From assembly GCF_900143005.1 (NCBI RefSeq), contig NZ_FRCS01000006.1, positions 124,001 to 188,000 of the forward strand: 64,000 nt of DNA. Reading direction: 5' to 3'. The translations under genes were made by a program, and so were the position numbers. The notes beneath the pieces were generated by a model. The model made no database searches, was not told the DNA's origin, and worked only from the letters and a program-made list of their open reading frames with translations. Positions 1-64,000 of the stretch are shown here, piece by piece (positions within the stretch are counted from its first letter, which is position 1; every line of letters starts with the position of its first letter). This stretch comes from Cryptosporangium aurantiacum. GTDB lineage: Bacteria > Actinomycetota > Actinomycetes > Mycobacteriales > Cryptosporangiaceae.

Positions 1-108
1 TTCGGTGACCGCGATGTAGGCCAGGCGGACGGGCGCGATCGCGAGCAGCACGGTGGCGATCAGCGCCGGTACCGGTGGGCGCGTCGGACGGCTCGGCGCG
101 GAATGCAT
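1..108 (-). CDS. Membrane or secreted protein, N-terminal part only
   Basis: An open frame runs leftward from an ATG at 106-108 off the window edge, giving 36 residues. The start is polar and proline-rich (MHSAPSRPTRPPVPA). A hydrophobic stretch follows (ALIATVLLAIAPVRLAYIAV), consistent with a first transmembrane helix or signal anchor. A GGGGGT stretch upstream of the ATG may serve as ribosome binding site. It diverges from the lipoprotein gene that starts at 258, so the roughly 150 bases between them probably hold both promoters. Family unknown, since only the start is visible. Confidence 0.45.
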   Translation of the reverse strand, partial: MHSAPSRPTRPPVPALIATVLLAIAPVRLAYIAVTE

Positions 109-257
109 GCAGGACCCCCGTGGAGATGGACGAGTCAACATCCACGAGCGTCGCGTCTCGGGGCCGGCCGATCGGTTTCCGGCCCGACAGCACGGCTGTA
201 CCGGCGGGAACACAGCGCCCGGTGAACTCCGCCGCGCCGGACATCGTCAATGGACGT

Positions 258-689
258 ATGAAGCGGATGTTTCTGGGTGCTCTCGTCGTTCTCCTGGCGC
301 TCGGCGCCTGCGGCTCCCCCGATGCTCAGTCGTCCGAGCCGACCGCCGCGGCCAGCAGTCCGTCGCCCCCGCCGGTCGCGACCGGAACCGTCGAACAGCT
401 CGCCGCGCGGCTGGGATGTCAACCGCAGATCAGGACCGAGGCCGCGGAGCTTCGGCAGGGCGTCTGCCGAGCCGCGACCGGCGAATTCACCGTGACGACG
501 TTTCCGCAAGAACGCTTCAAGCTGACCTGGCTGGACGCCGCGGCCGGCTGGGGCGGCTGGTACGTCGTGGGGCCGCTCTGGGCGGTCAGCGCGAGCACCA
601 AGGCCATCGCGGACGACTTCCGGCAGACGCTGGGCGGGAGCCTCATCGACGGCTCGAAGATCCCCAAACCCGTCGGCCCGGGGCAGTAA
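258..689 (+). CDS. Small secreted lipoprotein, function unknown
   Basis: A 143-residue protein. The frame is open further upstream (from 75), but the ATG at 258 is preferred because it puts a classical lipoprotein signal peptide at the N terminus: MKRMF, a hydrophobic core, then the lipobox LALGAC, so the mature protein should begin with a lipidated Cys. A Ser/Pro/Ala-rich linker follows. The rest is a compact domain of about 100 residues with Cys pairs (LGCQP, QGVCRA) and aromatic residues (FKLTWLD, WGGWYVVGPLW). I do not recognise the family. The gene runs tail-to-tail into the LacI gene with no gap. Confidence 0.6.
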   Translation: MKRMFLGALVVLLALGACGSPDAQSSEPTAAASSPSPPPVATGTVEQLAARLGCQPQIRTEAAELRQGVCRAATGEFTVTTFPQERFKLTWLDAAAGWGGWYVVGPLWAVSASTKAIADDFRQTLGGSLIDGSKIPKPVGPGQ

Positions 690-1703
690 TCAGACCGTCG
701 CGGTGCTTCCGCGCGGCACGAGATGCGCACCGGGCGCCTGGACGCTCGTCGTGGCGCCGGTCGTGACCAGCTCGAGCAGGCTTCGGGCGGCGTTCGTGCC
801 GTACGCGGCGACGTCGCGGGAGAGCGCGGTGAGCGGCGGGTGGACGATCCGGCAAAGCATCGAATCGTCCCAGGCGACGATCGAGAGGTCGCCGGGCACC
901 GCGATCCCCATCTCCTGCGCCACCGCCAGGCCGGCGACCGCCATCAGGTCGTTGTCGTAGATCAGCGCGGTCGGCCGGTCGGGGGCGCTGAGCACCCGGC
1001 GGGTGACCCGGGTGCCCTCCTCCGCCGTGTAGTCGGCCGGCACCGTCACCGCGTGCTGGACGCCGAGCCGCTCACAGACCGCGGCGAACGCCCGGGTGCG
1101 GATCTCGGTGTGCAGCAGCTCGGGCATGCCGCCGACCCGGGTGATCGTGCGGTGCCCGAGCGCGCAGAGGTACTCCACGGCCTCGACGACCGCGGCGGCG
1201 TCGTCCGACCAGACGTTGGGTAGCCCGCCGAAGTCGCCGGGTCCGGCGATCACGATCGCGGGGAGCTGGAGGTCGCGGACGACGTCGAGCCGGTCGTCGT
1301 CGGTGTGCAGGTCGACGATCAGCACACCGTCGACCCGCCGTTCCCCCGCCCACCGGCGGTAGACCGCGATCTCGGCGGCGTGGTCGGGGACGACCTGGAG
1401 CGTCAGACCGTAGGAGCGCGCCGAGAGCTCGGCCTCGATGCCGCTGATCAGCTCCATGAAGAACGGCTCGACGCCGAGGACCTTCGCCGGACGGCACAGC
1501 GCCAGGCCGACCGCGCCCGCGCTGGCGCCGTTCAGCGCGCGCGCTGCGAGGTTGGGCCGGAAGCCCATCTCCGCCGCGATCGTGAGGATCCGCTCGCGGG
1601 TGGCTTCCGAGACGCCGGGCCGGTTGTTCAGCGCATACGACACCGCGCCCTTGGACACGCCCGCTGCGCGGGCGATGTCGGCGCTCGTGGGCCGCTTGTT
1701 CAC
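690..1703 (-). CDS. LacI-family transcriptional repressor
   Basis: A 337-residue DNA-binding repressor of normal LacI/GalR length. Residues 6-25 form the helix-turn-helix (TSADIARAAGVSKGAVSYAL), followed by the hinge-helix region with NRPGVSEATRERI. Residues from about 60 form the periplasmic-binding-protein-like sugar-sensing domain (GVLIVDLHTDDD, DRPTALIYDNDLMAVAGL, DLSIVAWDDS). It diverges from the ABC sugar transporter operon beginning at 1915. Two LacI-type palindromes lie in the 211-base gap, so it most likely represses that operon and itself until a sugar or sugar derivative binds. The inducer is not predictable from sequence. Confidence 0.93.
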   Translation of the reverse strand: MNKRPTSADIARAAGVSKGAVSYALNNRPGVSEATRERILTIAAEMGFRPNLAARALNGASAGAVGLALCRPAKVLGVEPFFMELISGIEAELSARSYGLTLQVVPDHAAEIAVYRRWAGERRVDGVLIVDLHTDDDRLDVVRDLQLPAIVIAGPGDFGGLPNVWSDDAAAVVEAVEYLCALGHRTITRVGGMPELLHTEIRTRAFAAVCERLGVQHAVTVPADYTAEEGTRVTRRVLSAPDRPTALIYDNDLMAVAGLAVAQEMGIAVPGDLSIVAWDDSMLCRIVHPPLTALSRDVAAYGTNAARSLLELVTTGATTSVQAPGAHLVPRGSTATV

Positions 1704-1710
1704 GGGTCCC

Positions 1711-1722
1711 CTTAACGTTCAG
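1711..1722. promoter_or_regulatory. Candidate LacI-type operator near the repressor gene
   Basis: CTTAACGTTCAG is a 12-base palindrome with a central CpG and one mismatched pair, the usual form of LacI/GalR operators. It lies 8 bases upstream of the repressor start, so binding here would be autoregulatory. It is weaker than the site at 1831-1848. Confidence 0.4.
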
Positions 1723-1830
1723 TACTTTCTTGACGCGTTCAGCTCGGCTCGCAGTGTAGCGCCTACCAGCGCGATCGTGGCCAGGAGCGTCCGCCCATTG
1801 ACAGCGTTGCGCCCGACCTCTAGCTTCTGG

Positions 1831-1848
1831 TGCTTATCCGGTTAAGCA
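1831..1848. promoter_or_regulatory. Candidate LacI-type operator of the transporter operon
   Basis: TGCTTATCCGGTTAAGCA is an 18-base inverted repeat with eight of nine pairs matching and a central C|G, as expected for a LacI-family operator. It ends 66 bases before the ATG of the solute-binding protein gene, in the promoter region. Its central CpG and TTA/TAA arms resemble the site at 1711-1722. Assignment to the adjacent repressor is inference. Confidence 0.55.
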
Positions 1849-1914
1849 ACTCGGCGCCCCGCGCCGGAGCACCTCGTATCCCCAGGTCAACGCTGACTTC
1901 GAAGGTGGAACCCC

Positions 1915-3198
1915 ATGCGCAAACGGATCGTCGCCGGGCTCGTCGCGGCGGTGTTAAGTGCGGCATCACTGGCCGGCTGCGGCGGTGAGGACGACGGCAG
2001 TGGCCGGCCCGAGGGTGAGATCACGGTCCTGACCAACCGCACCGACATCGTCGACACGGTCTTCCAGGAGTACAAGAAGAAATTCGAGGCCAAGTACCCC
2101 GACGTCACGGTGAAGTTCGAGGCGATCACCGACTACGAGGGCGAGGTCCGGATCCGGATGAACTCGCCGGACTACGGCGACGTCCTGCTGATCCCCAACT
2201 CGGTCACCGCCGACCAGCTGCCCTCGTTCTTCGAGCCGCTCGGCTCCGTGGACGAACTCAAGGACAAGTACCGGTTCGTCGCCGCCGAGCAGACCTACCA
2301 GAAGCAGGTCTACGGCATCGCGATCGTCGGCAACGCCCAAGGCTTCGTCTACAACAAGCGAATCTGGCGCGAGGCGGGCATCACCGATCCGCCGAAGACA
2401 CCCGCCGAGTTCCTGGCGGCGCTGCGCGCGATCAAGTCCAAGACCGCGGCGACGCCGCTGTACACGAACTACAAGGACGGCTGGCCGCTGACCATGTGGG
2501 AGTCCGACCGCGGTGCGGTCAGCGCGAACCCCGACGCGGTCAACGAGCTGGTGGAGGACGACACGCCCTGGGCGCCCGGCCGTGAGCACCACATCATCGA
2601 CTCCCTCCTGTACGACGCCGTCCACTCTCGACTGACCGAGGCGGATCCGACCACGACGAACTGGGAGGCGTCGAAGACCGACCTGGCCGCCGGGAAGATC
2701 GCGACGATGCGCCTGGGCTCCTGGGCGATCAGCCAGATGCAGGGCGTCGCGAAGGAGCCCGCCGACGTCGGCTTCCTGCCGTTCCCCACCCAGGTCGACG
2801 GCAAGTTCCACTCGGTCATCTCGGGTGACTACAAGAACGCGGTCAACATCAACTCGAAGCACAAGGCGGCGGCGCGGGCCTGGGTGACGTGGTTCGCCGA
2901 CGAATCCGGCTACGCCGCCGACCAGGGCGGCATCCCGCCCCGGCTCAGCGACCCGATGCCCAAGAACCTCGACGACTTCGCGACGTGGGGCGTCAAGTAC
3001 TTCGAGCTCAACCCGGCGCCGGAGGGCAAGGAAGGGCTCGACAAGCGGATCGACGCGGCCGCCGAGATCGGGCTGCTGGACCAGAAGTACCGGCAGCGCC
3101 TGGTGGACGCCGCCCGCGGCGCCCGCGAGGAGAGCAAGGACGCGATCTTCGCCGACCTCAACGAGCGCTGGGCCAAGGCGCGCAAGACCACGCAGTGA
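1915..3198 (+). CDS. ABC transporter sugar-binding lipoprotein
   Basis: A 427-residue extracellular solute-binding protein of the carbohydrate uptake (CUT1) type. The signal peptide is MRKRIVAGLVAAVLSAASLAGCGG with lipobox LAGC, so it is tethered outside the membrane. The mature part has the bilobal binding-protein pattern: ITVLTNRTDIVDTVFQEY near the start, YGIAIVGNAQGFVYNKRIW at about residues 137-155, and GKIATMRLGSWAISQM later. GAAGGTGGAACCCC before the ATG supplies the ribosome binding site. It is first in an operon with two permeases and a glycosidase. No ATPase gene is present, so, as in many actinomycetes, a shared MsiK-type ATPase encoded elsewhere would power uptake (known of such systems, inferred here). 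Confidence 0.93.
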   Translation: MRKRIVAGLVAAVLSAASLAGCGGEDDGSGRPEGEITVLTNRTDIVDTVFQEYKKKFEAKYPDVTVKFEAITDYEGEVRIRMNSPDYGDVLLIPNSVTADQLPSFFEPLGSVDELKDKYRFVAAEQTYQKQVYGIAIVGNAQGFVYNKRIWREAGITDPPKTPAEFLAALRAIKSKTAATPLYTNYKDGWPLTMWESDRGAVSANPDAVNELVEDDTPWAPGREHHIIDSLLYDAVHSRLTEADPTTTNWEASKTDLAAGKIATMRLGSWAISQMQGVAKEPADVGFLPFPTQVDGKFHSVISGDYKNAVNINSKHKAAARAWVTWFADESGYAADQGGIPPRLSDPMPKNLDDFATWGVKYFELNPAPEGKEGLDKRIDAAAEIGLLDQKYRQRLVDAARGAREESKDAIFADLNERWAKARKTTQ

Positions 3199-3206
3199 TT
3201 CCCGGC

Positions 3207-3234
3207 CCCGGGCGCCCGACGGTGGGCGCCCGGG
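3207..3234 (+). terminator. Strong hairpin between binding-protein and permease genes
   Basis: A perfect 11-base stem (CCCGGGCGCCC / GGGCGCCCGGG) with a 6-base loop starts 9 bases after the binding-protein stop and ends 29 bases before the permease start. No T-run follows. Such hairpins inside ABC operons commonly stop part of transcription or protect the upstream message, giving more binding protein than permease. Confidence 0.6.
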
Positions 3235-3263
3235 CACCGCACGCGCCTCGAGGACGGAGCCCC

Positions 3264-4205
3264 ATGGTTTCCCCGCCACGTACCGCGGACCGGGTGGCGC
3301 CCCCGGCCGCCCCGGCACCGCCCGCGGTCCCCCGGCGCCGCCGCCGCGGCATCGCGACGCCCTACCTGTTCCTGCTGGTCCCGCTCGCGTTCCTGGTCGT
3401 GTTCACCTACGTGCCGGTGGTGAACATCGTCTGGTACAGCCTGACGTCCTGGGACGGTCTGGCGCCGTCCAAAACGTTCGTCGGCGTCGACAACTACGTC
3501 GAGATCGCCACCCGCCCGGACCTGCTCGTGGTCTTCCGCACCAGCCTGTACTACCTCGGCGCGTCGGCGGTGCAGATCGTGCTCGCGCTCTACTTCGCCA
3601 CCGTGCTGAGCTTCAACGTCCGCTTCCGCAACGTCTTCAAGGGGATCATCTTCTTCCCCTACCTGATCAACGGCGTCGCGATCGCGATGATCTTCCTGTT
3701 CTTCTTCCAGCCGGGTGGGACGCTCGACTCGACGCTGCAGGCGCTCGGGCTCGAGGGTCTCTCCCGCCAGTGGCTCGGCGACTCCGGCACCGTGAACTAC
3801 TCGCTCGCCGGCACGTCGGTCTGGCGCTTCCTCGGGCTGAACTTCGTGCTGTTCCTCGGCGCGATCCAGTCGATCCCCGGCCAGCTCTACGAGGCCGCGG
3901 AGCTGGACGGTGCGAACCGGTGGCACCAGTTCCGCCACCTCATCCTGCCCGGCATCCGGCCGGTGGTCGGCCTGTCGGTCATCCTCGCGATCTCGGGCTC
4001 ACTCTCGGTGTTCGAGATCCCGTACATCATGACGGCGGGCGCGAACGAGAGCGCGACGTTCGTGATCCAGACCGTCGAGTTCGCGTTCAAGTTCCGCAAG
4101 TACGGGCTCGCCTCGGCGATGGCGGTCGTCCTGCTCGCGCTGATCCTGCTGGTGACCTGGGTGCAGCGGCGGATCATCCCGGACGAGAAGGCGGACCTGA
4201 CATGA
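3264..4205 (+). CDS. ABC sugar transporter permease (MalF/UgpA-like)
   Basis: A 313-residue inner-membrane permease. The ATG at 3264 follows GAGGACGGAG and begins a Pro/Arg-rich cytoplasmic tail (MVSPPRTADR), then the first membrane helix (ATPYLFLLVPLAFLVVFTYVPVV). About six helices follow. The EAA loop that contacts the ATPase is clear: LYEAAELDGANRWHQFRHLI, about residues 211-230. It partners with the second permease at 4264 and the binding protein at 1915 to import a sugar. The frame continues open upstream of 3264 but there overlaps the binding-protein gene, so the longer reading is rejected. Confidence 0.92.
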   Translation: MVSPPRTADRVAPPAAPAPPAVPRRRRRGIATPYLFLLVPLAFLVVFTYVPVVNIVWYSLTSWDGLAPSKTFVGVDNYVEIATRPDLLVVFRTSLYYLGASAVQIVLALYFATVLSFNVRFRNVFKGIIFFPYLINGVAIAMIFLFFFQPGGTLDSTLQALGLEGLSRQWLGDSGTVNYSLAGTSVWRFLGLNFVLFLGAIQSIPGQLYEAAELDGANRWHQFRHLILPGIRPVVGLSVILAISGSLSVFEIPYIMTAGANESATFVIQTVEFAFKFRKYGLASAMAVVLLALILLVTWVQRRIIPDEKADLT

Positions 4206-4263
4206 CCGCGTACCCCGGCACTCTCCTCCGCTCCGCTCCGATGCTCACTTCGGAGAGCGCCTC

Positions 4264-5088
4264 GTGACCGCGCGCCTGGCGTCCGCCGCGCGCTACCTGT
4301 CGCTGGTCGGCGCCTGCCTGGTCGTGCTGCTGCCGATCGTCGTGCTGGTGCTCGCCGCGTTCAAGACGCGCGACGAGTACGCCACGACCGGCCCGTTCGA
4401 CCCACCGCGCGACTGGTTCCACCTCGGCAACTTCGCGACCGCGTTCACCGACGGTGGGATGCTCCGCGCGTTCCTCAACACGTCGATCATCATGGTGATC
4501 GCGCTGACCGGGACCGTCCTGATCGGCTCGATGGCTGCCTACGCGGTGGACCGGTTCGAGTTCCGGTTCCGGCGCACGGTCATCGGGCTGTTCCTGTTCG
4601 CGACGCTCGTGCCGAGCGTGACCACCCAGGTCGCGACGTTCAAGGTCGTCACGAGCCTGGAGCTGTTCAACACCCGCTGGTCGGCGATCGTGCTGTTCCT
4701 CGGCACCGACATCATCTCGATCTACATCTTCCGCCAGTTCATCCAGGGCATCCCGCGCGAACTCGACGAAGCCGCCGAGCTCGACGGAGCGAACCGGCTG
4801 GCCATTTACTGGCGGATCATTCTGCCGCTCTGCAAGCCCGCGATCGCGACCGTCGTGATCGTCAAGGGCATCACGATGTACAACGAGTTCTACATCCCGT
4901 TCCTTTACATGCCGGACCGGGATCTCGCCGTCGTCTCGACGTCCCTGTTCCGGTTCAAGGGCCCGTACGGCGCCCAGTGGGAAGTGATCTCCGCCGGCGT
5001 CCTGCTGGTGATCGTGCCCACGCTGATCGTCTTCCTCGCGCTGCAGCGGTTCATCTACAACGGCTTCACGGCCGGCGCGACAAAATAA
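4264..5088 (+). CDS. ABC sugar transporter permease (MalG/UgpE-like)
   Basis: A 274-residue permease with about six membrane helices (AARYLSLVGACLVVLLPIVVLVLAAF at the N terminus). The EAA loop is ELDEAAELDGANRLAIYWRI at about residues 163-182. The start is a GTG preceded by GGAG at 4252-4255; an ATG at 4241 is out of frame. It lies 58 bases after the first permease and 16 bases before the glycosidase gene. The two permeases form the membrane channel for the substrate delivered by the lipoprotein at 1915. Confidence 0.92.
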   Translation: MTARLASAARYLSLVGACLVVLLPIVVLVLAAFKTRDEYATTGPFDPPRDWFHLGNFATAFTDGGMLRAFLNTSIIMVIALTGTVLIGSMAAYAVDRFEFRFRRTVIGLFLFATLVPSVTTQVATFKVVTSLELFNTRWSAIVLFLGTDIISIYIFRQFIQGIPRELDEAAELDGANRLAIYWRIILPLCKPAIATVVIVKGITMYNEFYIPFLYMPDRDLAVVSTSLFRFKGPYGAQWEVISAGVLLVIVPTLIVFLALQRFIYNGFTAGATK

Positions 5089-5104
5089 CCCCGAAGGAGC
5101 CTGC

Positions 5105-7039
5105 GTGAGCGTTTCCCGTCCGAGCCCCCAGCTACCCCTGCCGGCCCCGTGGGTGGGCGTCAACTACTGGTCCCGCCGTGGCGGCCCGCTGATGTGGCGC
5201 CAGTACGACGACTCGATCGTGCGCGAAGAGCTCGCGACGCTCGTCGATCACGGCCTCACCGTCACCCGGTCGTTCCTGTACTGGCCGGACTTCCAGCCGG
5301 CCCCGGACCGGATCGACGAACAGTACGTCGAGCGCTACCACCAGTTCCTGCGAGCGTGTCAGGACCTCGGCATCGGCACGATCCCGACGTTCATCGTCGG
5401 GCACATGTCCGGCCAGAACTGGGACGTCGCCTGGCGGAACGGCCGCGACCTCTACGCGGACGGGTTCATGCTCGGCCAGCAGGCGTTCTTCATCCGCGAG
5501 ATGGTCCGCCGGTTCGGCAGCGCCCCGGCCGTGCAGGGCTGGTTGATCTCCAACGAGATGCCGCTCTACGGCGGCCCCACCACCCGGGAGCACGCCAGGG
5601 CCTGGGGGCTGATCTGCGCGCAGGCGGTGCGGGCGGGCGGCTCGGACCTGCCGGTGTCGCTGGGCGACGGCGCCTGGACGATGGAGGTCACCGGCGCCGA
5701 CAACGGCTTCCGCCTCGCCGACCAGCACGACGTCGTCGACTTCGTCGGGCCGCACTCGTACCCGATGGGCGACGATCAGCTGCGCCAGTTCGTGCGCGCC
5801 GCGTTCGTCAGCGAGCTGTGCCACGTCGGCAAGCCGGTCGTGCTGGAGGAGTTCGGCGTCACGTCCGCGTTCGTCTCGGACGAGAATGCGGCCGACTACT
5901 ACCGGCAGGTGCTGCACCACAGCCTGCTGGCCGGTGCCACCGGATGGATCGGCTGGAACAACACCGACTTCGACCTCGCCGACACCGACCCGTACCGCCA
6001 CCACCTGTACGAGCTGAACTTCGGTCTCACCGCCGCGGACGGCACGCCCAAGCCCGCGCTGGCTGAGCTCGCCGCGTTCGCCGGCGTCCTCGAGGCGGTC
6101 GACGTCGCCCGCTGCCGCCGGGCGACGACCGGCACCGCGATCCTGGTGCCGTCGTACCTCGACACCGACCACCCGATGATCGACGACGTCGAGCGGACGA
6201 TCATCCCGGAGATCACGCTGCACGCGTACCTGGCGGCGAAGCGGGCCGACCTGGCGCCTGCGCTGCTCCGCGAGTCCACGTGGCTCGACGCGGCCGGGCA
6301 GGCCGAGGCGGCCGAGTTGCTGCTCGTTCCGTCCGCCAAGGCGCTGACCGGGCCGATGTTCCCGGAGCTGGTCCGCCGCGCCGAGGCCGGTGCCACCGTG
6401 TACGTGGGATGGTTCGCGGGCGCCGGATCCGGCCAGCGCGGCGCCTGGTGGCCGAACCTCGAGCCGATCTTCGGCGTCCGCCACCGGCTGCGCTACGGGC
6501 TGAACGAGCTCTGCGACACCGACATCGTCGAGGTGACCGCAGTGACCGACCTGGGCGACCTCAAGTCCGGTGCGACGCTGCGGCTCCGCCCCGCCGGTCC
6601 CCCGGCCACCCGGGCCTACCTGCCGGTCGACGTCACCGACGCCGAGGTCGTGCTCGCCGACCAGGCGGGCCGGCCGGTGCTGGTCCGCCGCCGGATCGGC
6701 TCCGGTGCGCTCTACCTGGGGACGCTGCCGGTCGAGTACTTCGGCGCGGTCCGGCCCGACGCCCACCCCGACGACGAGGTCTGGCGGCTGTACCGGGCGC
6801 TGGCGGCCGAGGCCGGCGTCCGCCCCGCGGTTCGGGTGGACAGTCCGGCGGTGACCACGGACTACCTCGTCCACGAGGACGGGACGCGGTTCGTCTGGCT
6901 GATCTCGCTCGCGCCCGAGCCGCTGTCGATCGTCCCGGACGCGCCGGGGCGGCTGACCGACGTCCTGACCGGCGAGGACGTCACCGAGCGATGTGACCTC
7001 CCGGCGTACGGGGTGCGGGTGGCGCGCCTCGAGGAGTGA
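5105..7039 (+). CDS. GH5-like glycoside hydrolase (cellulase/mannosidase type)
   Basis: A 644-residue probably cytoplasmic glycosidase with no signal peptide. The first ~320 residues form a GH-A clan TIM barrel: WVGVNYWSRRGGPLMW near residue 16, the acid/base motif LISNE ending at Glu151, HSYP at 217-220, and the nucleophile motif VVLEEFG with Glu249. The C-terminal ~300 residues contain a glutamine-amidotransferase-like region (ELLLVPSAKALTGPMF) and beta-rich sheets, the usual build of large bacterial beta-mannosidase or beta-galactosidase-like enzymes. The GTG start follows GAAGGAG. Last in the transporter operon, it should cleave the imported oligosaccharide. The bond cut cannot be fixed by eye. 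Its 3' end overlaps the dehydrogenase gene on the other strand by 59 bases. Confidence 0.85.
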   Translation: MSVSRPSPQLPLPAPWVGVNYWSRRGGPLMWRQYDDSIVREELATLVDHGLTVTRSFLYWPDFQPAPDRIDEQYVERYHQFLRACQDLGIGTIPTFIVGHMSGQNWDVAWRNGRDLYADGFMLGQQAFFIREMVRRFGSAPAVQGWLISNEMPLYGGPTTREHARAWGLICAQAVRAGGSDLPVSLGDGAWTMEVTGADNGFRLADQHDVVDFVGPHSYPMGDDQLRQFVRAAFVSELCHVGKPVVLEEFGVTSAFVSDENAADYYRQVLHHSLLAGATGWIGWNNTDFDLADTDPYRHHLYELNFGLTAADGTPKPALAELAAFAGVLEAVDVARCRRATTGTAILVPSYLDTDHPMIDDVERTIIPEITLHAYLAAKRADLAPALLRESTWLDAAGQAEAAELLLVPSAKALTGPMFPELVRRAEAGATVYVGWFAGAGSGQRGAWWPNLEPIFGVRHRLRYGLNELCDTDIVEVTAVTDLGDLKSGATLRLRPAGPPATRAYLPVDVTDAEVVLADQAGRPVLVRRRIGSGALYLGTLPVEYFGAVRPDAHPDDEVWRLYRALAAEAGVRPAVRVDSPAVTTDYLVHEDGTRFVWLISLAPEPLSIVPDAPGRLTDVLTGEDVTERCDLPAYGVRVARLEE

Positions 7040-8045
7040 CCGGATCGACGTGGATCTTCGGTCCCGGCCCGGCTCCGGGCGGGCGCACCCCCGCCAGCAC
7101 CGCGGCGACGTCGTCCAGGCCGACCGTCGCGGCCACGAGCGGCCGGGGGTCCACGGCACCGCTCGCGAAGGCGTCGATCGCGTCGGCCAGGCCCGGTGAG
7201 GCGGAGAGGATGCCGACGGCCGTGACGTCCTTGAGCGCCACCGTGCGGGTGTCGATCAGGCTGGGTCGCCCGGCGAGTCCGATATAGACCACTCGGCCGC
7301 CGGGCTCCACCCGGTCGAGCGCCAGCGCCGGGAGGTACGCCGCGTTGGAGGCGTCGACGACGGCGTCGAACGGCAGGTCGGGAAGGGTTGCCTCGGACCA
7401 GACGTGGTCGAAGCCGAGGCTCCCCGCGAACGCGAGCGAGTCCGCGGTCTGCCCGAGCAGATGCACCTCGACGCCGTCGGCACGCAGGAACAGCGCGGTC
7501 AGCAGGCCGATCGTGCCCGGGCCGAGCACCAGGGCACGGTCGCCCGGCCCGACCCCGGCGGCCTGCGCGGCCCGCAGCGAACCACCGCCGGGCTCGACGA
7601 GCGCGCCGAGCACAGCGTCGACCGTGCCGGGCAACGCGTGCAGCGACCACGCGGGAACCGCGATCTGCTCCGCCAGCGCGCCCGGCCGGCCGCCGCGGAT
7701 CCCGACCTCCTGCCGGTGCTCGCAGACGTGCTGGTGTCCTCGGCGGCAGCGGCGGCAGGTCTGGTCGCCGAGCATCGTGTCACCCATGACCCGGCGGCCG
7801 AGCCACGCCGGGTCGACCCCGTCGCCGACCGCGTGCACGACACCGCACCACTCGTGACCCAGCCGCAGCGGGTAGGCAGCATGGCCTTCGTGCAGGTAGG
7901 CCATCTCGCCGGTGAAAAACTCGACATCGGTGCCGCAGACGCCGACCCGCTCGACGTCGACCACCACCTCACCCGGCACCGCGACCGGCGCCGGTACCTC
8001 CTCGACGGTGGCTCTTCCCGGCGCGTGCAGGACGAACGCTCTCAT
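6981..8045 (-). CDS. Zinc-dependent medium-chain alcohol/polyol dehydrogenase
   Basis: A 354-residue MDR-family enzyme. The ATG at 8045 is chosen because MRAFVLHAPGRATVEEVPAP is the standard beginning of the family; the frame stays open upstream without conserved residues. Catalytic zinc residues: GVCGTDVEFF (Cys), LRLGHEWCGVV (His-Glu). The structural zinc loop is CRRCRRGHQHVC. The nucleotide-binding motif is VLGPGTIGLL. The last ~16 residues run into the convergent glycosidase gene and look unselected. It diverges from the IlvD-type dehydratase at 8121, and the pair fits oxidation of a sugar to an acid followed by dehydration. The exact substrate is unknown. Confidence 0.9.
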   Translation of the reverse strand: MRAFVLHAPGRATVEEVPAPVAVPGEVVVDVERVGVCGTDVEFFTGEMAYLHEGHAAYPLRLGHEWCGVVHAVGDGVDPAWLGRRVMGDTMLGDQTCRRCRRGHQHVCEHRQEVGIRGGRPGALAEQIAVPAWSLHALPGTVDAVLGALVEPGGGSLRAAQAAGVGPGDRALVLGPGTIGLLTALFLRADGVEVHLLGQTADSLAFAGSLGFDHVWSEATLPDLPFDAVVDASNAAYLPALALDRVEPGGRVVYIGLAGRPSLIDTRTVALKDVTAVGILSASPGLADAIDAFASGAVDPRPLVAATVGLDDVAAVLAGVRPPGAGPGPKIHVDPVTPRGAPPAPRTPGGHIAR

Positions 8046-8120
8046 CCTCCGATCGTGGTGCGCCACCGCCATCGGCAGGAAGATAGGTGGACGTCTCGAT
8101 GGTGGAAAGGCGGCGGTTCG

Positions 8121-9821
8121 ATGACGCTCCGCAGCGCGCACTGGTATGCCGGGGACTACCGCAACGCCTACATCCACCGAGCCTGGATGCGCCGTGGCTC
8201 CCCGGGCGACGCGTTCGACCGTCCGCAGATCGCGATCGCCAACTCCGCGTCGGATCTGACGCCCTGCAACGCGCACCTGACCGAGGTGGCGCGCTCGGTG
8301 GCCAACGGCATCTACGAGGCCGGCGGCATCCCGCTGGAACTTCCGGTGGTGTCGCTCGGCGAGACCAACGTCCGGCCGACCGCGATGCTCTGGCGCAACA
8401 TGGCCGCGATGGCCACCGAGGAGATGCTCCGGGCCAACCCGATCGACGGCGTCGTCCTGCTCGGCGGGTGCGACAAGACGATCCCCTCACTGCTGATGGC
8501 CGCTGCCTCGGTCGACTTACCCGCCGTCGTGGTTCCCGGCGGTCCAATGCTCACGGGGACGTTCCGCGGCGTACCACTCGGCTGCGGAACCGACGTATGG
8601 CGGCTGTCCGAGGAGGTCCGCGCCGGAACGCTGTCGCAGGCCGACTTCACCCGCTCAGAATCGTCGATGATCCGCAGCCGCGGTCACTGCAACACGATGG
8701 GCACCGCGTCGACGATGGCGCTGGTCGCCGAGGCCCTCGGCACCACCGTCCCCGGCATCGCGGGCACCCCCGCCCCGGACAGCCGCCTGCTGGAAGCCGC
8801 CCACGGCACCGGGCGGCTCGCCGTCGAACTCGTCACGGCCGACCGGAGGCCGTCGACGATCCTGAACACAGCGTCCTTCCACAACGCGATCGTCGCGCTC
8901 GCCGCGATCGGCGGCTCGACCAACGCCGTCGTGCACCTGCTGGCGATCGCCGGACGCCTCGGCGTCGAGCTCACGCTCGACGACTTCGACCGGATCGGCT
9001 CCCGGGTCCCGGTGCTCGTTGATCTCCTTCCGGCCGGCCGGTTCCTCATGGACGACTTCCACCGCGCCGGCGGCCTGCTCGCGGTGCTGCGCGAGGTCCG
9101 CGACCTGCTCGACCCGTCCGCCCTGGCCGTGACGGGGAAACCGCTCGTCTCCTACCTGGACGACGCGTCGATCTGGGACGCCGAGGTGATCCGGCCCCGC
9201 ACGGAGCCGCTCGTCGCCGAGGGCGGCATCGCGGTGCTGCGCGGGTCGCTCGCACCGTCCGGAGCGCTGATCAAGCCCGCGGCCGCCACGCCGGAGTTGC
9301 TCCGGCACCGCGGACGGGCCGTCGTCTTCGACTCGATCGAGGACTTCCACGCCCGCATCGACGACCCCACGCTGGACGTGGACGCTTCGTCCGTGCTGGT
9401 GCTGCGCGGCTGCGGCCCGCGCGGGTACCCGGGCATGCCGGAGGTCTCGAACATGCCGCTGCCGCGCAAGTTGCTGGCCCAAGGCGTCCGGGACATGGTG
9501 CGGGTCTGCGACGGGCGGATGAGCGGAACCGCCTACGGCACCGTCGTCCTCCATGTCGCTCCCGAGGCCGCCGCAGGCGGCCCGCTCGCGCGAGTGCGCA
9601 CCGGGGACCCCATCTCGCTCGACGTCGGCGCGCGCCGCATCGACGTGGAGGTCGCGCCGGACGAACTCGCCGCCCGAACCCCGAACACCGACGGGTTCGC
9701 CGACCCGCGACGCGGCTGGGAACGCCTCTACGTCGACCATGTCCTGCAGGCCGACACCGGCGCCGACCTCGACTTCCTCGTCGGTTCCAGCGGCTCGGAG
9801 GTCCGCCGCGAGTCACATTGA
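8121..9821 (+). CDS. IlvD/Edd-family sugar-acid dehydratase
   Basis: A 566-residue Fe-S dehydratase. Likely cluster ligands are Cys49 (SDLTPCNAHL), Cys117 (LGGCDKT) and Cys190 (SRGHCNTMG). The C-terminal half has the family's GCGPRGYPGMPEV and CDGRMSGTAYG motifs. The ATG at 8121 follows a GGAAAGG ribosome binding site. Close relatives remove water from aldonic acids such as arabonate, xylonate or gluconate, while others act in branched-chain amino-acid synthesis. The sugar transporter, glycosidase and dehydrogenase next door favour a sugar acid here (inference). It diverges from the dehydrogenase gene across 75 bases. Confidence 0.88.
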   Translation: MTLRSAHWYAGDYRNAYIHRAWMRRGSPGDAFDRPQIAIANSASDLTPCNAHLTEVARSVANGIYEAGGIPLELPVVSLGETNVRPTAMLWRNMAAMATEEMLRANPIDGVVLLGGCDKTIPSLLMAAASVDLPAVVVPGGPMLTGTFRGVPLGCGTDVWRLSEEVRAGTLSQADFTRSESSMIRSRGHCNTMGTASTMALVAEALGTTVPGIAGTPAPDSRLLEAAHGTGRLAVELVTADRRPSTILNTASFHNAIVALAAIGGSTNAVVHLLAIAGRLGVELTLDDFDRIGSRVPVLVDLLPAGRFLMDDFHRAGGLLAVLREVRDLLDPSALAVTGKPLVSYLDDASIWDAEVIRPRTEPLVAEGGIAVLRGSLAPSGALIKPAAATPELLRHRGRAVVFDSIEDFHARIDDPTLDVDASSVLVLRGCGPRGYPGMPEVSNMPLPRKLLAQGVRDMVRVCDGRMSGTAYGTVVLHVAPEAAAGGPLARVRTGDPISLDVGARRIDVEVAPDELAARTPNTDGFADPRRGWERLYVDHVLQADTGADLDFLVGSSGSEVRRESH

Positions 9822-9957
9822 GGCGCTCCGCACCCTTCAAAGTGTACGGAGTGGACAGTCGGGGCCGTCGCCTATCCGACAGCGACGCGGACGCGGTCCG
9901 GCGGGCACCTAGGCTCCAGCGGACGCGGGTGTCGGGTGGGCAGGAGCGGGAGCGTCG

Positions 9958-11418
9958 GTGGAAGACCGTCCAGTGTTCGTCGTCCGACGCGGTGCACGGC
10001 CAGAGCCCCAGCCACCCGAGCCGCCCGTCGCCCCGCCGACCGTCACCGCGCAGGCGGTCGGCTCGGAGCCGGCCACTTCGCAGGCAGCCGCACCGCGGCC
10101 GGCGATGTCGCAGTCAGCCGGCTCGGAGCCGGCTGATTCGCAGACAGTCGCGCCACAGTCGGTCGCCCCTCGGTCGATCGCACCGCAGGCGGCTGGTCCG
10201 CAGGCCGTCGCCTCGCGCTCGGACGAGCCGAAGCCACACGACGCAGAGGCTGCCGAGGCAGATCCGACCGACAAGGACCCCATCGGCACGGATCCGACCG
10301 CCGGGGATCCGACCGCCGGGGATCCGACGGCCGGGGATCCGGCCGCCGACGATTCGGCCGATCCGGACCCGGGCGAGGCGGAGTCCGTCCCGCGTCTGGC
10401 CCGACCGCCATACCGACTGATCGCCGGCTATCTAGCCCTGGCCCTCGGGCCGCTGCTCGCAGCCGCTGCCGTTCTCGCCGCTTGGGTCGCCGTGCAGGAG
10501 CATCGGCTGTCCGAGCTCACCAGCCACCTGACCGCCTCCGCGACCGGCACGATCACCTACGTCGAGGAAGACCAGGTCACGGTCGAGTGGACCGACCTGA
10601 ACCGAACGCTCGGCGAAACCCGGTTCGCGATCCGCGACGACGCCTACCTCTCCGAAGGTGAGAAGTTCCGGATCCTCTACGACGCCGCCGACCCCAACGA
10701 CCGGACCACCACAATTCCCGCCGACGGCTACCCGGCGATCAGCCCCTTCGACGAAGAAGTCTGGTACCTCGTCGTGAAGATCGCCATCCTCGTGGCGGCA
10801 ATTCCCCCGCTGATCGCCTGGACGATCCGCGCGCGGCTGTGGACCCTCGGCGCCCGCGCCACCCGGCGCGACACCGACGAACAGCGCAGCGTCCTGGTCA
10901 CGGCGTACACCGCCGACCAGCGCAAACTCCGCACGTCCTCCTGGCTGTCGATGCCCACGCCGCAGGACATCTGGCCGGATGGTCGCAACCGCCCGGAGAA
11001 GGGCGACCGAACCCTTCTACGGGTCATGTGGCGCCCCGTCTGGCACGAGCTGCGCCGCGACACGCCCGCCACACTGCACTGCGCGAGGCCGAATCCCCGT
11101 GGCCGCCTGGTCGTCTCCGCGGTCGAACTTCCCGACGGAACCCTGCTGCTACCCGCCGGAACACTGACCACCATGGTGCAGCCGATGTCGTGGCGTCTCC
11201 GCACACGCACCCAGGCCGAGTTCGGAGCGCCGCGGCGGATCCCCCTGCAGTCCTGGCCCTACACACTGATCGGCACCGTCGCGTCGACCGCCCCGTTCTT
11301 GGTGCTGTTCCCACGATTCGACATCGTGGGGACGCTGTGCGTCGCGCTGTTCGGCGCGACGATCGGGTGGACCAGTTGGGCGTGGCGCGGCGCGAACCCG
11401 GACCGCCACCTCAACTAA
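9958..11418 (+). CDS. DUF3592-like membrane protein with long repetitive N terminus
   Basis: A 486-residue protein starting at GTG 9958 after GGAGCGGGAGCG. Residues 10-145 are disordered and repetitive: near-repeats built on GSEPA..SQ..AP, then the pentapeptide DPTAG in tandem (GATCCGACCGCCGGG-type repeats, about 10291-10345). A first membrane helix lies near residues 155-175 (LALALGPLLAAAAVLAAWVAV). An outside domain resembling DUF3592 follows (TASATGTITYVEEDQVTVEW ... FRILYDAADPNDR). A second helix is at about 265-285 and two more lie near the C terminus (430-475). Function unknown, possibly a cell-envelope protein. The repeat tract may vary in copy number. Confidence 0.75.
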   Translation: MEDRPVFVVRRGARPEPQPPEPPVAPPTVTAQAVGSEPATSQAAAPRPAMSQSAGSEPADSQTVAPQSVAPRSIAPQAAGPQAVASRSDEPKPHDAEAAEADPTDKDPIGTDPTAGDPTAGDPTAGDPAADDSADPDPGEAESVPRLARPPYRLIAGYLALALGPLLAAAAVLAAWVAVQEHRLSELTSHLTASATGTITYVEEDQVTVEWTDLNRTLGETRFAIRDDAYLSEGEKFRILYDAADPNDRTTTIPADGYPAISPFDEEVWYLVVKIAILVAAIPPLIAWTIRARLWTLGARATRRDTDEQRSVLVTAYTADQRKLRTSSWLSMPTPQDIWPDGRNRPEKGDRTLLRVMWRPVWHELRRDTPATLHCARPNPRGRLVVSAVELPDGTLLLPAGTLTTMVQPMSWRLRTRTQAEFGAPRRIPLQSWPYTLIGTVASTAPFLVLFPRFDIVGTLCVALFGATIGWTSWAWRGANPDRHLN

Positions 11419-11968
11419 GGCGAGTGAGTCAGGACCACGCCGGCGGCAATCCACCCCGTGGCGCAGAGACGGCCCGAGTGGATCCCATGCCGCCGCGACC
11501 GACTGTGGAAAGTGAACCGCAGCGTGGTCGGATCCGTTTCCCACGGAGATGTATGCTCGTCCGCGAGAAGCGGCGGATCCGTGTTTCGGGTCGCACGGTG
11601 ATTCGACCTGAAATAGCCATCGCAAGTCGTGATAGGTGTTCACTTGTGTATTCTCGCCACGCCGAGCCGCGACGTAACATCCGGCGGCCTTGACAGCTGA
11701 AGGATGTCCTTGTACGACACGCATACCACAAGGCGTGCTCGTGTGAACCACTCTGGGTCAAGAACCATTAGTCGGCTCCTTCGCCGATACTGGCAGTCGG
11801 TACCCAACGATCACCGATCCAACCGAGATTCCATCCCCAGCAGGGATTGACGCAGAATCACAGGTTGGTCGCGATAAGGCGGCACGTCGCATCCTAATTG
11901 CTTCGAACCGAAAGCACCTCATCAGCGGATAGGTTTAGCCAAGCCCTAACCCGGAACAATGTAGCGAG
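11419..11968. other. 550-base gap with no convincing gene
   Basis: This stretch, and especially 11560-11960, is visibly richer in A/T than its surroundings. No frame has both a good ribosome binding site and protein-like composition. The longest open frames are Arg-rich shadows. It probably holds the promoter of the NB-ARC-TPR gene. I see no clear -35/-10 pair or hairpin. Confidence 0.4.
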
Positions 11969-12046
11969 GTGAAGAAGGTACTCTTCCCACCGATCCGCCG
12001 AGACCGACCTCCCCCGGTCAACGTGTCTCAATCCGATGGAGACCCC

Positions 12047-14602
12047 GTGCGAAACCACGCAGTGCAGGACGAAGTATCGCTCAACCCGGAGCGAGTCGTT
12101 GACGGCAGTCGCCAGATCCGCGGAAACATTCCGATTCGTAACCCCGACTTTACCGGCCGAGAAGACTTGCTGGAGGCGCTCCGCACGGGGCTGTTCGACA
12201 GCCGCACAGCAGCCGTCCGTCCGCGCGCACTACACGGCCTGGGTGGCGTGGGGAAATCTCAGGTCGCACTCGAGTACATCTACCGCTTCACCGACGACTA
12301 CGACCTGATCTGGTGGATCCCCGCGGAGCAGACCTCACTGGTGCTGACCTCGCTGACCAATCTTTCGAGCGATCTCGGGATCCCGCAAAACGTCGATCAG
12401 CGTCAGACCGCCGACGCGGTGCTCCGGAAGCTCGGCGAGGGAGACCGGCGCTGGCTGTTGGTCTTCGACAACGCTGATCAGCCGGGCGAGATCCTGCCGC
12501 TGGTGCCGTCCGCCGGCGGCCATGTAATCATCACTTCGCGCAACTTTGACTGGGCTGCCGGCGCGAGCGAGCCGATCGAGGTCAACGTATTCTCCCGCGA
12601 CGAGAGCCTCGCGCTGCTCCGCAAGCGCCGCGATGCCACGACCGCGGAGGACGCCGATAGGCTCGCGGAAACGCTGGGCGACCTGCCTCTCGCACTGGAC
12701 CAGGCCCGGGCGTGGCAGGCGGCGACCGGCATGGGCGTCGCCGAGTATCTCGACCTGTTGACCACGCATACACGTGAGTTGATGGACGAGGGTAAGCCGC
12801 CGCAGTATCCAACGACGATCGCCGCATTCGTCAGCCTCGCTCTCGAGAAGTTGCGCATCACCAATCCGGGGGCCGCTCAGTTGCTCGAGCTTTTTGCGCA
12901 CCTCGGCGCAGAACCGCTATCGGTCGACATGTTGCGGCGCGCGCGAGAGGCGGCGATCTCCGAGCCGTTGCGTCCGATGCTGCGGGACGCCATTCGTCTC
13001 AACCGTGCGATTTGCGACCTGCGTCGATTCGGCTCGGCGAAAGTCGGCGCCCCTCAGCGCATCCAAGTTCACCGGCTGGCCCAGATGGTGCTGCGGGAGT
13101 CGTTGAACGATGCGCAGCTCGCGCGGAGCAAAGAGAATGTGCAACGCATCCTCGCGGCCGCTAACCCGACGGATCCGGATACGGTCGGCCGTTACGGGAA
13201 CATTTACGACGAGATCGGGTCCCACATCGAGACCGCCGAACTCATTAATTCGCAGGTTCATGGTGCGCGCCACGCCGTATTGGACCAGATCCGATACCTC
13301 TACGTCGTCGGCAATTACAAGGACAGCCGAACACTCGCTGAAAAAGCTGCCGGGAACTGGGATAGGGCTACCGGAGACGGAGTAGGCCCAATGGGCGAGT
13401 TGACGCTGATCGCGAAACGCCACCTCGCCAATGCCCTGCGCGACCTCGGGAAACGGCAAGACGCGCGAGCGCTGAACGCCGAGGTTTTCGCGAGCTTCGA
13501 ACAGAGCCCTGAATTCGGCCCCGATCATGAGCACACCCTGGCTGCCGCGTCCGGCGTGGCCGCTGACCTCCGGCTCGCCGGCGACTACCGCGGGGCGCTA
13601 GAAATCGACGAACTGAACGTCGAGAAGCATCGTCGGATCTTCGGGGACGAGGACTCCCTGACGCTTCGCGCGCGGAGCAACAGCGCGGTGAATCAACGCA
13701 TGCTCGGGGAGTTCTCCGGCGCGTTGGACGTGGACAAGGAGCTAGCCGAGGAGTGGCGCAAGACCGTCGGCGAGGATGATCCCCGCTACATGTTCTGTGT
13801 CGTCAACAGTGCGCTGGATCTGAACGGCCAGGGCCGATACGCGGAAGCCCTCGACGCCCTGAACCGAGTGTTTCACCGCTACCAGGCCCAGCTCGGCAGT
13901 GGTCATGTCTTTGTACTGCGAGCAGCACGCGCCCGCGGCGTAGCGCTGCGCAAGACAGGTGCCTACAGCAGCGCGCTGGCCTGGTCGGGCGAGAACCTCC
14001 ACGAGTGCCAGGCACGGCTCGGTGACAACCACGAGATCACGCTCGCCGCCCAGATGAGCTACGCCAACGCGCTGCGGGTGTGCGGCCGGCCGATGGACGC
14101 GCGAAAGTTGGCCACGGACGCGGTGGAACGCTACGGGCGAACCTTCGGCCCCCGACACCCGCTCACGCTCACCGCCCGGATCAACACGGCCATTGCCTAC
14201 CGTGCCCTCGGCGAAGTACGGGAAGCGCGTCAGATTGATGAGGCCGCGCTTGCTGACATGACTCAACTGCTCGGCGAGGACCACGGCTACACGCTGTGCG
14301 CTGCGGCCAGCTTTGCGAGCGACCTCTCGCTCGCCCACGATGTCAGGGACGCTCAGGCCCTCTCCGAAGCGACGCTGCAACGCTCCCGCAGAGTGCGGGG
14401 CGAACTCCATCCGTACACGTTGTCGTGCGCGGTGAATGCCGCCTTGGACCTGCAAGCGACCGGCAGGGAGCCGGATGGCCTCGCTCTGCTGGAGAGGGCG
14501 GTGGCCGACCTCATCCAGGTGCTGGGCGCCGACCACCCGGAAACGCTCGACGCCGACCGCTACAAGCGCGCCGAGTGCGACATCGAGCCGCCGCCCACCT
14601 GA
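12047..14602 (+). CDS. fxsT: FxSxx-COOH system NB-ARC / tetratricopeptide-repeat protein (first copy)
   Basis: An 851-residue STAND protein. The start is taken at GTG 12047, which follows GGAGA. The frame is open back to a GTG at 11969, and that longer form (877 residues) is possible. Order: FTGREDLL entry motif near residue 36; P-loop GLGGVGKS at 64-71; Walker B RWLLVFDNAD at 135-144; LPLALDQARAW; a winged-helix part; then from about residue 400 a long run of ~42-residue TPRs (LGEDHGYTL, FGPRHPLTL types). It ends ECDIEPPPT, almost the same tail as the protein at 18105. It runs convergent with the HEXXH gene. The family is known to accompany FxsA/FxsB; its role is not established. Confidence 0.85.
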   Translation: MRNHAVQDEVSLNPERVVDGSRQIRGNIPIRNPDFTGREDLLEALRTGLFDSRTAAVRPRALHGLGGVGKSQVALEYIYRFTDDYDLIWWIPAEQTSLVLTSLTNLSSDLGIPQNVDQRQTADAVLRKLGEGDRRWLLVFDNADQPGEILPLVPSAGGHVIITSRNFDWAAGASEPIEVNVFSRDESLALLRKRRDATTAEDADRLAETLGDLPLALDQARAWQAATGMGVAEYLDLLTTHTRELMDEGKPPQYPTTIAAFVSLALEKLRITNPGAAQLLELFAHLGAEPLSVDMLRRAREAAISEPLRPMLRDAIRLNRAICDLRRFGSAKVGAPQRIQVHRLAQMVLRESLNDAQLARSKENVQRILAAANPTDPDTVGRYGNIYDEIGSHIETAELINSQVHGARHAVLDQIRYLYVVGNYKDSRTLAEKAAGNWDRATGDGVGPMGELTLIAKRHLANALRDLGKRQDARALNAEVFASFEQSPEFGPDHEHTLAAASGVAADLRLAGDYRGALEIDELNVEKHRRIFGDEDSLTLRARSNSAVNQRMLGEFSGALDVDKELAEEWRKTVGEDDPRYMFCVVNSALDLNGQGRYAEALDALNRVFHRYQAQLGSGHVFVLRAARARGVALRKTGAYSSALAWSGENLHECQARLGDNHEITLAAQMSYANALRVCGRPMDARKLATDAVERYGRTFGPRHPLTLTARINTAIAYRALGEVREARQIDEAALADMTQLLGEDHGYTLCAAASFASDLSLAHDVRDAQALSEATLQRSRRVRGELHPYTLSCAVNAALDLQATGREPDGLALLERAVADLIQVLGADHPETLDADRYKRAECDIEPPPT

Positions 14603-14622
14603 GGCAAAGCGTCAGCGCACCT

Positions 14623-14649
14623 GGCCGCGCGGGCTCAGCCCGTGCGGCC
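14623..14649. terminator. Two-way hairpin terminator between convergent genes
   Basis: GGCCGCGCGGGCT and AGCCCGTGCGGCC face each other across one base, a 13-base stem with one G-T mismatch. It lies 20 bases after the TPR gene stop and covers the stop of the HEXXH gene on the other strand, so it could end both transcripts. No T-run, as is common in GC-rich actinomycetes. Confidence 0.6.
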
Positions 14650-15915
14650 GTTGCGTTCCTGCCAGGAAACCCGCGCGCCGTCCAGCGCCTGCATCGCCGC
14701 CTCGGCCGCACGCCGTGAGACAGACGCCTTCTCCAACCGCACCAGCCGCTGCTCCAGGCCGATCGCGAGCGTCCGACCTGCCGGTGTAAGGCTCGGGGCG
14801 TCGACAAGCGCACCGATCGCAGCGCGAAGCTGCGCACGAACCAGAGCGAACTGACTCTCTGCGGCCGCCTCGTGCGAAGGCAGAACCCGGAGCCTGTCCA
14901 AAACCTCGGCAAACGCCAGGAATGCAAAGACCCCGTGGAAGAAGCCGCCGATCGGGCGCGGATCGTCTCGCCAGGGCGCGAAGTACCGCTGCGGATCCTC
15001 GGCGGCGAACAGCGGCTCGATGGCGATGACTGCGTTGAGCTTCGAGTGCTCGAACTCGTGGACCACGGTGAGGGCCAGCGCGGCTCCGGAGCCCGGCCGC
15101 GTCGCTCCCAACGCTCCGAACACGCCACTCGCTGTGGCGCTGCGCGCGACTACCGTTCCGTCGTCGTGAAGCGGAACGATTGTGCGCAAGCCGGTGCGCA
15201 CCTCCTGGGCTTTGTCGTCCGCGCACGTCGTGAGCAGATGCCACGCTTCGATCCAGAGTCGCCGCCAGCGCTGGAACTCGTCGTCGCTGAGCCGATCGGC
15301 CGCTGCGACATGGAAGGTGTTCCGCGCCGGGCTGACATCGTCCAGCGTCAACAACGCCGTTTGATCGTCGGCCCCGGCGGAGAGCTGTCGTAGGGGCAGC
15401 CAGCCGTCGATCGGCGTACCGGGTTCAGGCGGCAGGTTCATCACCCTCGTCCCGCTCACCGTCAGTTGGCCGCCTCGCGCGCTCCACCGCTGGGGACCCT
15501 CGATGCCCGAACCGCGAAGCAGTCCCATCGTGGGCACCGTCGTGGAGTGTGCGGCCCGGTTGATCGTCAGGTCCGCGTCGATGCCCGAGCGGGCACCCGC
15601 CACCGCAGCCAACAGCGAGAGTTGGTCCGCGATCGCCTCCGGGCTGCCATCGATACGACGCACCGTGCTGTTGAGCCAGGCGCCGACCATCGGGTCGAGC
15701 ACGACGGTGGAGGCAGCTGCGAAGTCGGCGGCGCGGGCCGCGTCGAGGACGGCAAGTGCCTCCTCACAGGAGCCCGCTCGGTCGGCGAGGTATGCGATCA
15801 ACAAGAGGTGGCGGCTTAGTTGAGCGGCTCGGAGTTCGTTCAGCAGCGACGCACCGCAGAAACCAGTGGACACCTCGACCAGTTGCTCCGGCGCGAGCTC
15901 GTGGCACTGGATCAT
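14635..15915 (-). CDS. HEXXH-motif RiPP enzyme of the FxSxx locus
   Basis: A 426-residue protein. The ATG at 15913-15915 overlaps the FxsB stop (ATGA), so the start is well fixed (MIQCHELAPEQLV); the frame is open upstream but lies inside fxsB. The HEXXH motif is VVHEFEH at residues 284-290 (His286, Glu287, His290), followed by HGVFAFLAF near 327. The family (mod_HExxH) is found next to radical-SAM-modified peptides; members have been proposed to be metal-dependent peptide-modifying enzymes. Third gene of the precursor-FxsB-HEXXH operon, it presumably acts on the FxsB product. Whether it cuts or hydroxylates cannot be read from sequence. Confidence 0.88.
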   Translation of the reverse strand: MIQCHELAPEQLVEVSTGFCGASLLNELRAAQLSRHLLLIAYLADRAGSCEEALAVLDAARAADFAAASTVVLDPMVGAWLNSTVRRIDGSPEAIADQLSLLAAVAGARSGIDADLTINRAAHSTTVPTMGLLRGSGIEGPQRWSARGGQLTVSGTRVMNLPPEPGTPIDGWLPLRQLSAGADDQTALLTLDDVSPARNTFHVAAADRLSDDEFQRWRRLWIEAWHLLTTCADDKAQEVRTGLRTIVPLHDDGTVVARSATASGVFGALGATRPGSGAALALTVVHEFEHSKLNAVIAIEPLFAAEDPQRYFAPWRDDPRPIGGFFHGVFAFLAFAEVLDRLRVLPSHEAAAESQFALVRAQLRAAIGALVDAPSLTPAGRTLAIGLEQRLVRLEKASVSRRAAEAAMQALDGARVSWQERNGRTG

Positions 15916-17129
15916 GCGGGAATCGACCCGATTGCCGGCATCGCGGAGAGGTCCGCGACGACGCGTTCGTGCACGTGGGTGATGAGCCGCTGCAGGTCCG
16001 CGCAGTAGACGGTTCGGTTGAGAAATCCGCGGTCGGACGAGTACCTGTGGGCATAGTGACCCGCGCCGCATACCCGGTGGAGCGGGCAATCGCGGCACTC
16101 ACCGCACAGCGCGTTCGCACCGAGCTGGCGGGCCATGACGCCGGGATGCTGTAGCGCGCGATCGAACGAGTCGGTCGTGATGTTCAGCCCTGTCGAGCAT
16201 GCCCCGGCATAGGCCGATTTCAACGAGTCAACCTGCTCGATCGCCCCGTCGGATTCGACGACGACCACCGTCACCGGACTCAACCCGACGTGCTCGGATC
16301 TGCTCGAGCCGCCGAGGATCAGACGGAGGATCTCGTCGAGCGTCTTGACGCTCGTCTCTCGACGCGGCGCCGAGTACCAACGGTCGAACACCGCGACCAG
16401 CCAGTCGCCGTAGGGGGTGTCGCCCGCGTTCTCCGGCCGGTGGGGAGGCCGAGTCCAGTTTGCGTGCGGAAGAAGGAAGTCGATGGCCGGCGGTTCGTAC
16501 TCGAGCAACGCTTCATACGTGTCGCGGGGATCGGTCGTGGGGTCGACCGTGCACAGCAGCCCGGCGAAGCTCGATCGGTAGCGGTCACTGGTGAGCAGCC
16601 TGAGCGCCCGATCGACCGCACGGGAGCTACCGCGCCCGTCGGCGTACCGACGATGCCGATCGTTCGCGACGCCGATCCCGTCCAGGCTCACGCCGACTTC
16701 GATCGACTCCGCGGTGAGAAGGTCCAACATGGCCTCATCGAGAAGGATCCCGTTGGTCTGCAGGCTCAGGCGTACACCGCAGGTATCGGCGAGCGTACGC
16801 CGCAACGTCGTCGCAAAAGCGCTCAGCCGTTCCGCGCCGGCGAGTAGCGGTTCACCACCGTGGAGCACGACACGGACATCGGCCAGGTGATGGGCGCGGG
16901 CGTGCTCGCGGATCCGCAGGGCAGCGCTGTGGCAGACCTCCGCGGACATCGCTGCCGGTCGGTGTCGCCAGCTCTGGTCGGCCATTGTGTACACGTAGCA
17001 GTAGTCGCAGGCGAGGTTGCAGCGTTGATGCACCTTCAGGATGAACTCGCGGAACGCGCGCGGCCGGAAGCTCTCCCCCGCCGCGAGATCGATACCAGGG
17101 CTCGTCGGCCACGCCGGCGCCACCGTCAT
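15912..17129 (-). CDS. fxsB: FxsB-type radical SAM/SPASM cyclophane-forming maturase
   Basis: A 405-residue enzyme. The radical SAM cluster motif is CNLACDYC (Cys37, Cys41, Cys44), followed by YVYTMADQSW typical of the family. LHGGEPLL is the glycine-rich SAM-binding motif. The C-terminal SPASM region binds auxiliary clusters through Cys342, Cys345, Cys348, Cys354 and Cys376 (CGECRDCPLHRVCGAGH...YCADL). FxsB relatives join an aromatic ring to the beta-carbon of a residue two positions later, making a three-residue cyclophane in the precursor. Start and stop overlap both neighbours by ATGA, so the three genes are translationally coupled. The substrate should be the 62-residue peptide encoded just upstream. 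Confidence 0.93.
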   Translation of the reverse strand: MTVAPAWPTSPGIDLAAGESFRPRAFREFILKVHQRCNLACDYCYVYTMADQSWRHRPAAMSAEVCHSAALRIREHARAHHLADVRVVLHGGEPLLAGAERLSAFATTLRRTLADTCGVRLSLQTNGILLDEAMLDLLTAESIEVGVSLDGIGVANDRHRRYADGRGSSRAVDRALRLLTSDRYRSSFAGLLCTVDPTTDPRDTYEALLEYEPPAIDFLLPHANWTRPPHRPENAGDTPYGDWLVAVFDRWYSAPRRETSVKTLDEILRLILGGSSRSEHVGLSPVTVVVVESDGAIEQVDSLKSAYAGACSTGLNITTDSFDRALQHPGVMARQLGANALCGECRDCPLHRVCGAGHYAHRYSSDRGFLNRTVYCADLQRLITHVHERVVADLSAMPAIGSIPA

Positions 17130-17314
17130 GGGATGTTGCCGAAGCCTGCCGTGAGTTCGCGTTGGTTGACCACGTCATCAACCACACTGCGGATGGATGC
17201 ACCGAGGACCGAGTCGCCGCTGCCGACCAGGCCGAGCAGGGGGAGCTGCGTGACGTCCAAAATGACGCTGCTCGACGCCCGAGCATCCTCCGCCTCGTCG
17301 CCTGTCTCGTTCAT
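17126..17314 (-). CDS. fxsA: FxSxx-COOH-type RiPP precursor with variant core FGNIP
   Basis: A 62-residue precursor (MNETGDEAED...). The ATG at 17314 follows GGAAGG 9 bases upstream. The body matches the family leader: VILDVTQLPL, then DSVLGASIRSVV in the region of the conserved DSVL...alrrv motif. The last five residues are Phe58-Gly-Asn60-Ile-Pro62. The family is named for Phe-x-Ser-x-x at the C terminus; here the third position is Asn instead of Ser. The stop overlaps the fxsB start (CCATGA), leaving no doubt about the C terminus. Expected product: a peptide with a Phe-to-Asn cross-link. Final processing unknown. Confidence 0.85.
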   Translation of the reverse strand: MNETGDEAEDARASSSVILDVTQLPLLGLVGSGDSVLGASIRSVVDDVVNQRELTAGFGNIP

Positions 17315-17648
17315 TCACCGGCCTTCCGCGTCAGCGGCGAAGAAGGGTGGAAGGCGTTGCTGCCGGTCTTGCCCATGACAATCACGGCGGACGCCTCAGT
17401 AGGACTGGAACAGCTTCCCATACCCCTTTGCTAACGGGTGCAGTGACACGGGAGCACTGGGCTCATTGGCGGGCGCGTGGCGATGGCCGGGGCCGCGGAC
17501 GTCACACCGGCAGACGGTGGCGGCTCCGCGCCGCCCGGTTCACTCGGCCGTTCGGGTCCGGGGTGAGACCCGATGATTCTCGCGGGCGGCCGGACTCGAC
17601 GGCGGCTTCGCCCTGGGCACCCCGCCCCGGACCTGACCGGGGCGCTCC
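17315..17648. other. 334-base GC-rich gap between precursor and small membrane protein genes
   Basis: Both flanking genes read leftward. I see no protein-like frame with a ribosome binding site here. The segment just before the precursor gene (17340-17440) is the likely site of an fxs operon promoter, but no clear -35/-10 pair is visible. Confidence 0.35.
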
Positions 17649-17864
17649 TCAACCCCCGTCGTGATGGTCGCCTCCTCGCGGGTGCTCGGTCTGCCGCGAG
17701 CCGCGACCCGCGAGATAGGCAGCTACGAGATTGACGAGTGAGTTGAATAGCGACGCGTCGCTCTCGGCTGTGGAGATTATGACGACGGTCAGCGCCAGGA
17801 CGGCGAAGCTGCCGACCAGGGACATGTGCTTGATCAGGAAGGTCTTGAGGGATTTCTTCACCAT
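17649..17864 (-). CDS. 71-residue membrane protein beside the FxSxx operon
   Basis: A small protein with an excellent AGGAGA ribosome binding site just before its ATG at 17864. The N terminus is basic (MVKKSLKTFLIKH). Residues about 15-33 are a strong membrane helix (LVGSFAVLALTVVIISTA). Residues 38-54 (ASLFNSLVNLVAAYLAGRG) form a second hydrophobic or amphipathic segment. The tail is polar (RQTEHPRGGDHHDGG). I do not recognise a family. It lies on the same strand as the precursor, 334 bases upstream, and diverges from the second NB-ARC-TPR gene. It could be an immunity, export or anchoring partner of the RiPP system (inference). Confidence 0.65.
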   Translation of the reverse strand: MVKKSLKTFLIKHMSLVGSFAVLALTVVIISTAESDASLFNSLVNLVAAYLAGRGSRQTEHPRGGDHHDGG

Positions 17865-17907
17865 CTTCTCCTGCAGGCCGATGACGTTTCTTTAATCGTC
17901 CGGCCAC

Positions 17908-17932
17908 GCAGAAGACCCAAACCATCTTCTGC
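17908..17932. promoter_or_regulatory. Perfect 8-base inverted repeat in the divergent control region
   Basis: GCAGAAGA and TCTTCTGC flank a 9-base spacer, 43 bases upstream of the small membrane protein ATG. No T-run follows, so an operator is more likely than a terminator. The motif CAGAAG recurs at about 17955 and 17996 in the same intergenic region. Confidence 0.45.
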
Positions 17933-17998
17933 CGGGGGTTGCCAGAGGTTTACAGAAGGTCGCCCTCTGAGGCAGCATGCCACCTGGGGCTTGACAGA

Positions 17999-18013
17999 AG
18001 TTGACACAACTTG
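17999..18013. promoter_or_regulatory. Inverted repeat AAGTTG-N3-CAACTT and nearby TTGACA boxes
   Basis: A perfect 6-base inverted repeat overlaps TTGACA at 18002-18007; another TTGACA lies at 17992-17997. The latter are good matches to a housekeeping -35 box pointing to the TPR gene at 18105, but no strong -10 is seen at the right spacing. This is a candidate operator/promoter for the rightward gene. Confidence 0.4.
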
Positions 18014-18104
18014 GCGTCCCGTCTGCATGCGATCGTCCCAGTTGTCCCTGATCCACCGTGGACTTGATTCAGGCAGGCCGACGTTTCCGGGGGGAGCGTG
18101 AGGG

Positions 18105-20990
18105 GTGGCGCCGAGCGAGCTGGTCGTCCAGTTGAACGATCTTTGGCGTGCAGCGGGCCGCCCTTCCTACCGCCGAGTGAGTAAGGCGATTGACGACAAC
18201 GACGGGATGCGGGACACGGTCAGTCACGAGACGGTGAGCGCCCTGCTCAACGACAGAAAAGTGCCGCAATGGCCGAAAGTCGAATGTGTAGTGCGGCAGT
18301 TGGCGCTGATGTCCGTGCGGAAGCTGGACCCTGATGCGGAAGTTGCTCGCTTTCTTCCGCTCTGGGAGATCGCGAATAGTGAGCGTGGGGAGACGGCCGC
18401 CCCGTCTCGCACCAACGTCAACCCGAGTGGGCGTACTCCCCTGCCCTCGGCAGCAACGAACGGCCAACCATCGGACGATGTCCAACAATTCGGATCGACG
18501 CCCGCCCGGAATCCGCATTTCACCGGCCGGGACGAGCTTTTTTCTTTGGTACCGACGCTGCTCGGCCACGAGCCGTGGCGTCCGGTAATACTGCACGGTT
18601 TCAGCGGAGTTGGGAAAACCAGTACGGCGATTGAATACGTCTATCGTGAGCGGAGCCACTATGACTTGATCTGGTGGGTCGCCGCTGAGCAACCCGCGCA
18701 AGCGCGGGCCGCGCTGGTCGCACTCGGCGAGCACCTGGAACTGCCGACGAGCCAAGATATACGCCAAACCATTCGCAGCGTCCTTCTCCATCTGGAGTCC
18801 GCAGACTTCCGCTGGCTGTTGGTCTTCGACAATGCCGCCGGTTCTGAAGAAATCGCCGAGCTTCTTCCTGCTGCTGACGGCGCAGCCGGAGGGGCCGTCA
18901 TCGTGACGACGCGTGACTCCGCCTGGCTCGACCGAGGACGAGCGGTGCTCGTCGACGTTCTTCCCCGGCCGGACAGCATTCGTCTTCTACAACGCCGCGG
19001 CGACATCACCTTCGATGACGCAGACAGACTCGCGTCCTATCTCGGCGATCTGCCGCTTGCCCTTGAACAGGCGGCAGCGATGCGGGCGGAAACTCGGATT
19101 ACCGTGGCGGACTACGTGCGCCTTCTGGACGAAGACGCATACGCCGTCCTCGACACGAACCAGCCCCCAGGTTATCGGGCAACGGTGGCAGGTGCATTCC
19201 GGTTCGCTTTTACGCGGCTTCGCCGCGAGCGCCCAGCCGCGGCCCAGCTTCTCGAGTTGCTCGCGTGCCTCAGCGCTGAGCCTATCGCGCTCGCCTTTCT
19301 TCGCAGCTCGGGCGAACGACTGGTTCCGCCGTCCCTGAGCCGTCTCCTGCAACGCGACGACCAGCTCGACGACGCTGTACACCTGCTGCGTCGCTACGGC
19401 CTGCTGACTACCGTCGACGGGGCTCAGCGTCTGCAGGTGCACCGTCTGGTCCAGTTGATAGTACGCGATCACCTGCTCACCGAACACGAACGGGAGCGCG
19501 CTTATCGCAACGCGAGCTTACTATTGGTTGCGGCCAACCCCGGAAATCCCAATGATCAGATCAGTTGGGAAATGCACAAAGAGGTGAGCCCGCACGTTCG
19601 TCCGGCACGCTTGATCACGTACACCGATAGAGCAGTGCGTCGCGTGGTGCTCGACCAAGCCCGTTTCCTCTACCTGAGCGGTGACTTCGCTGCGAGTCTG
19701 CGGCTAGCTGAAGAGGCACTGAGAGCATGGGCGGGGCCCGAGGGCGCCTGGGAAAACGAACACGCCGACGACGCCTGGGACGACGACGAGACCTTTTCCT
19801 GCCTCAATGCGATAGTCACCGCGCTATGTAGCCTCGGCCGCTACCAGGAAGCCGGTGTACTGGCCGAGAGGATGCTGAATCGACTCAACGCCCTACCCGA
19901 GTTCGGCCCTGACCACACGCTGACCGCCGGCGTGGTCAATACGGTGGCGTACGCGCGCCGCGCGCTGGGTAACTACACGGAAGCCCTCCAACTCGATCAG
20001 TACCGAATCGATTTCTGCACCCGCCGGGGCCTCCGCCCGGAACTCCAACGAGCCCGCAGCAACCTCGCTGTCGGCCTTCGAGCAACGGGCAACTTTCGTC
20101 GGGCCCACGAGATCGACCGGGCACTGTTCGAAGAGCGCAGGCACGAGTTGGGCGAGGATCATTATCTGACCGTCTTCTCAGCCTCGAACTTGGCGCGCGA
20201 CCTTTACGGTCTAGGTCGGTACGCCGAGGCGCTTCGCCTGCAGGAGCGGAGCCTGCCCGCATTGCGAGCGAGGCTCGGACTGCAACATCAGCAGGTCATG
20301 TGGGCAAACCGCACGGTAGCGGTCTGTTTACGGAAGACTGGACGCCTTCTCGAGGCCCTCCACCACAGCGACAATCATTTCCGCGCGTGCACGGACGAGT
20401 TCGGCGCCGAACACGCTGACGCGCTCGCAGCCTGTTTGACGTACGTGAATTCCATCCGCGCGATCGCCACGGCCGATCCGGATAATTACGCCAACTCTCT
20501 TCCTGCTGCGTACAACCTCAGCCTTTTCGCCGTGAGCGCTTACCGGCGGGTGTTCAACGAACGAAACCCGCTCACATTGGCGGCCGCGACCAATCAGGCG
20601 GCGATCCTGCGAGCGATGGGACAGCGCAACCGCGCGCGCATTACCGCGCAGACGGCATACCACGGACTCGAACCGCTGGGTCTGACCCACCCGTACACTC
20701 AGGCGGCCGCTATCGGGTTAGCCAATGATCTGGTCACGGCACACGAGGAAGATGACGCCATCCGCCTCTTGCAGACCGTGACGTCGATGACGCCGGAGAG
20801 TCGCAGAAGTCATCCGGACATCTTGGTGGGCGAGATCAATCTGGCGCTCATTACCAATTCGACCGCCGACGAACCGGTCCGGCGGGCGCTGGACGCACTC
20901 CAACGGGCCCTGGGGTCTGACCACCCAGATGTTTTGGCGGCAAAACGAGGTGCGCGCCTCGAATGCGACATCGAACCCCCGCCATTCTGA
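18105..20990 (+). CDS. fxsT: FxSxx-COOH system HTH / NB-ARC / TPR protein (second copy)
   Basis: A 961-residue paralogue of the protein at 12047. Residues 1-85 add a helix-turn-helix-like domain (SELVVQLNDLWRAAGRPSYR ... VSHETVSALLNDRKVPQWP), after which comes a linker. FTGRDEL is at about 139-145; the P-loop is GFSGVGKT (165-172); Walker B is RWLLVFDNA; LPLALEQAA follows. TPRs fill the rest, and the tail is ECDIEPPPF. GTG 18105 follows GGGGGAGC. Differences from copy one (HTH present, less GC-rich codon use in places) suggest old duplication and specialisation: this copy could bind DNA, while the other could sense or scaffold only (inference). Confidence 0.87.
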   Translation: MAPSELVVQLNDLWRAAGRPSYRRVSKAIDDNDGMRDTVSHETVSALLNDRKVPQWPKVECVVRQLALMSVRKLDPDAEVARFLPLWEIANSERGETAAPSRTNVNPSGRTPLPSAATNGQPSDDVQQFGSTPARNPHFTGRDELFSLVPTLLGHEPWRPVILHGFSGVGKTSTAIEYVYRERSHYDLIWWVAAEQPAQARAALVALGEHLELPTSQDIRQTIRSVLLHLESADFRWLLVFDNAAGSEEIAELLPAADGAAGGAVIVTTRDSAWLDRGRAVLVDVLPRPDSIRLLQRRGDITFDDADRLASYLGDLPLALEQAAAMRAETRITVADYVRLLDEDAYAVLDTNQPPGYRATVAGAFRFAFTRLRRERPAAAQLLELLACLSAEPIALAFLRSSGERLVPPSLSRLLQRDDQLDDAVHLLRRYGLLTTVDGAQRLQVHRLVQLIVRDHLLTEHERERAYRNASLLLVAANPGNPNDQISWEMHKEVSPHVRPARLITYTDRAVRRVVLDQARFLYLSGDFAASLRLAEEALRAWAGPEGAWENEHADDAWDDDETFSCLNAIVTALCSLGRYQEAGVLAERMLNRLNALPEFGPDHTLTAGVVNTVAYARRALGNYTEALQLDQYRIDFCTRRGLRPELQRARSNLAVGLRATGNFRRAHEIDRALFEERRHELGEDHYLTVFSASNLARDLYGLGRYAEALRLQERSLPALRARLGLQHQQVMWANRTVAVCLRKTGRLLEALHHSDNHFRACTDEFGAEHADALAACLTYVNSIRAIATADPDNYANSLPAAYNLSLFAVSAYRRVFNERNPLTLAAATNQAAILRAMGQRNRARITAQTAYHGLEPLGLTHPYTQAAAIGLANDLVTAHEEDDAIRLLQTVTSMTPESRRSHPDILVGEINLALITNSTADEPVRRALDALQRALGSDHPDVLAAKRGARLECDIEPPPF

Positions 20991-21014
20991 GCTAGCCCCC
21001 GCAGCCGGGCGGCG

Positions 21015-22160
21015 TCACGGAGGGCTGCCGAGCGTGAGCGTGGTTCGCTCGGCGGTCCCGGCCCGGGTGTACTCGACCGCGACCTGGTCTCCGGGCTTCT
21101 TGCTCACCACCGCGAGGAACAGGCTGTCCGCGCCCGCCGTCGGCCGACCGTCGACCGCGGTGATGACGTCCCGGGGGCGAAGGCCCGCCTGCTCCGCCGG
21201 GCCTCCGGACGTTACCGACTGCACGAACAGCCCGTGGGTCACGCCGAAGCGCTCGGCCGTCGCCGCGGGGATCGGCACCGCCACCATTCCCAGGTACGGC
21301 GGGCTGAACTTGCCTTGGTCTATCAGCTGGTCCGCGACCACGGTGGCCACGTCGACGGGGATCGCGAAACCGAGACCGACGCTGCCGCCGCCGGGGTCTC
21401 CCGACGCGGTGGGCACTGTGGCGATCGCGGTGTTGACTCCGATCAGCTTGCCGGCGCAGTCGACCAAAGCCCCGCCGGAGTTGCCCGGGTTGATCGCCGC
21501 GTCGGTCTGGATAGCGCCGGGAAGTACCGCGGTCTGGCCGTCCTCTGAGGGGACCGGCACATCGCGGCCGAGCGCGCTGACGATGCCGCTGGTCACGGTC
21601 CCGGTGAGGCCGAGCGGTGAGCCGAGCGCGACAACCGGCTGGCCGACCTTCAGCGGCGCGGACCGACCGATCGGGATGGTCGATACGCCCTCCGGCGGGT
21701 CGGCCCTGACCACCGCGAGATCCACCTCGGGCGCTCGCCCGACCACGGTGGCGCGCACGGTCTGCCCGCCGCTGAATAGCACGTCGATCGTGCCGGTGGA
21801 CCCCGCCGGGGAGATCACATGGTCGTTCGTGAGGATGTACCCGCCGTCGCGGATGACCTCCCCGCTGCCGTTGCCACCTGACGTCCCGTTGGAGACCAGC
21901 AGCGTCACTACCGAAGGCTGCACCTCGGCGGCGACGGTGGACGCCACACACGAGGCTGCGGCGACATCCGAGGTCGCGGCAGCCTCGGCGGTCTCGTCAT
22001 CGTCGTCAGTCGCCCAGTACACGACCGCGCCGCTCAGCAGCCCCGAGACGAGCCCGATCGCGATCCCCGCCGCGGCCAGAGCCCAGATCGACCGCGGGCC
22101 ACGGGTGCGGGTCGGCGGCGCCGACGCCGCGTCCGCATTCGTGCTCGGTGGCGTCCCCAT
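21015..22160 (-). CDS. HtrA/DegP-like membrane-anchored serine protease with PDZ domain
   Basis: A 381-residue trypsin-like protease. The start is the ATG at 22160 (MGTPPSTNAD, preceded by GAAGGTG). A cytoplasmic tail is followed by one membrane helix (about 24-49, IWALAAAGIAIGLVSGLLSG), so the protease faces outside. The catalytic triad is visible: His114 (LTNDHV), Asp148 (EVDLAVV), Ser228 (NPGNSGGALV). A C-terminal PDZ domain spans about residues 275-370 (GPAEQAGLRPRDVITAVDGR). This is the normal build of actinobacterial PepD/HtrA-type quality-control proteases. It runs convergent with the TPR gene and 24 bases from it. Confidence 0.93.
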   Translation of the reverse strand: MGTPPSTNADAASAPPTRTRGPRSIWALAAAGIAIGLVSGLLSGAVVYWATDDDDETAEAAATSDVAAASCVASTVAAEVQPSVVTLLVSNGTSGGNGSGEVIRDGGYILTNDHVISPAGSTGTIDVLFSGGQTVRATVVGRAPEVDLAVVRADPPEGVSTIPIGRSAPLKVGQPVVALGSPLGLTGTVTSGIVSALGRDVPVPSEDGQTAVLPGAIQTDAAINPGNSGGALVDCAGKLIGVNTAIATVPTASGDPGGGSVGLGFAIPVDVATVVADQLIDQGKFSPPYLGMVAVPIPAATAERFGVTHGLFVQSVTSGGPAEQAGLRPRDVITAVDGRPTAGADSLFLAVVSKKPGDQVAVEYTRAGTAERTTLTLGSPP

Positions 22161-22265
22161 TCGGTCACCTTCGCCGGGTGAGGTCGGTCTCCACCTCGTC
22201 CTCGCCGGGTGATTCAGGGCGGGCTGCAATGCCCTCGCTGTGGAGATACTTGACGCCGCAGAACA

Positions 22266-22766
22266 TCAGCGGTTGTCGCGGCGGGCCTGGCGCCGGGCGC
22301 CGCTGGCCCGGGTCGAGGCGCGCTGTTTCGGGATGCCGGCGTGGTCGGGTGTCCGATCCAGCCGCTGCGACGCGCGTCGCCGCGCTGCCGGGGCTTCCGG
22401 AGGACCTGGCGGCACCGGGTTGCCCTGCCGCTCTGCCTCGGCCAGCCGCTCGGCGCGCAGCGTCGCGGCGCTCTCCCGCGCCACCGCAGCGAGCCGCTCG
22501 CTCACCCGGGCCAGTGCCTCCTCGAACACCTCGGCTTTCGCCCGGCTGCGGGTGTTCTTCGGGTAGGCCTTTCCCCGGCCGCCGATGTCCTCGACCCGGG
22601 CTGCTGCCTGCCGCCGGTACAACTTGACCTGCTTGTTCCGTGCACGCCGTACCCGGGTGTGCAACTCGACCAGCGCATCCTCGTCGAGACTCGTCAGCCG
22701 TTCCGGCTCTGTTTCCCGGGCCAGCAGCAACTCCGTCTCGGTGAGCGAGTTGAGTAGCGCGTCCAT
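22266..22766 (-). CDS. Conserved helical actinobacterial protein of unknown function
   Basis: A 166-residue, strongly charged, mostly alpha-helical protein (MDALLNSLTETELLLARETEPERLTSLDEDALVELHTRVRR). It has a basic Arg/Ala-rich tail (RRRASQRL...RASGARRQARRDNR) suggestive of nucleic-acid contact. The central part (ARNKQVKLYRRQAAARVED ... KAYPKNTRSRAKAEVFEEALARV) is of a type I have seen as a conserved hypothetical in actinomycetes. The ATG at 22766 has GGAGGCCGGGAG upstream. Function unknown. Confidence 0.7.
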   Translation of the reverse strand: MDALLNSLTETELLLARETEPERLTSLDEDALVELHTRVRRARNKQVKLYRRQAAARVEDIGGRGKAYPKNTRSRAKAEVFEEALARVSERLAAVARESAATLRAERLAEAERQGNPVPPGPPEAPAARRRASQRLDRTPDHAGIPKQRASTRASGARRQARRDNR

Positions 22767-22950
22767 CTCCCGGCCTCCTCGGTCGCCTCGCCGTGTGCAT
22801 CAGCGCACGATGTCGACGATTGCCGACGTCGGACGGCAGCGACTCATGCCCAGAGGATGAAGACTGGGCTGGCTGGCGGTGGCCTGCGCGATCCTCATAT
22901 GTGCCTGTGGACAGCGGTTTTCTGTCGGTGGGCGGCGATAGCATTCGCAC

Positions 22951-24441
22951 ATGGGTTCGAAGTTCGAGCGCGCCGTCGCGGCGTTGCGGGAGCTGGCCGA
23001 GGATGACCTCGGCGGGTTCCCCGACGCCGGGCAGCTCGACCGGGTCCGCGAATGGCAGCACCTACAGCATCTGGTCGACGCGAACCTCGCCACGACGATC
23101 GGCGCGGTCCACCGGCGCGGCGCTGTCGGGCACGACGGCGCCCCGACAACCAAGTCCTGGCTGCAGGGCCGGTTGAAGCTCACTTCGACCGAGGCCGGGA
23201 AGTTCGTCGACACCGCCCGCGCCCTACCGGAGTTGCCGCGATTCGCCGAGGCGCTGACCGCGGGCAGGCTGCCGCTGGCGCATGCGGCGGTGGCGGCGTG
23301 GCTGTACCGCAAGGTCAACGCGGTAGACCCGGGCCTCGTCGCCCGGGCGGAAGAGATGCTGTTCCCGCACGCGGAGAAGCTGAACTCCGCCGAGCTACGG
23401 CAAGTCGCCAAACGGATCCTGGAACACCTGGTCCCGGAGAAGGACCACCCGCCAGAGCCGGAACGGTCGGTGTTTCTGGCCCAGACCTACGACGACATCT
23501 GGGACCTCAAAGGCAGCCTCTCCCCCGAATTCGGCGCGATGCTCCAGACCTACTTCACCTCGATGCCCAAGCCCGATCCTGACGACACCCGGTCAGCGGC
23601 CGAGCGTCGGCACGACCTGATGGCCGAGTTGGTGCGGCGGATCCTCGACAGCGGCGAGCTGCCCACCAACGGCGGTGAGCAGCCCCACCTCACCGTGCTC
23701 GTGCACGTCGACGATCTCCGCCACACCCCCAGCGGTCGCACCGTCCTCAGAAGCCGGGACACAGCCGGAAGCTGGGACAGCACCGGCGACTGGGACAGCA
23801 CCGGCGACTGGGACAGCACCGGCGACTGGGACTGGGACATCGTCGCCGACTGGCTGACCGACCCCGATCCCGACCTCGCCCCTGCGCCGGAGCCGATGGC
23901 AGCGGGAGCGGCGGCCGGGATGGCGGCGGGGAACACGCCTGGGACGGTCCAACCCCGCGCATCCTGGCCGGGTCACCGCGGAGCTGGCGACGACAGCGCC
24001 ACTGACTTCGCGCCGACGCTCCGGTTCGGACGGATTCCCGGACCCGGCGACGGCGGACGCACGGACTACGGCAACCACCTTCCCCTAGCCGCAGTCCACC
24101 GCATCAGCTGCGACGCCGCCGTCAACCGCATCGTCCTCGGGCCCGGAGATGTCCCCCTCTCCGCCGGACGACGAGCCCGGGTGGTGCCACCCACCATGAG
24201 ACGCGCCCTCGTCATTCGCGACGGCGGCTGCCGATTCCACTACTGCACGCGACCCGCCCAATGGACCCAGGCCCACCACGTCGTGCATTGGTCTCACGGC
24301 GGACTGACCGATATGAGCAACCTCGTATTGCTTTGCGATTTTCATCACCACCGCGTCCACGACGAAGGCTGGACTCTCGAATTCGACGGACGGGAACTCA
24401 CCATCCGCCGACCCGACGGCACCACCCTCGACCCACCCTGA
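22951..24441 (+). CDS. DUF222 / HNH endonuclease-domain protein with internal WDSTGD repeats
   Basis: A 496-residue protein of the large actinobacterial DUF222-HNH family. Residues 1-240 are the helical DUF222 part (WLQGRLKLTSTEAGKFVDTA). The C terminus holds the HNH nuclease: CRFHYCTRPAQWTQAHHVVH, then LLCDFHHHRVHD. Between them is a low-complexity linker with three exact WDSTGD units. Many genomes carry multiple copies of this family, some within REP13E12-like elements; the biological role is unsettled. ATG 22951 is the first Met of the conserved domain. A strong hairpin terminator follows the gene. Confidence 0.88.
   Translation: MGSKFERAVAALRELAEDDLGGFPDAGQLDRVREWQHLQHLVDANLATTIGAVHRRGAVGHDGAPTTKSWLQGRLKLTSTEAGKFVDTARALPELPRFAEALTAGRLPLAHAAVAAWLYRKVNAVDPGLVARAEEMLFPHAEKLNSAELRQVAKRILEHLVPEKDHPPEPERSVFLAQTYDDIWDLKGSLSPEFGAMLQTYFTSMPKPDPDDTRSAAERRHDLMAELVRRILDSGELPTNGGEQPHLTVLVHVDDLRHTPSGRTVLRSRDTAGSWDSTGDWDSTGDWDSTGDWDWDIVADWLTDPDPDLAPAPEPMAAGAAAGMAAGNTPGTVQPRASWPGHRGAGDDSATDFAPTLRFGRIPGPGDGGRTDYGNHLPLAAVHRISCDAAVNRIVLGPGDVPLSAGRRARVVPPTMRRALVIRDGGCRFHYCTRPAQWTQAHHVVHWSHGGLTDMSNLVLLCDFHHHRVHDEGWTLEFDGRELTIRRPDGTTLDPP
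23773..23826 (+). repeat. Three exact tandem copies of an 18-base coding repeat
   Basis: TGGGACAGCACCGGCGAC occurs three times head-to-tail at 23773, 23791 and 23809, encoding WDSTGD each time, followed by a partial copy. The length is a multiple of three, so copy-number change would keep the frame. Identity at DNA level points to recent expansion. Confidence 0.9.
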
Positions 24442-24467
24442 GCCCCCGGGCACGCAGGCACGCAGGC

Positions 24468-24501
24468 ACGCCCCGGAGCGCGGACATGCGCTCCGGGGCG
24501 T
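24468..24501 (+). terminator. Perfect 14-base-pair hairpin after the HNH gene
   Basis: ACGCCCCGGAGCGC pairs with GCGCTCCGGGGCGT across a 6-base loop, 26 bases after the HNH stop. This is one of the strongest hairpins in the window and a likely transcription terminator. Just before it are short direct repeats of GCAGGCAC. Confidence 0.75.
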
Positions 24502-24510
24502 CCTGCTGCC

Positions 24511-24590
24511 CAGAAACGGTGCCGCCCAGAAACGGTGCCGCCCAGAAACGGTGCCGCCCAGAAACGGTGCCGCCCAGCGACGGCGCTACC
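24511..24590. repeat. 16-base intergenic tandem repeat, four exact and one diverged copy
   Basis: CAGAAACGGTGCCGCC is repeated exactly at 24511, 24527, 24543 and 24559. A diverged copy CAGCGACGGCGCTACC is at 24575 and the start of a sixth at 24591. Sixteen is not a multiple of three and no gene spans it. Short period and exactness suggest slippage, not a CRISPR array. Confidence 0.85.
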
Positions 24591-24657
24591 CAGCGACGAG
24601 GGGTCGCTCCCGCGGCTATGAGAGCGGGTTGCTCGCAGCCACACAGGGCTGGGCCAC

Positions 24658-25785
24658 GTGAGCCGTAGGATCGCGCATGTGGCCGATCTCGTCGCGCGGT
24701 TCGGCAAGCTTGCCGACGAGTACGAATCCCGGAAGAGTGCGGCGACCGCGCTTGTCGAGCGCTGGGATTGGTACACCTGGCCGGGCCTCGATCTGCGGCC
24801 GTTGTTCTTCGAGCGGGACCTGCTCAAGCCCGGCCGGCGGATGGAGACCCGCCCGCCGATGGATCAGAACGTGATGCGGATCGGCTTCGACGCCGCGGGC
24901 CGCATGACGGTGACCGAGGGCTACAGCGGTTTCCTGAGCGGCCGTCTGCACTACGAGACGTTCGTCCGCTACGACGGTGAAGCGGTCGAATCAGCGCACT
25001 TCGATCCGATGGGCCCGGTCTACCTCCACGAGTACCGCTTCGACGGCACCCTGATGCGCTCGGCGCACACCGTCGCGAGAGGCGGCTCGGGACGGGAGAC
25101 CTATGCCTATTCCAGCGGACGGATCAGCCGTGTCGAAATCGAGCATGATCGTCGCCCTCGGTCGGTGCTGACGGCGGAGCACGACGACCGTGGACTGGTC
25201 AGTCTCGTCGAAGTCGTGGGCCAATTTTCCACGATGCGCTACGAGCGACCACCGGCGGGATTCGACCTTGACGCGGAATGCCAGGCGGTAGCGGACTCAC
25301 TGGTGGAGCGGATTCCGGCTGTCGCGGCACGACTCGCGGTCGATGGGCCAGTCGACTGTGTCGCACTCAGCTACTACCGAGCGGCCCCGTTGTCCTTCGA
25401 GATAGCTGCGGCCACCGCGGACGAGCGTGCCGAGTTGCGATCAGTCGACCCGGAGCTTGCCTGGTCGCCGGCGGAGTTCGACGCCAACGCCGACATCGAC
25501 CTCGACGAGGTGGGATCGCTCCGGTTGGTCCGGCAGGAGCTCGCTCTGCTCGATGCCGAAGACGTTGACGCCGCCGCCGGGGCACAGGTTGGCCGGCGGC
25601 TGCTCTGCGCGGTTGCGGCTCGATTGAACCTGCTCGACTGGTCGCGCACCCTGACGGTGACCGACGACTTCGTGGTGTACGCGGTCGACCTCGAGCTGGT
25701 CGACCTGGAGGCGAACTTGGCCGACTGCCTCGCACCCGACCGCCTCGCCCGCTTACGCGAGCGCGGTTGGTGGCCGAACAGCTAG
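24658..25785 (+). CDS. Hypothetical acidic protein with YD-like central repeats
   Basis: A 375-residue soluble protein from GTG 24658. The middle (about 70-195) has beta-strand repeats of the pattern DAAGRMTVTEGY, HYETFVRYDG, YLHEYRFDG, ETYAYSSGRISRVEIEHD and TAEHDDRGLVS. These resemble YD/RHS-like strands without making a clear RHS shell. The C-terminal 160 residues are helical and acidic. No signal peptide. Family not recognised. Acidic size and isolation would fit an immunity protein, but there is no toxin gene beside it to support that. Confidence 0.6.
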   Translation: MSRRIAHVADLVARFGKLADEYESRKSAATALVERWDWYTWPGLDLRPLFFERDLLKPGRRMETRPPMDQNVMRIGFDAAGRMTVTEGYSGFLSGRLHYETFVRYDGEAVESAHFDPMGPVYLHEYRFDGTLMRSAHTVARGGSGRETYAYSSGRISRVEIEHDRRPRSVLTAEHDDRGLVSLVEVVGQFSTMRYERPPAGFDLDAECQAVADSLVERIPAVAARLAVDGPVDCVALSYYRAAPLSFEIAAATADERAELRSVDPELAWSPAEFDANADIDLDEVGSLRLVRQELALLDAEDVDAAAGAQVGRRLLCAVAARLNLLDWSRTLTVTDDFVVYAVDLELVDLEANLADCLAPDRLARLRERGWWPNS

Positions 25786-25925
25786 CGGAGTATCACCCGT
25801 CCACTGCGGCAGGTCAGCGCCCACGCGGCCGCCGCCACAGGGTGGAACGCCGGCCGTGGCGGGCGAATCACGGAACCGCAGGGGATGGTGCATGGCGTGG
25901 CCACAGGACCCGAGGTCTGACCCGC

Positions 25926-27092
25926 TCAGCGTCGTCCCGAGACGGTCCACACCACCGGCGTGGTGCCACCGGTGAACGACCGGTCGGCGAGCACCCGACC
26001 GCCGCCCGCGATGTCAGCGGCCGCGGTCAGCCCTATGAGCGGCTGGTCCGGACGCGAGTCGGCCGGTAACGGCAGTGCGGTGATCGCGCCACGCCACCAG
26101 ACCACCGGCCGCCGGATTCCGGCCGCGTCCTCGCTCTCGCCGAAGATCAGACCGCTGTCGGTGATGAACCACGCCCTGGCCGATCGGCCGCCCAGCGTGC
26201 CGAGTTCGCGGACCTGCCCGCCGGACCACAGCAGCGCCCGCCACGTCCCATCGGGCGCGTCGGCCCAGCCGACGATCCGGCCGTGGTTGTCGATGTCCCT
26301 GGCCTGGCCGGTGCTCAGGCCGGTCGGCATCGGCAGCTGGCGCACCCGGCCCCGGACGGTGTGCTGCGGCCGGAGAGCCGCGTCGGAACCGACCAGCTCA
26401 CCGTTTCGGCCCACGTCGCGGAAGCGGTAGTTCTCGCCGTCCCCGATGTATCGCACCGGGCCGCCATCCCACTGGAAGACCTGGAAACGCGGACCGGTCA
26501 CCACGTAGCCGGTGACCAGGCCGGCGTTGGTCAGCTCCAGCCCGAGCAGGCGGCCTCCGGGGAACTGGTGGGAGTGCAGGATCCGGCCGCCGCGCCACAG
26601 GGCAAGGGTGTCCGGCTCGCCGCCGGGCGCCGAGTAGGTGAACGCCACCGTGCCGCTGTCGTTGAGGGCCGCGGCGTCGCCGGCCGAGGTGCCCGCTGGG
26701 TTGATTCGGGTGCGGGACCCGTCCAGTCCCCAGAACTGCACTTCCCGGCCGCTGCCGCCGGGCGTCGTCGTGGTCAGGACCGCCTGGCCGCGGGAATTCA
26801 GGTCGACCGGCAGCACGTACTCGGCCGCGCCGCCGATCAACTCGGTGCGGCCGCCCCGGATCCGGAACGCCTGCTGCACCTGCACCGGGTCGTAGTCGAT
26901 GGTGTTCATGCCGATGACGTCGCCGCGGCTGTTGACGTCGATGCCCCGGGCCTCATGGCCGCTGACCTTGCCGAGGTCCGTGAGGGCGATTCGCGGTGGC
27001 GGCGGCTTCGGTGCCGCTGCGGCCGGTGCCGCCACCGCGGCGACGACAAGGGCTGTGACCAGTCCGGCCCCGAGGGCCTTCACTACCGACAT
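25926..27092 (-). CDS. Secreted HAF-repeat beta-propeller-like protein
   Basis: A 388-residue secreted protein. The signal peptide is MSVVKALGAGLVTALVVAAVAAPAAAA, with likely cleavage after AAA near residue 27. The mature part is a series of HAF-type repeats of roughly 40-50 residues: DLGKVSGHEARGIDVNSRGD, AVLTTTTPG, DIDNHGRIVGWADAP, RALLWSGGQVRELGTLGG, FITDSGLIFGESE. Each contains a short strand pattern such as A(F/L)LW..G....LG..GG. Such proteins are extracellular and mostly uncharacterised. No catalytic motif was seen. Confidence 0.8.
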   Translation of the reverse strand: MSVVKALGAGLVTALVVAAVAAPAAAAPKPPPPRIALTDLGKVSGHEARGIDVNSRGDVIGMNTIDYDPVQVQQAFRIRGGRTELIGGAAEYVLPVDLNSRGQAVLTTTTPGGSGREVQFWGLDGSRTRINPAGTSAGDAAALNDSGTVAFTYSAPGGEPDTLALWRGGRILHSHQFPGGRLLGLELTNAGLVTGYVVTGPRFQVFQWDGGPVRYIGDGENYRFRDVGRNGELVGSDAALRPQHTVRGRVRQLPMPTGLSTGQARDIDNHGRIVGWADAPDGTWRALLWSGGQVRELGTLGGRSARAWFITDSGLIFGESEDAAGIRRPVVWWRGAITALPLPADSRPDQPLIGLTAAADIAGGGRVLADRSFTGGTTPVVWTVSGRR

Positions 27093-27327
27093 GTCCGCGC
27101 GCTCCCGTTGACTCGGCGACGCTGCCAGCGCGCGGTGGCGCCGTGGCGGTCAGGCTCTCACGGGGTCGTCGGCCCGGGCGACGGTTCGATGCCGCTGTAC
27201 CGCTTCAGGGCCGGCACTATTCAGGTACCGGGCCGGGCGGTGATGGCCGGCGGTTTCGGCTGAATACAGTACGGCCGCGCCTGTATTCGATGACAGTGCT
27301 CGTGGCAGGAACGCCGAGGACTACCTA

Positions 27328-27795
27328 CTGCTTCACGATGGGCATCTGCACTTCTATCGACATGCGTGGGCTCTCGACCGACTGCTGACCGATCTCGTTC
27401 GGCTGGAATACGAAGTGCTCACTGTCGACCTGTCCACCTGCGTCGAACCGTCCGCGATGCGTGGTGCCGTCATTTCCGCCGTACCGGGCTGGCCCAGTGG
27501 GTATGGCCAGGGAACATGGCTCGGGTTCCGCGACGGTCTCACCGACTGCCTGCTCGACGCTGACCGGCCGCAGGTCGTGCTGGTCATCAACGGCTGGGAC
27601 CAGGTCGCGGCTCATGCCCGCTGGCATCTCCTGTTCGGGCGGCGGCTCATCTGCCTGATCGAAACCGACGACGTCGACCTCCAACTGCGCGAACTCGGCG
27701 GCGAGGAGGTGGGGTGGAATCGACACGAGTGGATGCATCTCCATCGGTCAGGAGCTCGCATGCCACCCTGGATACAGGCTACGAACGAGGAGTGA
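27328..27795 (+). CDS. Barstar-like protein lacking an ordinary start codon
   Basis: The frame is open from 27244 to 27795. It reads LLHDGHLHFYRHAWALDRLL, EYEVLTVDLSTC, GWPSGYGQGTWLGFRDGLTD, RPQVVLVINGWDQV, which fits the barnase-inhibitor (barstar) fold pattern. No ATG, GTG or TTG occurs in frame between the stop at 27241 and a GTG at 27415, and that GTG would delete the first helix. A CTG at 27328 preceded by GAGGA at 27316-27320 is the only reasonable start, so this coordinate is tentative. It may be a CTG-initiated gene, a decayed one, or carry a sequencing error. Its 3' end overlaps the convergent S1 gene by 17 bases. Likely role: immunity against an RNase-type toxin (inference). Confidence 0.5.
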   Translation: MLHDGHLHFYRHAWALDRLLTDLVRLEYEVLTVDLSTCVEPSAMRGAVISAVPGWPSGYGQGTWLGFRDGLTDCLLDADRPQVVLVINGWDQVAAHARWHLLFGRRLICLIETDDVDLQLRELGGEEVGWNRHEWMHLHRSGARMPPWIQATNEE

Positions 27796-28639
27796 AGCCC
27801 CCGCTCCCATCGCGACTGTTGTGGCCGGCCCCGCTGCGGCGGCGCGAGAGAGCGAGCCGGCGCCGCACCAGGTCGATGTCGGTGACGATGGCCGCAACCT
27901 CGTCGCCCTCTCGGACCGCTTGGTCGGGTGATTCGAGGGGTGCGGCGGGGAGCTCACTGAGGTGAATCAGCCCTTCGATGCCCTCCGCGACGCGGACAAC
28001 GGCTCCGAAGGGCAGCAGCCTGGTGACCGTGCCGTGCAGAGCCTGCCCGACGTGAGTGTCACGGGCGAACTGCTGAAAGGGATCCGGTTGGGTGGCGCGC
28101 AGCGACAGCCGAGCCTCACCGTTGCTGGTGTCAAAGGCGAGGACCTCGCAGGTGACGTACTGTCCCACGGCGACGATCTCGAACGGATCCTCGAAGCTGC
28201 GCCAGGAAAGCTCGGGCATGGTGATGAACCCGACGCCGGGGAAGGACGGATGCTTCGGCCCCTCGTCCAGATCGACGAAAATGCCGAAGCTTTCGACGGC
28301 CGCCACCGTGCCGGTCAAGCGCTGTCCTCGGCGCAGCGCCGTGAGGAAGGCCCAGAGCTGAGGGTTCTCCGTCGCTGACCGCGAGAGCCGAACCGTGCCG
28401 CTCCGCGGGTCGACGGCGATGACTTCAGCGGAGACCCGATCACCGACCTGCAGGATCGTCGATCGGCGGAAGGACCGCCAGGAAAGATCAAGAGAGCCGA
28501 TGACGCCGACCGGCGCGCCGGCGAAGGCATCGAGGAGCACCGTCGTCTGCGAGCGCGTGACCTCTGCCACGGTGCCGGTGAGGATATCGCCGACGTTCAC
28601 GGTGGCCAGAAACGCGGCAAGAAGCTGATCGTCCGCCAT
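27779..28639 (-). CDS. Protein with three S1 RNA-binding repeats
   Basis: A 286-residue protein starting at the ATG at 28639 (MADDQLLAAFLATV). Three S1/OB-fold units are visible: residues about 16-80 (VGDILTGTVAEVTRSQTTVLL), 97-180 (GQRLTGTVAAVESFGIFVDL) and 200-268 (GQALHGTVTRLLPFGAVVRV, GIEGLIHLSELP). Each ends in a typical V..ID...RLSLS strand. It is shorter than ribosomal protein S1, and homologues are often extra S1-like proteins of unknown target in actinomycetes. Predicted role: RNA binding in the cytoplasm. The frame is open upstream but the extra 260 residues are Arg/Pro-rich nonsense. Confidence 0.85.
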   Translation of the reverse strand: MADDQLLAAFLATVNVGDILTGTVAEVTRSQTTVLLDAFAGAPVGVIGSLDLSWRSFRRSTILQVGDRVSAEVIAVDPRSGTVRLSRSATENPQLWAFLTALRRGQRLTGTVAAVESFGIFVDLDEGPKHPSFPGVGFITMPELSWRSFEDPFEIVAVGQYVTCEVLAFDTSNGEARLSLRATQPDPFQQFARDTHVGQALHGTVTRLLPFGAVVRVAEGIEGLIHLSELPAAPLESPDQAVREGDEVAAIVTDIDLVRRRLALSRRRSGAGHNSRDGSGGFTPRS

Positions 28640-28749
28640 TGTCCCGGTGACTGTAGGACTCCTGGACAATGACGCACAACGATCCGTCCACTTTGGTATG
28701 CCCGGCGAGGTGGCAGTGCCGGTAGCGACCCGTGGAGGGGTGAGGCGCG

Positions 28750-29443
28750 ATGCCGCGCCCGGAGCGTCCGGTGGACCCGGCTGACGGGCCGGTGCAGATG
28801 CTCGCGGCGGAGCTTCGTGATCTGCGCCGGCGGGCGGGCAACCCGGGGTACCGGGAACTGGCCGCCACAGCTGGCTACTCGGCGGCGGCGCTGGCCAACG
28901 CTGCGGGCGGTCGTCGGCTGCCGAGCCTGCCGGTGACCCTCGCCTTCGTCCGGGCGTGCGGCGGGGCGCCGGAGGTCTGGGAGCGGCGGTGGCGGCAGGC
29001 CTCCGCTGAATGGGTGGCGGCGCAGGAGAACGGCTCGCGACAGCCCTCGCCGGCGAACGGACAGCCGCCGTATCTGGGCCTGATCGGGTACGGCGTGGAC
29101 GACGCGGATCGCTTCTTCGGACGGCGGGCGATCGTGGCGCGGTTGGCGGAGATGCTGGACGAGCACCGGTTCGTGGCTGTGTTCGGGGCGTCCGGCAGCG
29201 GCAAGTCCTCGTTGCTGCAGGCCGGGTTGATCCCCCTATGGCGGGTCGGCTGCGACGGCACACTTGTGAAAGCACTGCTGGCCGTCGGGCCCCAGACCGA
29301 GGGCGCCGTGCGTACCGCGCAGGGCCGCGAGGGCGTCGCCGCAGATGGCCGATTCGGGCCCCATCACGAGCGCCAACTTCAAGTTCCAGATCTACGACCA
29401 CTGGAACGGCGGATCCCACACGGGTGACTGCGCCCACCGCTGA
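28750..29443 (+). pseudogene. Broken HTH / STAND-ATPase gene
   Basis: Starts normally: helix-turn-helix (PGYRELAATAGYSAAALANAAGGRRLPSLPVTLAFVRACGG), linker, FFGRRAIVARLAEML, and P-loop GASGSGKSSLLQAGLIP at about residues 150-166. Full members of this nSTAND1 family continue for several hundred residues, usually into WD40 repeats. Here recognisable sequence ends near 29265, and the frame stops at 29427 in Arg-rich nonsense. In the next frame a plausible protein end is seen (PITSANFKFQIYDHWNGG ... stop 29441-29443), followed by a good terminator. This suggests an internal deletion joining the head of one gene to the tail of another. Confidence 0.65.
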
Positions 29444-29457
29444 ACCTCGACCGCGGT

Positions 29458-29484
29458 GCCCGCACGGCCCCTGGCCGTGCGGGC
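29458..29484 (+). terminator. Perfect 12-base-pair hairpin terminator
   Basis: GCCCGCACGGCC and GGCCGTGCGGGC flank a 3-base loop, 14 bases after the stop at 29441-29443. It sits where the broken STAND gene's remnant tail ends, and supports that tail being a genuine gene end. Confidence 0.7.
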
Positions 29485-29508
29485 TGAGCAGTCGGCTACG
29501 GTCCCCGC

Positions 29509-29838
29509 ATGCGTGACGACGACAGACCCACCCTGGTGACCCTCGTACCCGACGGCTACCAGACCGAGTACGTCGGACGCCTTTCCGATGGGCGCCAGTT
29601 CGTCCTCACGTGGCCCTTCATCATGGGCCGCCCGGCGGGCGGTCCCACCGATTTCACCGCGGTGTATCTGTTCGACTCAGCAGGTCGGTTCCTCGACGCG
29701 CAGATCCAGCCACTCCCCGTGGACCTGCCGTCCACGGGCCTCCAGCCGTTTCTGGACAGCCGTCTCGCCGAGCTCGGCGAGGTCGTGGGTCAGCGCGGAA
29801 CCCGGGAACTACCTAGCGTTCTCCGAGCCGTGGGATAG
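29509..29838 (+). CDS. Small HycA-like protein, possibly frameshifted at its end
   Basis: A 109-residue protein from ATG 29509. EYVGRLSDGRQFVLTWPFIMG and DFTAVYLFDSAGRFLDAQI match the pattern of proteins annotated as formate-hydrogenlyase regulatory HycA-like in actinomycetes (GR..DG.QF...PF ... LYLFD..G..L.A). That name is historical and no hydrogenlyase genes are near. The last ~15 residues (QRGTRELPSVLRAVG) are unlike a natural end. The overlapping frame (EPGNYLAFSEPWDSGDYDT, stop near 29857) reads better, so a frameshift near 29795 is possible. Confidence 0.6.
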   Translation: MRDDDRPTLVTLVPDGYQTEYVGRLSDGRQFVLTWPFIMGRPAGGPTDFTAVYLFDSAGRFLDAQIQPLPVDLPSTGLQPFLDSRLAELGEVVGQRGTRELPSVLRAVG

Positions 29839-29876
29839 CGGCGACTACGACACCTGACACGACCCTGCGCCGATAC

Positions 29877-30131
29877 TCAGATCGTGCCGGCCTCCGTCGG
29901 CAGGCCGGACCCGGCTCGAGTTCGGCGCAGCCGGCCGGTCCGAATCCAGCCCACCCAGACGCGGCGGAGCGGACCGACGGCGCTCAGCGCGGTCACCAGC
30001 AGGACCGTGAGAAGAAGGACGGCCGCCGGATCAGGCGTGACGAACCCACCGATCAGCAGCCAGAGCGCCAGCGGCACGACGATCGCCCGAGCCACCGTCA
30101 TGATCGTTGAGGATGCCCAGCGCAGCGTCAT
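29877..30131 (-). CDS. Small two-helix membrane protein
   Basis: An 84-residue protein from ATG 30131, with GGGAAG upstream. Two hydrophobic segments: about 10-31 (MTVARAIVVPLALWLLIGGFV) and 33-53 (PDPAAVLLLTVLLVTALSAVG). A basic tail follows (RRVWVGWIRTGRLRRTRAG). No family recognised. The hydrophobic pattern and ribosome binding site favour a real gene. Confidence 0.5.
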   Translation of the reverse strand: MTLRWASSTIMTVARAIVVPLALWLLIGGFVTPDPAAVLLLTVLLVTALSAVGPLRRVWVGWIRTGRLRRTRAGSGLPTEAGTI

Positions 30132-30318
30132 GCCGCCTATCTTCCCGCGTGCTGGCGAATCGGCGTGCCTCGGTGAGGAGCGATCCGTCGTGATGCTCGG
30201 ACGGGGATGTCGGGCCGGGCGTCGGAGCGCAACTGACCGGCACCGATTCCTACCGCCTCGCCCAGGCCAGGACCCGTACCGAACAGGCAGGCTAATAGCC
30301 CTCGTCGCTGGCAGGGAC

Positions 30319-30825
30319 TCACTCGCCGGTCATGCCGTCGATCCGTTCACGGAGCAGATCCGCGTGACCATTGTGACGGGCGTATTCCTCGATCATGTGG
30401 AGCAGGACATAGCGCAGCGAGAAGACCTCGCCCTCGAAGCCCACCGTCGTGTCCAACGACGGCTCAGCCTCCACGATCGATCGGGAGCGAGCGCACGCTG
30501 CCCGCCAAACCTCGAACGCTTCCTCGGCGCTAGCCTGCGTCGCGTCGAACTCGGCATAGGTGCCGTTGACCATCCCGGGCCAGTGAGCCTCTGCTTTCTC
30601 GCCGCTCCACGCAGCTTGAAACCAGCTTCGCTCGACCTCGGCGGCATGCCGGACCAAGCCCAGCAGGGACAGGCCCGAGGGCGGCACCGCCTTCTCCCGC
30701 AGCTGTTCCTCGGTCAGGCCCTCGCACTTCCAGGCCAGCGTCTGACGCTGATAGTCCAGGAACGCCACCAGCGACTCGCGGTCGCCAGCGGTCCGAGGCG
30801 GCTGGTCCCGGCGATCATCATCCAC
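30319..30825 (-). CDS. DinB/DUF664-family protein
   Basis: A 168-residue four-helix-bundle protein. Start at GTG 30825 is chosen to give the usual family length and the N-terminal motif PPRTAGDRESLVAFLDYQRQTL; the frame is open further up without conserved sequence. Metal-binding histidines typical of the fold are present: LVRHAAEVERSWF and MIEEYARHNGHADLLRERIDG (the C-terminal HxxH-type end). Relatives include thiol-dependent S-transferases using mycothiol or bacillithiol, but most members have no assigned activity. Confidence 0.85.
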   Translation of the reverse strand: MDDDRRDQPPRTAGDRESLVAFLDYQRQTLAWKCEGLTEEQLREKAVPPSGLSLLGLVRHAAEVERSWFQAAWSGEKAEAHWPGMVNGTYAEFDATQASAEEAFEVWRAACARSRSIVEAEPSLDTTVGFEGEVFSLRYVLLHMIEEYARHNGHADLLRERIDGMTGE

Positions 30826-31082
30826 ATGCGCATGATGCCCGACGCGCGGCCGCAAGCCCGGTGCTGCAGCCGCTGCCCGGCCCGGCGTGGCGCGGCCCAC
30901 CTCCCCGTCGAGGGGTTCCAAACTTTCTGGCCGCCCTCCGGGCGCTAGCGCTCGGCCAGAAACTTCGACCTCGTCCCTTGACGGCGAGCCTCCAGGACCG
31001 TGCCAGGCCCCGATAGGCGTTCGCAGCTCGGCGCATGAATGCGCGTCGCTGGGGTCAGCGCGTGCGCGATCCGCAGCGCATT
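30826..31082. other. 257-base gap, no gene seen
   Basis: Arg/Pro-rich open frames only, with no ribosome binding site or conserved motif. Upstream region of the DinB gene and downstream of the GrpB-like gene, both leftward. No clear promoter or hairpin found. Confidence 0.3.
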
Positions 31083-32015
31083 TCAGGGCTGCCAACCGCT
31101 GCGCTGAGCCCACCGGGCTGCCCGCGTCAGCGCAGCGTGGATCCAGGGCATCTTGTCGCGGCTGTAGTCATCGACATGGGTCCCATCAGCTGCCAGGCCA
31201 CGCTTGAGTGCGGCATACTCCATCCGCTCGGGAGGGGTCGCACGCAGCCAGTCCCGGAACAGCAGCGCCTGACGCCACACCGGCGCGTCCACCGCCCGGA
31301 TGTTGATGTTGACCGGGCGTCCCGGGTCGGCGTCGACGACCACCTCCTCGGGGTGCTCGACGCCGTACTGGTCCAGGCCGGTCCAGCGTCCCGCTCGGAC
31401 GAACCCGGCAACCCGCACGGCCTCCGCCACCTCGACGGCGTTATCAAGGTCAGCGACGACCATTTGGATGTCGATGAGGTCCTTGGCGGGTAGGCCGGCG
31501 ACGGAGGTGGAGCCGATGTGGTCTACGCGCAGTATCCGGCCATCCGCGGCGGCTACCAGCCTGGCGATCAGACGGCGGGCCTGCACCGGCCAGGTGGGAT
31601 CGGAACCGGACAGCACCGGCTGGCGGCGCCTTGGAGCCCGCCGACCATCCCGTAGGTTCGCCTCGAACGGCACCAGACGATCACTCCACACCTGCGACAC
31701 GGCGCGGCCCAGCTCGTCGGCCGCGACGCTGGTGTCAATACACACGTCAGCGGCCTCCTGCGAAGAAACGTCGAAGCCCGCCCCCGGCACGCCAGCCAGC
31801 AGCACCAGAGGAAGCACCGCAGCCGATCCAGCGACCGCCGCCGGTGGGACCCGCTGGATGACGATGGCGTCGCTGCCCTCGACCTGTTCCCGCGTCAGCC
31901 CTACATCAGGCCCTGCGGCGTCAGCCGGGACCGGACCGACAACCGTCGCACCGAGTTCCGCTAGCAACCCGGCCAGGCCGGGCCCCGCTTCATCGATCAG
32001 CCCGATTTTCAACAC
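31083..32015 (-). CDS. GrpB-domain protein with a degenerate CoaE-like N terminus
   Basis: A 310-residue protein from GTG 32015. Residues 125-305 are a GrpB (UPF0157, nucleotidyltransferase-like) domain: DPTWPVQARRLIARLVAAADGR, RVDHIGSTSVAGLPAKDLIDIQ, RDWLRATPPERMEYAALKRGLA. Residues 1-120 align by pattern with dephospho-CoA kinase. MLKIGLIDEAGPGLAGLLAELGATV parallels the CoaE start, but the P-loop GxxGxGKS is lost. The link ADVCIDTSVAADELGRAVSQVW..RLVPFE also matches the CoaE-GrpB fusions of actinobacteria. It is therefore likely a paralogue whose kinase half has shrunk and is inactive. Normal CoaE would be elsewhere. Confidence 0.82.
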   Translation of the reverse strand: MLKIGLIDEAGPGLAGLLAELGATVVGPVPADAAGPDVGLTREQVEGSDAIVIQRVPPAAVAGSAAVLPLVLLAGVPGAGFDVSSQEAADVCIDTSVAADELGRAVSQVWSDRLVPFEANLRDGRRAPRRRQPVLSGSDPTWPVQARRLIARLVAAADGRILRVDHIGSTSVAGLPAKDLIDIQMVVADLDNAVEVAEAVRVAGFVRAGRWTGLDQYGVEHPEEVVVDADPGRPVNINIRAVDAPVWRQALLFRDWLRATPPERMEYAALKRGLAADGTHVDDYSRDKMPWIHAALTRAARWAQRSGWQP

Positions 32016-32046
32016 GTTCAGAGCCTATCCACCGTGGAAGAACCGG

Positions 32047-32403
32047 CCAACGAGCACCGGCTCGACCGGCCAGCGCCAGCCCCAAGGCGGTCAACATCCG
32101 CCGCAGCCCATCGGTGCAGCGCGCCCACCGGCGCGTCAACCCGGCGACCTGCTCGACGAATGTCCTTTTCTCGCCGGCGGTGTTGTCGCAGAAGAACCGG
32201 CGCACCCGCAGCCAGATCCAAGTGGACCGACCAGCCGCCGGCGGGTCGGCGATCCTGCGCCGATACCGCGAATGCACTCGCGTCGAGGACGCGGCGCACT
32301 CTGGACATTCGGCTCGCTGACCACGAACTCTGGCAGCCAGCAGCACTCCAGACTCGCCGCGAACCACCTCATCGATCTCGATCCCAGCCAGATGAGGCAG
32401 CAA
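32047..32403 (-). pseudogene. ISL3-family transposase remnant (N-terminal zinc-finger part)
   Basis: Reads LLPHLAGIEIDEVVRGESG, then the zf-ISL3 motif CPECAASSTRVHSRYRRRIADPPAAGR, a FFCDN segment (with its usual following Cys lost), TFVEQVAGLTRRWARCTDGLRRMLTALGLALAGRAGARW, and then loses similarity. Full ISL3 transposases are about 400-550 residues, so roughly three quarters are missing. No inverted repeats were found around it. It abuts the start of the CoaE/GrpB gene and may mark an old rearrangement there. Confidence 0.72.
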
Positions 32404-32533
32404 CTCTTGACGGCGTCACACCGCTGGACAACGAGCCACGGACGCGTCAATCACACTCTTTGAGCCAGAACCTACAACTGCCGAGCCAAATCAGATGCGG
32501 ACAGTAGGTCGCAACGCCGTTGGAGGAGCCGAT

Positions 32534-33055
32534 GTGTCGATGGTGCTGATCCAACCCTGGACCGAGACAGACCTGGACTTGCTCCGGCGCATCAACACTC
32601 CCGCGATGAAGATGCATGTCGGTGGGCCGGAGACCGAGTCGGCACTCCTGGTGCGACACGGCCGCTATCTGAACTTTCCTCGCGAGGGGAAAGGGTGCAT
32701 GTTCAGCATCCGGCTCCGCGCGACCGGCGACCCGGTCGGTAGCGTCGGTTACGCGGAGCGGACGTGGCAGGGCGAAGCAGTCTTCGAGATGGGCTGGAAT
32801 GTGCTGACGGAGTTCCAGGGCAGGGGCATCGCGGGCAAGGCTGCGGCAGCAGCCGCGGCTCACGCTGCCGGAACCGGCCGGTTGCGGTGGCTGCATGCGT
32901 TCCCATCGGTGGACAACACGGCGTCCAACGCGGTGTGTCGCCGGGTCGGATTCGAGCTGGCCGGCGAGTGCGCCTTCGAGTTCCCGCCCGGCCGGTTCAT
33001 GCGCAGCAACGACTGGCGGTTGGACCTGCCGGCGTTCGCCTCCCCGATCGAGTAG
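32534..33055 (+). CDS. GNAT-family N-acetyltransferase
   Basis: A 173-residue acetyltransferase. GTG 32534 is preferred because GGAGGAG (32522-32528) sits at ideal distance; ATG 32540 is also possible. The acetyl-CoA site is seen as EMGWNVLTEFQGRGIAGKAAAAA (the Q/RxxGxG/A motif, QGRGIAG). The later VDNTASNAVCRRVGFELAGE is the classic GNAT end motif (N..S..v..k.GF...G). Resembles RimJ/L-type enzymes acting on small amines or protein N termini. Substrate unknown. Confidence 0.88.
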   Translation: MSMVLIQPWTETDLDLLRRINTPAMKMHVGGPETESALLVRHGRYLNFPREGKGCMFSIRLRATGDPVGSVGYAERTWQGEAVFEMGWNVLTEFQGRGIAGKAAAAAAAHAAGTGRLRWLHAFPSVDNTASNAVCRRVGFELAGECAFEFPPGRFMRSNDWRLDLPAFASPIE

Positions 33056-33065
33056 TGCACGGGCG

Positions 33066-33800
33066 TCACCAGGGGATGACGCCGTCGTCGTTGAAGAACG
33101 AGCCGGTCGGGCTTCCGTCGGGCAGCGTGGCGAGACGAATCGGTGTGGCGGCGGCCTCCCGAGGCGAACGCCCGTGGAAGCCGGTGAAATCGGTCGCGAC
33201 CAGGCCCGGGCAAGCAGCGTTGATGAGGATGCCCGTACCGGCGAACTGACGTGCGTAGTGCACGGTGACGGCGTTGAGGTACGACTTCGTCGGTGAGTAG
33301 GCCGCCATGATCGGGCCGACGTTGATGGCCGGGTCCGCCTGCCAGGTCACCGACCCGACGCTGCTGGAGACGTTGACGATGCGCGGCGACGCGGAGCGTC
33401 GCAGGAACGGCAGCATCGCGTTGGTCACCCGGATGACCCCGTAGACGTTGGTCTCCACGACCTGGCGGACGACGTCGAGGTCGAGCGTGGTCGGGTCCTG
33501 CGTCCATCCCGGTCCCGTCTCCCCCGAGATGCCGGCGTTGTTGACGAGAACGTCCAGGCGTCCGCCGTGCCGTCGGATCAGTTCCGCGGCCGCGGTGACA
33601 CTCCGGTCGCTGGTGACGTCCAGCGGGACCGCGAACGCGTCCACCCCGGCGGCGTGCAGCGTCCTGACGGCGGCGTCGCCTCGGGCCTCATCCCGGGCAC
33701 CCACCGCCACCCGGTAACCCCTGGCGCCCAGGCCGGCCGCGATCTCGAATCCGAGTCCCTTGTTCGCGCCGGTCACCAGCGCGGTCTTCGTGTTGCTCAT
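33066..33800 (-). CDS. Short-chain dehydrogenase/reductase
   Basis: A 244-residue classical SDR from ATG 33800 (MSNTKTALVTG). The cofactor motif is TGANKGLG; NNAG lies at about residues 86-89; the catalytic Ser is in NVSSSVGSV; YSPTK supplies Tyr and Lys; CPGLVATDF follows. An Arg after strand 2 (GARDEARG) favours NADPH. It is divergently paired with a LysR regulator at 33895 across a palindromic site, the usual arrangement for a LysR-controlled reductase answering a small-molecule signal. Confidence 0.92.
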   Translation of the reverse strand: MSNTKTALVTGANKGLGFEIAAGLGARGYRVAVGARDEARGDAAVRTLHAAGVDAFAVPLDVTSDRSVTAAAELIRRHGGRLDVLVNNAGISGETGPGWTQDPTTLDLDVVRQVVETNVYGVIRVTNAMLPFLRRSASPRIVNVSSSVGSVTWQADPAINVGPIMAAYSPTKSYLNAVTVHYARQFAGTGILINAACPGLVATDFTGFHGRSPREAAATPIRLATLPDGSPTGSFFNDDGVIPW

Positions 33801-33854
33801 GTCCTTGATGCTGGCTCGCCGCCGGTCGATGTCCCAACACCGATCAGGTGCGCT

Positions 33855-33875
33855 GTGATACCTGCCCGGTATCAC
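33855..33875. promoter_or_regulatory. Perfect palindromic LysR-type operator between divergent genes
   Basis: GTGATACC and GGTATCAC flank a 5-base spacer, a perfect inverted repeat containing the T-N11-A pattern of LysR-regulator boxes. It lies 54 bases upstream of the SDR start and 19 bases upstream of the LysR start, right for activation of one and autorepression of the other. Confidence 0.7.
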
Positions 33876-33894
33876 TGCGCGGTACGGTGGTGCG

Positions 33895-34773
33895 GTGGAT
33901 ACGGTGGAGACCCGCGAGCTCAGGTACTTCGTCACCGTCGCCGAGGAATTGCACTTCGGCCGGGCAGCCGAGCGCCTCGGTATCGCCCAGCCACCCCTAT
34001 CCCGGGCGATTCAGCAGCTCGAACGGCGCGTCGGCGTCACCCTGCTCGATCGCAACCGCCGCGGCGTCACCCTCACCGGCGCGGGTCAGGTCCTGCTCGA
34101 CGAGGCCCGCGCCGTCCTCGACGGAGCTGCGGCGGCTGTCCGTCGCACCCGCCGCGCTGCCTCCGCTACGAACCGCCTGACGCTGGCCACAAAAGCCGGC
34201 GCGAATCACGAACTCCTGCAGAAGCTGCTCGACGCCCACGCCGCCGAGCCGGATGCCGCCGAGATCGACGTGCTGCTGTGCGGAATGGGAGAGCAGGCGC
34301 GGATGCTGCGCGACGGCCGCGCCGACGTGGCGCTCATGCAGCGCCCCTTCGACGTTCTGGCCGGCTTCGACACCGAGGACCTGCTGACCGAGCAGCAGAT
34401 CGCCATCGTGCCCGCCGGGCATCCCCTCGCCACGCGCACGAACCTGACCATGGCAGACATCAGCGACCTAGCAGACCTGCCGGTCGCCCGCTGGCCCGGT
34501 CACGACGGCACCTACGAACCCGGCCCCGGCCCCGAGATTCACGACCTGTCGCAGCTGGCCCAGCTGATCGCCCTCGGCCACACCGTCGGTGTCATCTGCG
34601 CTTCTGCCCGATCCTGGCTGTGGAGCGCGCACGCCGCCATCCCGCTGACCGACTCACCTCACGTCACCACGGTCCTGGCCTGGCCCCCGCACAGCCGCTC
34701 CCTGGCTGTCGCCGGACTCGTCCGTACGGCAGCGCACATCGGAGTTCGTCAGCCCTTCGCGGCCTCGAGGTAG
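33895..34773 (+). CDS. LysR-family transcriptional regulator
   Basis: A 292-residue regulator from GTG 33895. Residues 7-66 are the winged helix-turn-helix (ELRYFVTVAEELHFGRAAERL ... QPPLSRAIQQLERRVGVTLLDR). Residues 90-290 are the effector-binding domain (LTLATKAGANHELL, DVALMQRPFD, EQQIAIVPAGHPLA). It controls, most likely, the divergent SDR gene through the palindrome at 33855. The effector is unknown. Its last 25 bases overlap the convergent TIR gene. Confidence 0.92.
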   Translation: MDTVETRELRYFVTVAEELHFGRAAERLGIAQPPLSRAIQQLERRVGVTLLDRNRRGVTLTGAGQVLLDEARAVLDGAAAAVRRTRRAASATNRLTLATKAGANHELLQKLLDAHAAEPDAAEIDVLLCGMGEQARMLRDGRADVALMQRPFDVLAGFDTEDLLTEQQIAIVPAGHPLATRTNLTMADISDLADLPVARWPGHDGTYEPGPGPEIHDLSQLAQLIALGHTVGVICASARSWLWSAHAAIPLTDSPHVTTVLAWPPHSRSLAVAGLVRTAAHIGVRQPFAASR

Positions 34774-36134
34774 GCGGCGCGCACCAGGTCGAGCACCTCG
34801 TCGTCGAGCGGCGCGGTCACGTAGTTGCCCTGCCGGACGTCGCCCGGAATTCTCTCGTCGAGCAGGGCCAGCGTGCGCGGAGCCACATCCGCCAGCACCG
34901 ATCGGAACGGCGAGAGTGCCGGTCCGTGGTCGTTCCACAGCGCGACCAGGCCACGCCGCTGGCCCGCCACGTGCAGACGCAGGACCCAGCGGCCCTGACC
35001 GGCGGAGGTCGAGAGTTCGGCCAGCCCGTCGCGCTCCAGTTCCCGCGCCCAGCCGAGCAGCCGGTGGAGCTCCTTCTGCTGATCGGCGGGCGCGAACGCG
35101 ATCGCGTCCTCGAAGACGGCGCTGCCTCGTTCCGGCTTCGCCGATACCCGCGGCGGCGAGTCGGTAGCGATCGTTGGTGCGGTGGGCAGAGCGGCACGCA
35201 GGCTCCGCACGGTCTCGACGATCGTGCGCTGTTCGGCGACCACGACGTCGGGCGCGAACCGGTACGCCTCGAGTTTCGGAGTGCGGACGGCGTCCGACAC
35301 TTCGGACAGTGCCGCGAGGTAGGCGTCCAAAGCAGGCGTGGCGTTCGGCAGGCTCGCGGCGGTCGCGGGATCGAAGCCCAGCGTCAGATCACGCAGGCCG
35401 TACCACCCGGGCTCGCGGGTGAAGATCCACCCGACGGAGACCGGTTCCGCACGACCGGGGAACCGCAGGCGGAGGCTGGCGCCTGCGGTCCCCCACTCGA
35501 ACGTCAGGCCGAGCGTCCGGAGGTCCGCGAACAGCTTCTCCAGCGCGTCGGCGTAGCCGGCGGGGTAGTCGCTGTTCCGTACACGGTCGAGGAACGCTGC
35601 CTCGGTCAGCCGCTTCGCGCCGGCGCCCCCGCGCGGGAAGGCCGGGTGCGCTGCGGTGGGCTCCGGCGGTTTGCGGGTCGGCCAGTCGGGGCGGCGCGGG
35701 GGCGGCGCGGATCCCTGTTCGGCCGCACGGACCCCGTCGATCAGAGCGCGTCGGGCGTCGTCCTCGGTGTCACGGTCGAAGAGGTCGATCCCGACGATAC
35801 CGTCGAAGATTCCGCTCCTCGGGCAGTCCTCGATGCGAACCGGGATCAAGCGGCGATCGGACCCGCGAGCGTCGCGAATGTAGGCGGCTTCGGCTTCGAC
35901 CGCTCCGTGCGGCGACTCCAGGTAGGCCTTCGAGTAGACCGCGACGGTCCGCTCCGCGCCGCGCATGCCCTCGGCCATGCGCGCGGCCCACCGCATGCCG
36001 GGCACCATGTGCCACTTCTGGAACAGCACCGACCGGCCGCTCTCCTGGAGTGTCCAGGCGATCCACTCGGCCCACCTCTCGTCCGCCCCGGTGTAGGAGA
36101 CGAACACGTCCCAGCGCTTCGCTGCTGCGTCCAT
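34749..36134 (-). CDS. TIR-domain protein with unknown C-terminal domain
   Basis: A 461-residue protein. Residues 6-135 form a TIR domain (RWDVFVSYTGADERWAEWIAWTLQESG, MVPGMRWAARMAEGMRGAERTVAVYSKAYLESPHG, LIPVRIEDC). The conserved acidic region after strand D reads HGAVEAEAAYI; whether it supports NADase activity is unclear. A Pro-rich linker follows. Residues about 185-460 are an unrecognised alpha/beta domain with internal symmetry (ADALEKLFADLRTLGLTFEWG... and later LEWARE-like helices). No adjacent nucleotide-signal synthase or STAND partner was found. The N terminus resembles TIR modules seen with actinobacterial NB-ARC-TPR proteins, so it might work with the FxsT-like proteins (speculative). 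Confidence 0.8.
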   Translation of the reverse strand: MDAAAKRWDVFVSYTGADERWAEWIAWTLQESGRSVLFQKWHMVPGMRWAARMAEGMRGAERTVAVYSKAYLESPHGAVEAEAAYIRDARGSDRRLIPVRIEDCPRSGIFDGIVGIDLFDRDTEDDARRALIDGVRAAEQGSAPPPRRPDWPTRKPPEPTAAHPAFPRGGAGAKRLTEAAFLDRVRNSDYPAGYADALEKLFADLRTLGLTFEWGTAGASLRLRFPGRAEPVSVGWIFTREPGWYGLRDLTLGFDPATAASLPNATPALDAYLAALSEVSDAVRTPKLEAYRFAPDVVVAEQRTIVETVRSLRAALPTAPTIATDSPPRVSAKPERGSAVFEDAIAFAPADQQKELHRLLGWARELERDGLAELSTSAGQGRWVLRLHVAGQRRGLVALWNDHGPALSPFRSVLADVAPRTLALLDERIPGDVRQGNYVTAPLDDEVLDLVRAAYLEAAKG

Positions 36135-36332
36135 CGTCGAATGCTCGCAAGCGCGGGCAGGCGCTGCAGCGGTTTGGACGCCAGGACGACGGGACCTGCC
36201 CCGATCGGATGACGGCGACGCCGCGAGGTCCTGACTGCTGGCGGCCGTCCCGGTCGCGGATCCGCGTCAGCGGCCCCCGCGCATCACCGGAGACCGGACA
36301 CGCCGCAGGGACCTGAGGAGTACAAAGGCCGG

Positions 36333-36731
36333 ATGGGACTCCTCAAGAACCTGATGATCAAGCTGCACCGGCGCAGCGGCGACCGGTTCATGGGCATGAA
36401 CCTGCTCTACCTGACGACGGTCGGCGCGAAATCCGGCCAGAAGCGACAGTCCCCGGTGGCGCGCTTCGCCGACGGGGACGATGCCTGGCTGATCGCCGGC
36501 ACGAACGGCGGTAAGCCGCAGCACCCCGCCTGGTACCACAACATCAAGGCCCACCCCGACCAGGTCTGGTTCGAGTACGGCGGACAGACCGTCCAGGCCC
36601 AGGTCGAGGAGCTGGACGGCACCCGCCGCGACGAGGCGTGGCAGAAGATCCTCGTCGACCAACCGCGCTTCGACAACTACCGGACCAAGACCGACCGGGT
36701 CATCCCGATCCTCCGCATCACCCCCGTCTGA
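36333..36731 (+). CDS. Ddn-like F420-dependent nitroreductase-family protein
   Basis: A 132-residue split-barrel protein (DUF385/PF04075). The start ATG follows GAGGAG. MGLLKNLMIKLHRRSGDRFMG, LYLTTVGAKSGQKRQSPVARF, IAGTNGGKPQHPAWYHNIKAHPD and WQKILVDQPRFDNYRTKTDRVIPI are all family hallmarks; the G.KSG.R segment binds the deazaflavin phosphate. Members use reduced F420 on quinones or nitro compounds. Presence fits an F420-producing actinomycete. Confidence 0.9.
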   Translation: MGLLKNLMIKLHRRSGDRFMGMNLLYLTTVGAKSGQKRQSPVARFADGDDAWLIAGTNGGKPQHPAWYHNIKAHPDQVWFEYGGQTVQAQVEELDGTRRDEAWQKILVDQPRFDNYRTKTDRVIPILRITPV

Positions 36732-36737
36732 GGAGCC

Positions 36738-37271
36738 TCACTCGAACGTCTCGCTGAAGCCGGGGATGCCGAGCGGCGTCCACGAGACGCCGCCCGGGCT
36801 CACGATCGGCCGGCTCTTCTCCGGCGCCCATCGGGTCTCGACGCCGGTGACCCGGGTGGCCTCCTCGGCGATCGCCCAGCTGACCGGGCCCGACCACGAC
36901 CGCACGCACGACCGCCGGTCCCCGTCGAGCAGTTCGAAGTAGACCCAGCCCCAGTCGTCGCTCCGGTACTGGAACCAGATTCTGCGCAGCTGGTCGCGCG
37001 GGTACGTGCGACGCCGGTAGCGGCAGACGAGCGTGACGCGGCCGGCGGTCACCTCGGCGCTGGTCACGGACTTGGTCGGTAACAGGTTGCCGATCAGGAT
37101 CGCGAGCGCCACGGCCCCGATCAGCGCGCCGATCGTCGCCAGCACGCGCGCGTGGAACCCGGTGCACACCACGAGGACCCCGGCGAAGACCAGGACCGAG
37201 CCCAGCTGCCAGCCGCCCTCGCGCGCGACGTAGAGCAGTGAATGCCCACGCCGCCACCGCCACGCGCCCAC
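36738..37271 (-). CDS. Membrane protein with C-terminal PH-like domain
   Basis: A 177-residue protein from GTG 37271. Two hydrophobic helices (about 22-41 WQLGSVLVFAGVLVVCTGF and 44-64 LATIGALIGAVALAILIGNLL) are followed by a cytoplasmic domain of about 110 residues (SAEVTAGRVTLVCRYRRRTYPRDQLRRIWFQYRSDDWGWVYFELLDGDRRSCV), a pattern like bacterial PH domains. Function unknown. It lies 9 bases upstream of, and on the same strand order as, the response regulator region (that gene ends at 37281). Confidence 0.65.
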   Translation of the reverse strand: MGAWRWRRGHSLLYVAREGGWQLGSVLVFAGVLVVCTGFHARVLATIGALIGAVALAILIGNLLPTKSVTSAEVTAGRVTLVCRYRRRTYPRDQLRRIWFQYRSDDWGWVYFELLDGDRRSCVRSWSGPVSWAIAEEATRVTGVETRWAPEKSRPIVSPGGVSWTPLGIPGFSETFE

Positions 37272-37280
37272 AGAGTGATT

Positions 37281-37943
37281 CTACGAGCACGCAGGCGTGA
37301 TGAGACCCGACTCGTAGGCGGCAATTACCGCTTGGGTGCGGTCGCGGGTACGGAGCTTGGCGAGCACGTTCCCGACGTGCGTCTTGACCGTCTCCACACT
37401 GAGGACGAGATCGTCGGCGATCTCGGCGTTCGACCGTCCGGCCGCCATCCGACGCAGTACGTCCAGCTCGCGAGCGGTCAGGCGCGCGTCGGCGAGCCGG
37501 GCCGCGCCCTCGCTGTTCGCGTAGGCGCCCGCCAGCCGCCGGATCGCCGCCGGGAACAGCAGGGAGTCTCCCCGGGCGACGACCCTGACCGCGTCGACCA
37601 GCTGCGTGGGACGGGCTCGTTTGAGCACGAACCCGCTGGCGCCGGCCCGCAGCGCGGCGTAGACGTACTCGTCGTTCTCGAACGTGGTGATCAGCAGCAC
37701 CCGTGGCGGGTGGTCGGCGTGGGCCACCAGCTGCCGGGTCGCCTGGATGCCGTCGGTGGCGGGCATCCGCACGTCCATCAGGACGACGTCCGGGCGCAGC
37801 CGGGCCACGAGCGGCGGCACCTCCGCGCCGTCCGCCGCCTCACCGATCACGCGCAAGTCCGGCTGGGCGTCGATGACGGCGCGCAGGCCCATCCGGACCA
37901 GTTCCTCGTCGTCGACGAGGAGCACGCCCGTCACCTGGCTCAT
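37281..37943 (-). CDS. NarL/LuxR-type response regulator
   Basis: A 220-residue regulator. Receiver domain residues 1-120: acidic pair VDDEE, phospho-acceptor Asp in DVVLMDVRMP, Thr in LLITTF, Lys in GFVLKRA. The C-terminal LuxR HTH spans about 150-212 (LTARELDVLRRMAAGRSNAEIADDLVLSVETVKTHVGNVLAKL). Its ATG overlaps the stop of the sensor-kinase gene (ATGA), so the two are co-translated. Target genes unknown; the membrane protein encoded first in the operon (39235-40377) is a natural candidate for the input signal. Confidence 0.95.
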   Translation of the reverse strand: MSQVTGVLLVDDEELVRMGLRAVIDAQPDLRVIGEAADGAEVPPLVARLRPDVVLMDVRMPATDGIQATRQLVAHADHPPRVLLITTFENDEYVYAALRAGASGFVLKRARPTQLVDAVRVVARGDSLLFPAAIRRLAGAYANSEGAARLADARLTARELDVLRRMAAGRSNAEIADDLVLSVETVKTHVGNVLAKLRTRDRTQAVIAAYESGLITPACS

Positions 37944-39238
37944 CGGTCCTCACCCGGATCGCGGAGCGGCAGTCCGGCCGCGACCCGCCAGACACCGTCC
38001 TGGTGGCCGGTCTCGAGCCGGCCCCGCAGCAGGTCGACCCGCTCGCGCATGCCGTCGAGCCCGCGTCCGGCCCGGCGCGGAGCCGGTGCCCGGTCCACGA
38101 CCGGGTTGACCACCTCGATCGTCAGCGCGTCGGCGCCCACGGTCACCCGCAGCGTCGCCGGTACCTGACCGGCGTGGCGGGCGACGTTGGTCAACGCCTC
38201 CTGCACGATCCGGTACCCCTCCCGGGACACGACGGCGGGCACCGCCGTCAACGGGCCGGTCACGGTGGCGTCGACCGGCACCCCGCTCGCCAGCGAGTCG
38301 TCGCACAGCCGGTCGAGATGCGCCAGCGTCGGCTGCGGCCGACGCGGTACGTCGTCACGGTGGTCCCCGTCGGCAGGGTCCCGGCCGGAATGAGCTCGGT
38401 CGGCAGGATCTCGATCGCGGAGCACGCCGAGGACGTGGTCGAGGTCGTCCATCGCGGTCCGGCTGGTCTCCTCGATGACGCTCAGCGCCCGCCGCGCGAA
38501 CTCCGGATCGGTGTCGAACAGTTGCCCCGCCGCACCCGCCTGAAGTGTCGCGAGCGTCAACGCGTGTCCGATCGAGTCGTGCAGTTCCCGCGCCAGCCGG
38601 TTACGTTCGGCCAGCCGCCGCGCCCGCGCTTCGAGGGCGTGCTCACGTTCGAGGGCCGAGGGGCCGAGCAGGACCGGTGCCATCAGCGTCGCGAGCGCTC
38701 CGAGAGCCGCCACCGCGTAACCCGTCACGACCAGCAGCCCGGCGGCCACGGCGAGCCACAGCGCGACGTCGTAACCGGTCGGCGGGCCGGTCACGCCCGG
38801 AAGGTCTCCCGACACCAGGCCGAACCAGTGGCCGAGCACCAGCATGGCCACCGGAACGGCGGTGAACAGCAACGTCGCGATCACGGCCCCGGCCACGAGA
38901 TGTAACCCGAACCAGAGCGCGGACCGCATCCGGGTCTCGACCGCGGGCCGCCTGCCGGGCGCCGGGTCCGGCAGGTCGACGCCGAGCAGCGACCGCGCGG
39001 CGGCGATCTCCAGCGCGCGGGTGCCGCCGAGGAACGCCGGCGCCCCGGCGATGACCGTGGCCACGACCGCGGTCATCAGGAGCGCCGGACGGTTGGCCGG
39101 GTCCTCGGCGACCACCTGCCAGAACGCGCGGGCGAGCGCCAGGTACGGCAACACGATCACCGCGCCGAGGAGCAGATGGACCCCTCGCCGGTACGTGACG
39201 CCGCTGACCAACGGCACCACCGCCCGGGGAAGACTCAC
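37940..39238 (-). CDS. Membrane sensor histidine kinase (HPK7 type)
   Basis: A 432-residue kinase from GTG 39238, which overlaps the previous stop (GTGA). The N-terminal ~210 residues carry four to five membrane helices (HLLLGAVIVLPYLALARAF, ALLMTAVVATVIAGAPAFL, FGLHLVAGAVIATLLFTAVPVAMLVLG, DVALWLAVAAGLLVVTGYAVAAL). The phosphoacceptor box is ERNRLARELHDSIGHALTL, with the His in ELHDS. A HATPase region follows: REGYRIVQEALTNVARHA and GRGLDGMRERVDLLRG. Between them is a low-complexity Asp/Arg-rich insert (DRDPADRAHSGRDPADGDHRDD). Paired with the regulator at 37281. Confidence 0.94.
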   Translation of the reverse strand: MSLPRAVVPLVSGVTYRRGVHLLLGAVIVLPYLALARAFWQVVAEDPANRPALLMTAVVATVIAGAPAFLGGTRALEIAAARSLLGVDLPDPAPGRRPAVETRMRSALWFGLHLVAGAVIATLLFTAVPVAMLVLGHWFGLVSGDLPGVTGPPTGYDVALWLAVAAGLLVVTGYAVAALGALATLMAPVLLGPSALEREHALEARARRLAERNRLARELHDSIGHALTLATLQAGAAGQLFDTDPEFARRALSVIEETSRTAMDDLDHVLGVLRDRDPADRAHSGRDPADGDHRDDVPRRPQPTLAHLDRLCDDSLASGVPVDATVTGPLTAVPAVVSREGYRIVQEALTNVARHAGQVPATLRVTVGADALTIEVVNPVVDRAPAPRRAGRGLDGMRERVDLLRGRLETGHQDGVWRVAAGLPLRDPGEDR

Positions 39239-40377
39239 CGGCCCATTGTGACAACGCCGGCCGCGACGCCGTCGCGCCGGACGTCGTCCCCGGGCTCGTC
39301 GCTGCCCAGGCCGCAGTGGCGGCAGGCGCCGCGGCGACGCAGGTGGTAGGTCACGGTGGCGGCGCCGAGCCCCGCGCCCCAGGCCAGCCACAGCAGGCTC
39401 GGGACGTAGAGGGCCCAGCTGTCCCGCATCTCGGTGGTCCAGAGCATCATCAGCCCGGCCGGGACGAGCGTGACGGAGACGATCGACGCCGGAACGACCG
39501 CGAGTGCGGGTGGCACCCGCTGTCCGGCCTTGAACCAGATCCAGCGGGGGTAGACCTCGCCCCATCCGCTGACCAGGCCGTGGGTGAGGACACCGCCCAA
39601 CGCCGAGGCGACCGCGCAACCCAGGCCGATCTCGAGCATCCCCGGCGTGTCCTGCATCATCCGGAGGAAGTCCGGGCTGATCCCGAGCGGATACCCGAAG
39701 TACCAGGCCAGCCGGGTGATCTCGTACGGCAGCGGCGCCAGGCAGGCCACCGCGACCGCCCAGCGACCCCACCGCAGCAGCTGCTGCCGCGACGGGCCGC
39801 CACCTGCCGCGCCGCTCCGGCGTCCACAGTGCCCACAAGCGGCGCGCGCCCGCCGCTGATACACCAGCGTGGCCGCTGCCCACAGCAAGCCGCCCACGAA
39901 CACGATGATCAGGTTCGTCCGGTGCCAGTACAGGATGTCGCCGATGCCCTCCTGTTCGCCCGGCACACCGGTGAAGACGAACACCAGGAAGAGCGGCGCG
40001 AACGCCAGCACGGCGAGCAGGGTGTAGTCGGGAATCACCAGGGTCAGACCGGCCGCCATGGTCCAGCCGACAGCGATCAGCGCCGCCGACACGCGGCGGT
40101 TGCCTGTCCCTCGGGCCATCACCAGCGCGACGCCCGCGCCGAGCAGGCCGAGTACCGCCATGATCGGAGCGACGACCTCGACGCGGCTGCCCTCCAGGAC
40201 CGACCCCGACATCCGGTCCTCATGGACCGGAGCGAACGGGAACCCGCTCCCACCGGCCGTCCAGTACAGTCCGAGCACGCCGTAGAGCAGCGACCAGCCG
40301 GCCGCCGCGTACGCCGACCACTCGGGCCAGCGCACCCACCACCGGTAGAGCGCAGCTGTGGTCTTCACTCTCGACAT
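39235..40377 (-). CDS. Multi-pass membrane protein with two CxxC zinc-ribbon-like motifs
   Basis: A 380-residue membrane protein from ATG 40377 (MSRVKTTAAL, AGGGAG upstream). About nine hydrophobic helices. Two similar cytoplasmic motifs, CGHCGRRSG near residue 180 and CRHCGLGSD near residue 360, each follow a YQRR/YHLRRR basic stretch, suggesting internal duplication. No catalytic motif recognised. Overlap with the kinase gene (GTGA) makes it the first gene of the two-component operon, so it may modify signal input or be regulated by it. Confidence 0.8.
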   Translation of the reverse strand: MSRVKTTAALYRWWVRWPEWSAYAAAGWSLLYGVLGLYWTAGGSGFPFAPVHEDRMSGSVLEGSRVEVVAPIMAVLGLLGAGVALVMARGTGNRRVSAALIAVGWTMAAGLTLVIPDYTLLAVLAFAPLFLVFVFTGVPGEQEGIGDILYWHRTNLIIVFVGGLLWAAATLVYQRRARAACGHCGRRSGAAGGGPSRQQLLRWGRWAVAVACLAPLPYEITRLAWYFGYPLGISPDFLRMMQDTPGMLEIGLGCAVASALGGVLTHGLVSGWGEVYPRWIWFKAGQRVPPALAVVPASIVSVTLVPAGLMMLWTTEMRDSWALYVPSLLWLAWGAGLGAATVTYHLRRRGACRHCGLGSDEPGDDVRRDGVAAGVVTMGR

Positions 40378-40462
40378 GGCACTCCCTACTCCGGGCTGAG
40401 CTCGACGTGATCGAGCATCACCGCCCGCGAAGCCGGGAGGATCCCTCTGGCGCGCCAACCGG

Positions 40463-40480
40463 CTCCCTCGGAGGAGGGAG
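40463..40480 (-). terminator. Short hairpin downstream of the HNH gene
   Basis: CTCCCTC and GAGGGAG flank a 4-base loop, 10 bases after the stop of the leftward HNH gene. Stem only seven pairs, so a weak terminator at best. Confidence 0.35.
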
Positions 40481-40490
40481 ATCGGGCGCC

Positions 40491-41123
40491 TCAGAAGATT
40501 CGGCCGAAGATTTTGTCGTTGTGGTAGATCAGGCTCTCCTCGGCGATCTCATGTCCGTCCACCGCCCGAATGTCTTCCCGCTTCAGCGGCATCGCCCCCA
40601 TGTCACAGAGCGCATGATGGTTCGGGCATAACACGATGATGTTCGAACCGATATCTGCTCCGGCGTGGTGCTTCCCGAGCGGAATGATGTGATGAGCCTC
40701 CGAGTAGGTTTTGGTGGCGGAGATCCGCAGGACCTCGCCGCAGATCTGACAGGCGTCTCGGTGGAGCAACTTGATCTGCCGCGCCAGAACCGTGTCCCGC
40801 AGGATGCGGTACGTCGTTTGCCTCGTACGTCCGGGGCTCTCGTTTCCTTCGGGAAGGTCAGCGGCGATCGGCGTGGGCTCTACCAGCCGGCGCAGGCCCC
40901 AGACGCCCCGGCCGAGGCCTTCCACCGAGAAGAAGAGGTCCGCGCCCTTCTTCCATCCGGCCGAGTCGGACGAGCGATCCTGGATCTGGCGGCGAATGAT
41001 GTCTTTCCACGACGCCGGTAGATCGGAGCGGATCGCCGCCACCGCGCCGTAGATTTCCGCATAGGTGCCGGTGCCGCCCAGATTGGTCAGAGCCGAAACG
41101 ATGTCCTCTTCCCAGGACGGCAT
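40491..41123 (-). CDS. HNH endonuclease with N-terminal winged-helix-like domain
   Basis: A 210-residue protein. The ATG at 41123 (MPSWEEDIVSALTNLGG, GAGGAG upstream) is chosen over an open upstream extension. Residues 1-80 look like the restriction-associated winged helix (GTGTYAEIYGAVAAIRSDLPASWKDIIRRQIQDRSSDS ... DLFFSVEGLGRGVWGL). Residues 110-190 form the HNH nuclease: CQICGEVL, YSEAHHIIPLGKHHAGADIGSNIIVLCPNHHALCD, with paired Cys and HH-N-H. Such proteins are often Type IV- or McrA-like restriction enzymes. It lies directly upstream of, and divergent from, the NACHT cluster, so it may belong to it. Confidence 0.85.
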   Translation of the reverse strand: MPSWEEDIVSALTNLGGTGTYAEIYGAVAAIRSDLPASWKDIIRRQIQDRSSDSAGWKKGADLFFSVEGLGRGVWGLRRLVEPTPIAADLPEGNESPGRTRQTTYRILRDTVLARQIKLLHRDACQICGEVLRISATKTYSEAHHIIPLGKHHAGADIGSNIIVLCPNHHALCDMGAMPLKREDIRAVDGHEIAEESLIYHNDKIFGRIF

Positions 41124-41246
41124 TCGACCACGCTCCTCGCCGAGTTCAGGTTCGCGCGGCACGATACCGCCACCGGTAACCCGCCGAGCTGGCACGTCCG
41201 CGGCGCCATGCAAGACGGACCAATCACGACACGCGGGATAAACTTC

Positions 41247-41273
41247 TCTTAAGGTACATCCGTGTCTTAAGGT
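41247..41273. promoter_or_regulatory. Direct repeats TCTTAAGGT upstream of the first NACHT gene
   Basis: TCTTAAGGT occurs exactly at 41247 and 41265, an 18-base period, so both copies would lie on nearly the same face of the helix. They are 78 bases upstream of the NACHT ATG in the AT-richest part of the gap. Candidate activator or repressor site. Confidence 0.45.
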
Positions 41274-41350
41274 CGACGTGGCTCAGCGCAGACTGCCGCA
41301 TCCCTCCCGAGCCGTTCCCCCGTTCCTCGAACCGGAAGCGGCAATCCGCG

Positions 41351-43612
41351 ATGACGACAGTGCTCAGCATCCGATGGTCCACGAGCGCGATCGCCTATTC
41401 GATCACCGGCCTCCTCGTCGTCGCGTTCGGCGCCAGTGCGCTGAGCCATGGCCCTGCCCGGGTGACGATCTTCTTCGCCGTCCTGGCGGCCACCGTCCCG
41501 ATCGTCAACACGATCGCGCAGAACCGAACGCGCGCCACCACCGTCGACGATCCGGAGGCGCTGCTGGCCGAAGAGGTCCACGACGAGTGGGCGAGTGAGG
41601 CACAAGCCCGGCGAGTCCACGAACCGTTTCCCATTCCGGTGCGCTGGACCGTGGCCGACCCAATGCTGTGCGACCACCCGGAAGCGGTCTATCGTGCGCC
41701 CGCACCGCCGGCCGCGTTCCGCGAGGGCGTTCTCACCGACCTGAACGCCGTCCTCGACGGCGTTCCGTCGCATCGCCTGGTGATCCTCGGCGGTCCGGGG
41801 TCCGGCAAGTCGGTCGCTGCGATCCAGCTGGCGCTGACGATGCTGGCCGACCGCGATCAGGCCGATCCGCAGGGGACGCGCGCGGGCTGGACGAGCGACG
41901 CCGTCCCGGTGATCGTCAGCGTCGCGTCGTGGAATCCGGTCACGGAGTCGCTTCGAGACTGGCTCGCCACCCACCTCGCACTCACCTACCCGGTGCTGGC
42001 CGCGCGGACGATGACCCGCAGCACGCTGGCCCACGACCTCGTCGCGGACGGCCGGGTGCTGCCGGTCCTCGACGGCTTCGACGAGCTACCGGAGGCGCAG
42101 CGGATCGCCGCGTTGCGCCGGCTCAACGTCGGACTGCCGTTGGTTCTGACCAGCCGTCGCGAGGCCTACGCTGCCGCGGTCGAGAGCACCCGGCCGCTGC
42201 CGGGCGCGGCGGTGGTCGAGTTGTGCCCGCTGGACGCCGACGTGCTGGCGTCCTATCTGCCGCGCACCACCGGCGCCCACCCCGACCACCGCACCAAGTG
42301 GCAGCCCGTGCTCGATCGAATGCGGGAGGCCGACCAGACGGCTCTCCGGCAGACGCTGAGTACTCCGCTGATGGTGGGCCTGGCTCGTTCGCTCTACAGC
42401 GACACGCCCGCCGACCCCACCGAACTGCTGGACAGCGCGCGGTTCGACTCGGCCGACTCGCTCCGGACGCACCTGCTGGACGCGGTCGTCCCGACCGCCT
42501 ATCTGGAGGGTGCCGACATCGGCCCGCGGCCGTGTCCGGCTCGGGTGGCCGAACGTTACCTGTCGTCGCTCGCCGCCCTGTCCGTCCGGCTCGGTAGCCC
42601 CGATCTGGCCTGGTGGCGGTTGCGGGACGCCTATCCGCGGCTGCTGCCGGTCCTGGCCGGGATCGTGGGGCTGACGATCGCCGCGTGCTGGGGAGGCGCC
42701 TACGCCCTTCGATACGTCGAACTCGGCTACCGGGTGAGCGTCGCCACCGCGATCGGCGTCTTTTTCGGACTCTGCTACGGGGTGCCGTTCGTCCTGGCGA
42801 TCCGCTACGCCGGGCGATCCCGGCCGCTGCGCCGGTTCGTCGGGAGAACGAGCCCGCGACAACTGCTGCGCGCGCTGGTGCTGGCCGTCGCCGCCGCCGC
42901 GTTGACGCGCGCCGGCGCCGGTCTCGTCCTGACCGAATGGTCGGCTGAGCTCGTCGCCGACCCCGACGACTGGGGTTATCCCCGCGCGGCCGCCTGGGGC
43001 GCTGCGGCGATGGTCGGGATCCTCGTGCTCGCCGTCGCCGGCTGGGACGAGCCGGTCACCACCGTGGTGGGCACGTCACCGGAAGGCCTGTTCCGCGCTG
43101 ATCGGGTCTGGGCGATCGCGCGAGGCGTCGCGGTCGCGCTGCTCACGCCGCTGGCGTTGTACGGGGCGCTGATCTGGCTGGAGACCTCCTACTGGGACGT
43201 CGTGCTCGCACCCATCCGGGAGGGCGAGTGGTCAACCGGGACGACCACCGTCGACTCGCGCTTCAGCAACCTGCTCTTCGACCGCGGAGGGCCGTGCACG
43301 CTCGCGGTCGGCGGCATCGTCACCGGTTTGGTCTCCAGTCACTGGGGAGTGTTCTGGCTGGTCCGCTTGTGGCTCTGGACCGCCGGCCACGTGCCGTGGC
43401 AGCTCATGCCGTTCCTCGAGGACGCCTACCGCCGCGGTGTCCTGCGCCGCGTCGGTGCGGCGTACCAGTTCCGCCACCTGGAGCTCCGCGACCGGCTCGC
43501 CGCGCCGCGAGCGCCGCGCCCGGGCTCGACGCCCGGCCCGCCGAACCATTCGGCGGACCCACCCACCGCCGCGGCCCTCGACGTCGCGGCCCCACCGGAA
43601 GGAAAGCCGTGA
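41351..43612 (+). CDS. Membrane-anchored NACHT NTPase (first of a facing pair)
   Basis: A 753-residue STAND-type NTPase. Two N-terminal hydrophobic helices (about 12-32 and 38-56) are followed by a short linker. The NACHT core has P-loop GGPGSGKS (147-154), Walker B RVLPVLDGFDELPE (about 235-248), LVLTSRREAYAAAVEST sensor and the winged-helix part. The C-terminal 300 residues carry six or more membrane helices (LLPVLAGIVGLTIAACWGGAY, AAAMVGILVLAVAGW, GVAVALLTPLALYGALIW) and end FLEDAYRRGVLRRVGAAYQFRHLELRDRL. The protein at 51146 has the same layout and tail motif. It overlaps the next gene by GTGA. Likely a membrane-bound sensor/switch of a defence or stress system. Confidence 0.88.
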   Translation: MTTVLSIRWSTSAIAYSITGLLVVAFGASALSHGPARVTIFFAVLAATVPIVNTIAQNRTRATTVDDPEALLAEEVHDEWASEAQARRVHEPFPIPVRWTVADPMLCDHPEAVYRAPAPPAAFREGVLTDLNAVLDGVPSHRLVILGGPGSGKSVAAIQLALTMLADRDQADPQGTRAGWTSDAVPVIVSVASWNPVTESLRDWLATHLALTYPVLAARTMTRSTLAHDLVADGRVLPVLDGFDELPEAQRIAALRRLNVGLPLVLTSRREAYAAAVESTRPLPGAAVVELCPLDADVLASYLPRTTGAHPDHRTKWQPVLDRMREADQTALRQTLSTPLMVGLARSLYSDTPADPTELLDSARFDSADSLRTHLLDAVVPTAYLEGADIGPRPCPARVAERYLSSLAALSVRLGSPDLAWWRLRDAYPRLLPVLAGIVGLTIAACWGGAYALRYVELGYRVSVATAIGVFFGLCYGVPFVLAIRYAGRSRPLRRFVGRTSPRQLLRALVLAVAAAALTRAGAGLVLTEWSAELVADPDDWGYPRAAAWGAAAMVGILVLAVAGWDEPVTTVVGTSPEGLFRADRVWAIARGVAVALLTPLALYGALIWLETSYWDVVLAPIREGEWSTGTTTVDSRFSNLLFDRGGPCTLAVGGIVTGLVSSHWGVFWLVRLWLWTAGHVPWQLMPFLEDAYRRGVLRRVGAAYQFRHLELRDRLAAPRAPRPGSTPGPPNHSADPPTAAALDVAAPPEGKP

Positions 43613-44022
43613 CCATCACACCTGACGAGCCCGCCACGTTCCGGTTCGACGAGACGTGGGCGCACGCGAGCGACTGTGGCCACCAGAAGTTGCGTACGTG
43701 GCTGCGCGAGGAGGTCGCGCGCGGTCTGGAGTGCCCTCGCGACCCCGACGAGTTCTCCGACGACGACCTGATCCGCCTCCGCGCCACTCACCTGATGTGG
43801 TGCGACACCGACATGTGCCTCAGCGACGGCAGCTGGCTGGACATCCTCGCCATGGAGCCGGTCGACGTCGAGGACGACGACGAGGACGCCGCCGGCTTCG
43901 CCCCCGAGGTCCGCAGCTGGCGTCACCAGGCGCGCGCACTCCGCGCCCGGCACACCAGCGCGCGTTGCCCGAAGGCCTGCAAACCCCGCGATTGCGATCG
44001 CGACAAGCGCGGGCGCAGGTGA
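43609..44022 (+). CDS. Cys-rich acidic small protein coupled to NACHT
   Basis: A 137-residue protein starting at GTG 43609 inside the NACHT stop (GTGA) and ending inside the next start (GTGA). Features: paired Cys/His in DCGHQKLRTWL and ARGLECPRDP, MWCDTDMCLSDGSWLDIL, acidic run DVEDDDEDAAGF, and Cys-rich basic tail (ARCPKACKPRDCDRDKRGRR). No family recognised; the Cys pattern could bind zinc. Tight coupling on both sides indicates a stoichiometric partner of the NACHT protein and the hydrolase. Confidence 0.75.
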   Translation: MTITPDEPATFRFDETWAHASDCGHQKLRTWLREEVARGLECPRDPDEFSDDDLIRLRATHLMWCDTDMCLSDGSWLDILAMEPVDVEDDDEDAAGFAPEVRSWRHQARALRARHTSARCPKACKPRDCDRDKRGRR

Positions 44023-45644
44023 TCACCGCGCTGCGGCCCCTGGTGCTCATCCGCGGCTTCGGTGGACTGGACGAGCGCGACGAGCAGCGCAACGCCTACC
44101 AGGGCTTCAACGACGGCACCGTGTACCCGGGCAAGCGCGGGGAGAGCTACATCTACGAGGGCTTCCTGCTCCGCGCCCTGAAGTCCGAGGTCTATCCGTA
44201 CAGCGATGCCACCAACGTCGTGGGCTACTACGCCTCCGACCTGTCCACACCGGAGGACTGCGCCGACTGGGACCCCGGCGTCGTCAGCGGCAGCATCGTC
44301 ATCGATCCGGCCACCGCCCGTACCGCGCTCCGCCACGGCGTGGCCGGCACGATGTGGGTGTACCGGTACTACGACCTCATCCCGCGCAGCCTCGCCCGCT
44401 ACGGCGAGGGGCTGACCCGGCTCATCCGCCTCATCCAGACCGCGGCCGCGCGTCACGACGAGGAGTTCGACGGCGTCGACGTCATCGCGCACAGCATGGG
44501 CGGGCTGGTCCTCCGTGCGGCGCTGAGCCAACTCGAGCAGCAGTCCCCCGGCTCGGCCGCGAAGCTCATCCACCGGGTCGTCACGCTCGGCACCCCGCAC
44601 CGCGGGATCTCCTTCCAGCGGATCCCGCGGTGGCTGCTGGAACGGCTTCCCGCGGTCGAGCAGTCCGCCGACGAGATCGCCGCGTTCGACCCTCACAGCA
44701 TCGCGTTCCGGGACGTCGGCCGATGGTTTCCCGTCGAGCGCATCCTCACCGTCGTCGGCACGAACCACCGCACGTACGGCAACTCGGCCGCCGACCTCCT
44801 CAACCGGCTGTTCTCCCTGGTCGACGAGGGCAGCGCCGACCGGCGCCGCACCGACGGCCTGGTCACCCACTCCGGAGCCCAGCTTCCCGGCGCGCCGCGG
44901 ACGTTCGTGCACAAGTGCCACGGCGGCCCGGACTCGCTGGTCACCTCCCGCGAGGCGTTCGAGATCGCGATGCGCTTCTTCCACGCCACCCACCGGGCAC
45001 GGCTCTGGCTGGACGAGGCGTTGGTGCGCGGCGGTAACCGGTCCCCCGGCTGTCGCGAGTACTGGTTCGGCGTCTCGATCAAGCCCCGGTTCGTCGACTT
45101 CGACCTGTTCCACCAGAGTCCGGAGGCGGAGAACTGTTACGGCCCGTTCCAGCGGCCGGACCTCACCGACGACCTCCCGGATCTGGCCACCGAGCTGTAC
45201 AAGTCCCTCGCCGAGCCCGGCGACCGCACCACCGGCTGGGCCGGTCCTGACCGGCTCATCTGGGACGGCTGGTTCGACGAACGGCTCCGCCCGGAGGCCG
45301 CCCAGGGCCTGGTCTTCCGGCTCGACGTCAACGTCGGCGAGCGCGATCTGAGCGGCCCCGGCTTCTCCGACAACATCGTGTTCCGCAAGCAGTACTTCGC
45401 GCAGATCTTCCCGGACTCGCCACCGGCGTTCTTCCTGCACACCGGGGAGCGCTACCTCGACGTCCGCAACCCGGTGACCCGCGAGCAGCTCGACGAGCTC
45501 GCCGGCACCGGCCCCACCGCCCTCGTGCAGCGTCCGCAGGCCGCGCCGGAGAGCCGAGCGTCCACCGGCACCTGGAATCTCCAGGTCGGCGGCACCGACT
45601 TCGCGGCGACGCTCCGGCTCGAGATCACTGCCGTGACGAACTGA
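44019..45644 (+). CDS. Alpha/beta-hydrolase (lipase/esterase-like) of the NACHT operon
   Basis: A 541-residue protein from GTG 44019. It opens LRPLVLIRGFGGL (oxyanion-loop strand); the nucleophile elbow is VIAHSMGGLVLRAAL with Ser159; VVTLGTPHRGISF is typical of triacylglycerol lipases and PGAP1-like hydrolases. A later His in the KCHGGPDSLVTS region is the probable third triad member. The C-terminal ~200 residues (from about 340) are an added domain of unknown fold. No signal peptide, so it would act inside the cell, conceivably on membrane lipids. Directly coupled to NACHT and the 137-residue protein. Confidence 0.85.
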   Translation: MITALRPLVLIRGFGGLDERDEQRNAYQGFNDGTVYPGKRGESYIYEGFLLRALKSEVYPYSDATNVVGYYASDLSTPEDCADWDPGVVSGSIVIDPATARTALRHGVAGTMWVYRYYDLIPRSLARYGEGLTRLIRLIQTAAARHDEEFDGVDVIAHSMGGLVLRAALSQLEQQSPGSAAKLIHRVVTLGTPHRGISFQRIPRWLLERLPAVEQSADEIAAFDPHSIAFRDVGRWFPVERILTVVGTNHRTYGNSAADLLNRLFSLVDEGSADRRRTDGLVTHSGAQLPGAPRTFVHKCHGGPDSLVTSREAFEIAMRFFHATHRARLWLDEALVRGGNRSPGCREYWFGVSIKPRFVDFDLFHQSPEAENCYGPFQRPDLTDDLPDLATELYKSLAEPGDRTTGWAGPDRLIWDGWFDERLRPEAAQGLVFRLDVNVGERDLSGPGFSDNIVFRKQYFAQIFPDSPPAFFLHTGERYLDVRNPVTREQLDELAGTGPTALVQRPQAAPESRASTGTWNLQVGGTDFAATLRLEITAVTN

Positions 45645-45657
45645 CTACCGAGGATCC

Positions 45658-46521
45658 ATGACCCGCAGCAGCACCGACGCCACGCTCACGGCCGGCTACG
45701 ACCCCGGCTTCCTGGGGCTGACCGTTCCGTTCCCGACCCTCCCCGGAACAGCGACGATCCGGCTCGACTACACCCACTTCTCCGTGCTGATGCACCCGCT
45801 GCGGCGGCTGGCCGCCACCACCGCCGTCGCCGTGGACGGCGCCCGGCTGGTCGACCTCCCGCGCGGCGACGACTGGCAGCTCGATCCGCGGATCCCCGCC
45901 GACGCGCAGACCGGCAACGAGTTGTACCGGGACAACCGCCTCGACCGGGGTCATCTGGTGCGCCGCCGCGACCCGGTCTGGGGGCCGCGCCACGTCGCCG
46001 CGACCGCCAACGCCGACACGTTCCGCTTTCCGAACGCCGCGCCCCAGGTCGACGAGTTCAACCAGAGCCACGAGCTCTGGCTGGGGCTGGAGGATTACGT
46101 CCTCGACCACGCCGAGGTGCACGACCGGAACCTCGTCGTGGTCACCGGTCCGGTGCTCGATCCGTCCGACCTGCCCTACCGCGGCGTTCAGATCCCGCGC
46201 CGCTTCTACAAGGTGGTGGCGTTCGTCCACCGCGGCGCGCTCGCCGCGACCGGCTACCTCCTCGACCAGAGCAGCCTGCTCGACGGCCTCGGCGTGGCCG
46301 GGCTCGAGGACACCGACGTCCCGCCGCTCGGTGCGTACCGCACGTTCCAGGTGCCGGTGGCGCAGGTCGCGGAGCTGACCGGGCTCGATCTCGGGCCGCT
46401 GCCCGCCGCCGACCGGCTGACCGCGGCCGCCGTGTCCCCGGCGCCCACCGACGCAGCCCTCACCGACAGCTGGATCGAACTGCACCGCTACCGCGACATC
46501 GCAGGCCTGGAACCCCGATAG
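45658..46521 (+). CDS. DNA/RNA non-specific endonuclease (NucA/EndoG type)
   Basis: A 287-residue nuclease. The family signature is NRLDRGHLVRRRDP, with DRGH at residues 96-99 (catalytic His99). FPNAAPQVDEFNQSHELWLGLEDYVL supplies the conserved Asn/Glu metal-binding segment (N...FNQ...W..LE). LVVVTGPVLDPSD follows. The best-known relatives are secreted; this one has no signal peptide, so it would cut nucleic acid in its own cytoplasm. It is 13 bases after the hydrolase gene, with a CCGAGGATCC leader. Confidence 0.92.
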   Translation: MTRSSTDATLTAGYDPGFLGLTVPFPTLPGTATIRLDYTHFSVLMHPLRRLAATTAVAVDGARLVDLPRGDDWQLDPRIPADAQTGNELYRDNRLDRGHLVRRRDPVWGPRHVAATANADTFRFPNAAPQVDEFNQSHELWLGLEDYVLDHAEVHDRNLVVVTGPVLDPSDLPYRGVQIPRRFYKVVAFVHRGALAATGYLLDQSSLLDGLGVAGLEDTDVPPLGAYRTFQVPVAQVAELTGLDLGPLPAADRLTAAAVSPAPTDAALTDSWIELHRYRDIAGLEPR

Positions 46522-46539
46522 TCCCCGAAGGAGCTACCG

Positions 46540-48444
46540 ATGGCACGAGAGATCGACGTCCGGGACGCCGCAGCGCCCATCGTCACCACGCGGGAACGCG
46601 AAGAGGATCTGCTGGCCGAGGCGGCGCTCACGTCCGAGGAGTTGCCGGGCGCCCATCGCGTCCGCATCGCCGCGTTCGACCAGCAGACCGGCAACCCGTC
46701 GGTCGTCGTCTCGTCCGCGGCACCGGCGGAGCCGGGACAGTGGGTGGACCGGGCGCTCTCGCACGTCGAACGCATCGGACCGGTGCTCGGGCTGACCGGC
46801 GGTCAGGCCGCCGAGTACCGCGCCGACCGGCACCCGCAGCAGACCTCGGCGTCGGCCGTGGCCGTCCATCTCCGCCAGATGCACGCCGGGATCCCCATCT
46901 ACGACGCCACCGAGACCGTTCGCTTCGCTCCGGACGGCCAGCTCCTCGAGGTCGCCGGCCGGTCGTACTCGATCACCGAACCGTTGGCCGTCGAGCCGCG
47001 GCTCGGCCCCGGCGACGCCGTCCGGATCGCGCTACTCCATCTCGCCGACGACGACCGGGAGCCGGAGACCGACCCGTACGGTCAACCCATCCCCGAGCCC
47101 AGCGTCGACCCGGACGCGATCGACACGCGGGTCGTCAGCACCGCCGCGGACGATCCCGAGCGCGAGACGCTCGTGGAGGGGGCGCCGCTCGCCGCGCCGA
47201 CGGTCGTGTCGCTGGCCTGGTTCCCGCTCGTCGCGGGTCTGCGGCTGGCCTGGCGGCTGCGGCTCGAGGTCGGCGACGCACCCGCCTACCGATTCCTGGT
47301 GGACGCCGAGGACGGCCGCATCCTCCTGTGCCGGCGCGTGGAGCACGGTGTGCTCGGCCGGGCCACGATCGTCCTGCGGTCAGGTGGCGCGCCGGAGGAC
47401 GTGCCGCTTCCGCTGCCCCTCGACCGCTACGGGCTCCCGATCCCCACCGACCTGCCCACCGTGTTCCCGGACCCCTGGCTGCTGGACACGACCACCATCG
47501 GCAACGCGGTGCGCGCCGTCCGGGGCGACACCGAACGGCCCGCCAGCGGGCACCGGGCCGGCGACGGGGTCGAGTTCCGCCCGGAGCCGGGCTCGTTCGA
47601 CCACCTGGTCGTCAACGCGTTCGCGCTCTGCGGCGCCGCGCACGATGCGTTCTTCCTGCTGGGATTCCGGGAGGAGGACGGAAACTTCCAGTCCGACGGC
47701 TTCGGACGCGGAGGCAGCGACGGTGACGCCGTGCTGGTCCGGGTGCATCCGCAACCGGTGCACGGCACCGCGAACATGGCGACGCCGCCCGACGGCCGGG
47801 TGCCGCGGATGAACCTCGGTCCGGTCACCGCGACCGGGCGGCACACCGCGCTCGATCCGGACGTGGTGTTCCACGAGTACACCCACGGCGTCACCAACCG
47901 CCTCGTCGGTGGCCGCGACGACTGGGAGTCCCTCGACGCGGTCCAGTCCGCCGGGCTCGGCGAGGGCTGGAGCGACTACGTCACGTGCACGCTGCACGAC
48001 AAGACCGTGATCGGCGACTGGATCGTCGCGCGCCCCCAGGGCCTGCGGCGTCAGCCGTACACCGAGGACTTCACCGGGTCCTACGCCCAGCTCGGCACGC
48101 CCGCGTACTCCCGGCCGCACGACATCGGTGAGCTGTGGTGCGCGGTCCTGCTGTCGCTGGGCCGGCGCCTGGGTCCGGACGAGACGCTGCAGATCGTCGT
48201 CGACGCGTTGAAGCTGACGGTCGCGAACCCGAGCCTGCTCGCGGCCAGGGACGCGATCCTGATGGCCGCCGACCACCGGGCGGCAGCCCTCGGCGCGAAC
48301 GAGTTCGAGCAGGCCGAGCAGCGAGCGCTGGTGTGGTCGGTGTTCGCGCGGTTCGGCATGGGCCCGAGCGCCGGCACGATCGGGGCGACGCTGAACGGGA
48401 TCAGCGCCGACTTCAGTCTCCCGGCCGCTCCGGCGCTGGCCTGA
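46540..48444 (+). CDS. M36 (fungalysin-like) metallopeptidase without signal peptide
   Basis: A 634-residue zinc peptidase. HEYTHGVTNRL gives the HExxH at His445-Glu446-His449; the third ligand is Glu475 in GLGEGWSDY, the pattern of the M36 family. An FTP-like propeptide region is present at about 75-145 (HPQQTSASAVAVHLRQMHAGIPIYDATETVRFAPDGQLLEVAG). Usual M36 enzymes are secreted; here the N terminus (MAREIDVRDAAAPIVTTRE) has no signal sequence. The start follows GAAGGAG. Fourth enzyme downstream of the first NACHT. The 3' end overlaps the convergent peroxidase gene by 32 bases. Confidence 0.9.
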   Translation: MAREIDVRDAAAPIVTTREREEDLLAEAALTSEELPGAHRVRIAAFDQQTGNPSVVVSSAAPAEPGQWVDRALSHVERIGPVLGLTGGQAAEYRADRHPQQTSASAVAVHLRQMHAGIPIYDATETVRFAPDGQLLEVAGRSYSITEPLAVEPRLGPGDAVRIALLHLADDDREPETDPYGQPIPEPSVDPDAIDTRVVSTAADDPERETLVEGAPLAAPTVVSLAWFPLVAGLRLAWRLRLEVGDAPAYRFLVDAEDGRILLCRRVEHGVLGRATIVLRSGGAPEDVPLPLPLDRYGLPIPTDLPTVFPDPWLLDTTTIGNAVRAVRGDTERPASGHRAGDGVEFRPEPGSFDHLVVNAFALCGAAHDAFFLLGFREEDGNFQSDGFGRGGSDGDAVLVRVHPQPVHGTANMATPPDGRVPRMNLGPVTATGRHTALDPDVVFHEYTHGVTNRLVGGRDDWESLDAVQSAGLGEGWSDYVTCTLHDKTVIGDWIVARPQGLRRQPYTEDFTGSYAQLGTPAYSRPHDIGELWCAVLLSLGRRLGPDETLQIVVDALKLTVANPSLLAARDAILMAADHRAAALGANEFEQAEQRALVWSVFARFGMGPSAGTIGATLNGISADFSLPAAPALA

Positions 48445-50017
48445 CGGGTGCGGCCAGCACGTTCCGGATCGCCGTGATCGACGGTGTGAAGAAATACTCG
48501 CCTCCGGTCGGCGTCACCCACGAGGGGCTCGCCGACACGGTGTGCGGGCGGGCCTCCGCGTCGAGCAGCGTGGCGAACAGCCCTTCGCCCTGACCGAGCA
48601 GCAGATCGTGGCCGGGCGGCCGGCCCCGCGGTACCGCCGGCCGCTGAACCCAGCTGTTGGTCAGCTTGGCGAACTGGTCGACGATCGACGCCTGGTAGCA
48701 GGCGAAGAGCAGTCCGCGCTCCGCGGCGGGATCACTGTCGTAGGACGGACCGAACGGCAGACCGCGCCGCAGGATGGTCCGCCGCAGGTTGTCGATCGCG
48801 CCCCCGACGTCACTGGCCTCGTCGCGTGGGTTGATCTTGCGGATGTGCGCCGCGGTGGGGCAGCGGACGGCGTCCGTATCGGCTTCGGGCCAGGGAAACC
48901 CGTCGGTCCGGGAGACGCCGCGCGGGAGGGGAACGTCGCCGCGCAGACGCGCCGGGCCCGTCGCGTGCGTACGCCACGCGGAGGCGAAGCCGAAGTCGTT
49001 GGCGGCGAAGTCGTCGCGCCCCAGCGCCGGGTCGTCGGCCTCGGGACTGCGGCTGATCGGGGCACCCGACGGCCAGCGGCCGACGAGCAGCGCCGCGAGC
49101 CGCTCCGACGAAACCCCCGGCATCGCGAGCGCGGCTGCCGATTCGCGGCAGAAACGACGGAACGCGTCGACGTCCTGGGACAGCCGCCGGATCACCAGAA
49201 ACGAGCCGTTCACCGCCCAGGACGGCCCCGTGCGCCAGGCCGGGGCAGGCTCCCCCACCCGGGCCGGCGATTGGCGCGGCAGACCGAGGACGAACTCCCC
49301 CGGCCAGACCAGGGGCGAGCCGGGGCGCGCGAACGCTTCCGCGCGCGGGTCGTCGGGATCGAGATAGCGCGGTGAGATCAGCGCACCGCTCGACAGGCGG
49401 CCGCGCGGTGCCGGCTGGGAGATGCCGTCCCGGAACCCGAAGTGCTCGTGGCCCGGCTGCTCGCGGCGGGTCGCACACGGCTGGTCGTGCACAAGGGTCC
49501 ACCCACCGGGCCGGGCGGTCAGCAGCGCGTCGACGTATTCGTGGGTGGCGCTGAGCACGCGCGGGTCGTCGGCGGCGATCGTCACGACCGCGTCGACCGG
49601 GCGGCCGCCGCCGAAGAGCCACCGGTTCGGGTGGCCCGGCGCGGCGGTGTCCTCGGCGTCACCCAGCGACCTCGACTGCTTCCGCATGCCTGCCTTGAAC
49701 GCGCTGTCCGCGAACGCGTCGACGTCGGGCTCACCGGCCAGGGCCGCCAACCCGGTCCGGGAGAACGCGACGTTGATCCAGACGGCGGTCATCGCACCGG
49801 CCGGTTCGCCGCGGCGCGACCGGGCACGCCGGAACGCCTCGTTGAACGCCGCGACGTCGGCCAGCGGCGAGATCCGCGGCAGCAGCGCGGCCAGCGACGC
49901 CTTCGCCGCGGCTACCGCCTCCAGGCGATAGAACAGGTACCGCGCGTGATCCTTCCGGAACCCCGCCAGGACGTCGCCCTGGATGTCGCCGTCGGGCAGC
50001 AGCGGCTCCTCGGTCAC
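48413..50017 (-). CDS. Large DyP-type haem peroxidase
   Basis: A 534-residue dye-decolourising-type peroxidase from GTG 50017 (VTEEPLLPDGDIQGDVLAGF). The distal motif GFRDG is at 194-198 (Asp197). The proximal haem ligand is His391 in TAAHIRKINPRD; the nearby motif ILRRGLPFGPSYD is also conserved. The C-terminal half includes GLLFACYQASIVDQFAKLTNSW. Length exceeds the usual 300-450 residues because of insertions around residues 205-340. No Tat signal and no encapsulin gene is near. Substrate unknown. It lies 8 bases downstream of the hypothetical gene at 50026, in the operon led by the 107-residue protein and the second NACHT. Confidence 0.9.
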   Translation of the reverse strand: MTEEPLLPDGDIQGDVLAGFRKDHARYLFYRLEAVAAAKASLAALLPRISPLADVAAFNEAFRRARSRRGEPAGAMTAVWINVAFSRTGLAALAGEPDVDAFADSAFKAGMRKQSRSLGDAEDTAAPGHPNRWLFGGGRPVDAVVTIAADDPRVLSATHEYVDALLTARPGGWTLVHDQPCATRREQPGHEHFGFRDGISQPAPRGRLSSGALISPRYLDPDDPRAEAFARPGSPLVWPGEFVLGLPRQSPARVGEPAPAWRTGPSWAVNGSFLVIRRLSQDVDAFRRFCRESAAALAMPGVSSERLAALLVGRWPSGAPISRSPEADDPALGRDDFAANDFGFASAWRTHATGPARLRGDVPLPRGVSRTDGFPWPEADTDAVRCPTAAHIRKINPRDEASDVGGAIDNLRRTILRRGLPFGPSYDSDPAAERGLLFACYQASIVDQFAKLTNSWVQRPAVPRGRPPGHDLLLGQGEGLFATLLDAEARPHTVSASPSWVTPTGGEYFFTPSITAIRNVLAAPVRPAPERPGD

Positions 50018-50025
50018 CGGGGCGT

Positions 50026-51207
50026 TCAAGCGCGGGTCGGGATGCCGGGCCAGCTCGGGATCCGGTCGGCCCCGGAGGGCGCGGCGAAGCTCGCGAAGCC
50101 GCGGCAGCCGATCGGCGGCGCCGGACGGAACCCCGGGACCGCGCTGGCGTAGAGCTTCATCGTGATGTGCTCGGCGATCTGGCCGGCGTACTCGATCGGG
50201 ACCCCGGCGATCTCCACGTCGCTGACCGTCCAACGGCTGCCGGCCGGCGGCGCGAACCGCGCTCGCAGAATCATCTCCGGCGTGCCGCGCTCGATCCGCC
50301 ACCACGCGGGATCCAGCGCCTGCCCGTCCGGCGTGGTCCAGCCGTCGAGGTTCACCGAGTCGATGTAGAGCCCGACCGGCGCACGCAGCGTGACCGCGTT
50401 CCCCTCCCGGACGGCGGCGTTCACGGTCGCGCCGATGTTCGGATCGCTCGACCGGCCCGGGTCGCCGTACCCGGCGCAGTTGATCAGGTCGACGGAGTCG
50501 GTCAGCAGGTTCCCGTTCCGCTGACGCAGGATGCTGGCGCGGGCGGCGAGGTTGACCTCGGCACCGAGGGTGTTGGCCGGATGCGTGAGGTGCATCGCGC
50601 CTCCGCTGACGTTCCACTCGTTGGACGGGTCGTAGACGCCGTCGACGAGCAGGTCGTCCAGCTGCACCTCCGGGCTGACGTATCGCCGGTAGAGCCGCAA
50701 CAGGACGTCGTGACTCCCGCGGGCCGGCGGGAGGTCCAGGCCCGCCTCGCGGATCCGGTACGGATATCCCTCCGCCAGCGCTTCCCAGTACTCGGGGCCC
50801 TCGCAGGTGAAATCGACAGCGTGGACGACGCCCTCGGGATCGCGCGTGGTGTGCCACTCGAGATACTCGTCCTGCTCGCGCCACCGCCGTCCGGAGGCCT
50901 CCTCGATGCGCTCGGCCTCCTGATACCGCTCCTCGCCACCGAACGCGTCGGCGATGCGCTTCGGGAAGCCGTTCCACGGGATCATGACCGTCGCCGCGCC
51001 GGCGAGCGGTCGCGCGGAGAACGCGTTGGGACGGCCGGGCCCGCCGAGCTCCTCCTGCACCAGCTGCGTTTGCCTGCTCATAACGGCCTGCATGAACGCG
51101 TCCCACGCGGCTAGCTGCCCCGGGATCTCCCGGAAGTCCGGGGCCTCACCCGGTGGGCCGAAGACCCGCAGCCCCGCCCGGCTCTCGGTGGTCACGCTCG
51201 TCATCAT
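50026..51207 (-). CDS. Conserved protein of unknown function between NACHT and peroxidase
   Basis: A 393-residue soluble protein. GGGAGAGGG precedes tandem Met codons; start at 51207 or 51204. Visible features: helical N-terminal third (AWDAFMQAVMSRQTQLVQEELGGPGR; RYQEAERIEEASGRRWREQDEYLEW), a middle with HAVDFTCEGPEYWEALAEGYP and CAGYGDPGRSSDPNIGATVNAAVREG, and a beta-rich C terminus (VTLRAPVGLYIDSVNLDGW). No known family recognised. Its 5' end overlaps the NACHT gene by 62 bases; that tight spacing suggests coupled expression with NACHT and the DyP enzyme. Confidence 0.75.
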   Translation of the reverse strand: MMTSVTTESRAGLRVFGPPGEAPDFREIPGQLAAWDAFMQAVMSRQTQLVQEELGGPGRPNAFSARPLAGAATVMIPWNGFPKRIADAFGGEERYQEAERIEEASGRRWREQDEYLEWHTTRDPEGVVHAVDFTCEGPEYWEALAEGYPYRIREAGLDLPPARGSHDVLLRLYRRYVSPEVQLDDLLVDGVYDPSNEWNVSGGAMHLTHPANTLGAEVNLAARASILRQRNGNLLTDSVDLINCAGYGDPGRSSDPNIGATVNAAVREGNAVTLRAPVGLYIDSVNLDGWTTPDGQALDPAWWRIERGTPEMILRARFAPPAGSRWTVSDVEIAGVPIEYAGQIAEHITMKLYASAVPGFRPAPPIGCRGFASFAAPSGADRIPSWPGIPTRA

Positions 51208-53344
51208 TCGTCCCTCTCCCGTTGGCTGCTCCGGCCTGACCCGGTCGGGCCGGCCGTGTCGTCCAGGACCACACCCGGGGAGCAGGCGCTGCAGCCGGCA
51301 GCCCCGGGCGGGTCAGGTACTTGACCAGGCAGGCGTGCCGGAACTCGTAGACACCCCCGACTTGGCGGAGGACGCCGCGGCGGCGGGCGTCTTCGAGCAG
51401 GGTCAGCACCTTGAGCGGCGCCAGCCCTCGAGCGGCGAGCCAGAGCCGGGTCGGGCCGAGCAGACCCCACTCGCTGCACGCGAGGCCGACGGTTGCCCCC
51501 GCGGCGACCGCCGGGACGAGGTAGAGGCTCCACGCGGCGGCAGACGGCAGCCCACCGGCGGGCTCGTCGAGCCCGGCCAGCTCGAGCAGGCCGCCGACCG
51601 CGGCCGCGAGGGCCGCGGTGACTACACCGGCGAGCGCAGCGGCCACCACGCCGACCAACTGGCCGCGGCGGCGGTCGCCGATCAACGTGGCGCGCGGCGT
51701 GGTCACCGCGGTCGGTAGCACCGGCTGTCCCAGCCCGCTGACGATCGTCAGCAGCACACCGATCACGATGCCGGCGGCGAGGACCTCACCCTCGAAGCGC
51801 AACAGCAGCCCGGCGACGATCGTCGCCACCGCGAGCGCGGCCACGGCCGCCGCCGGTCGCCACCGCAAACGCAGACCGAGGTGCCGAGGGCGGCATCCGG
51901 CCGCCACCACACGGAGGCTGAGCCAGCAGGCCAGTCCGACCGTCGTCCCGATCGCGACGCCGAACGCGAGGCCGTATCCCAGCCCGAGTCCGATGCCGTG
52001 GCGGTCCGCGGTGGCCCACCCGATGAGCACGCCGTGGCAGAGCGCGGCGACCAGACCGACCGCGGCGGCCAGCGTCGGCAGCAGCCGCGGCACGGCGGCC
52101 CGGAGCCGCCACCAGGCGATCGCCCCGTTCTGACTGCTGGCGTGCACGGCGAGGAAGCGCAGCCACGGCGTGACGACCGGGGCCGTCCACGGGCTCTCGT
52201 CGCCGGCGACGCGCCGGTAGGCCGCTGGCAGGAAGGCCTCCAGCAGGTGCGCCTCGATGCTGACCGTCGTCGGGAATCGTTCGCTGTCGAGCAGGTCGCC
52301 GGGGTCGGCTCGGGTGTCGCTGTACGCCACCCGCGCGAGCCCGATCATCAGCGGCGTTCGCAGTACCTGTGCCACTCGGCCGGCCGCGGTCTCCTGCTCG
52401 GGCTCTTGCTCCGGGTCCGCGGCCCGGATCGCCTCCAGCGCCGGTGTCCACTTCGATGTCAGGTCCGCCGCGGTACCGGTGGTCCGCGGCAGGTAGTCGA
52501 CCAGGTCGTCGACCGTGACGTCCCGGAGCTGGACACAGATCGCGCGGAGCAGCGGGCCCGTGCTCTCGACCGTCTCGGCATAGGCTTCGGGCCGGCAGGT
52601 GAGTACGACCGGGCAGGGCCCCTCCAGCTCGCGCAGCGCGGCGACGCGGTGGGCCGGTGGCAGCTCGTCGAGGCCGTCGAGTACCGGCAGGATCCAGTTC
52701 CCCTCGACCAGCCGCCGGGCGCCGGAGGGCTGGTTGTTCCCCGACGTGAGCGCGAGGAACGGGTAGTCGAACGACAGCCGGCGGATCAACCAGCGGGTCA
52801 GGGTCTCCTGCTCGGGATTCCAGCCGGAGAGCGTGAGCAGTACCGGCACGCGCCGCGGGTGCCCGTCGTCGTGCTCGGCGTCCGTCGTCCACCAGCGGTC
52901 GATCAGATCGAGGGTGAGCCGCAGGACCATCACGGTCTTGCCGGAGCCGGGTTTGCCGAGCAGGACGGCGCGGCCGGTCGACAGGGCCGCGTAGCGCTCG
53001 ACGATGTCGTCCAGGCACCCGTCGACCAGCGGATGCTCGTCGCCCCCGTCGCGGCGGATGTTCGCCCAGCGGTCGCACAGCCGCGGGTCGGCGGCGGCCC
53101 AGCGCAGCTCGAGCGGCCGGGGAGCCCGGATGCGCCGGAGCCGCTCCTCCTCTGTCCACTGGGTGCGGACGGCACGGGCCAGCTCAGCGGCCAGCTTCGC
53201 CGCGTCGTCCGAGCCGCCCTGGCGGCGGGAGCGCAGGAACATCCAGACACCGAGCGTGGTCGTGACGAACGTCAGCAACGTGCCGACCACGCCGAGGATC
53301 TCCTTGACCCCCAGACCCGCGACGGCCGGTTCGGCGCTCGTCAT
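51146..53344 (-). CDS. Membrane-anchored NACHT NTPase (second of a facing pair)
   Basis: A 732-residue paralogue of the protein at 41351. The ATG at 53344 overlaps the upstream stop (ATGA). One N-terminal helix at about 15-37 (ILGVVGTLLTFVTTTLGVWMFL); P-loop LGKPGSGKT (129-137); Walker B WILPVLDGLDELPP; VVLTCRPEAYAETVEST; PLMIGLARVAYSDTRADPGDLLDSERF, nearly word-for-word the equivalent stretch in the first NACHT. C-terminal membrane helices follow, and the tail motif is LLEDARRRGVLRQVGGVYEFRHACLVKYL. The final ~25 residues run into the next gene. Likely an independent sensor controlling the leftward genes. Confidence 0.88.
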   Translation of the reverse strand: MTSAEPAVAGLGVKEILGVVGTLLTFVTTTLGVWMFLRSRRQGGSDDAAKLAAELARAVRTQWTEEERLRRIRAPRPLELRWAAADPRLCDRWANIRRDGGDEHPLVDGCLDDIVERYAALSTGRAVLLGKPGSGKTVMVLRLTLDLIDRWWTTDAEHDDGHPRRVPVLLTLSGWNPEQETLTRWLIRRLSFDYPFLALTSGNNQPSGARRLVEGNWILPVLDGLDELPPAHRVAALRELEGPCPVVLTCRPEAYAETVESTGPLLRAICVQLRDVTVDDLVDYLPRTTGTAADLTSKWTPALEAIRAADPEQEPEQETAAGRVAQVLRTPLMIGLARVAYSDTRADPGDLLDSERFPTTVSIEAHLLEAFLPAAYRRVAGDESPWTAPVVTPWLRFLAVHASSQNGAIAWWRLRAAVPRLLPTLAAAVGLVAALCHGVLIGWATADRHGIGLGLGYGLAFGVAIGTTVGLACWLSLRVVAAGCRPRHLGLRLRWRPAAAVAALAVATIVAGLLLRFEGEVLAAGIVIGVLLTIVSGLGQPVLPTAVTTPRATLIGDRRRGQLVGVVAAALAGVVTAALAAAVGGLLELAGLDEPAGGLPSAAAWSLYLVPAVAAGATVGLACSEWGLLGPTRLWLAARGLAPLKVLTLLEDARRRGVLRQVGGVYEFRHACLVKYLTRPGLPAAAPAPRVWSWTTRPARPGQAGAANGRGTNDDERDHREPGGAAGLRPTG

Positions 53345-53664
53345 TTCTTGCCGTGCGTGATCCCGCAACGGTGGAGGAACTTGTGTTGCCAGCCCTGTCC
53401 CTTCTTGTGCTTGCTGTCGTTGAAAGACCTCAGGGTCCGGCCGAAGGCGTCGCGATCACGCGCGTCCATCGTGTGCTGCTCCTCCTCCTCGAAGCGGGGC
53501 CGGCAGTCGTTGAATGCTTGGCGCAGCACCTCCGGGCCGGGAGGCGTCGAGGGCAGCAGATGCTCGTCCGGATCGTCGGACAGCGCGACGACGGCGCGAA
53601 CCTCGCGTTCGTAGAGCGCGAGGAGGTCCTCGTCGCTCGGATTCTCGGGCAGCTGGTCGCTCAT
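53341..53664 (-). CDS. Small charged protein coupled to the second NACHT
   Basis: A 107-residue protein from ATG 53664, after GAGGGG. Acidic N-terminal two thirds (SDQLPENPSDEDLLALYEREVRAVVALSDDPDEHLLP; RFEEEEQHTMDARDRDAFGRTL) and a basic His-rich tail (NDSKHKKGQGWQHKFLHRCGITHGKK). No recognised family. The stop overlaps the NACHT start, so it is translated with it and is the positional counterpart of the 137-residue protein in the first NACHT operon, though not similar in sequence. Confidence 0.72.
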   Translation of the reverse strand: MSDQLPENPSDEDLLALYEREVRAVVALSDDPDEHLLPSTPPGPEVLRQAFNDCRPRFEEEEQHTMDARDRDAFGRTLRSFNDSKHKKGQGWQHKFLHRCGITHGKK

Positions 53665-53693
53665 CGTCCCCTCCGTTCGTCAACCTCCTGCAT

Positions 53694-53736
53694 TAGACCA
53701 TTTTGGCCTATTTCATGCTATCTGTAACAAAGTTAC
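53694..53736. promoter_or_regulatory. Two inverted repeats in the divergent NACHT / peroxidase-like control region
   Basis: TAGACCA-TTT-TGGCCTA (53694-53710, one mismatched pair) and GTAAC-AAA-GTTAC (53724-53736, perfect) lie in the 101-base AT-rich gap between the leftward 107-residue gene and the rightward cyclooxygenase-like gene. They are good candidates for operators that tie the two gene sets together. The binding protein is unknown. Confidence 0.45.
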
Positions 53737-53765
53737 TTTCCGACGGGACTTGCCGGGAGGCACGC

Positions 53766-55307
53766 ATGACCGACGTCTCGAGCCGCGAGCGTGCCGCGCC
53801 ACCACCGCCCGTGGACACCGACACCGCAGCAGCCGCCGTCCCCCGCGACACCTCCCGCGACGGACAGCTCCAGCGGATCGAGGCCTACGCCCTCTCGCAC
53901 GGCGCGCCTCTCTGGAACGCCCTCCGGCGGGTGCCCCCGCTGAACGCCGTGGTCAACCGCGCGCTGATCAACCGCGCGATCCTCACGATCCCGCCGCGCC
54001 CCAACCCGCTGAGCACGATGGCGTCCTACACGTCCTGGCCGTCGCTGACCGACCGCACCTTCGACAGCCGGCACCTGCCGCCGTCCCCCGCCCCCTCTGC
54101 CCTTCCCGACCTGGGGGCGGCCACCGCGCTGTTCGCACGCACCGCCACCCGGCCGTGCCCCAAATCCACGGTGTTCTTCGCGTACTTCGCGCAGTGGCTC
54201 ACCGACGGCTTCCTGCGCAGCGACCGCGGCGACCCGCCCGACCCGCGCAAGAACACGTCCAACCACGAGATCGACCTGTGTCAGGTCTACGGGCTGACCG
54301 AGTCGGTGACCCGGCTGCTGCGCTCCGGCGACGGCGGGCTGCTGAAGGCTCAGGACATCGACGGTGAGGAGTACCCGCCGTTCCTCTGCTCCGGCGGGGT
54401 CGTCCGGCCGGAGTTCCGCGGGCTGTCGGTGGTGGGTTTCGACGAGCTGACCGCCTCCCAGCGCGACCGGTTGTTCGCCCTCGGCGGCGACCGGTCCAAC
54501 TCCCAGCTGGGCTACACCGCGATCAGCGTGCTGTTCCTCCGCGAGCACAACCGCATCGCGCGGCTCCTCGCCGCGGAGTACCCGCGCTGGGACGACGAAC
54601 GGCTGTTCCAGACCGCCCGCAACGTCCTGACGATCCTCCTGATCCGGATCATCATCGAGGAGTACGTCAACCACATCACGCCCTACCACTTCCGGTTCCG
54701 GCTCGACCCGACGGTAGGGCGGGGCAGCCACGGCATGGGCCGGATCCTCGTCGAGGCGTCCGGCCAGCGCGCCGGGCGCATCGCGCTGCACAACACCGCC
54801 CCGGAGCTGCTCCACCTCGAGCGCGCCAGCCTCCAGCAGGCGAGGACCGTCGAGCTGGCCCCCTACAACGCCTACCGCGCGATGATCGGCGTTCCGCGTG
54901 CGACCTCCTTCGCGCAGCTCACCGCCGATCGCACGATCCAGCGGCAACTGCGCGAGCTCTACGGGCACGTCGATCGCCTGGAGTACTTCGTCGGCCTGTT
55001 CGCCGAGGACCTGCGACCGAACTCAGCGCTACCGAACCTCGTCGGGCGGCTGGTGGCCGCCGACGCGTTCTCCCAGGTGCTGACCAACCCGCTGCTGGCT
55101 CCCCGCGTCTTCACCGAGCGGACGTTCTCCCCGCTCGGCATGCGGCTCCTGCGCCAGCCCTGCACGCTGGGCGAACTCGTCCGGCGCAACGTCGGCCGCA
55201 CCGAAGCGCAAGCCCTGCGTACCGGCACGATCACGATGACCTGGGCCGGCTGGCGCCGCCAGGCCGAGACGGGGGTGACTCGTGGCGGACGTCGTCCCGA
55301 CGCGTGA
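53766..55307 (+). CDS. Cyclooxygenase-like haem-peroxidase homologue, apparently lacking haem ligands
   Basis: A 513-residue member of the animal-type peroxidase (prostaglandin synthase-like) family from ATG 53766 after GGGAGG. Clear family stretches: NHEIDLCQVYGL (168-176), LFLREHNRIARLLAAEYPRWDDERLFQTAR (257-284), IIIEEYVNHITPYHFRFRLDP (296-315), SLQQARTVELAPYNAYR, LRELYGHVDRLEYFVGLF. Compared from memory with mammalian enzymes, the distal His position in FAQ(H)xxTH is Asp147 (FAQWLTD). The segment carrying the catalytic Tyr and proximal His (LYHWH) is absent: only 15 residues separate DP(315) from ASGQRAGR (331) where the mammalian enzymes have about 60-70. It may be a non-haem scaffold or a different catalyst. 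First gene of the rightward cluster. Confidence 0.82.
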   Translation: MTDVSSRERAAPPPPVDTDTAAAAVPRDTSRDGQLQRIEAYALSHGAPLWNALRRVPPLNAVVNRALINRAILTIPPRPNPLSTMASYTSWPSLTDRTFDSRHLPPSPAPSALPDLGAATALFARTATRPCPKSTVFFAYFAQWLTDGFLRSDRGDPPDPRKNTSNHEIDLCQVYGLTESVTRLLRSGDGGLLKAQDIDGEEYPPFLCSGGVVRPEFRGLSVVGFDELTASQRDRLFALGGDRSNSQLGYTAISVLFLREHNRIARLLAAEYPRWDDERLFQTARNVLTILLIRIIIEEYVNHITPYHFRFRLDPTVGRGSHGMGRILVEASGQRAGRIALHNTAPELLHLERASLQQARTVELAPYNAYRAMIGVPRATSFAQLTADRTIQRQLRELYGHVDRLEYFVGLFAEDLRPNSALPNLVGRLVAADAFSQVLTNPLLAPRVFTERTFSPLGMRLLRQPCTLGELVRRNVGRTEAQALRTGTITMTWAGWRRQAETGVTRGGRRPDA

Positions 55308-56271
55308 CGATCAGTACGTTTTGAACCACTGCACGAGATTTCTCGCGAGGGACGTCGGAGTACCGTCCGAACCGTTTCACTTCCCGGTGATCGACGCTCA
55401 CTGGGACGGGCAGTCGTATCAGTTCAACGACGTGACGTTCGTGTACGACGCCCGCGCGGACCCCGCCCGCTCGGTGGGCGTCCTCGGGACGTTCGCCGAG
55501 CTCTACGCGCCGGTGCCGCTGCGCGAGGTGGCGTTTCTCGGTGAGCCGACCGGTCTGTGGGCCGTCACCATCCGGGTCCCGAAAGGACAGACGCATGTCT
55601 ACCGCTACACGGTCGACGGCACGCTGCGAACCGACCCGATCAATCCGCAACGCGAACTCCGCGACAACGGCGCCGAATGGTCGCGGTTCTTCACCGACGG
55701 GTGCGCGATCCCGATCCTGTTCGAACGCTGGGAGTGGCAACTCCTCGAACGGCTGATCAACACGCTGCTCCCGTTCCAGGTCGCCGAGAACCGTCGATTC
55801 CTCGCCGAGACGTACAACCGGCTCGACCGGTCGGCGCGCGACGGCCAGTTCCCGTTCGCCTACCGGCTCGACGAGGCGATCGGCACCGTGAATTTCATCG
55901 ACAAACTCCTGGCCCGCCGGGAGGCGCACAATCTGTCGAGCTACCGGGTCTGCCTCCGCCAGATCGACCGGATCCTGCGCGATCGTCACCCCGATCAGGA
56001 GCCGTCCGAGCTCGGGCGTCAGGTGTACGTCGACCTGTACGACGAGCTGGCCGCCAACGCGGTCGCCGGGTGGGATCACAGCGCCTACGCCGATCCGTCC
56101 TACTTCCTGCTGCTGCTGCGGCGTCACGCGATGACGGGCGCGTTCGCCCACCCCAAGCACGGCGGCAACGCGGGCGCGGCCGGCTGGGCGTACCTGAGCG
56201 AGCGGTTCCCGTTCGACTGGGCCAACGCGGTCGAAGCACCGCTCGGCCGCAACACCGACTACCGGGGCTGA
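55282..56271 (+). CDS. Gluconate-2-dehydrogenase subunit-3-like protein fused to an E-set domain
   Basis: A 329-residue protein from GTG 55282, overlapping the previous gene by 26 bases. The C-terminal part (about 135-329) matches the small subunit of two-subunit GMC dehydrogenases, ending GAFAHPKHGGNAGAAGWAYL ... APLGRNTDYRG. The N-terminal ~100 residues (FNDVTFVYDARADPARSVGVLGTF; GLWAVTIRVPKGQTHVYRYTVDG) form a CBM48/AMPK-like E-set beta sandwich, unusual in this family. No Tat signal, so a cytoplasmic complex with the GMC enzyme encoded 3 bases downstream is expected. Confidence 0.82.
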   Translation: MADVVPTRDDQYVLNHCTRFLARDVGVPSEPFHFPVIDAHWDGQSYQFNDVTFVYDARADPARSVGVLGTFAELYAPVPLREVAFLGEPTGLWAVTIRVPKGQTHVYRYTVDGTLRTDPINPQRELRDNGAEWSRFFTDGCAIPILFERWEWQLLERLINTLLPFQVAENRRFLAETYNRLDRSARDGQFPFAYRLDEAIGTVNFIDKLLARREAHNLSSYRVCLRQIDRILRDRHPDQEPSELGRQVYVDLYDELAANAVAGWDHSAYADPSYFLLLLRRHAMTGAFAHPKHGGNAGAAGWAYLSERFPFDWANAVEAPLGRNTDYRG

Positions 56272-56274
56272 TCG

Positions 56275-58068
56275 ATGGCAGACGAGACGTTCGACGCCGT
56301 CGTCATCGGCAGCGGGGCGGGCGGCGCACCGGTGGCGCACGCGCTGGTCAAGGCAGGCAAGCGAGTACTGGTCCTGGAGAAAGGACCGTTGTTCCAGCCG
56401 CAGTACAGCAGCCCCAGCGGGCTGAGCGACTTCAAACGCGACGAGGAGTTCGCGACCGGCCCGGAGAAGAAGCTCACGGTGCCCGGGGTGGCCAACACCG
56501 GTAGCTCGTTCTACTCCAGCCACGTCGAGCCGGACCTCAACGACGAGCCGCACGTCTATCGCAACACCGACGGCCTTGACTACGTCACGATCGAGGGTTA
56601 CACCGCGCAGGTCGTCGGCGGCGGAACGCAGCTCTACGGCGGGGTGTCGTTGCGCTACCCGCCGTCCGACCTGCGGCTGGCGTCGGCCAACGCAGGGCGC
56701 ACCGACCTGCGCGCCGACCCCGCCGGTGACGTTCGGCGCGAGGCCCGCGACTGGCCCGTCCGGTACGAGGACCTGGAGCCCTACTACACCCGCGCGGAGG
56801 AGCTCGTCGGCCTCAACGGCACCAGGGACGGGCAGCTCAAACCCGCCAGCCGGGATCACTACCAGCCGCCACTGGAACCCAACTCGATCAGCGAGCACGT
56901 CAAGACCGGCCTGGAGGCGCTCGGTTACGCGTACTACCGGACGCCGCTGGCCGTCATCACCCGCGACCACGGTCCGAGCGGCCGGACCGTGCCCGCCGAC
57001 CACGAGTCGATCCGCACCGCGTTCGTCAACCGGTACGGCGACCCGCTCGGCTTGAAGTCGAACACCTGGGTGTCGCTCCTGCAGCCGATCAGCACGTCGT
57101 CGAACTTCGAACTGCGTGCGAACTGCGTGGTGACGCACCTGTCCGCGACCGGCTCGCGGCTGTCCACCGTCCACTATCGCGATCCGGTCGGTCGCGCCCG
57201 CACGGTGAGCGGGACCGTGGTGGTCGTCGCGTGCAGCGCGATCGAGACGGTTCGGCTCCTGCAGCTCTCGGCCGCTGCCGACGACGCGCTCGCCGCGCGT
57301 CTCAACGGAAACGACCTGCTCGGCCGGTACTTCCTCACGCACTGCTTCGGCGGCGCCTCGGCACGGGTGCCCGGGCGGCACGACAAGTCACGGACGCTCG
57401 ACTCCGACTACGCCACCGACGCCTGCGCCGGCGACGACTTCGTCCGGGCGAACGGTCTGTGGGCCGGTGGCGCGATCTACAACAACACGTCCGACGCCGC
57501 CCTCCCGATCAGCATGGCGCGCACCTGGGCGGCCAACGACATGGACACGATCTGGAAGGGTTACCTCTACGACCCGGAGATCCGTGGCAGGTCGTTCGAG
57601 GAGTACCTCACCCGCAACTTCGGACGCTTGCTGTCGGTGGCGTTCATGGCCAACCAGGTTCCGCTCCCCACCAACCGGATCAGCCTGCACCCGACGGTCC
57701 GCGACAAGTGGAACCGGCCGGTCGCGTACATCACCAAAGGCTGGCACAGCCACGATCTCGCGGTGATGGACACGCTCGCCGCCCAGTGCCTGGCCATCCT
57801 CGAGCGGGGCGGTCCGGGCATCGAGATCGTGGGATCCGGGCACGTGGGGAACGACGTCCGCCGCATCGCGAACCACGTTCTCGGCGGCGCGCGGTTCGGC
57901 ACCGATCCCGCCGACTCGGTGCTCGACCCCGACTGCCGGGCGTGGAACTTCGACAACCTCTACGTCACGGACGGGTCGTTCATGCCGACGTCCGGCGGTG
58001 CGAACCCGACCCTGACCATTCAGGCCAACGCCTTCCGCGTCGGCGAGTTGCTCACCGCGAGGGTGTGA
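56275..58068 (+). CDS. GMC-family FAD oxidoreductase (large subunit)
   Basis: A 597-residue flavoenzyme. The FAD-binding motif is VVIGSGAGGAPVAHALVKAG (residues 10-29); GGGTQLYGGVSLRY is the second flavin contact. The C-terminal GMC_oxred_C part contains the catalytic-region motif NHVLGGARFGTDPADSVLD and NLYVTDGSFMPTSGGANPTLTIQANAFRVGE. Long enough and similar enough to gluconate/sorbitol-type dehydrogenases that the preceding subunit-3-like gene is its natural partner. The substrate is probably an alcohol or polyol. No cytochrome subunit gene is present, so the electron acceptor is unknown. Confidence 0.9.
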   Translation: MADETFDAVVIGSGAGGAPVAHALVKAGKRVLVLEKGPLFQPQYSSPSGLSDFKRDEEFATGPEKKLTVPGVANTGSSFYSSHVEPDLNDEPHVYRNTDGLDYVTIEGYTAQVVGGGTQLYGGVSLRYPPSDLRLASANAGRTDLRADPAGDVRREARDWPVRYEDLEPYYTRAEELVGLNGTRDGQLKPASRDHYQPPLEPNSISEHVKTGLEALGYAYYRTPLAVITRDHGPSGRTVPADHESIRTAFVNRYGDPLGLKSNTWVSLLQPISTSSNFELRANCVVTHLSATGSRLSTVHYRDPVGRARTVSGTVVVVACSAIETVRLLQLSAAADDALAARLNGNDLLGRYFLTHCFGGASARVPGRHDKSRTLDSDYATDACAGDDFVRANGLWAGGAIYNNTSDAALPISMARTWAANDMDTIWKGYLYDPEIRGRSFEEYLTRNFGRLLSVAFMANQVPLPTNRISLHPTVRDKWNRPVAYITKGWHSHDLAVMDTLAAQCLAILERGGPGIEIVGSGHVGNDVRRIANHVLGGARFGTDPADSVLDPDCRAWNFDNLYVTDGSFMPTSGGANPTLTIQANAFRVGELLTARV

Positions 58069-58071
58069 CCG

Positions 58072-59214
58072 ATGGATCCGGCATTCGACGACATCCAGAC
58101 GCAACCGGAGAACGAGATCTTCCGCGTGGTGTTCTTCCCCGACCGCATCTACCACGCCCGCTACCTCTCCGCGACGCGCAGCCCGCGGTACCGGTACGAC
58201 GTCGACGAGGTGCGCAACGGTCCGGACATCCTCGCGGCGAAGGGCAGCGTTTATCTCGACGGGCGGCGGTTCGCCGGGGTGTTGCGAGTGGAGTACCGGG
58301 CCGGGCGGTTGGTGGAGCTGGCCCGGGAACGCGGGCGCACGCTCGGCATGTCGATCAACGTCTGGACGAGGGTCCACCCCGCCGACACGAGCCTGACCGC
58401 CGACGCCACGGTCACGGCCCGGTACGACCCGCTGGTGGACGCCTACGCCGTCGAGATGTGGGACACGCTCGAACCGCCCGACGGCACCTCCCACGACCAT
58501 CGTGTCCTTCCGCTGATGGGCGCGAACGCACCGATCACCAGGCCGCCCGCCCTCGCGCCCGCGCTGGCCGACATCCGCGGCGTGCGCCGGCTGGAGCTGG
58601 CGTTCAGCGAGGTGGGCCGGGCGAGCCCCACCGGCGCTCTGCTACCCGACGTGCAGTGGGACAACAACTTCCTGCGGTCGTACCAGGCGCCGAACACCCC
58701 GGAGCCCAGCTCGTCCCAGAACACCGTGTCGGTGCTCAACTACCTGCTCGACTATCAGCGCGCGTTCTTCTTTCCGAACGCGTCCGACACCCTCCCGGTG
58801 CGGTACCGCAACGCGATGATGGACGAGGACAACCCCGACGCCGTGCCCGGCGACGCCAACGTGCTGGAGATGCGCTGGCTCCTCCAGCGGGAGCTCGGCG
58901 GGGACCTGGTGTTCTTCCACGAGGTGACGATTCCGCCCGGCGTGGTGGAAGGCACCCACCGGCACATCGGCTCGGAGGAGCTGTACTACGTGGTCTCCGG
59001 GAGAGGCCGCGTCTACCTGGGCGTCGACGACGATCCGACGCTCGCGTCCGCACCCACCGTGACGAAGCAGATCTACGGGATCGGGTCCCGGCCGTGCCGC
59101 GAGGTCAGCGTCGGACCCGGCAGCACGCTGCTCACGAAGAGCGGTGGCATCCACGGAATCCGGAACGACGGGGACGAGCCGCTGAAGTTCGTCGCCTTCC
59201 TCTACCAACCCTAG
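58072..59214 (+). CDS. Two-domain protein with C-terminal cupin (first copy)
   Basis: A 380-residue protein beginning 3 bases after the GMC stop. The N-terminal ~230 residues are of unknown fold (FRVVFFPDRIYHARYLSATRSPRYRYDVDEV; WDTLEPPDGTSHDHRVLPLMG). The C-terminal cupin carries the metal set THRHIGSEELYYVV (His296, His298, Glu302/303) and His361 in GGIHGI. Such sets bind Fe, Mn or Ni in dioxygenases, isomerases and decarboxylases. The next gene encodes a distant relative of the same layout, suggesting a heteromer or successive steps. Confidence 0.8.
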   Translation: MDPAFDDIQTQPENEIFRVVFFPDRIYHARYLSATRSPRYRYDVDEVRNGPDILAAKGSVYLDGRRFAGVLRVEYRAGRLVELARERGRTLGMSINVWTRVHPADTSLTADATVTARYDPLVDAYAVEMWDTLEPPDGTSHDHRVLPLMGANAPITRPPALAPALADIRGVRRLELAFSEVGRASPTGALLPDVQWDNNFLRSYQAPNTPEPSSSQNTVSVLNYLLDYQRAFFFPNASDTLPVRYRNAMMDEDNPDAVPGDANVLEMRWLLQRELGGDLVFFHEVTIPPGVVEGTHRHIGSEELYYVVSGRGRVYLGVDDDPTLASAPTVTKQIYGIGSRPCREVSVGPGSTLLTKSGGIHGIRNDGDEPLKFVAFLYQP

Positions 59215-59226
59215 GGGCCCAGCAGT

Positions 59227-60462
59227 ATGCAGATTGTGCACTCCGACGCGGTGTACCGGGTCGAACCGGGCACGGTGCCGGCGTACTCGTCCAACAATCC
59301 GATCGAGCGGCTCCTCACGGTCGCGCAGTCGGTCCGGCTCGCCGCCGACCGCGAGCAGTACGCCCCCGCCGCGCTCCAGTACCTGCTGCCGCACAGCTGG
59401 CTCGCCCTGTACGGCCCGAGCGCCCCCAACTCGGACGTGTCGGACCCGGCCGCGCAGGACTTCAAGACCGACTTCCAGAAACAGAACCTCGCCGACTTCC
59501 GCCTGGCCGACACCCAGGCCGTTCGTGGTTGGGCGCTCGCGCAGGACTGGACCGGTCCGTTCCTGCACGTCTCCTACCGCGGCGGTCCCGACAGCACGCT
59601 GTCCGCCGCGACCGGTCACCGCCTCGGCGATCGGCTCGTGCTGCGGCTGGCGATCGAGAACGGCGGCGCGGCGGACGTGCCGGCGATCTACGATCCGGCG
59701 AGCGACCGCTACGTGGCGGAGCTGTGGGGCTACCGCGGCGACGGTCTCGTCGACCGGCTCGGGCCGCGGGGCCGGGAATCGTTCGAACGCGGGGTGCTCC
59801 AGGCGCGGCCCGACCTCGCGCGCGGTGAGGCGATCACGTTCGCCCGGGAGAACCTGCTAGGGCAGGACGTCCGGACCGTCGCCACCGATCACCTCCTCCA
59901 CCCGCTGCGTCCGCTGCGGTTCACCGTGCAGTGGCGCACGCCGGACGGCGCCGCCGCCGACCCGCCGCTGCAGCTCGCTTTCGAGATGGTCGTCCGCGGC
60001 TGGGACAGCTACCTCGAGGTGGGGCGGAGCCCCAATCCGCACGGCGGTGTCGGTGCTCTCGAGTATCGGAACCTGCTGTCGAACTACTTCCGCTACGCGG
60101 GCTCGGACGAGTTGGGACGCCACCTCGAGACCCACAATCTGGACGCGTTCGGCCGCCGCGCCGCCGCCGGAGCCTCCGAGCCGTTCCTCGCGGTCGACTA
60201 CCTGGACCTCCACGTCATGGACCCGGGTTCCGGCATCGGGCTGCACCGCCACCGCGACAACTCCGAGGCGTTCCTGATGCTCGACGGCGAGGGCTGGATG
60301 GTGATCGGCGACTGGGCCGACAGCGGTCGCCGGGCCCGTTCGTTCGAGGTTCGGATGCTGCAGTCGGGGCATCTGGCGCTGCTGAAGGGCGGCAGCTTCC
60401 ACGGGCTGACCAACCCGATGGCCCGGCCGGCGTCGCTGTTCATGTTCGGCGGGTACGACTGA
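59227..60462 (+). CDS. Two-domain protein with C-terminal cupin (second copy)
   Basis: A 411-residue protein 12 bases after the first cupin gene. Unknown N-terminal ~310 residues (YLLPHSWLALYGPSAPNSDVSD; GPFLHVSYRGGPDSTLSAATG). The cupin has LHRHRDNSEAFLML (His340, His342, Glu347) and His392 in GSFHGLTNP, a complete metal-binding set. Last rightward gene; it ends 3 bases from the convergent gene at 60466 with only a tiny GACGC-TCAG-GCGTC hairpin between. Activity unknown; with the GMC pair and the MfnB-like protein it probably acts in the same pathway. Confidence 0.8.
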   Translation: MQIVHSDAVYRVEPGTVPAYSSNNPIERLLTVAQSVRLAADREQYAPAALQYLLPHSWLALYGPSAPNSDVSDPAAQDFKTDFQKQNLADFRLADTQAVRGWALAQDWTGPFLHVSYRGGPDSTLSAATGHRLGDRLVLRLAIENGGAADVPAIYDPASDRYVAELWGYRGDGLVDRLGPRGRESFERGVLQARPDLARGEAITFARENLLGQDVRTVATDHLLHPLRPLRFTVQWRTPDGAAADPPLQLAFEMVVRGWDSYLEVGRSPNPHGGVGALEYRNLLSNYFRYAGSDELGRHLETHNLDAFGRRAAAGASEPFLAVDYLDLHVMDPGSGIGLHRHRDNSEAFLMLDGEGWMVIGDWADSGRRARSFEVRMLQSGHLALLKGGSFHGLTNPMARPASLFMFGGYD

Positions 60463-60465
60463 CGC

Positions 60466-61506
60466 TCAGGCGTCCACCTCGGCTGCCCGCTGCCCGGCGG
60501 TGGCGGGCATTCCGTTCGGCGAGACGGGCACGGCCGCGACCTCGTACCCGATCGACGTCTCGGCTTCGGCCTCGGCCAGGCCGCAGGGCCCGGCGGCGAA
60601 GTACGCGGCGATCTGCTCACCCGGCCCGTACGCGGGGTCGGCGACCCGGGCCCGGTTCAGCCGCGCCATGAGGTTCCACTCGTCGTGGCTGCCGAGGCTG
60701 TACGCGGCGCCGGCCCGAACCGTGTAGTAGCGGACGAACTCCTTGCGGCGGGCCTCCCACAGCCGGGCGTCGGAGGGGTTGGTGAGGTCGAGCAGCCGGG
60801 TGGCGCCGTCGCTGTCGGGGCCGGCCGCGAAACTCACGAAGAACTCCGGGTCGATCGCGTACTTGCGGGCGAAGTACTCCTCCACCTTGGACGCCAGCGT
60901 GCCACCGTCGGCGCTGCCGCCGCCGGTCCTCCCGCCGGAGGTCCGGCCGCCCGCGCCGAAGAACTCGTGCATGTCGTCCGGCCCGAGGAAGTAGTACGCG
61001 TCGAACAACCCGCCGAGATGCCGCCCGCTCCGGGAGCGCCCCGGCGGGTCGGCGAGGTACCCGTCCTCGACCAGTACCCGGGTCCACATCCGCATGTAGT
61101 CCCCGCCGCCCGGCTCTGCCTGCGCCCGCAGTCCGTCCAGGGTCAGCTCCCGGCCGGTCTCGCGGGCCAGGTCGGCGATGTGCCGGACGATCAGCCCGGT
61201 GCCCTCCTTCGACTCCAGCTGGTACGCGGCCGGGTTGACGACGAAGAACCGCTCGCCCCACTGGCTGGCCAACCGGCGCGCGACGAAGTTCGCGATCTCG
61301 ATGTTGGTGCCGAAGTGGCCACCGCCCCGGGAGCTGATCGGGCAGCTCAGGTAGACGACGATGCGGTCCTCGGCCTGGGCGCGGGCGATGTCCGACTGGA
61401 TCAGCGCGACGTGCCGCTCGAAGATCTCGAACCAGTCCCCCGCGTGCCAGCGGAACCGCATGATCGGGCGAGCGGGGACCGGGTAGCCGGTGGTGAGGTC
61501 GTCCAT
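60466..61506 (-). CDS. Nucleoside-deoxyribosyltransferase-like protein
   Basis: A 346-residue protein from ATG 61506, 2 bases after the upstream stop. RIVVYLSCPISSRGGGHFGTNIEIANFVARRLA at about 48-80 resembles the first strand-loop-helix of the nucleoside 2-deoxyribosyltransferase fold (YL(S/A)GP...). FFVVNPAAYQ follows at the second strand. A Gly/Ser/Thr-rich insert (GAGGRTSGGRTGGGSADGG) lies near residue 180. The rest (KVEEYFARKYAIDPEFFVSF; EFVRYYTVRAGAAYSLGSHDEWNLMARLN) is helical and unassigned. Overall family uncertain. The fold hint suggests cleavage of an N-glycosidic bond or binding of a nucleotide-like group. Confidence 0.65.
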   Translation of the reverse strand: MDDLTTGYPVPARPIMRFRWHAGDWFEIFERHVALIQSDIARAQAEDRIVVYLSCPISSRGGGHFGTNIEIANFVARRLASQWGERFFVVNPAAYQLESKEGTGLIVRHIADLARETGRELTLDGLRAQAEPGGGDYMRMWTRVLVEDGYLADPPGRSRSGRHLGGLFDAYYFLGPDDMHEFFGAGGRTSGGRTGGGSADGGTLASKVEEYFARKYAIDPEFFVSFAAGPDSDGATRLLDLTNPSDARLWEARRKEFVRYYTVRAGAAYSLGSHDEWNLMARLNRARVADPAYGPGEQIAAYFAAGPCGLAEAEAETSIGYEVAAVPVSPNGMPATAGQRAAEVDA

Positions 61507-61508
61507 GT

Positions 61509-62414
61509 TCACCGTCCCCAGCCGGTCGTGCCGAGCACGGCGTTGTTGCGGACCTTGATCCGCTCCGGGACCTCGCGGTTGTACGTCTCGACGAAGTTCA
61601 CTCCGTCGGCGTCCACATCGATCTCGTCCATCACCCGCAGCACGGTGAACCACGTGTTGAGCAGGCCGTCGAAGTGGGCGATGCACCAGGTCAGCTCGGT
61701 GAGCATGCCGTTGACGTACGCGTCGAGATACGCCGGTGTGCCGGCGTCGGGCGTCTTGGCCAGCGGACCGGTCGTGATCGCCCGATCGGCCTCGCCGCGC
61801 AGCACCTCACGCAGCTCGGCGAACTGCGCGTCGGTGACCGCGTGCGGGTCGTCGTGGATCGTCTCGGCCAGCCGCAGGCTCAGCAGCTGCACCTCGGTGT
61901 AGAGCGGCTCCCCGGCCTCGCCGTACGTCCGGCGCTCGTAGGCGGGGCGGCCCTCCGCGTCCACCAGCCGCAGCAGCATCTCCTCGGCCCGCAGGGCCCG
62001 CTCGGCCGGATCAGGGTGCGGCAGGTCCCGGCAGAGCGTCGTGTACCCGATGAACGCGTGGTGGGTGAGCGAGTACCGGCTCCGGTTGAGCAGGCTGACC
62101 AGGTTGATCACCAGTTCCTTGGTGACCCGATCGAGGAACCCGGTCTGCGGGAACAGCACACAGCCCGCGACCGGGTCGCCGTCCGGCTGCGGCCGGTTGC
62201 CGTAACTGACCGGGTCGAAGATGAACGAGTTCGCGTAGTCGACAAGGGTCCGGGCCAGCCCGGGCTGCCAGGCCGTGGTCCGGATGAGGTTGTTCGGGAT
62301 GCCCCAGGTCCGCACGCTCTTGTCGTACGCGGCGAGCACGTACGGGTCGGCGCGCTCGGGCGGGAGCGGAGGCACCCGGGAGCCGGGCACGCTGGGCAGG
62401 ATCAGATCAGACAT
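61509..62414 (-). CDS. Carboxymuconolactone-decarboxylase/AhpD-like protein without the CxxC pair
   Basis: A 301-residue helical protein from ATG 62414 (MSDLILPSVPGSRVPPLPPER; GGGGAG upstream). DRVTKELVINLVSLLNRSRYSLTHHAFIGY has the spacing of the AhpD/CMD core helix (E......N..Y....H). RYSLTHH stands where peroxidase members have CxxCxxxH, so thiol-based peroxide reduction is unlikely. A second CMD-like half (about 210-270, AYVNGMLTELTWCIAHFDGL) suggests duplication. Relatives act as decarboxylases or isomerases. Between the MfnB-like and transferase-like genes in one leftward run. Confidence 0.7.
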   Translation of the reverse strand: MSDLILPSVPGSRVPPLPPERADPYVLAAYDKSVRTWGIPNNLIRTTAWQPGLARTLVDYANSFIFDPVSYGNRPQPDGDPVAGCVLFPQTGFLDRVTKELVINLVSLLNRSRYSLTHHAFIGYTTLCRDLPHPDPAERALRAEEMLLRLVDAEGRPAYERRTYGEAGEPLYTEVQLLSLRLAETIHDDPHAVTDAQFAELREVLRGEADRAITTGPLAKTPDAGTPAYLDAYVNGMLTELTWCIAHFDGLLNTWFTVLRVMDEIDVDADGVNFVETYNREVPERIKVRNNAVLGTTGWGR

Positions 62415-62457
62415 GAGGGATCTCCCCGGAGGCAAGTGAATCAGTGCGGCCGGATGC

Positions 62458-63822
62458 TCAGCTGACCGGCGTGAGGCGGCCGTGCTTGTCGGCCCAGAAG
62501 CAGGCCAGCCCGGGATAGCGGGCGAGCGCCTGGTCGACGGCCTCGACGGCAGTGCGCTTCATCTCCTCCGGCAGCCAGAGGTAGCCGTCCTGCTCCGGCG
62601 GGAGGAGGCCGCCGACCAGGGCGCGCTTGATCACGCGGTCACGGCGCGAGTCCTCGCCGACGTCGTTCGGCCGCGCCGGGTCCGACGTGACCGCCGAGGC
62701 GCCGCCGCGGGTGGAGACCTGGTCGACCTCGGGCACCAGCCGCCAGATCTGCTGGGCGTGATAACTGGTGAACGAGCCCGCCAGGTTCGCCTCCAGCCCC
62801 CGGTAGTGGCAGTACTCCACGAAGAACCGGATCTCGTCGAGGGAGAGCACGCCGCGCCGCTCCAGCCCGGTGACCTCGTCGATGTCGAGCGAGTTGAAGT
62901 CGATCATCTGCGGGCTGCGCTCGGTGGCGACCAGGCTGACCCGGGAGACCTTGAGCAGGACGCTGGTGTCGAGCATGATCGCGTCCGCGCCGGCCCGCGC
63001 GGTCGCGTCGACCATGTTCTTGATGACCTCGCGGTCGGTGCGCCGGGACCGCGGATCGCTGGTCAGCCCGAAACTCGCGTGCGGAAACAGGTCGTTGAGC
63101 GCGATCCGGGTGTGCCGCGCGTCGTCGGGCAGGACGCCATTTTCGATCAGCGACTCCAGGCTGACCTCACCCGGGTCGGTGAACAGCAACCGGCCGTCCT
63201 CGCCGCGCAGTGTCCCCACCGCGTACTCGGTCAGGTCGAAGTCCTGCTCGCCGCCGCCGTCGCTGGTGTGGAACTCGCGCAGGCTGACCAGTGCCCGACG
63301 GACGTCCGGCCGGGACCGGCGCTGCTCCCACAGATCCAGGTCCTGGGCGAAGAGCACCGACATGACCTGGGTGTGCGAGAACTGCTCGGTGCGGTCGAGG
63401 GTCTGGACGCACTCGCGCAGCACGTCGGTCAGGATGTCCAGCGGCATGCCGTCCAGGCCGACCTTCACGATCGTGCAGGGGTGCACCCGGTTGCCCATCG
63501 CGACCGCGACGCCGAGCGCCGCCTGCGCGGCCTTGCCGGCGATCTCGTAGGGCGACTTCTGGATCGCCTGGCCGTTGGCCGAGCGGTCGAACAGGAGTTG
63601 ATCCTCGCCGATGTTCGTGGAGAGCTGGACCTCCAGGTCCCGCCGGTAGTTCAGGACGGCATCGCTGATCGCCATGATCTGCTGGGGCTTGATGTTGCCG
63701 AGCGCGCTACGAGGATCCTCGCTGTCGACGATGCGCGCACCGCCGAGTACTGCTTCTCGCGCTTCTTGGGCGTTGAACACGCTGACCAAGAGTTTGTGAT
63801 TGTTCGTCCGGTCAGCAGGCAT
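62458..63822 (-). CDS. MfnB-like (5-formylfuran-3-yl)methyl-phosphate-synthase homologue
   Basis: A 454-residue TIM-barrel protein from ATG 63822 (GGGGAG upstream). Opening KLLVSVFNAQEAREAVLGGARIVD, then ALGNI, KVGLDG (120-125), GADAIMLDT (278-286), FFVEYCHYRGLEANLAGS and TRGG track the archaeal enzyme MfnB, which makes the furan of methanofuran from glyceraldehyde 3-phosphate. Differences: the archaeal VDVKNP motif, whose Lys is catalytic, reads VDSEDP here (Glu35). The Lys of DTAIKDG is displaced (DTSVLLK, Lys291). About 110 extra residues sit at 130-240. It probably keeps the barrel but runs different chemistry. First gene of the leftward run. Confidence 0.75.
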   Translation of the reverse strand: MPADRTNNHKLLVSVFNAQEAREAVLGGARIVDSEDPRSALGNIKPQQIMAISDAVLNYRRDLEVQLSTNIGEDQLLFDRSANGQAIQKSPYEIAGKAAQAALGVAVAMGNRVHPCTIVKVGLDGMPLDILTDVLRECVQTLDRTEQFSHTQVMSVLFAQDLDLWEQRRSRPDVRRALVSLREFHTSDGGGEQDFDLTEYAVGTLRGEDGRLLFTDPGEVSLESLIENGVLPDDARHTRIALNDLFPHASFGLTSDPRSRRTDREVIKNMVDATARAGADAIMLDTSVLLKVSRVSLVATERSPQMIDFNSLDIDEVTGLERRGVLSLDEIRFFVEYCHYRGLEANLAGSFTSYHAQQIWRLVPEVDQVSTRGGASAVTSDPARPNDVGEDSRRDRVIKRALVGGLLPPEQDGYLWLPEEMKRTAVEAVDQALARYPGLACFWADKHGRLTPVS

Positions 63823-64000
63823 GAGGCTCCCCTGTGGCTCGTCGGCGCGCTAGTCGCCACCACCACCAGGTTGCGCGTTTAGTTCGTTAATGTCCAATAT
63901 GTTGCTGTTGCGCTATGGTGAAACCTTTTCCAGTTCGAACTCCCCACAACCGGCGTAGTCGAGGGCTCCCGGTTGAACGGGCGGGCGAGGATGATGTCAG
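63823..64000. other. Upstream region of the leftward enzyme genes, AT-rich
   Basis: The stretch 63875-63935 is markedly AT-rich (TTAGTTCGTTAATGTCC, AATATGTTGCTG) compared with its surroundings and is the likely promoter region for the MfnB-like gene, perhaps also for a rightward gene beyond the window. No complete gene and no clear palindrome seen. Confidence 0.4.

Follow-up and report, generated by a model that had tools for sequence, protein, structure and literature searches.

A probable junction of separately inherited enzyme genes, rather than one pathway, beside NACHT-like genes in Cryptosporangium aurantiacum

The window analyzed here is a stretch of 64,000 nucleotides of the C. aurantiacum genome. 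It contains eight adjacent genes, designated A to H:

53766..55307, + strand: A, cyclooxygenase-like (COX-like) protein, An_peroxidase (Pfam PF03098)
55282..56271, + strand: B, Gluconate_2-dh3-like small subunit (PF13618) with a weak N-terminal CBM48/AMPK1_CBM-like domain
56275..58068, + strand: C, GMC flavoenzyme (PF05199/PF00732), catalytic subunit of the B-E operon
58072..59214, + strand: D, metal-type cupin (PF07883), paralogue of E, N-terminal part without assignment
59227..60462, + strand: E, second cupin protein of the B-E operon (PF07883, below cut-off in this copy)
60466..61512, - strand: F, protein without assigned family (alignments; no Pfam family)
61509..62414, - strand: G, conserved protein without assigned family, weakly peroxidase-related/CMD-like (alignment; no CMD Pfam match)
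62458..63822, - strand: H, MfnB-family (4HFCP_synth) protein of 454 aa (PF04476; alignments to 4rc1/4u9p)

All eight reading frames are open. The gaps A-B, B-C, C-D, D-E, E-F, and F-G amount to -26, 3, 3, 12, 3, and -4 bases, respectively, and G and H are separated by 43 bases when counted from the ATG of G at 62414 (46 if counted from 62411). No regulator families were present among the Pfam results for the eight proteins. The ORF calls and Pfam results agree with the initial annotation, which had described five rightward (A-E) and three leftward genes (F-H) meeting tail-to-tail with gaps of a few bases and no internal regulator. Of its family labels, those of A (COX-like), B and C (GMC pair), D (cupin), and H (MfnB-like) were borne out by Pfam; the cupin label of E stayed below the cut-off, and the labels of F (deoxyribosyltransferase-like) and G (CMD-like) were not confirmed. 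Inverted repeats assigned to 53694-53736 were not found at a length of at least 8 bases. In a crude hydrophobicity scan with no set threshold, none of the A-H proteins had a clear signal stretch at its N-terminus.

In other genomes, these gene families come apart. B-C-D-E occurs without A and F-H, H-G-F without A-E in the surrounding DNA examined, and COX-like genes were present without B-E and without F-H in 13 loci examined; protein pairs with a query cover below 40% were left out of the locus-to-locus comparison. Because of this separation, the reading of the stretch as a single compact pathway fails, and the eight genes were ruled out as one unit. The stretch is probably a junction of separately inherited pieces within an enzyme-rich, NACHT-bearing accessory region and not one pathway. 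Among the titles in the literature listings searched, none described such a cluster or island.

Comparison of gene order indicates that B-C-D-E is a conserved operon. Three B-E loci were seen, the one in the window included. In genome G238 the order is identical, with 48, 65, 55, and 52% identity of the four proteins and neither A nor F-H, and the same order without A and F-H is present on the Microvirga plasmid pMVF16-5. D had matches in 19 of 396 genomes, but over its length in only two (its own and G238), the other 17 being short, partial matches with E-values of 9e-6 or weaker. B matched Gluconate_2-dh3 (PF13618) over the cut-off with 32.3 bits and AMPK1_CBM with 23.3 bits versus a cut-off of 26.8, the latter match being below cut-off in all three homologues; the solved-structure search for B gave a best E-value of only 0.32. 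C matched GMC_oxred_C and GMC_oxred_N, and its nearest solved chains are a protein named glucose dehydrogenase and, next, the large subunit of fructose dehydrogenase. D matched Cupin_2 (PF07883) over its cut-off, whereas E reached 21.2 bits versus a cut-off of 27.2 and its Microvirga relative 27.7 bits. D and E are paralogues (hhalign Prob 95.5 over 282 columns). In cupins, the metal ligands are provided by an HxH...E motif and a histidine of the second motif. This ligand set is present in both proteins, and the residues concerned (H296, H298, E302/E303, and H361 in D; H340, H342, E347, and H392 in E) are invariant in three of three sequences each.

It is reasonable to regard B and C as a putative two-subunit GMC enzyme oxidizing an alcohol, and B-E most likely serve to oxidize an alcohol derived from a sugar or glucan. 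C, with FAD, would oxidize the alcohol of a sugar or glucan fragment, while B would hold or mature C and possibly bind alpha-glucan via its CBM48-like domain; the metal cupins D and E would then isomerize or oxidize the keto product. The substrate might be supplied by a GH13 enzyme encoded next door, as a CBM48+GH13 gene follows B-E in both G238 and pMVF16-5. Beside B-E in the window no GH13 neighbour was found, and the three CBM_48 matches of this genome all lie on other contigs. The idea of a sugar substrate depends on remote homology, the subthreshold CBM match, and GH13 genes that adjoin B-E elsewhere but not here.

By the same kind of comparison, H-G-F is a second conserved operon. It recurs in five other loci, three of them in Streptomyces, where the surrounding DNA examined contains no A-E and a LysR gene is located divergent to H in every case. 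Another H homologue (L037) is without G and F, and seven H loci were seen altogether, the one in the window included. The Pfam family of H, PF04476, was found among 61 relatives in the own genome only and in two of 14 control genomes, both methanogens. In the plasmid search, H and G had no match and F matched four of 72,556 records; viral contigs contained no relatives of F or of D. F carries the motifs YLSxPxS ... GxDYMxMWT ... GSHDEW and belongs to no Pfam family; among nine family members, one had a weak DUF3567 match (E 0.06) and none a nucleoside deoxyribosyltransferase match. The solved-structure search for F returned only a spurious antigen match, and its predicted structure (pLDDT 36.0) was too poor for a fold search. 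None of six G-family members matched a CMD family in Pfam, three had a weak match to DUF7889 (best E 0.094), G scored 15.3 bits against TIGR01926 versus a cut-off of 81.8, and its solved-structure search led nowhere. The operon might perform a step on a small molecule, linked to LysR at the other loci, with F and G as partners of H. Modules can be assembled into accessory pathways, and the two convergent operons, separated by 3 bases, might be coupled in function in this one strain.

The genes to the left of A include the following:

45658..46521, + strand: DNA/RNA non-specific endonuclease of the neighbouring island (PF01223)
48413..50029, - strand: DyP-type peroxidase (PF21105/PF20628), adjoining W393
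50026..51207, - strand: W393, protein without Pfam family, adjoining DyP and co-locating with F homologues on plasmids
51146..53368, - strand: X, NACHT-like STAND protein (PF05729, E 0.0016, below cut-off)

A second NACHT-like gene lies at 41351-43612, and an M36 protease gene is also present in the window. A-H might be part of an island of many enzymes, governed by the NACHT proteins and serving in conflict or cell death, in which oxidases, peroxidases, nucleases, the protease, and F jointly act on the cell or an invader. Besides the gene content of the window and the lack of clear signal stretches in A-H, plasmid data are consistent with this idea. F and W393, each rare on plasmids, lie less than 20 kb apart on two of three independent F-bearing (rhizobial) plasmids, for which a rough estimate gave a chance probability of 5e-5 to 6e-8, assuming random placement, either in the whole collection or in a guessed 2e8 to 2e9 bases of eligible DNA containing 20 W393 loci. 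Neighbours of F elsewhere include genes for a caspase, an EEP nuclease, trypsin-like peptidases, an NS endonuclease, and PLD, and the endonuclease in the window shows 37% identity to the one near F on a Bradyrhizobium plasmid. A TIR homologue is located about 15 kb from W393 in another genome (G960), and CARD-NLR systems reportedly employ phospholipases or endonucleases as effectors (PMC13236601).

Other loci argue against such an island. W393, which was masked in the reading frames of the locus-to-locus comparison, was sought by tblastn at the B-E locus of G238, at the H-G-F and COX-like loci, and in W393-bearing actinomycetes. In the DNA examined around the six other H loci, neither W393 nor DyP, X, or the protein labelled Y was found, and the 36 kb examined in each of two W393-bearing actinomycetes contained no relatives of A-H. 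Plasmids yielded neither H nor G, and the only one with D and close relatives of C was the Microvirga VF16 plasmid, which has no W393 match; an Azospirillum GMC gene near W393 shares no more than about 27% identity with C and was not taken as a B-E locus. F, W393, and the COX-like gene were each also found elsewhere without the NACHT island. A PADLOC scan of 10 proteins matched just two, the TIR protein (6 models) and the other NACHT protein (mad8, 13.7 bits); A, C, F, and H, the four of A-H in the scan, had no match, and neither had X. We consider membership of A-H in a conflict island unlikely. The earlier proposal that the stretch extends the NACHT island is partly supported by the co-location of F and W393 on rhizobial plasmids, which is not seen at the other H-G-F loci or in the two W393-bearing actinomycetes. 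A broader version, that the region of about 41-64 kb represents a recurrent type of mixed lytic and oxidative island, scattered in pieces over actinomycetes, rhizobia, and others and serving as an oxidative-burst-like cell-death arsenal, is quite unlikely. In such an island, NACHT, caspase, or trypsin-like switches would be accompanied by varying sets of peroxidases, H2O2-forming oxidases (GMC, LodA), nucleases, proteases, phospholipase, and proteins such as F and W393.

Gene A appears as a piece of its own. It matched An_peroxidase (PF03098) with 148.9 bits, and its nearest solved chains are COX-2 and COX-1, matched in two stretches on either side of a gap. A segment of about 48 residues containing YRWH is missing from A and kept in all 12 aligned relatives. 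The alignment comprised 12 of 20 relatives, corresponding to six of seven loci in other genomes and six of 13 plasmid records; G080, whose frame was split in the ORF calls, was left out. In the relatives the YxWH segment carries the catalytic tyrosine and the proximal heme histidine. Because this segment is missing, A is probably inactive, with nothing catalytic now, and was ruled out as a working peroxidase. The loss, known from one draft assembly, is in-frame and left the reading frame open, which would fit cooperation of the altered A with the GMC-cupin operon as a scaffold or sensor lacking catalytic activity, as would the 26-base overlap of A and B. However, neither of the two further B-E loci has an A-like gene next to the operon, and at five plasmid loci intact relatives of A are instead paired with P450 or catalase-family genes, making such cooperation highly improbable.

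A furan-forming, MfnB-type step had been suggested for H. H matched 4HFCP_synth (PF04476) with 51.5 bits versus a curated cut-off of 22.4; its predicted structure (pLDDT 39.3) was too poor for a fold search. Judged by eye alone, D285-T-S in H is a plausible counterpart of the D151/K155 region of MfnB, which hmmsearch left unaligned; D151 belongs to the second active-site region of the enzyme. K155 is placed in this region in PMC11365854, and Lys27 is the Schiff-base residue of MfnB according to PMC6604932. The position of Lys27 is Glu35 in H, and glutamate was found in seven of seven sequences, including that of the window. Since the Schiff-base lysine is a glutamate, the furan step is without basis; a furan product is unlikely and was rejected, and H might be an aldolase-fold protein unable to use the Lys27 chemistry of MfnB. 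The compact layout with few-base gaps and the MfnB-family gene had suggested a single eight-gene biosynthetic or detoxification pathway running through a furan or a similar small ring; such a pathway is very unlikely given that its pieces lie apart in every other genome seen, that H has glutamate for the Schiff-base lysine, and that A is without its catalytic segment.

With the junction reading, a tempting but mistaken view of a compact cluster gives way to two testable units, a GMC-cupin operon that includes a glucan-binding-like subunit and a second operon around an MfnB relative that lost the Schiff-base lysine. Through F, for which there is no Pfam family, an H-G-F-type operon is connected to enzyme islands carrying immune-like genes; should this connection be functional, the cell-death arsenals of bacteria would include metabolic enzymes.

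Among known systems, CARD-NLR and other NLR-related anti-phage systems resemble the region with its NACHT-like proteins and, next to them, genes for an endonuclease and a protease. They differ in that no CARD or gasdermin was identified here and the NACHT proteins had no convincing PADLOC match, and A-H are tied to the NACHT genes only by the co-location of F and W393. Compared to MfnB ((5-formylfuran-3-yl)methyl phosphate synthase; 4u9p, 4rc1), H keeps the D25 position and also that of K85, the latter inside an aligned stretch of only -1.0 bits. With 454 aa versus 228 Pfam model positions, a long stretch separates the matched ends of H. Bacterial COX-like peroxidases share 36 to 56% identity with A over most of its length; the segment with the catalytic tyrosine and proximal histidine is missing in A only, whereas the distal-histidine position is aspartate both in A and in the 12 aligned relatives. 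A multiheme cytochrome c subunit encoded within the operon is a defining feature of FAD-GDH/FDH-type GMC dehydrogenases, whereas A-H gave no cytochrome Pfam match and showed no clear signal peptide. As in FAD-dependent glucose and fructose dehydrogenases (PDB 6a2u, 7w2j), the GMC subunit C is accompanied by a small subunit of the Gluconate_2-dh3 type; B differs from theirs by its extra CBM48-like domain, and in B-E two cupins follow the GMC pair, joined by GH13 in the two other loci.

In the window (C6:124001-188000 of the 9.58-Mb genome), the ORFs of all eight genes A to H were found and are open. The initial annotation was correct in that five rightward genes (A-E) and three leftward genes (F-H) meet tail-to-tail with gaps of a few bases: from A to H the gaps are -26, 3, 3, 12, 3, -4, and 46 bases (the last 43 if counted from the ATG at 62414), with 3 bases between the E and F stop codons. 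By eye, H is followed downstream by a divergent sigma-factor-like gene and then by unrelated genes. The inverted repeats proposed at 53694-53736 were not recovered, as none of at least 8 bases was found there. With respect to the family labels, Pfam supported those of A (An_peroxidase), B (Gluconate_2-dh3), C (GMC), D (Cupin_2), and H (4HFCP_synth), but the cupin match of E was under the cut-off, and F and G had no match when searched singly. With relatives included, F showed a weak DUF3567 match in one of nine sequences (E 0.06) and G a weak DUF7889 match in three of six (best E 0.094). The left flank of A contains a small ORF, the NACHT-like protein X, the Pfam-less protein W393, DyP, an M36 protease, a non-specific endonuclease, and a second NACHT-like protein, both NACHT matches being below cut-off. 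Three features of this part of the window are:

34749-36134: TIR_2 protein that PADLOC TIR models match weakly
46540-48444: M36 protease of the fungalysin type that shows no obvious signal peptide, adjoining the non-specific endonuclease
48413-51207: overlapping pair of DyP and W393, the latter without Pfam family

The proposal that the eight genes form one furan-type pathway is unsupported: B-C-D-E, H-G-F, and the COX-like genes occur apart in the loci examined. What remains are two conserved operons, B-C-D-E and H-G-F, and one probably disabled gene, A.

The cupin gene D had matches in 19 of 396 genomes of the phylum, full-length only in the source genome and in G238, which was also the only one of 24 genomes of its class with D at E up to 1e-25. 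G238 keeps the order B-C-D-E (48, 65, 55, and 52% identity, respectively), and no relatives of A, F, G, H, W393, DyP, X, or Y were present within the 30 kb fetched, nor was H found in its genome. Among 72,556 plasmid records, a single one, pMVF16-5 of Microvirga sp. VF16, contained D and also C at E up to 1e-80; it again carries B-C-D-E (42, 58, 51, and 41% identity). In both G238 and pMVF16-5 the operon is directly followed by a CBM48 plus alpha-amylase (GH13) gene, which is absent after E in the window, where F is found instead; the three CBM_48 matches of the source genome are each on other contigs. An AMPK1_CBM-like domain of B was seen in all three homologs, below cut-off every time. The solved structures nearest to C are those of one glucose and one fructose dehydrogenase, and C at E up to 1e-60 was not found in 60 other relatives, including three of the same genus. 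D and E are paralogous over 282 columns (hhalign probability 95.5) and retain the metal ligands. Any substrate and reaction named for B-C-D-E would be one that we infer. In Microvirga sp. VF16, B-C-D-E and a W393-PLD protein, the latter accompanied by S8 and C1 peptidases, lie on separate plasmids (NZ_CP069359.1, NZ_CP069358.1).

A scan of genome contigs for H yielded three loci, all from Streptomyces, and three more came from 392 sampled genomes of the genus of G472, taken as Streptomyces from the common genes around H; the 149 other genomes searched in the window's order yielded none. H, G, and F occur together in five of these six loci (L004, L005, L006, L035, L036), each time with a LysR gene divergent from H, which has no counterpart at the corresponding place in the window. 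In L005, G and F are separated by a gene with weak similarity to DoxX (17.9 bits versus a cut-off of 23.6). In L037, H (59% identity) stands without G and F; this lone homolog (9804-11480) has a long in-frame C-terminal extension, and no LysR match was found. Relatives of A-E, W393, DyP, X, or Y were absent from the DNA fetched for the six loci, L004 ending 170 bases past F.

Alignment of H with MfnB (4rc1/4u9p) covers the N-terminal 45 residues and two weak stretches (-1.0 and 3.9 bits). According to our own residue map, based on the HMMER alignment and an assumed tag offset of seven residues, D25 of MfnB corresponds to D33 of H, K85 to K120 (inside the -1.0-bit stretch), and Lys27 to Glu35, the glutamate being invariant in all seven sequences. 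In the excerpts consulted, Lys27 forms the Schiff base of MfnB (PMC6604932) and K155 is named as catalytic (PMC11365854). Judged by sequence, H is therefore a member of the MfnB fold family that lacks its defining catalytic residue. PF04476 had no match in 60 other relatives.

For gene A, the nearest solved chains were COX-2 and COX-1 (E ~1e-47, in two stretches flanking chain residues 334-383). COX-like relatives were found at seven loci in six other genomes (295 searched) and in 13 of 72,556 plasmid records. In an alignment with 12 of the 20 relatives, all 12 kept a YRWH segment, which corresponds to Tyr385 and His388 in COX; A has lost it in frame. Where the distal His would be, A and all 12 have Asp. 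None of 13 COX-like loci examined contained relatives of B-E or F-H. In three rhizobia the COX-like genes adjoin a P450, and the one in L058 has nearby a stretch that shares 29 to 32% identity with these P450s; in Paracoccus and Methylobacterium they adjoin a catalase-family protein. Such P450/COX-like (Rhizobium/Sinorhizobium) and catalase-family/COX-like pairs (L054, L069, L071, L070, L072) resemble bacterial oxylipin gene pairs.

The alternative that A-H extend the NACHT island was weighed through F and W393. F occurs in four and W393 in 25 of 72,556 plasmid records; in the class, F was confined to the source genome among 296 genomes, and W393 to three, the source genome included. W393 lies <20 kb from F in three of the four F-bearing records, which are two of three independent plasmids because two of these records are the same strain. 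The distance is ~13 kb in Microvirga lotononidis and ~19 kb in Bradyrhizobium barranii; by rough estimate, the chance of such co-location is 6e-8 to 5e-5. The third plasmid, from Bradyrhizobium sp. 41S5, has no W393 match, and its F is near an S1/P1 nuclease, DUF3616, a PLD-like protein, a non-specific endonuclease, and two serine peptidases. By eye, the Bradyrhizobium F homologs (L067, L068) have a signal-peptide-like start, which F of the window lacks. In M. lotononidis, F is accompanied by an EEP nuclease, a GMC gene, and a caspase, with a LodA oxidase farther along; its EEP gene is 44% identical to that adjoining F in Streptomyces fumigatiscleroticus (L006), and L004, L005, L035, and L036 had no EEP match. 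This plasmid locus (L077) is a dense oxidase island that also encodes ferritin-like and radical-SAM-like proteins and includes an ORF of 907 aa that matches W393 in its C-terminal part. DyP adjoins W393 on Mycetohabitans and Nostoc plasmids, as in the window. Against an island link, the 36 kb retrieved from each of two W393-bearing actinomycetes contained no relatives of A-H (one has a TIR homolog ~15 kb from W393), the plasmid searches returned neither H nor G, and PADLOC gave no match for A, C, F, and H, the four of the A-H proteins that were scanned.

The gene pool of the region overlaps with enzyme islands in distant bacteria. In a limited set of literature, searched mostly by listing, we found no description of the cluster or of either operon, and both operons are apparently undescribed within it. 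By term search, peroxidase, cupin, and P450 do not occur in the main text of PMC8195603 and PMC7159879, which deal with NTPase conflict systems; the word peroxidase occurs once in PMC13236601, for an antibody reagent, and is absent from PMC12799240. The systems described in the latter two, in the parts consulted, are CARD-NLR systems whose effectors are endonucleases or phospholipases (PMC13236601) and protease-activated nucleases (PMC12799240).
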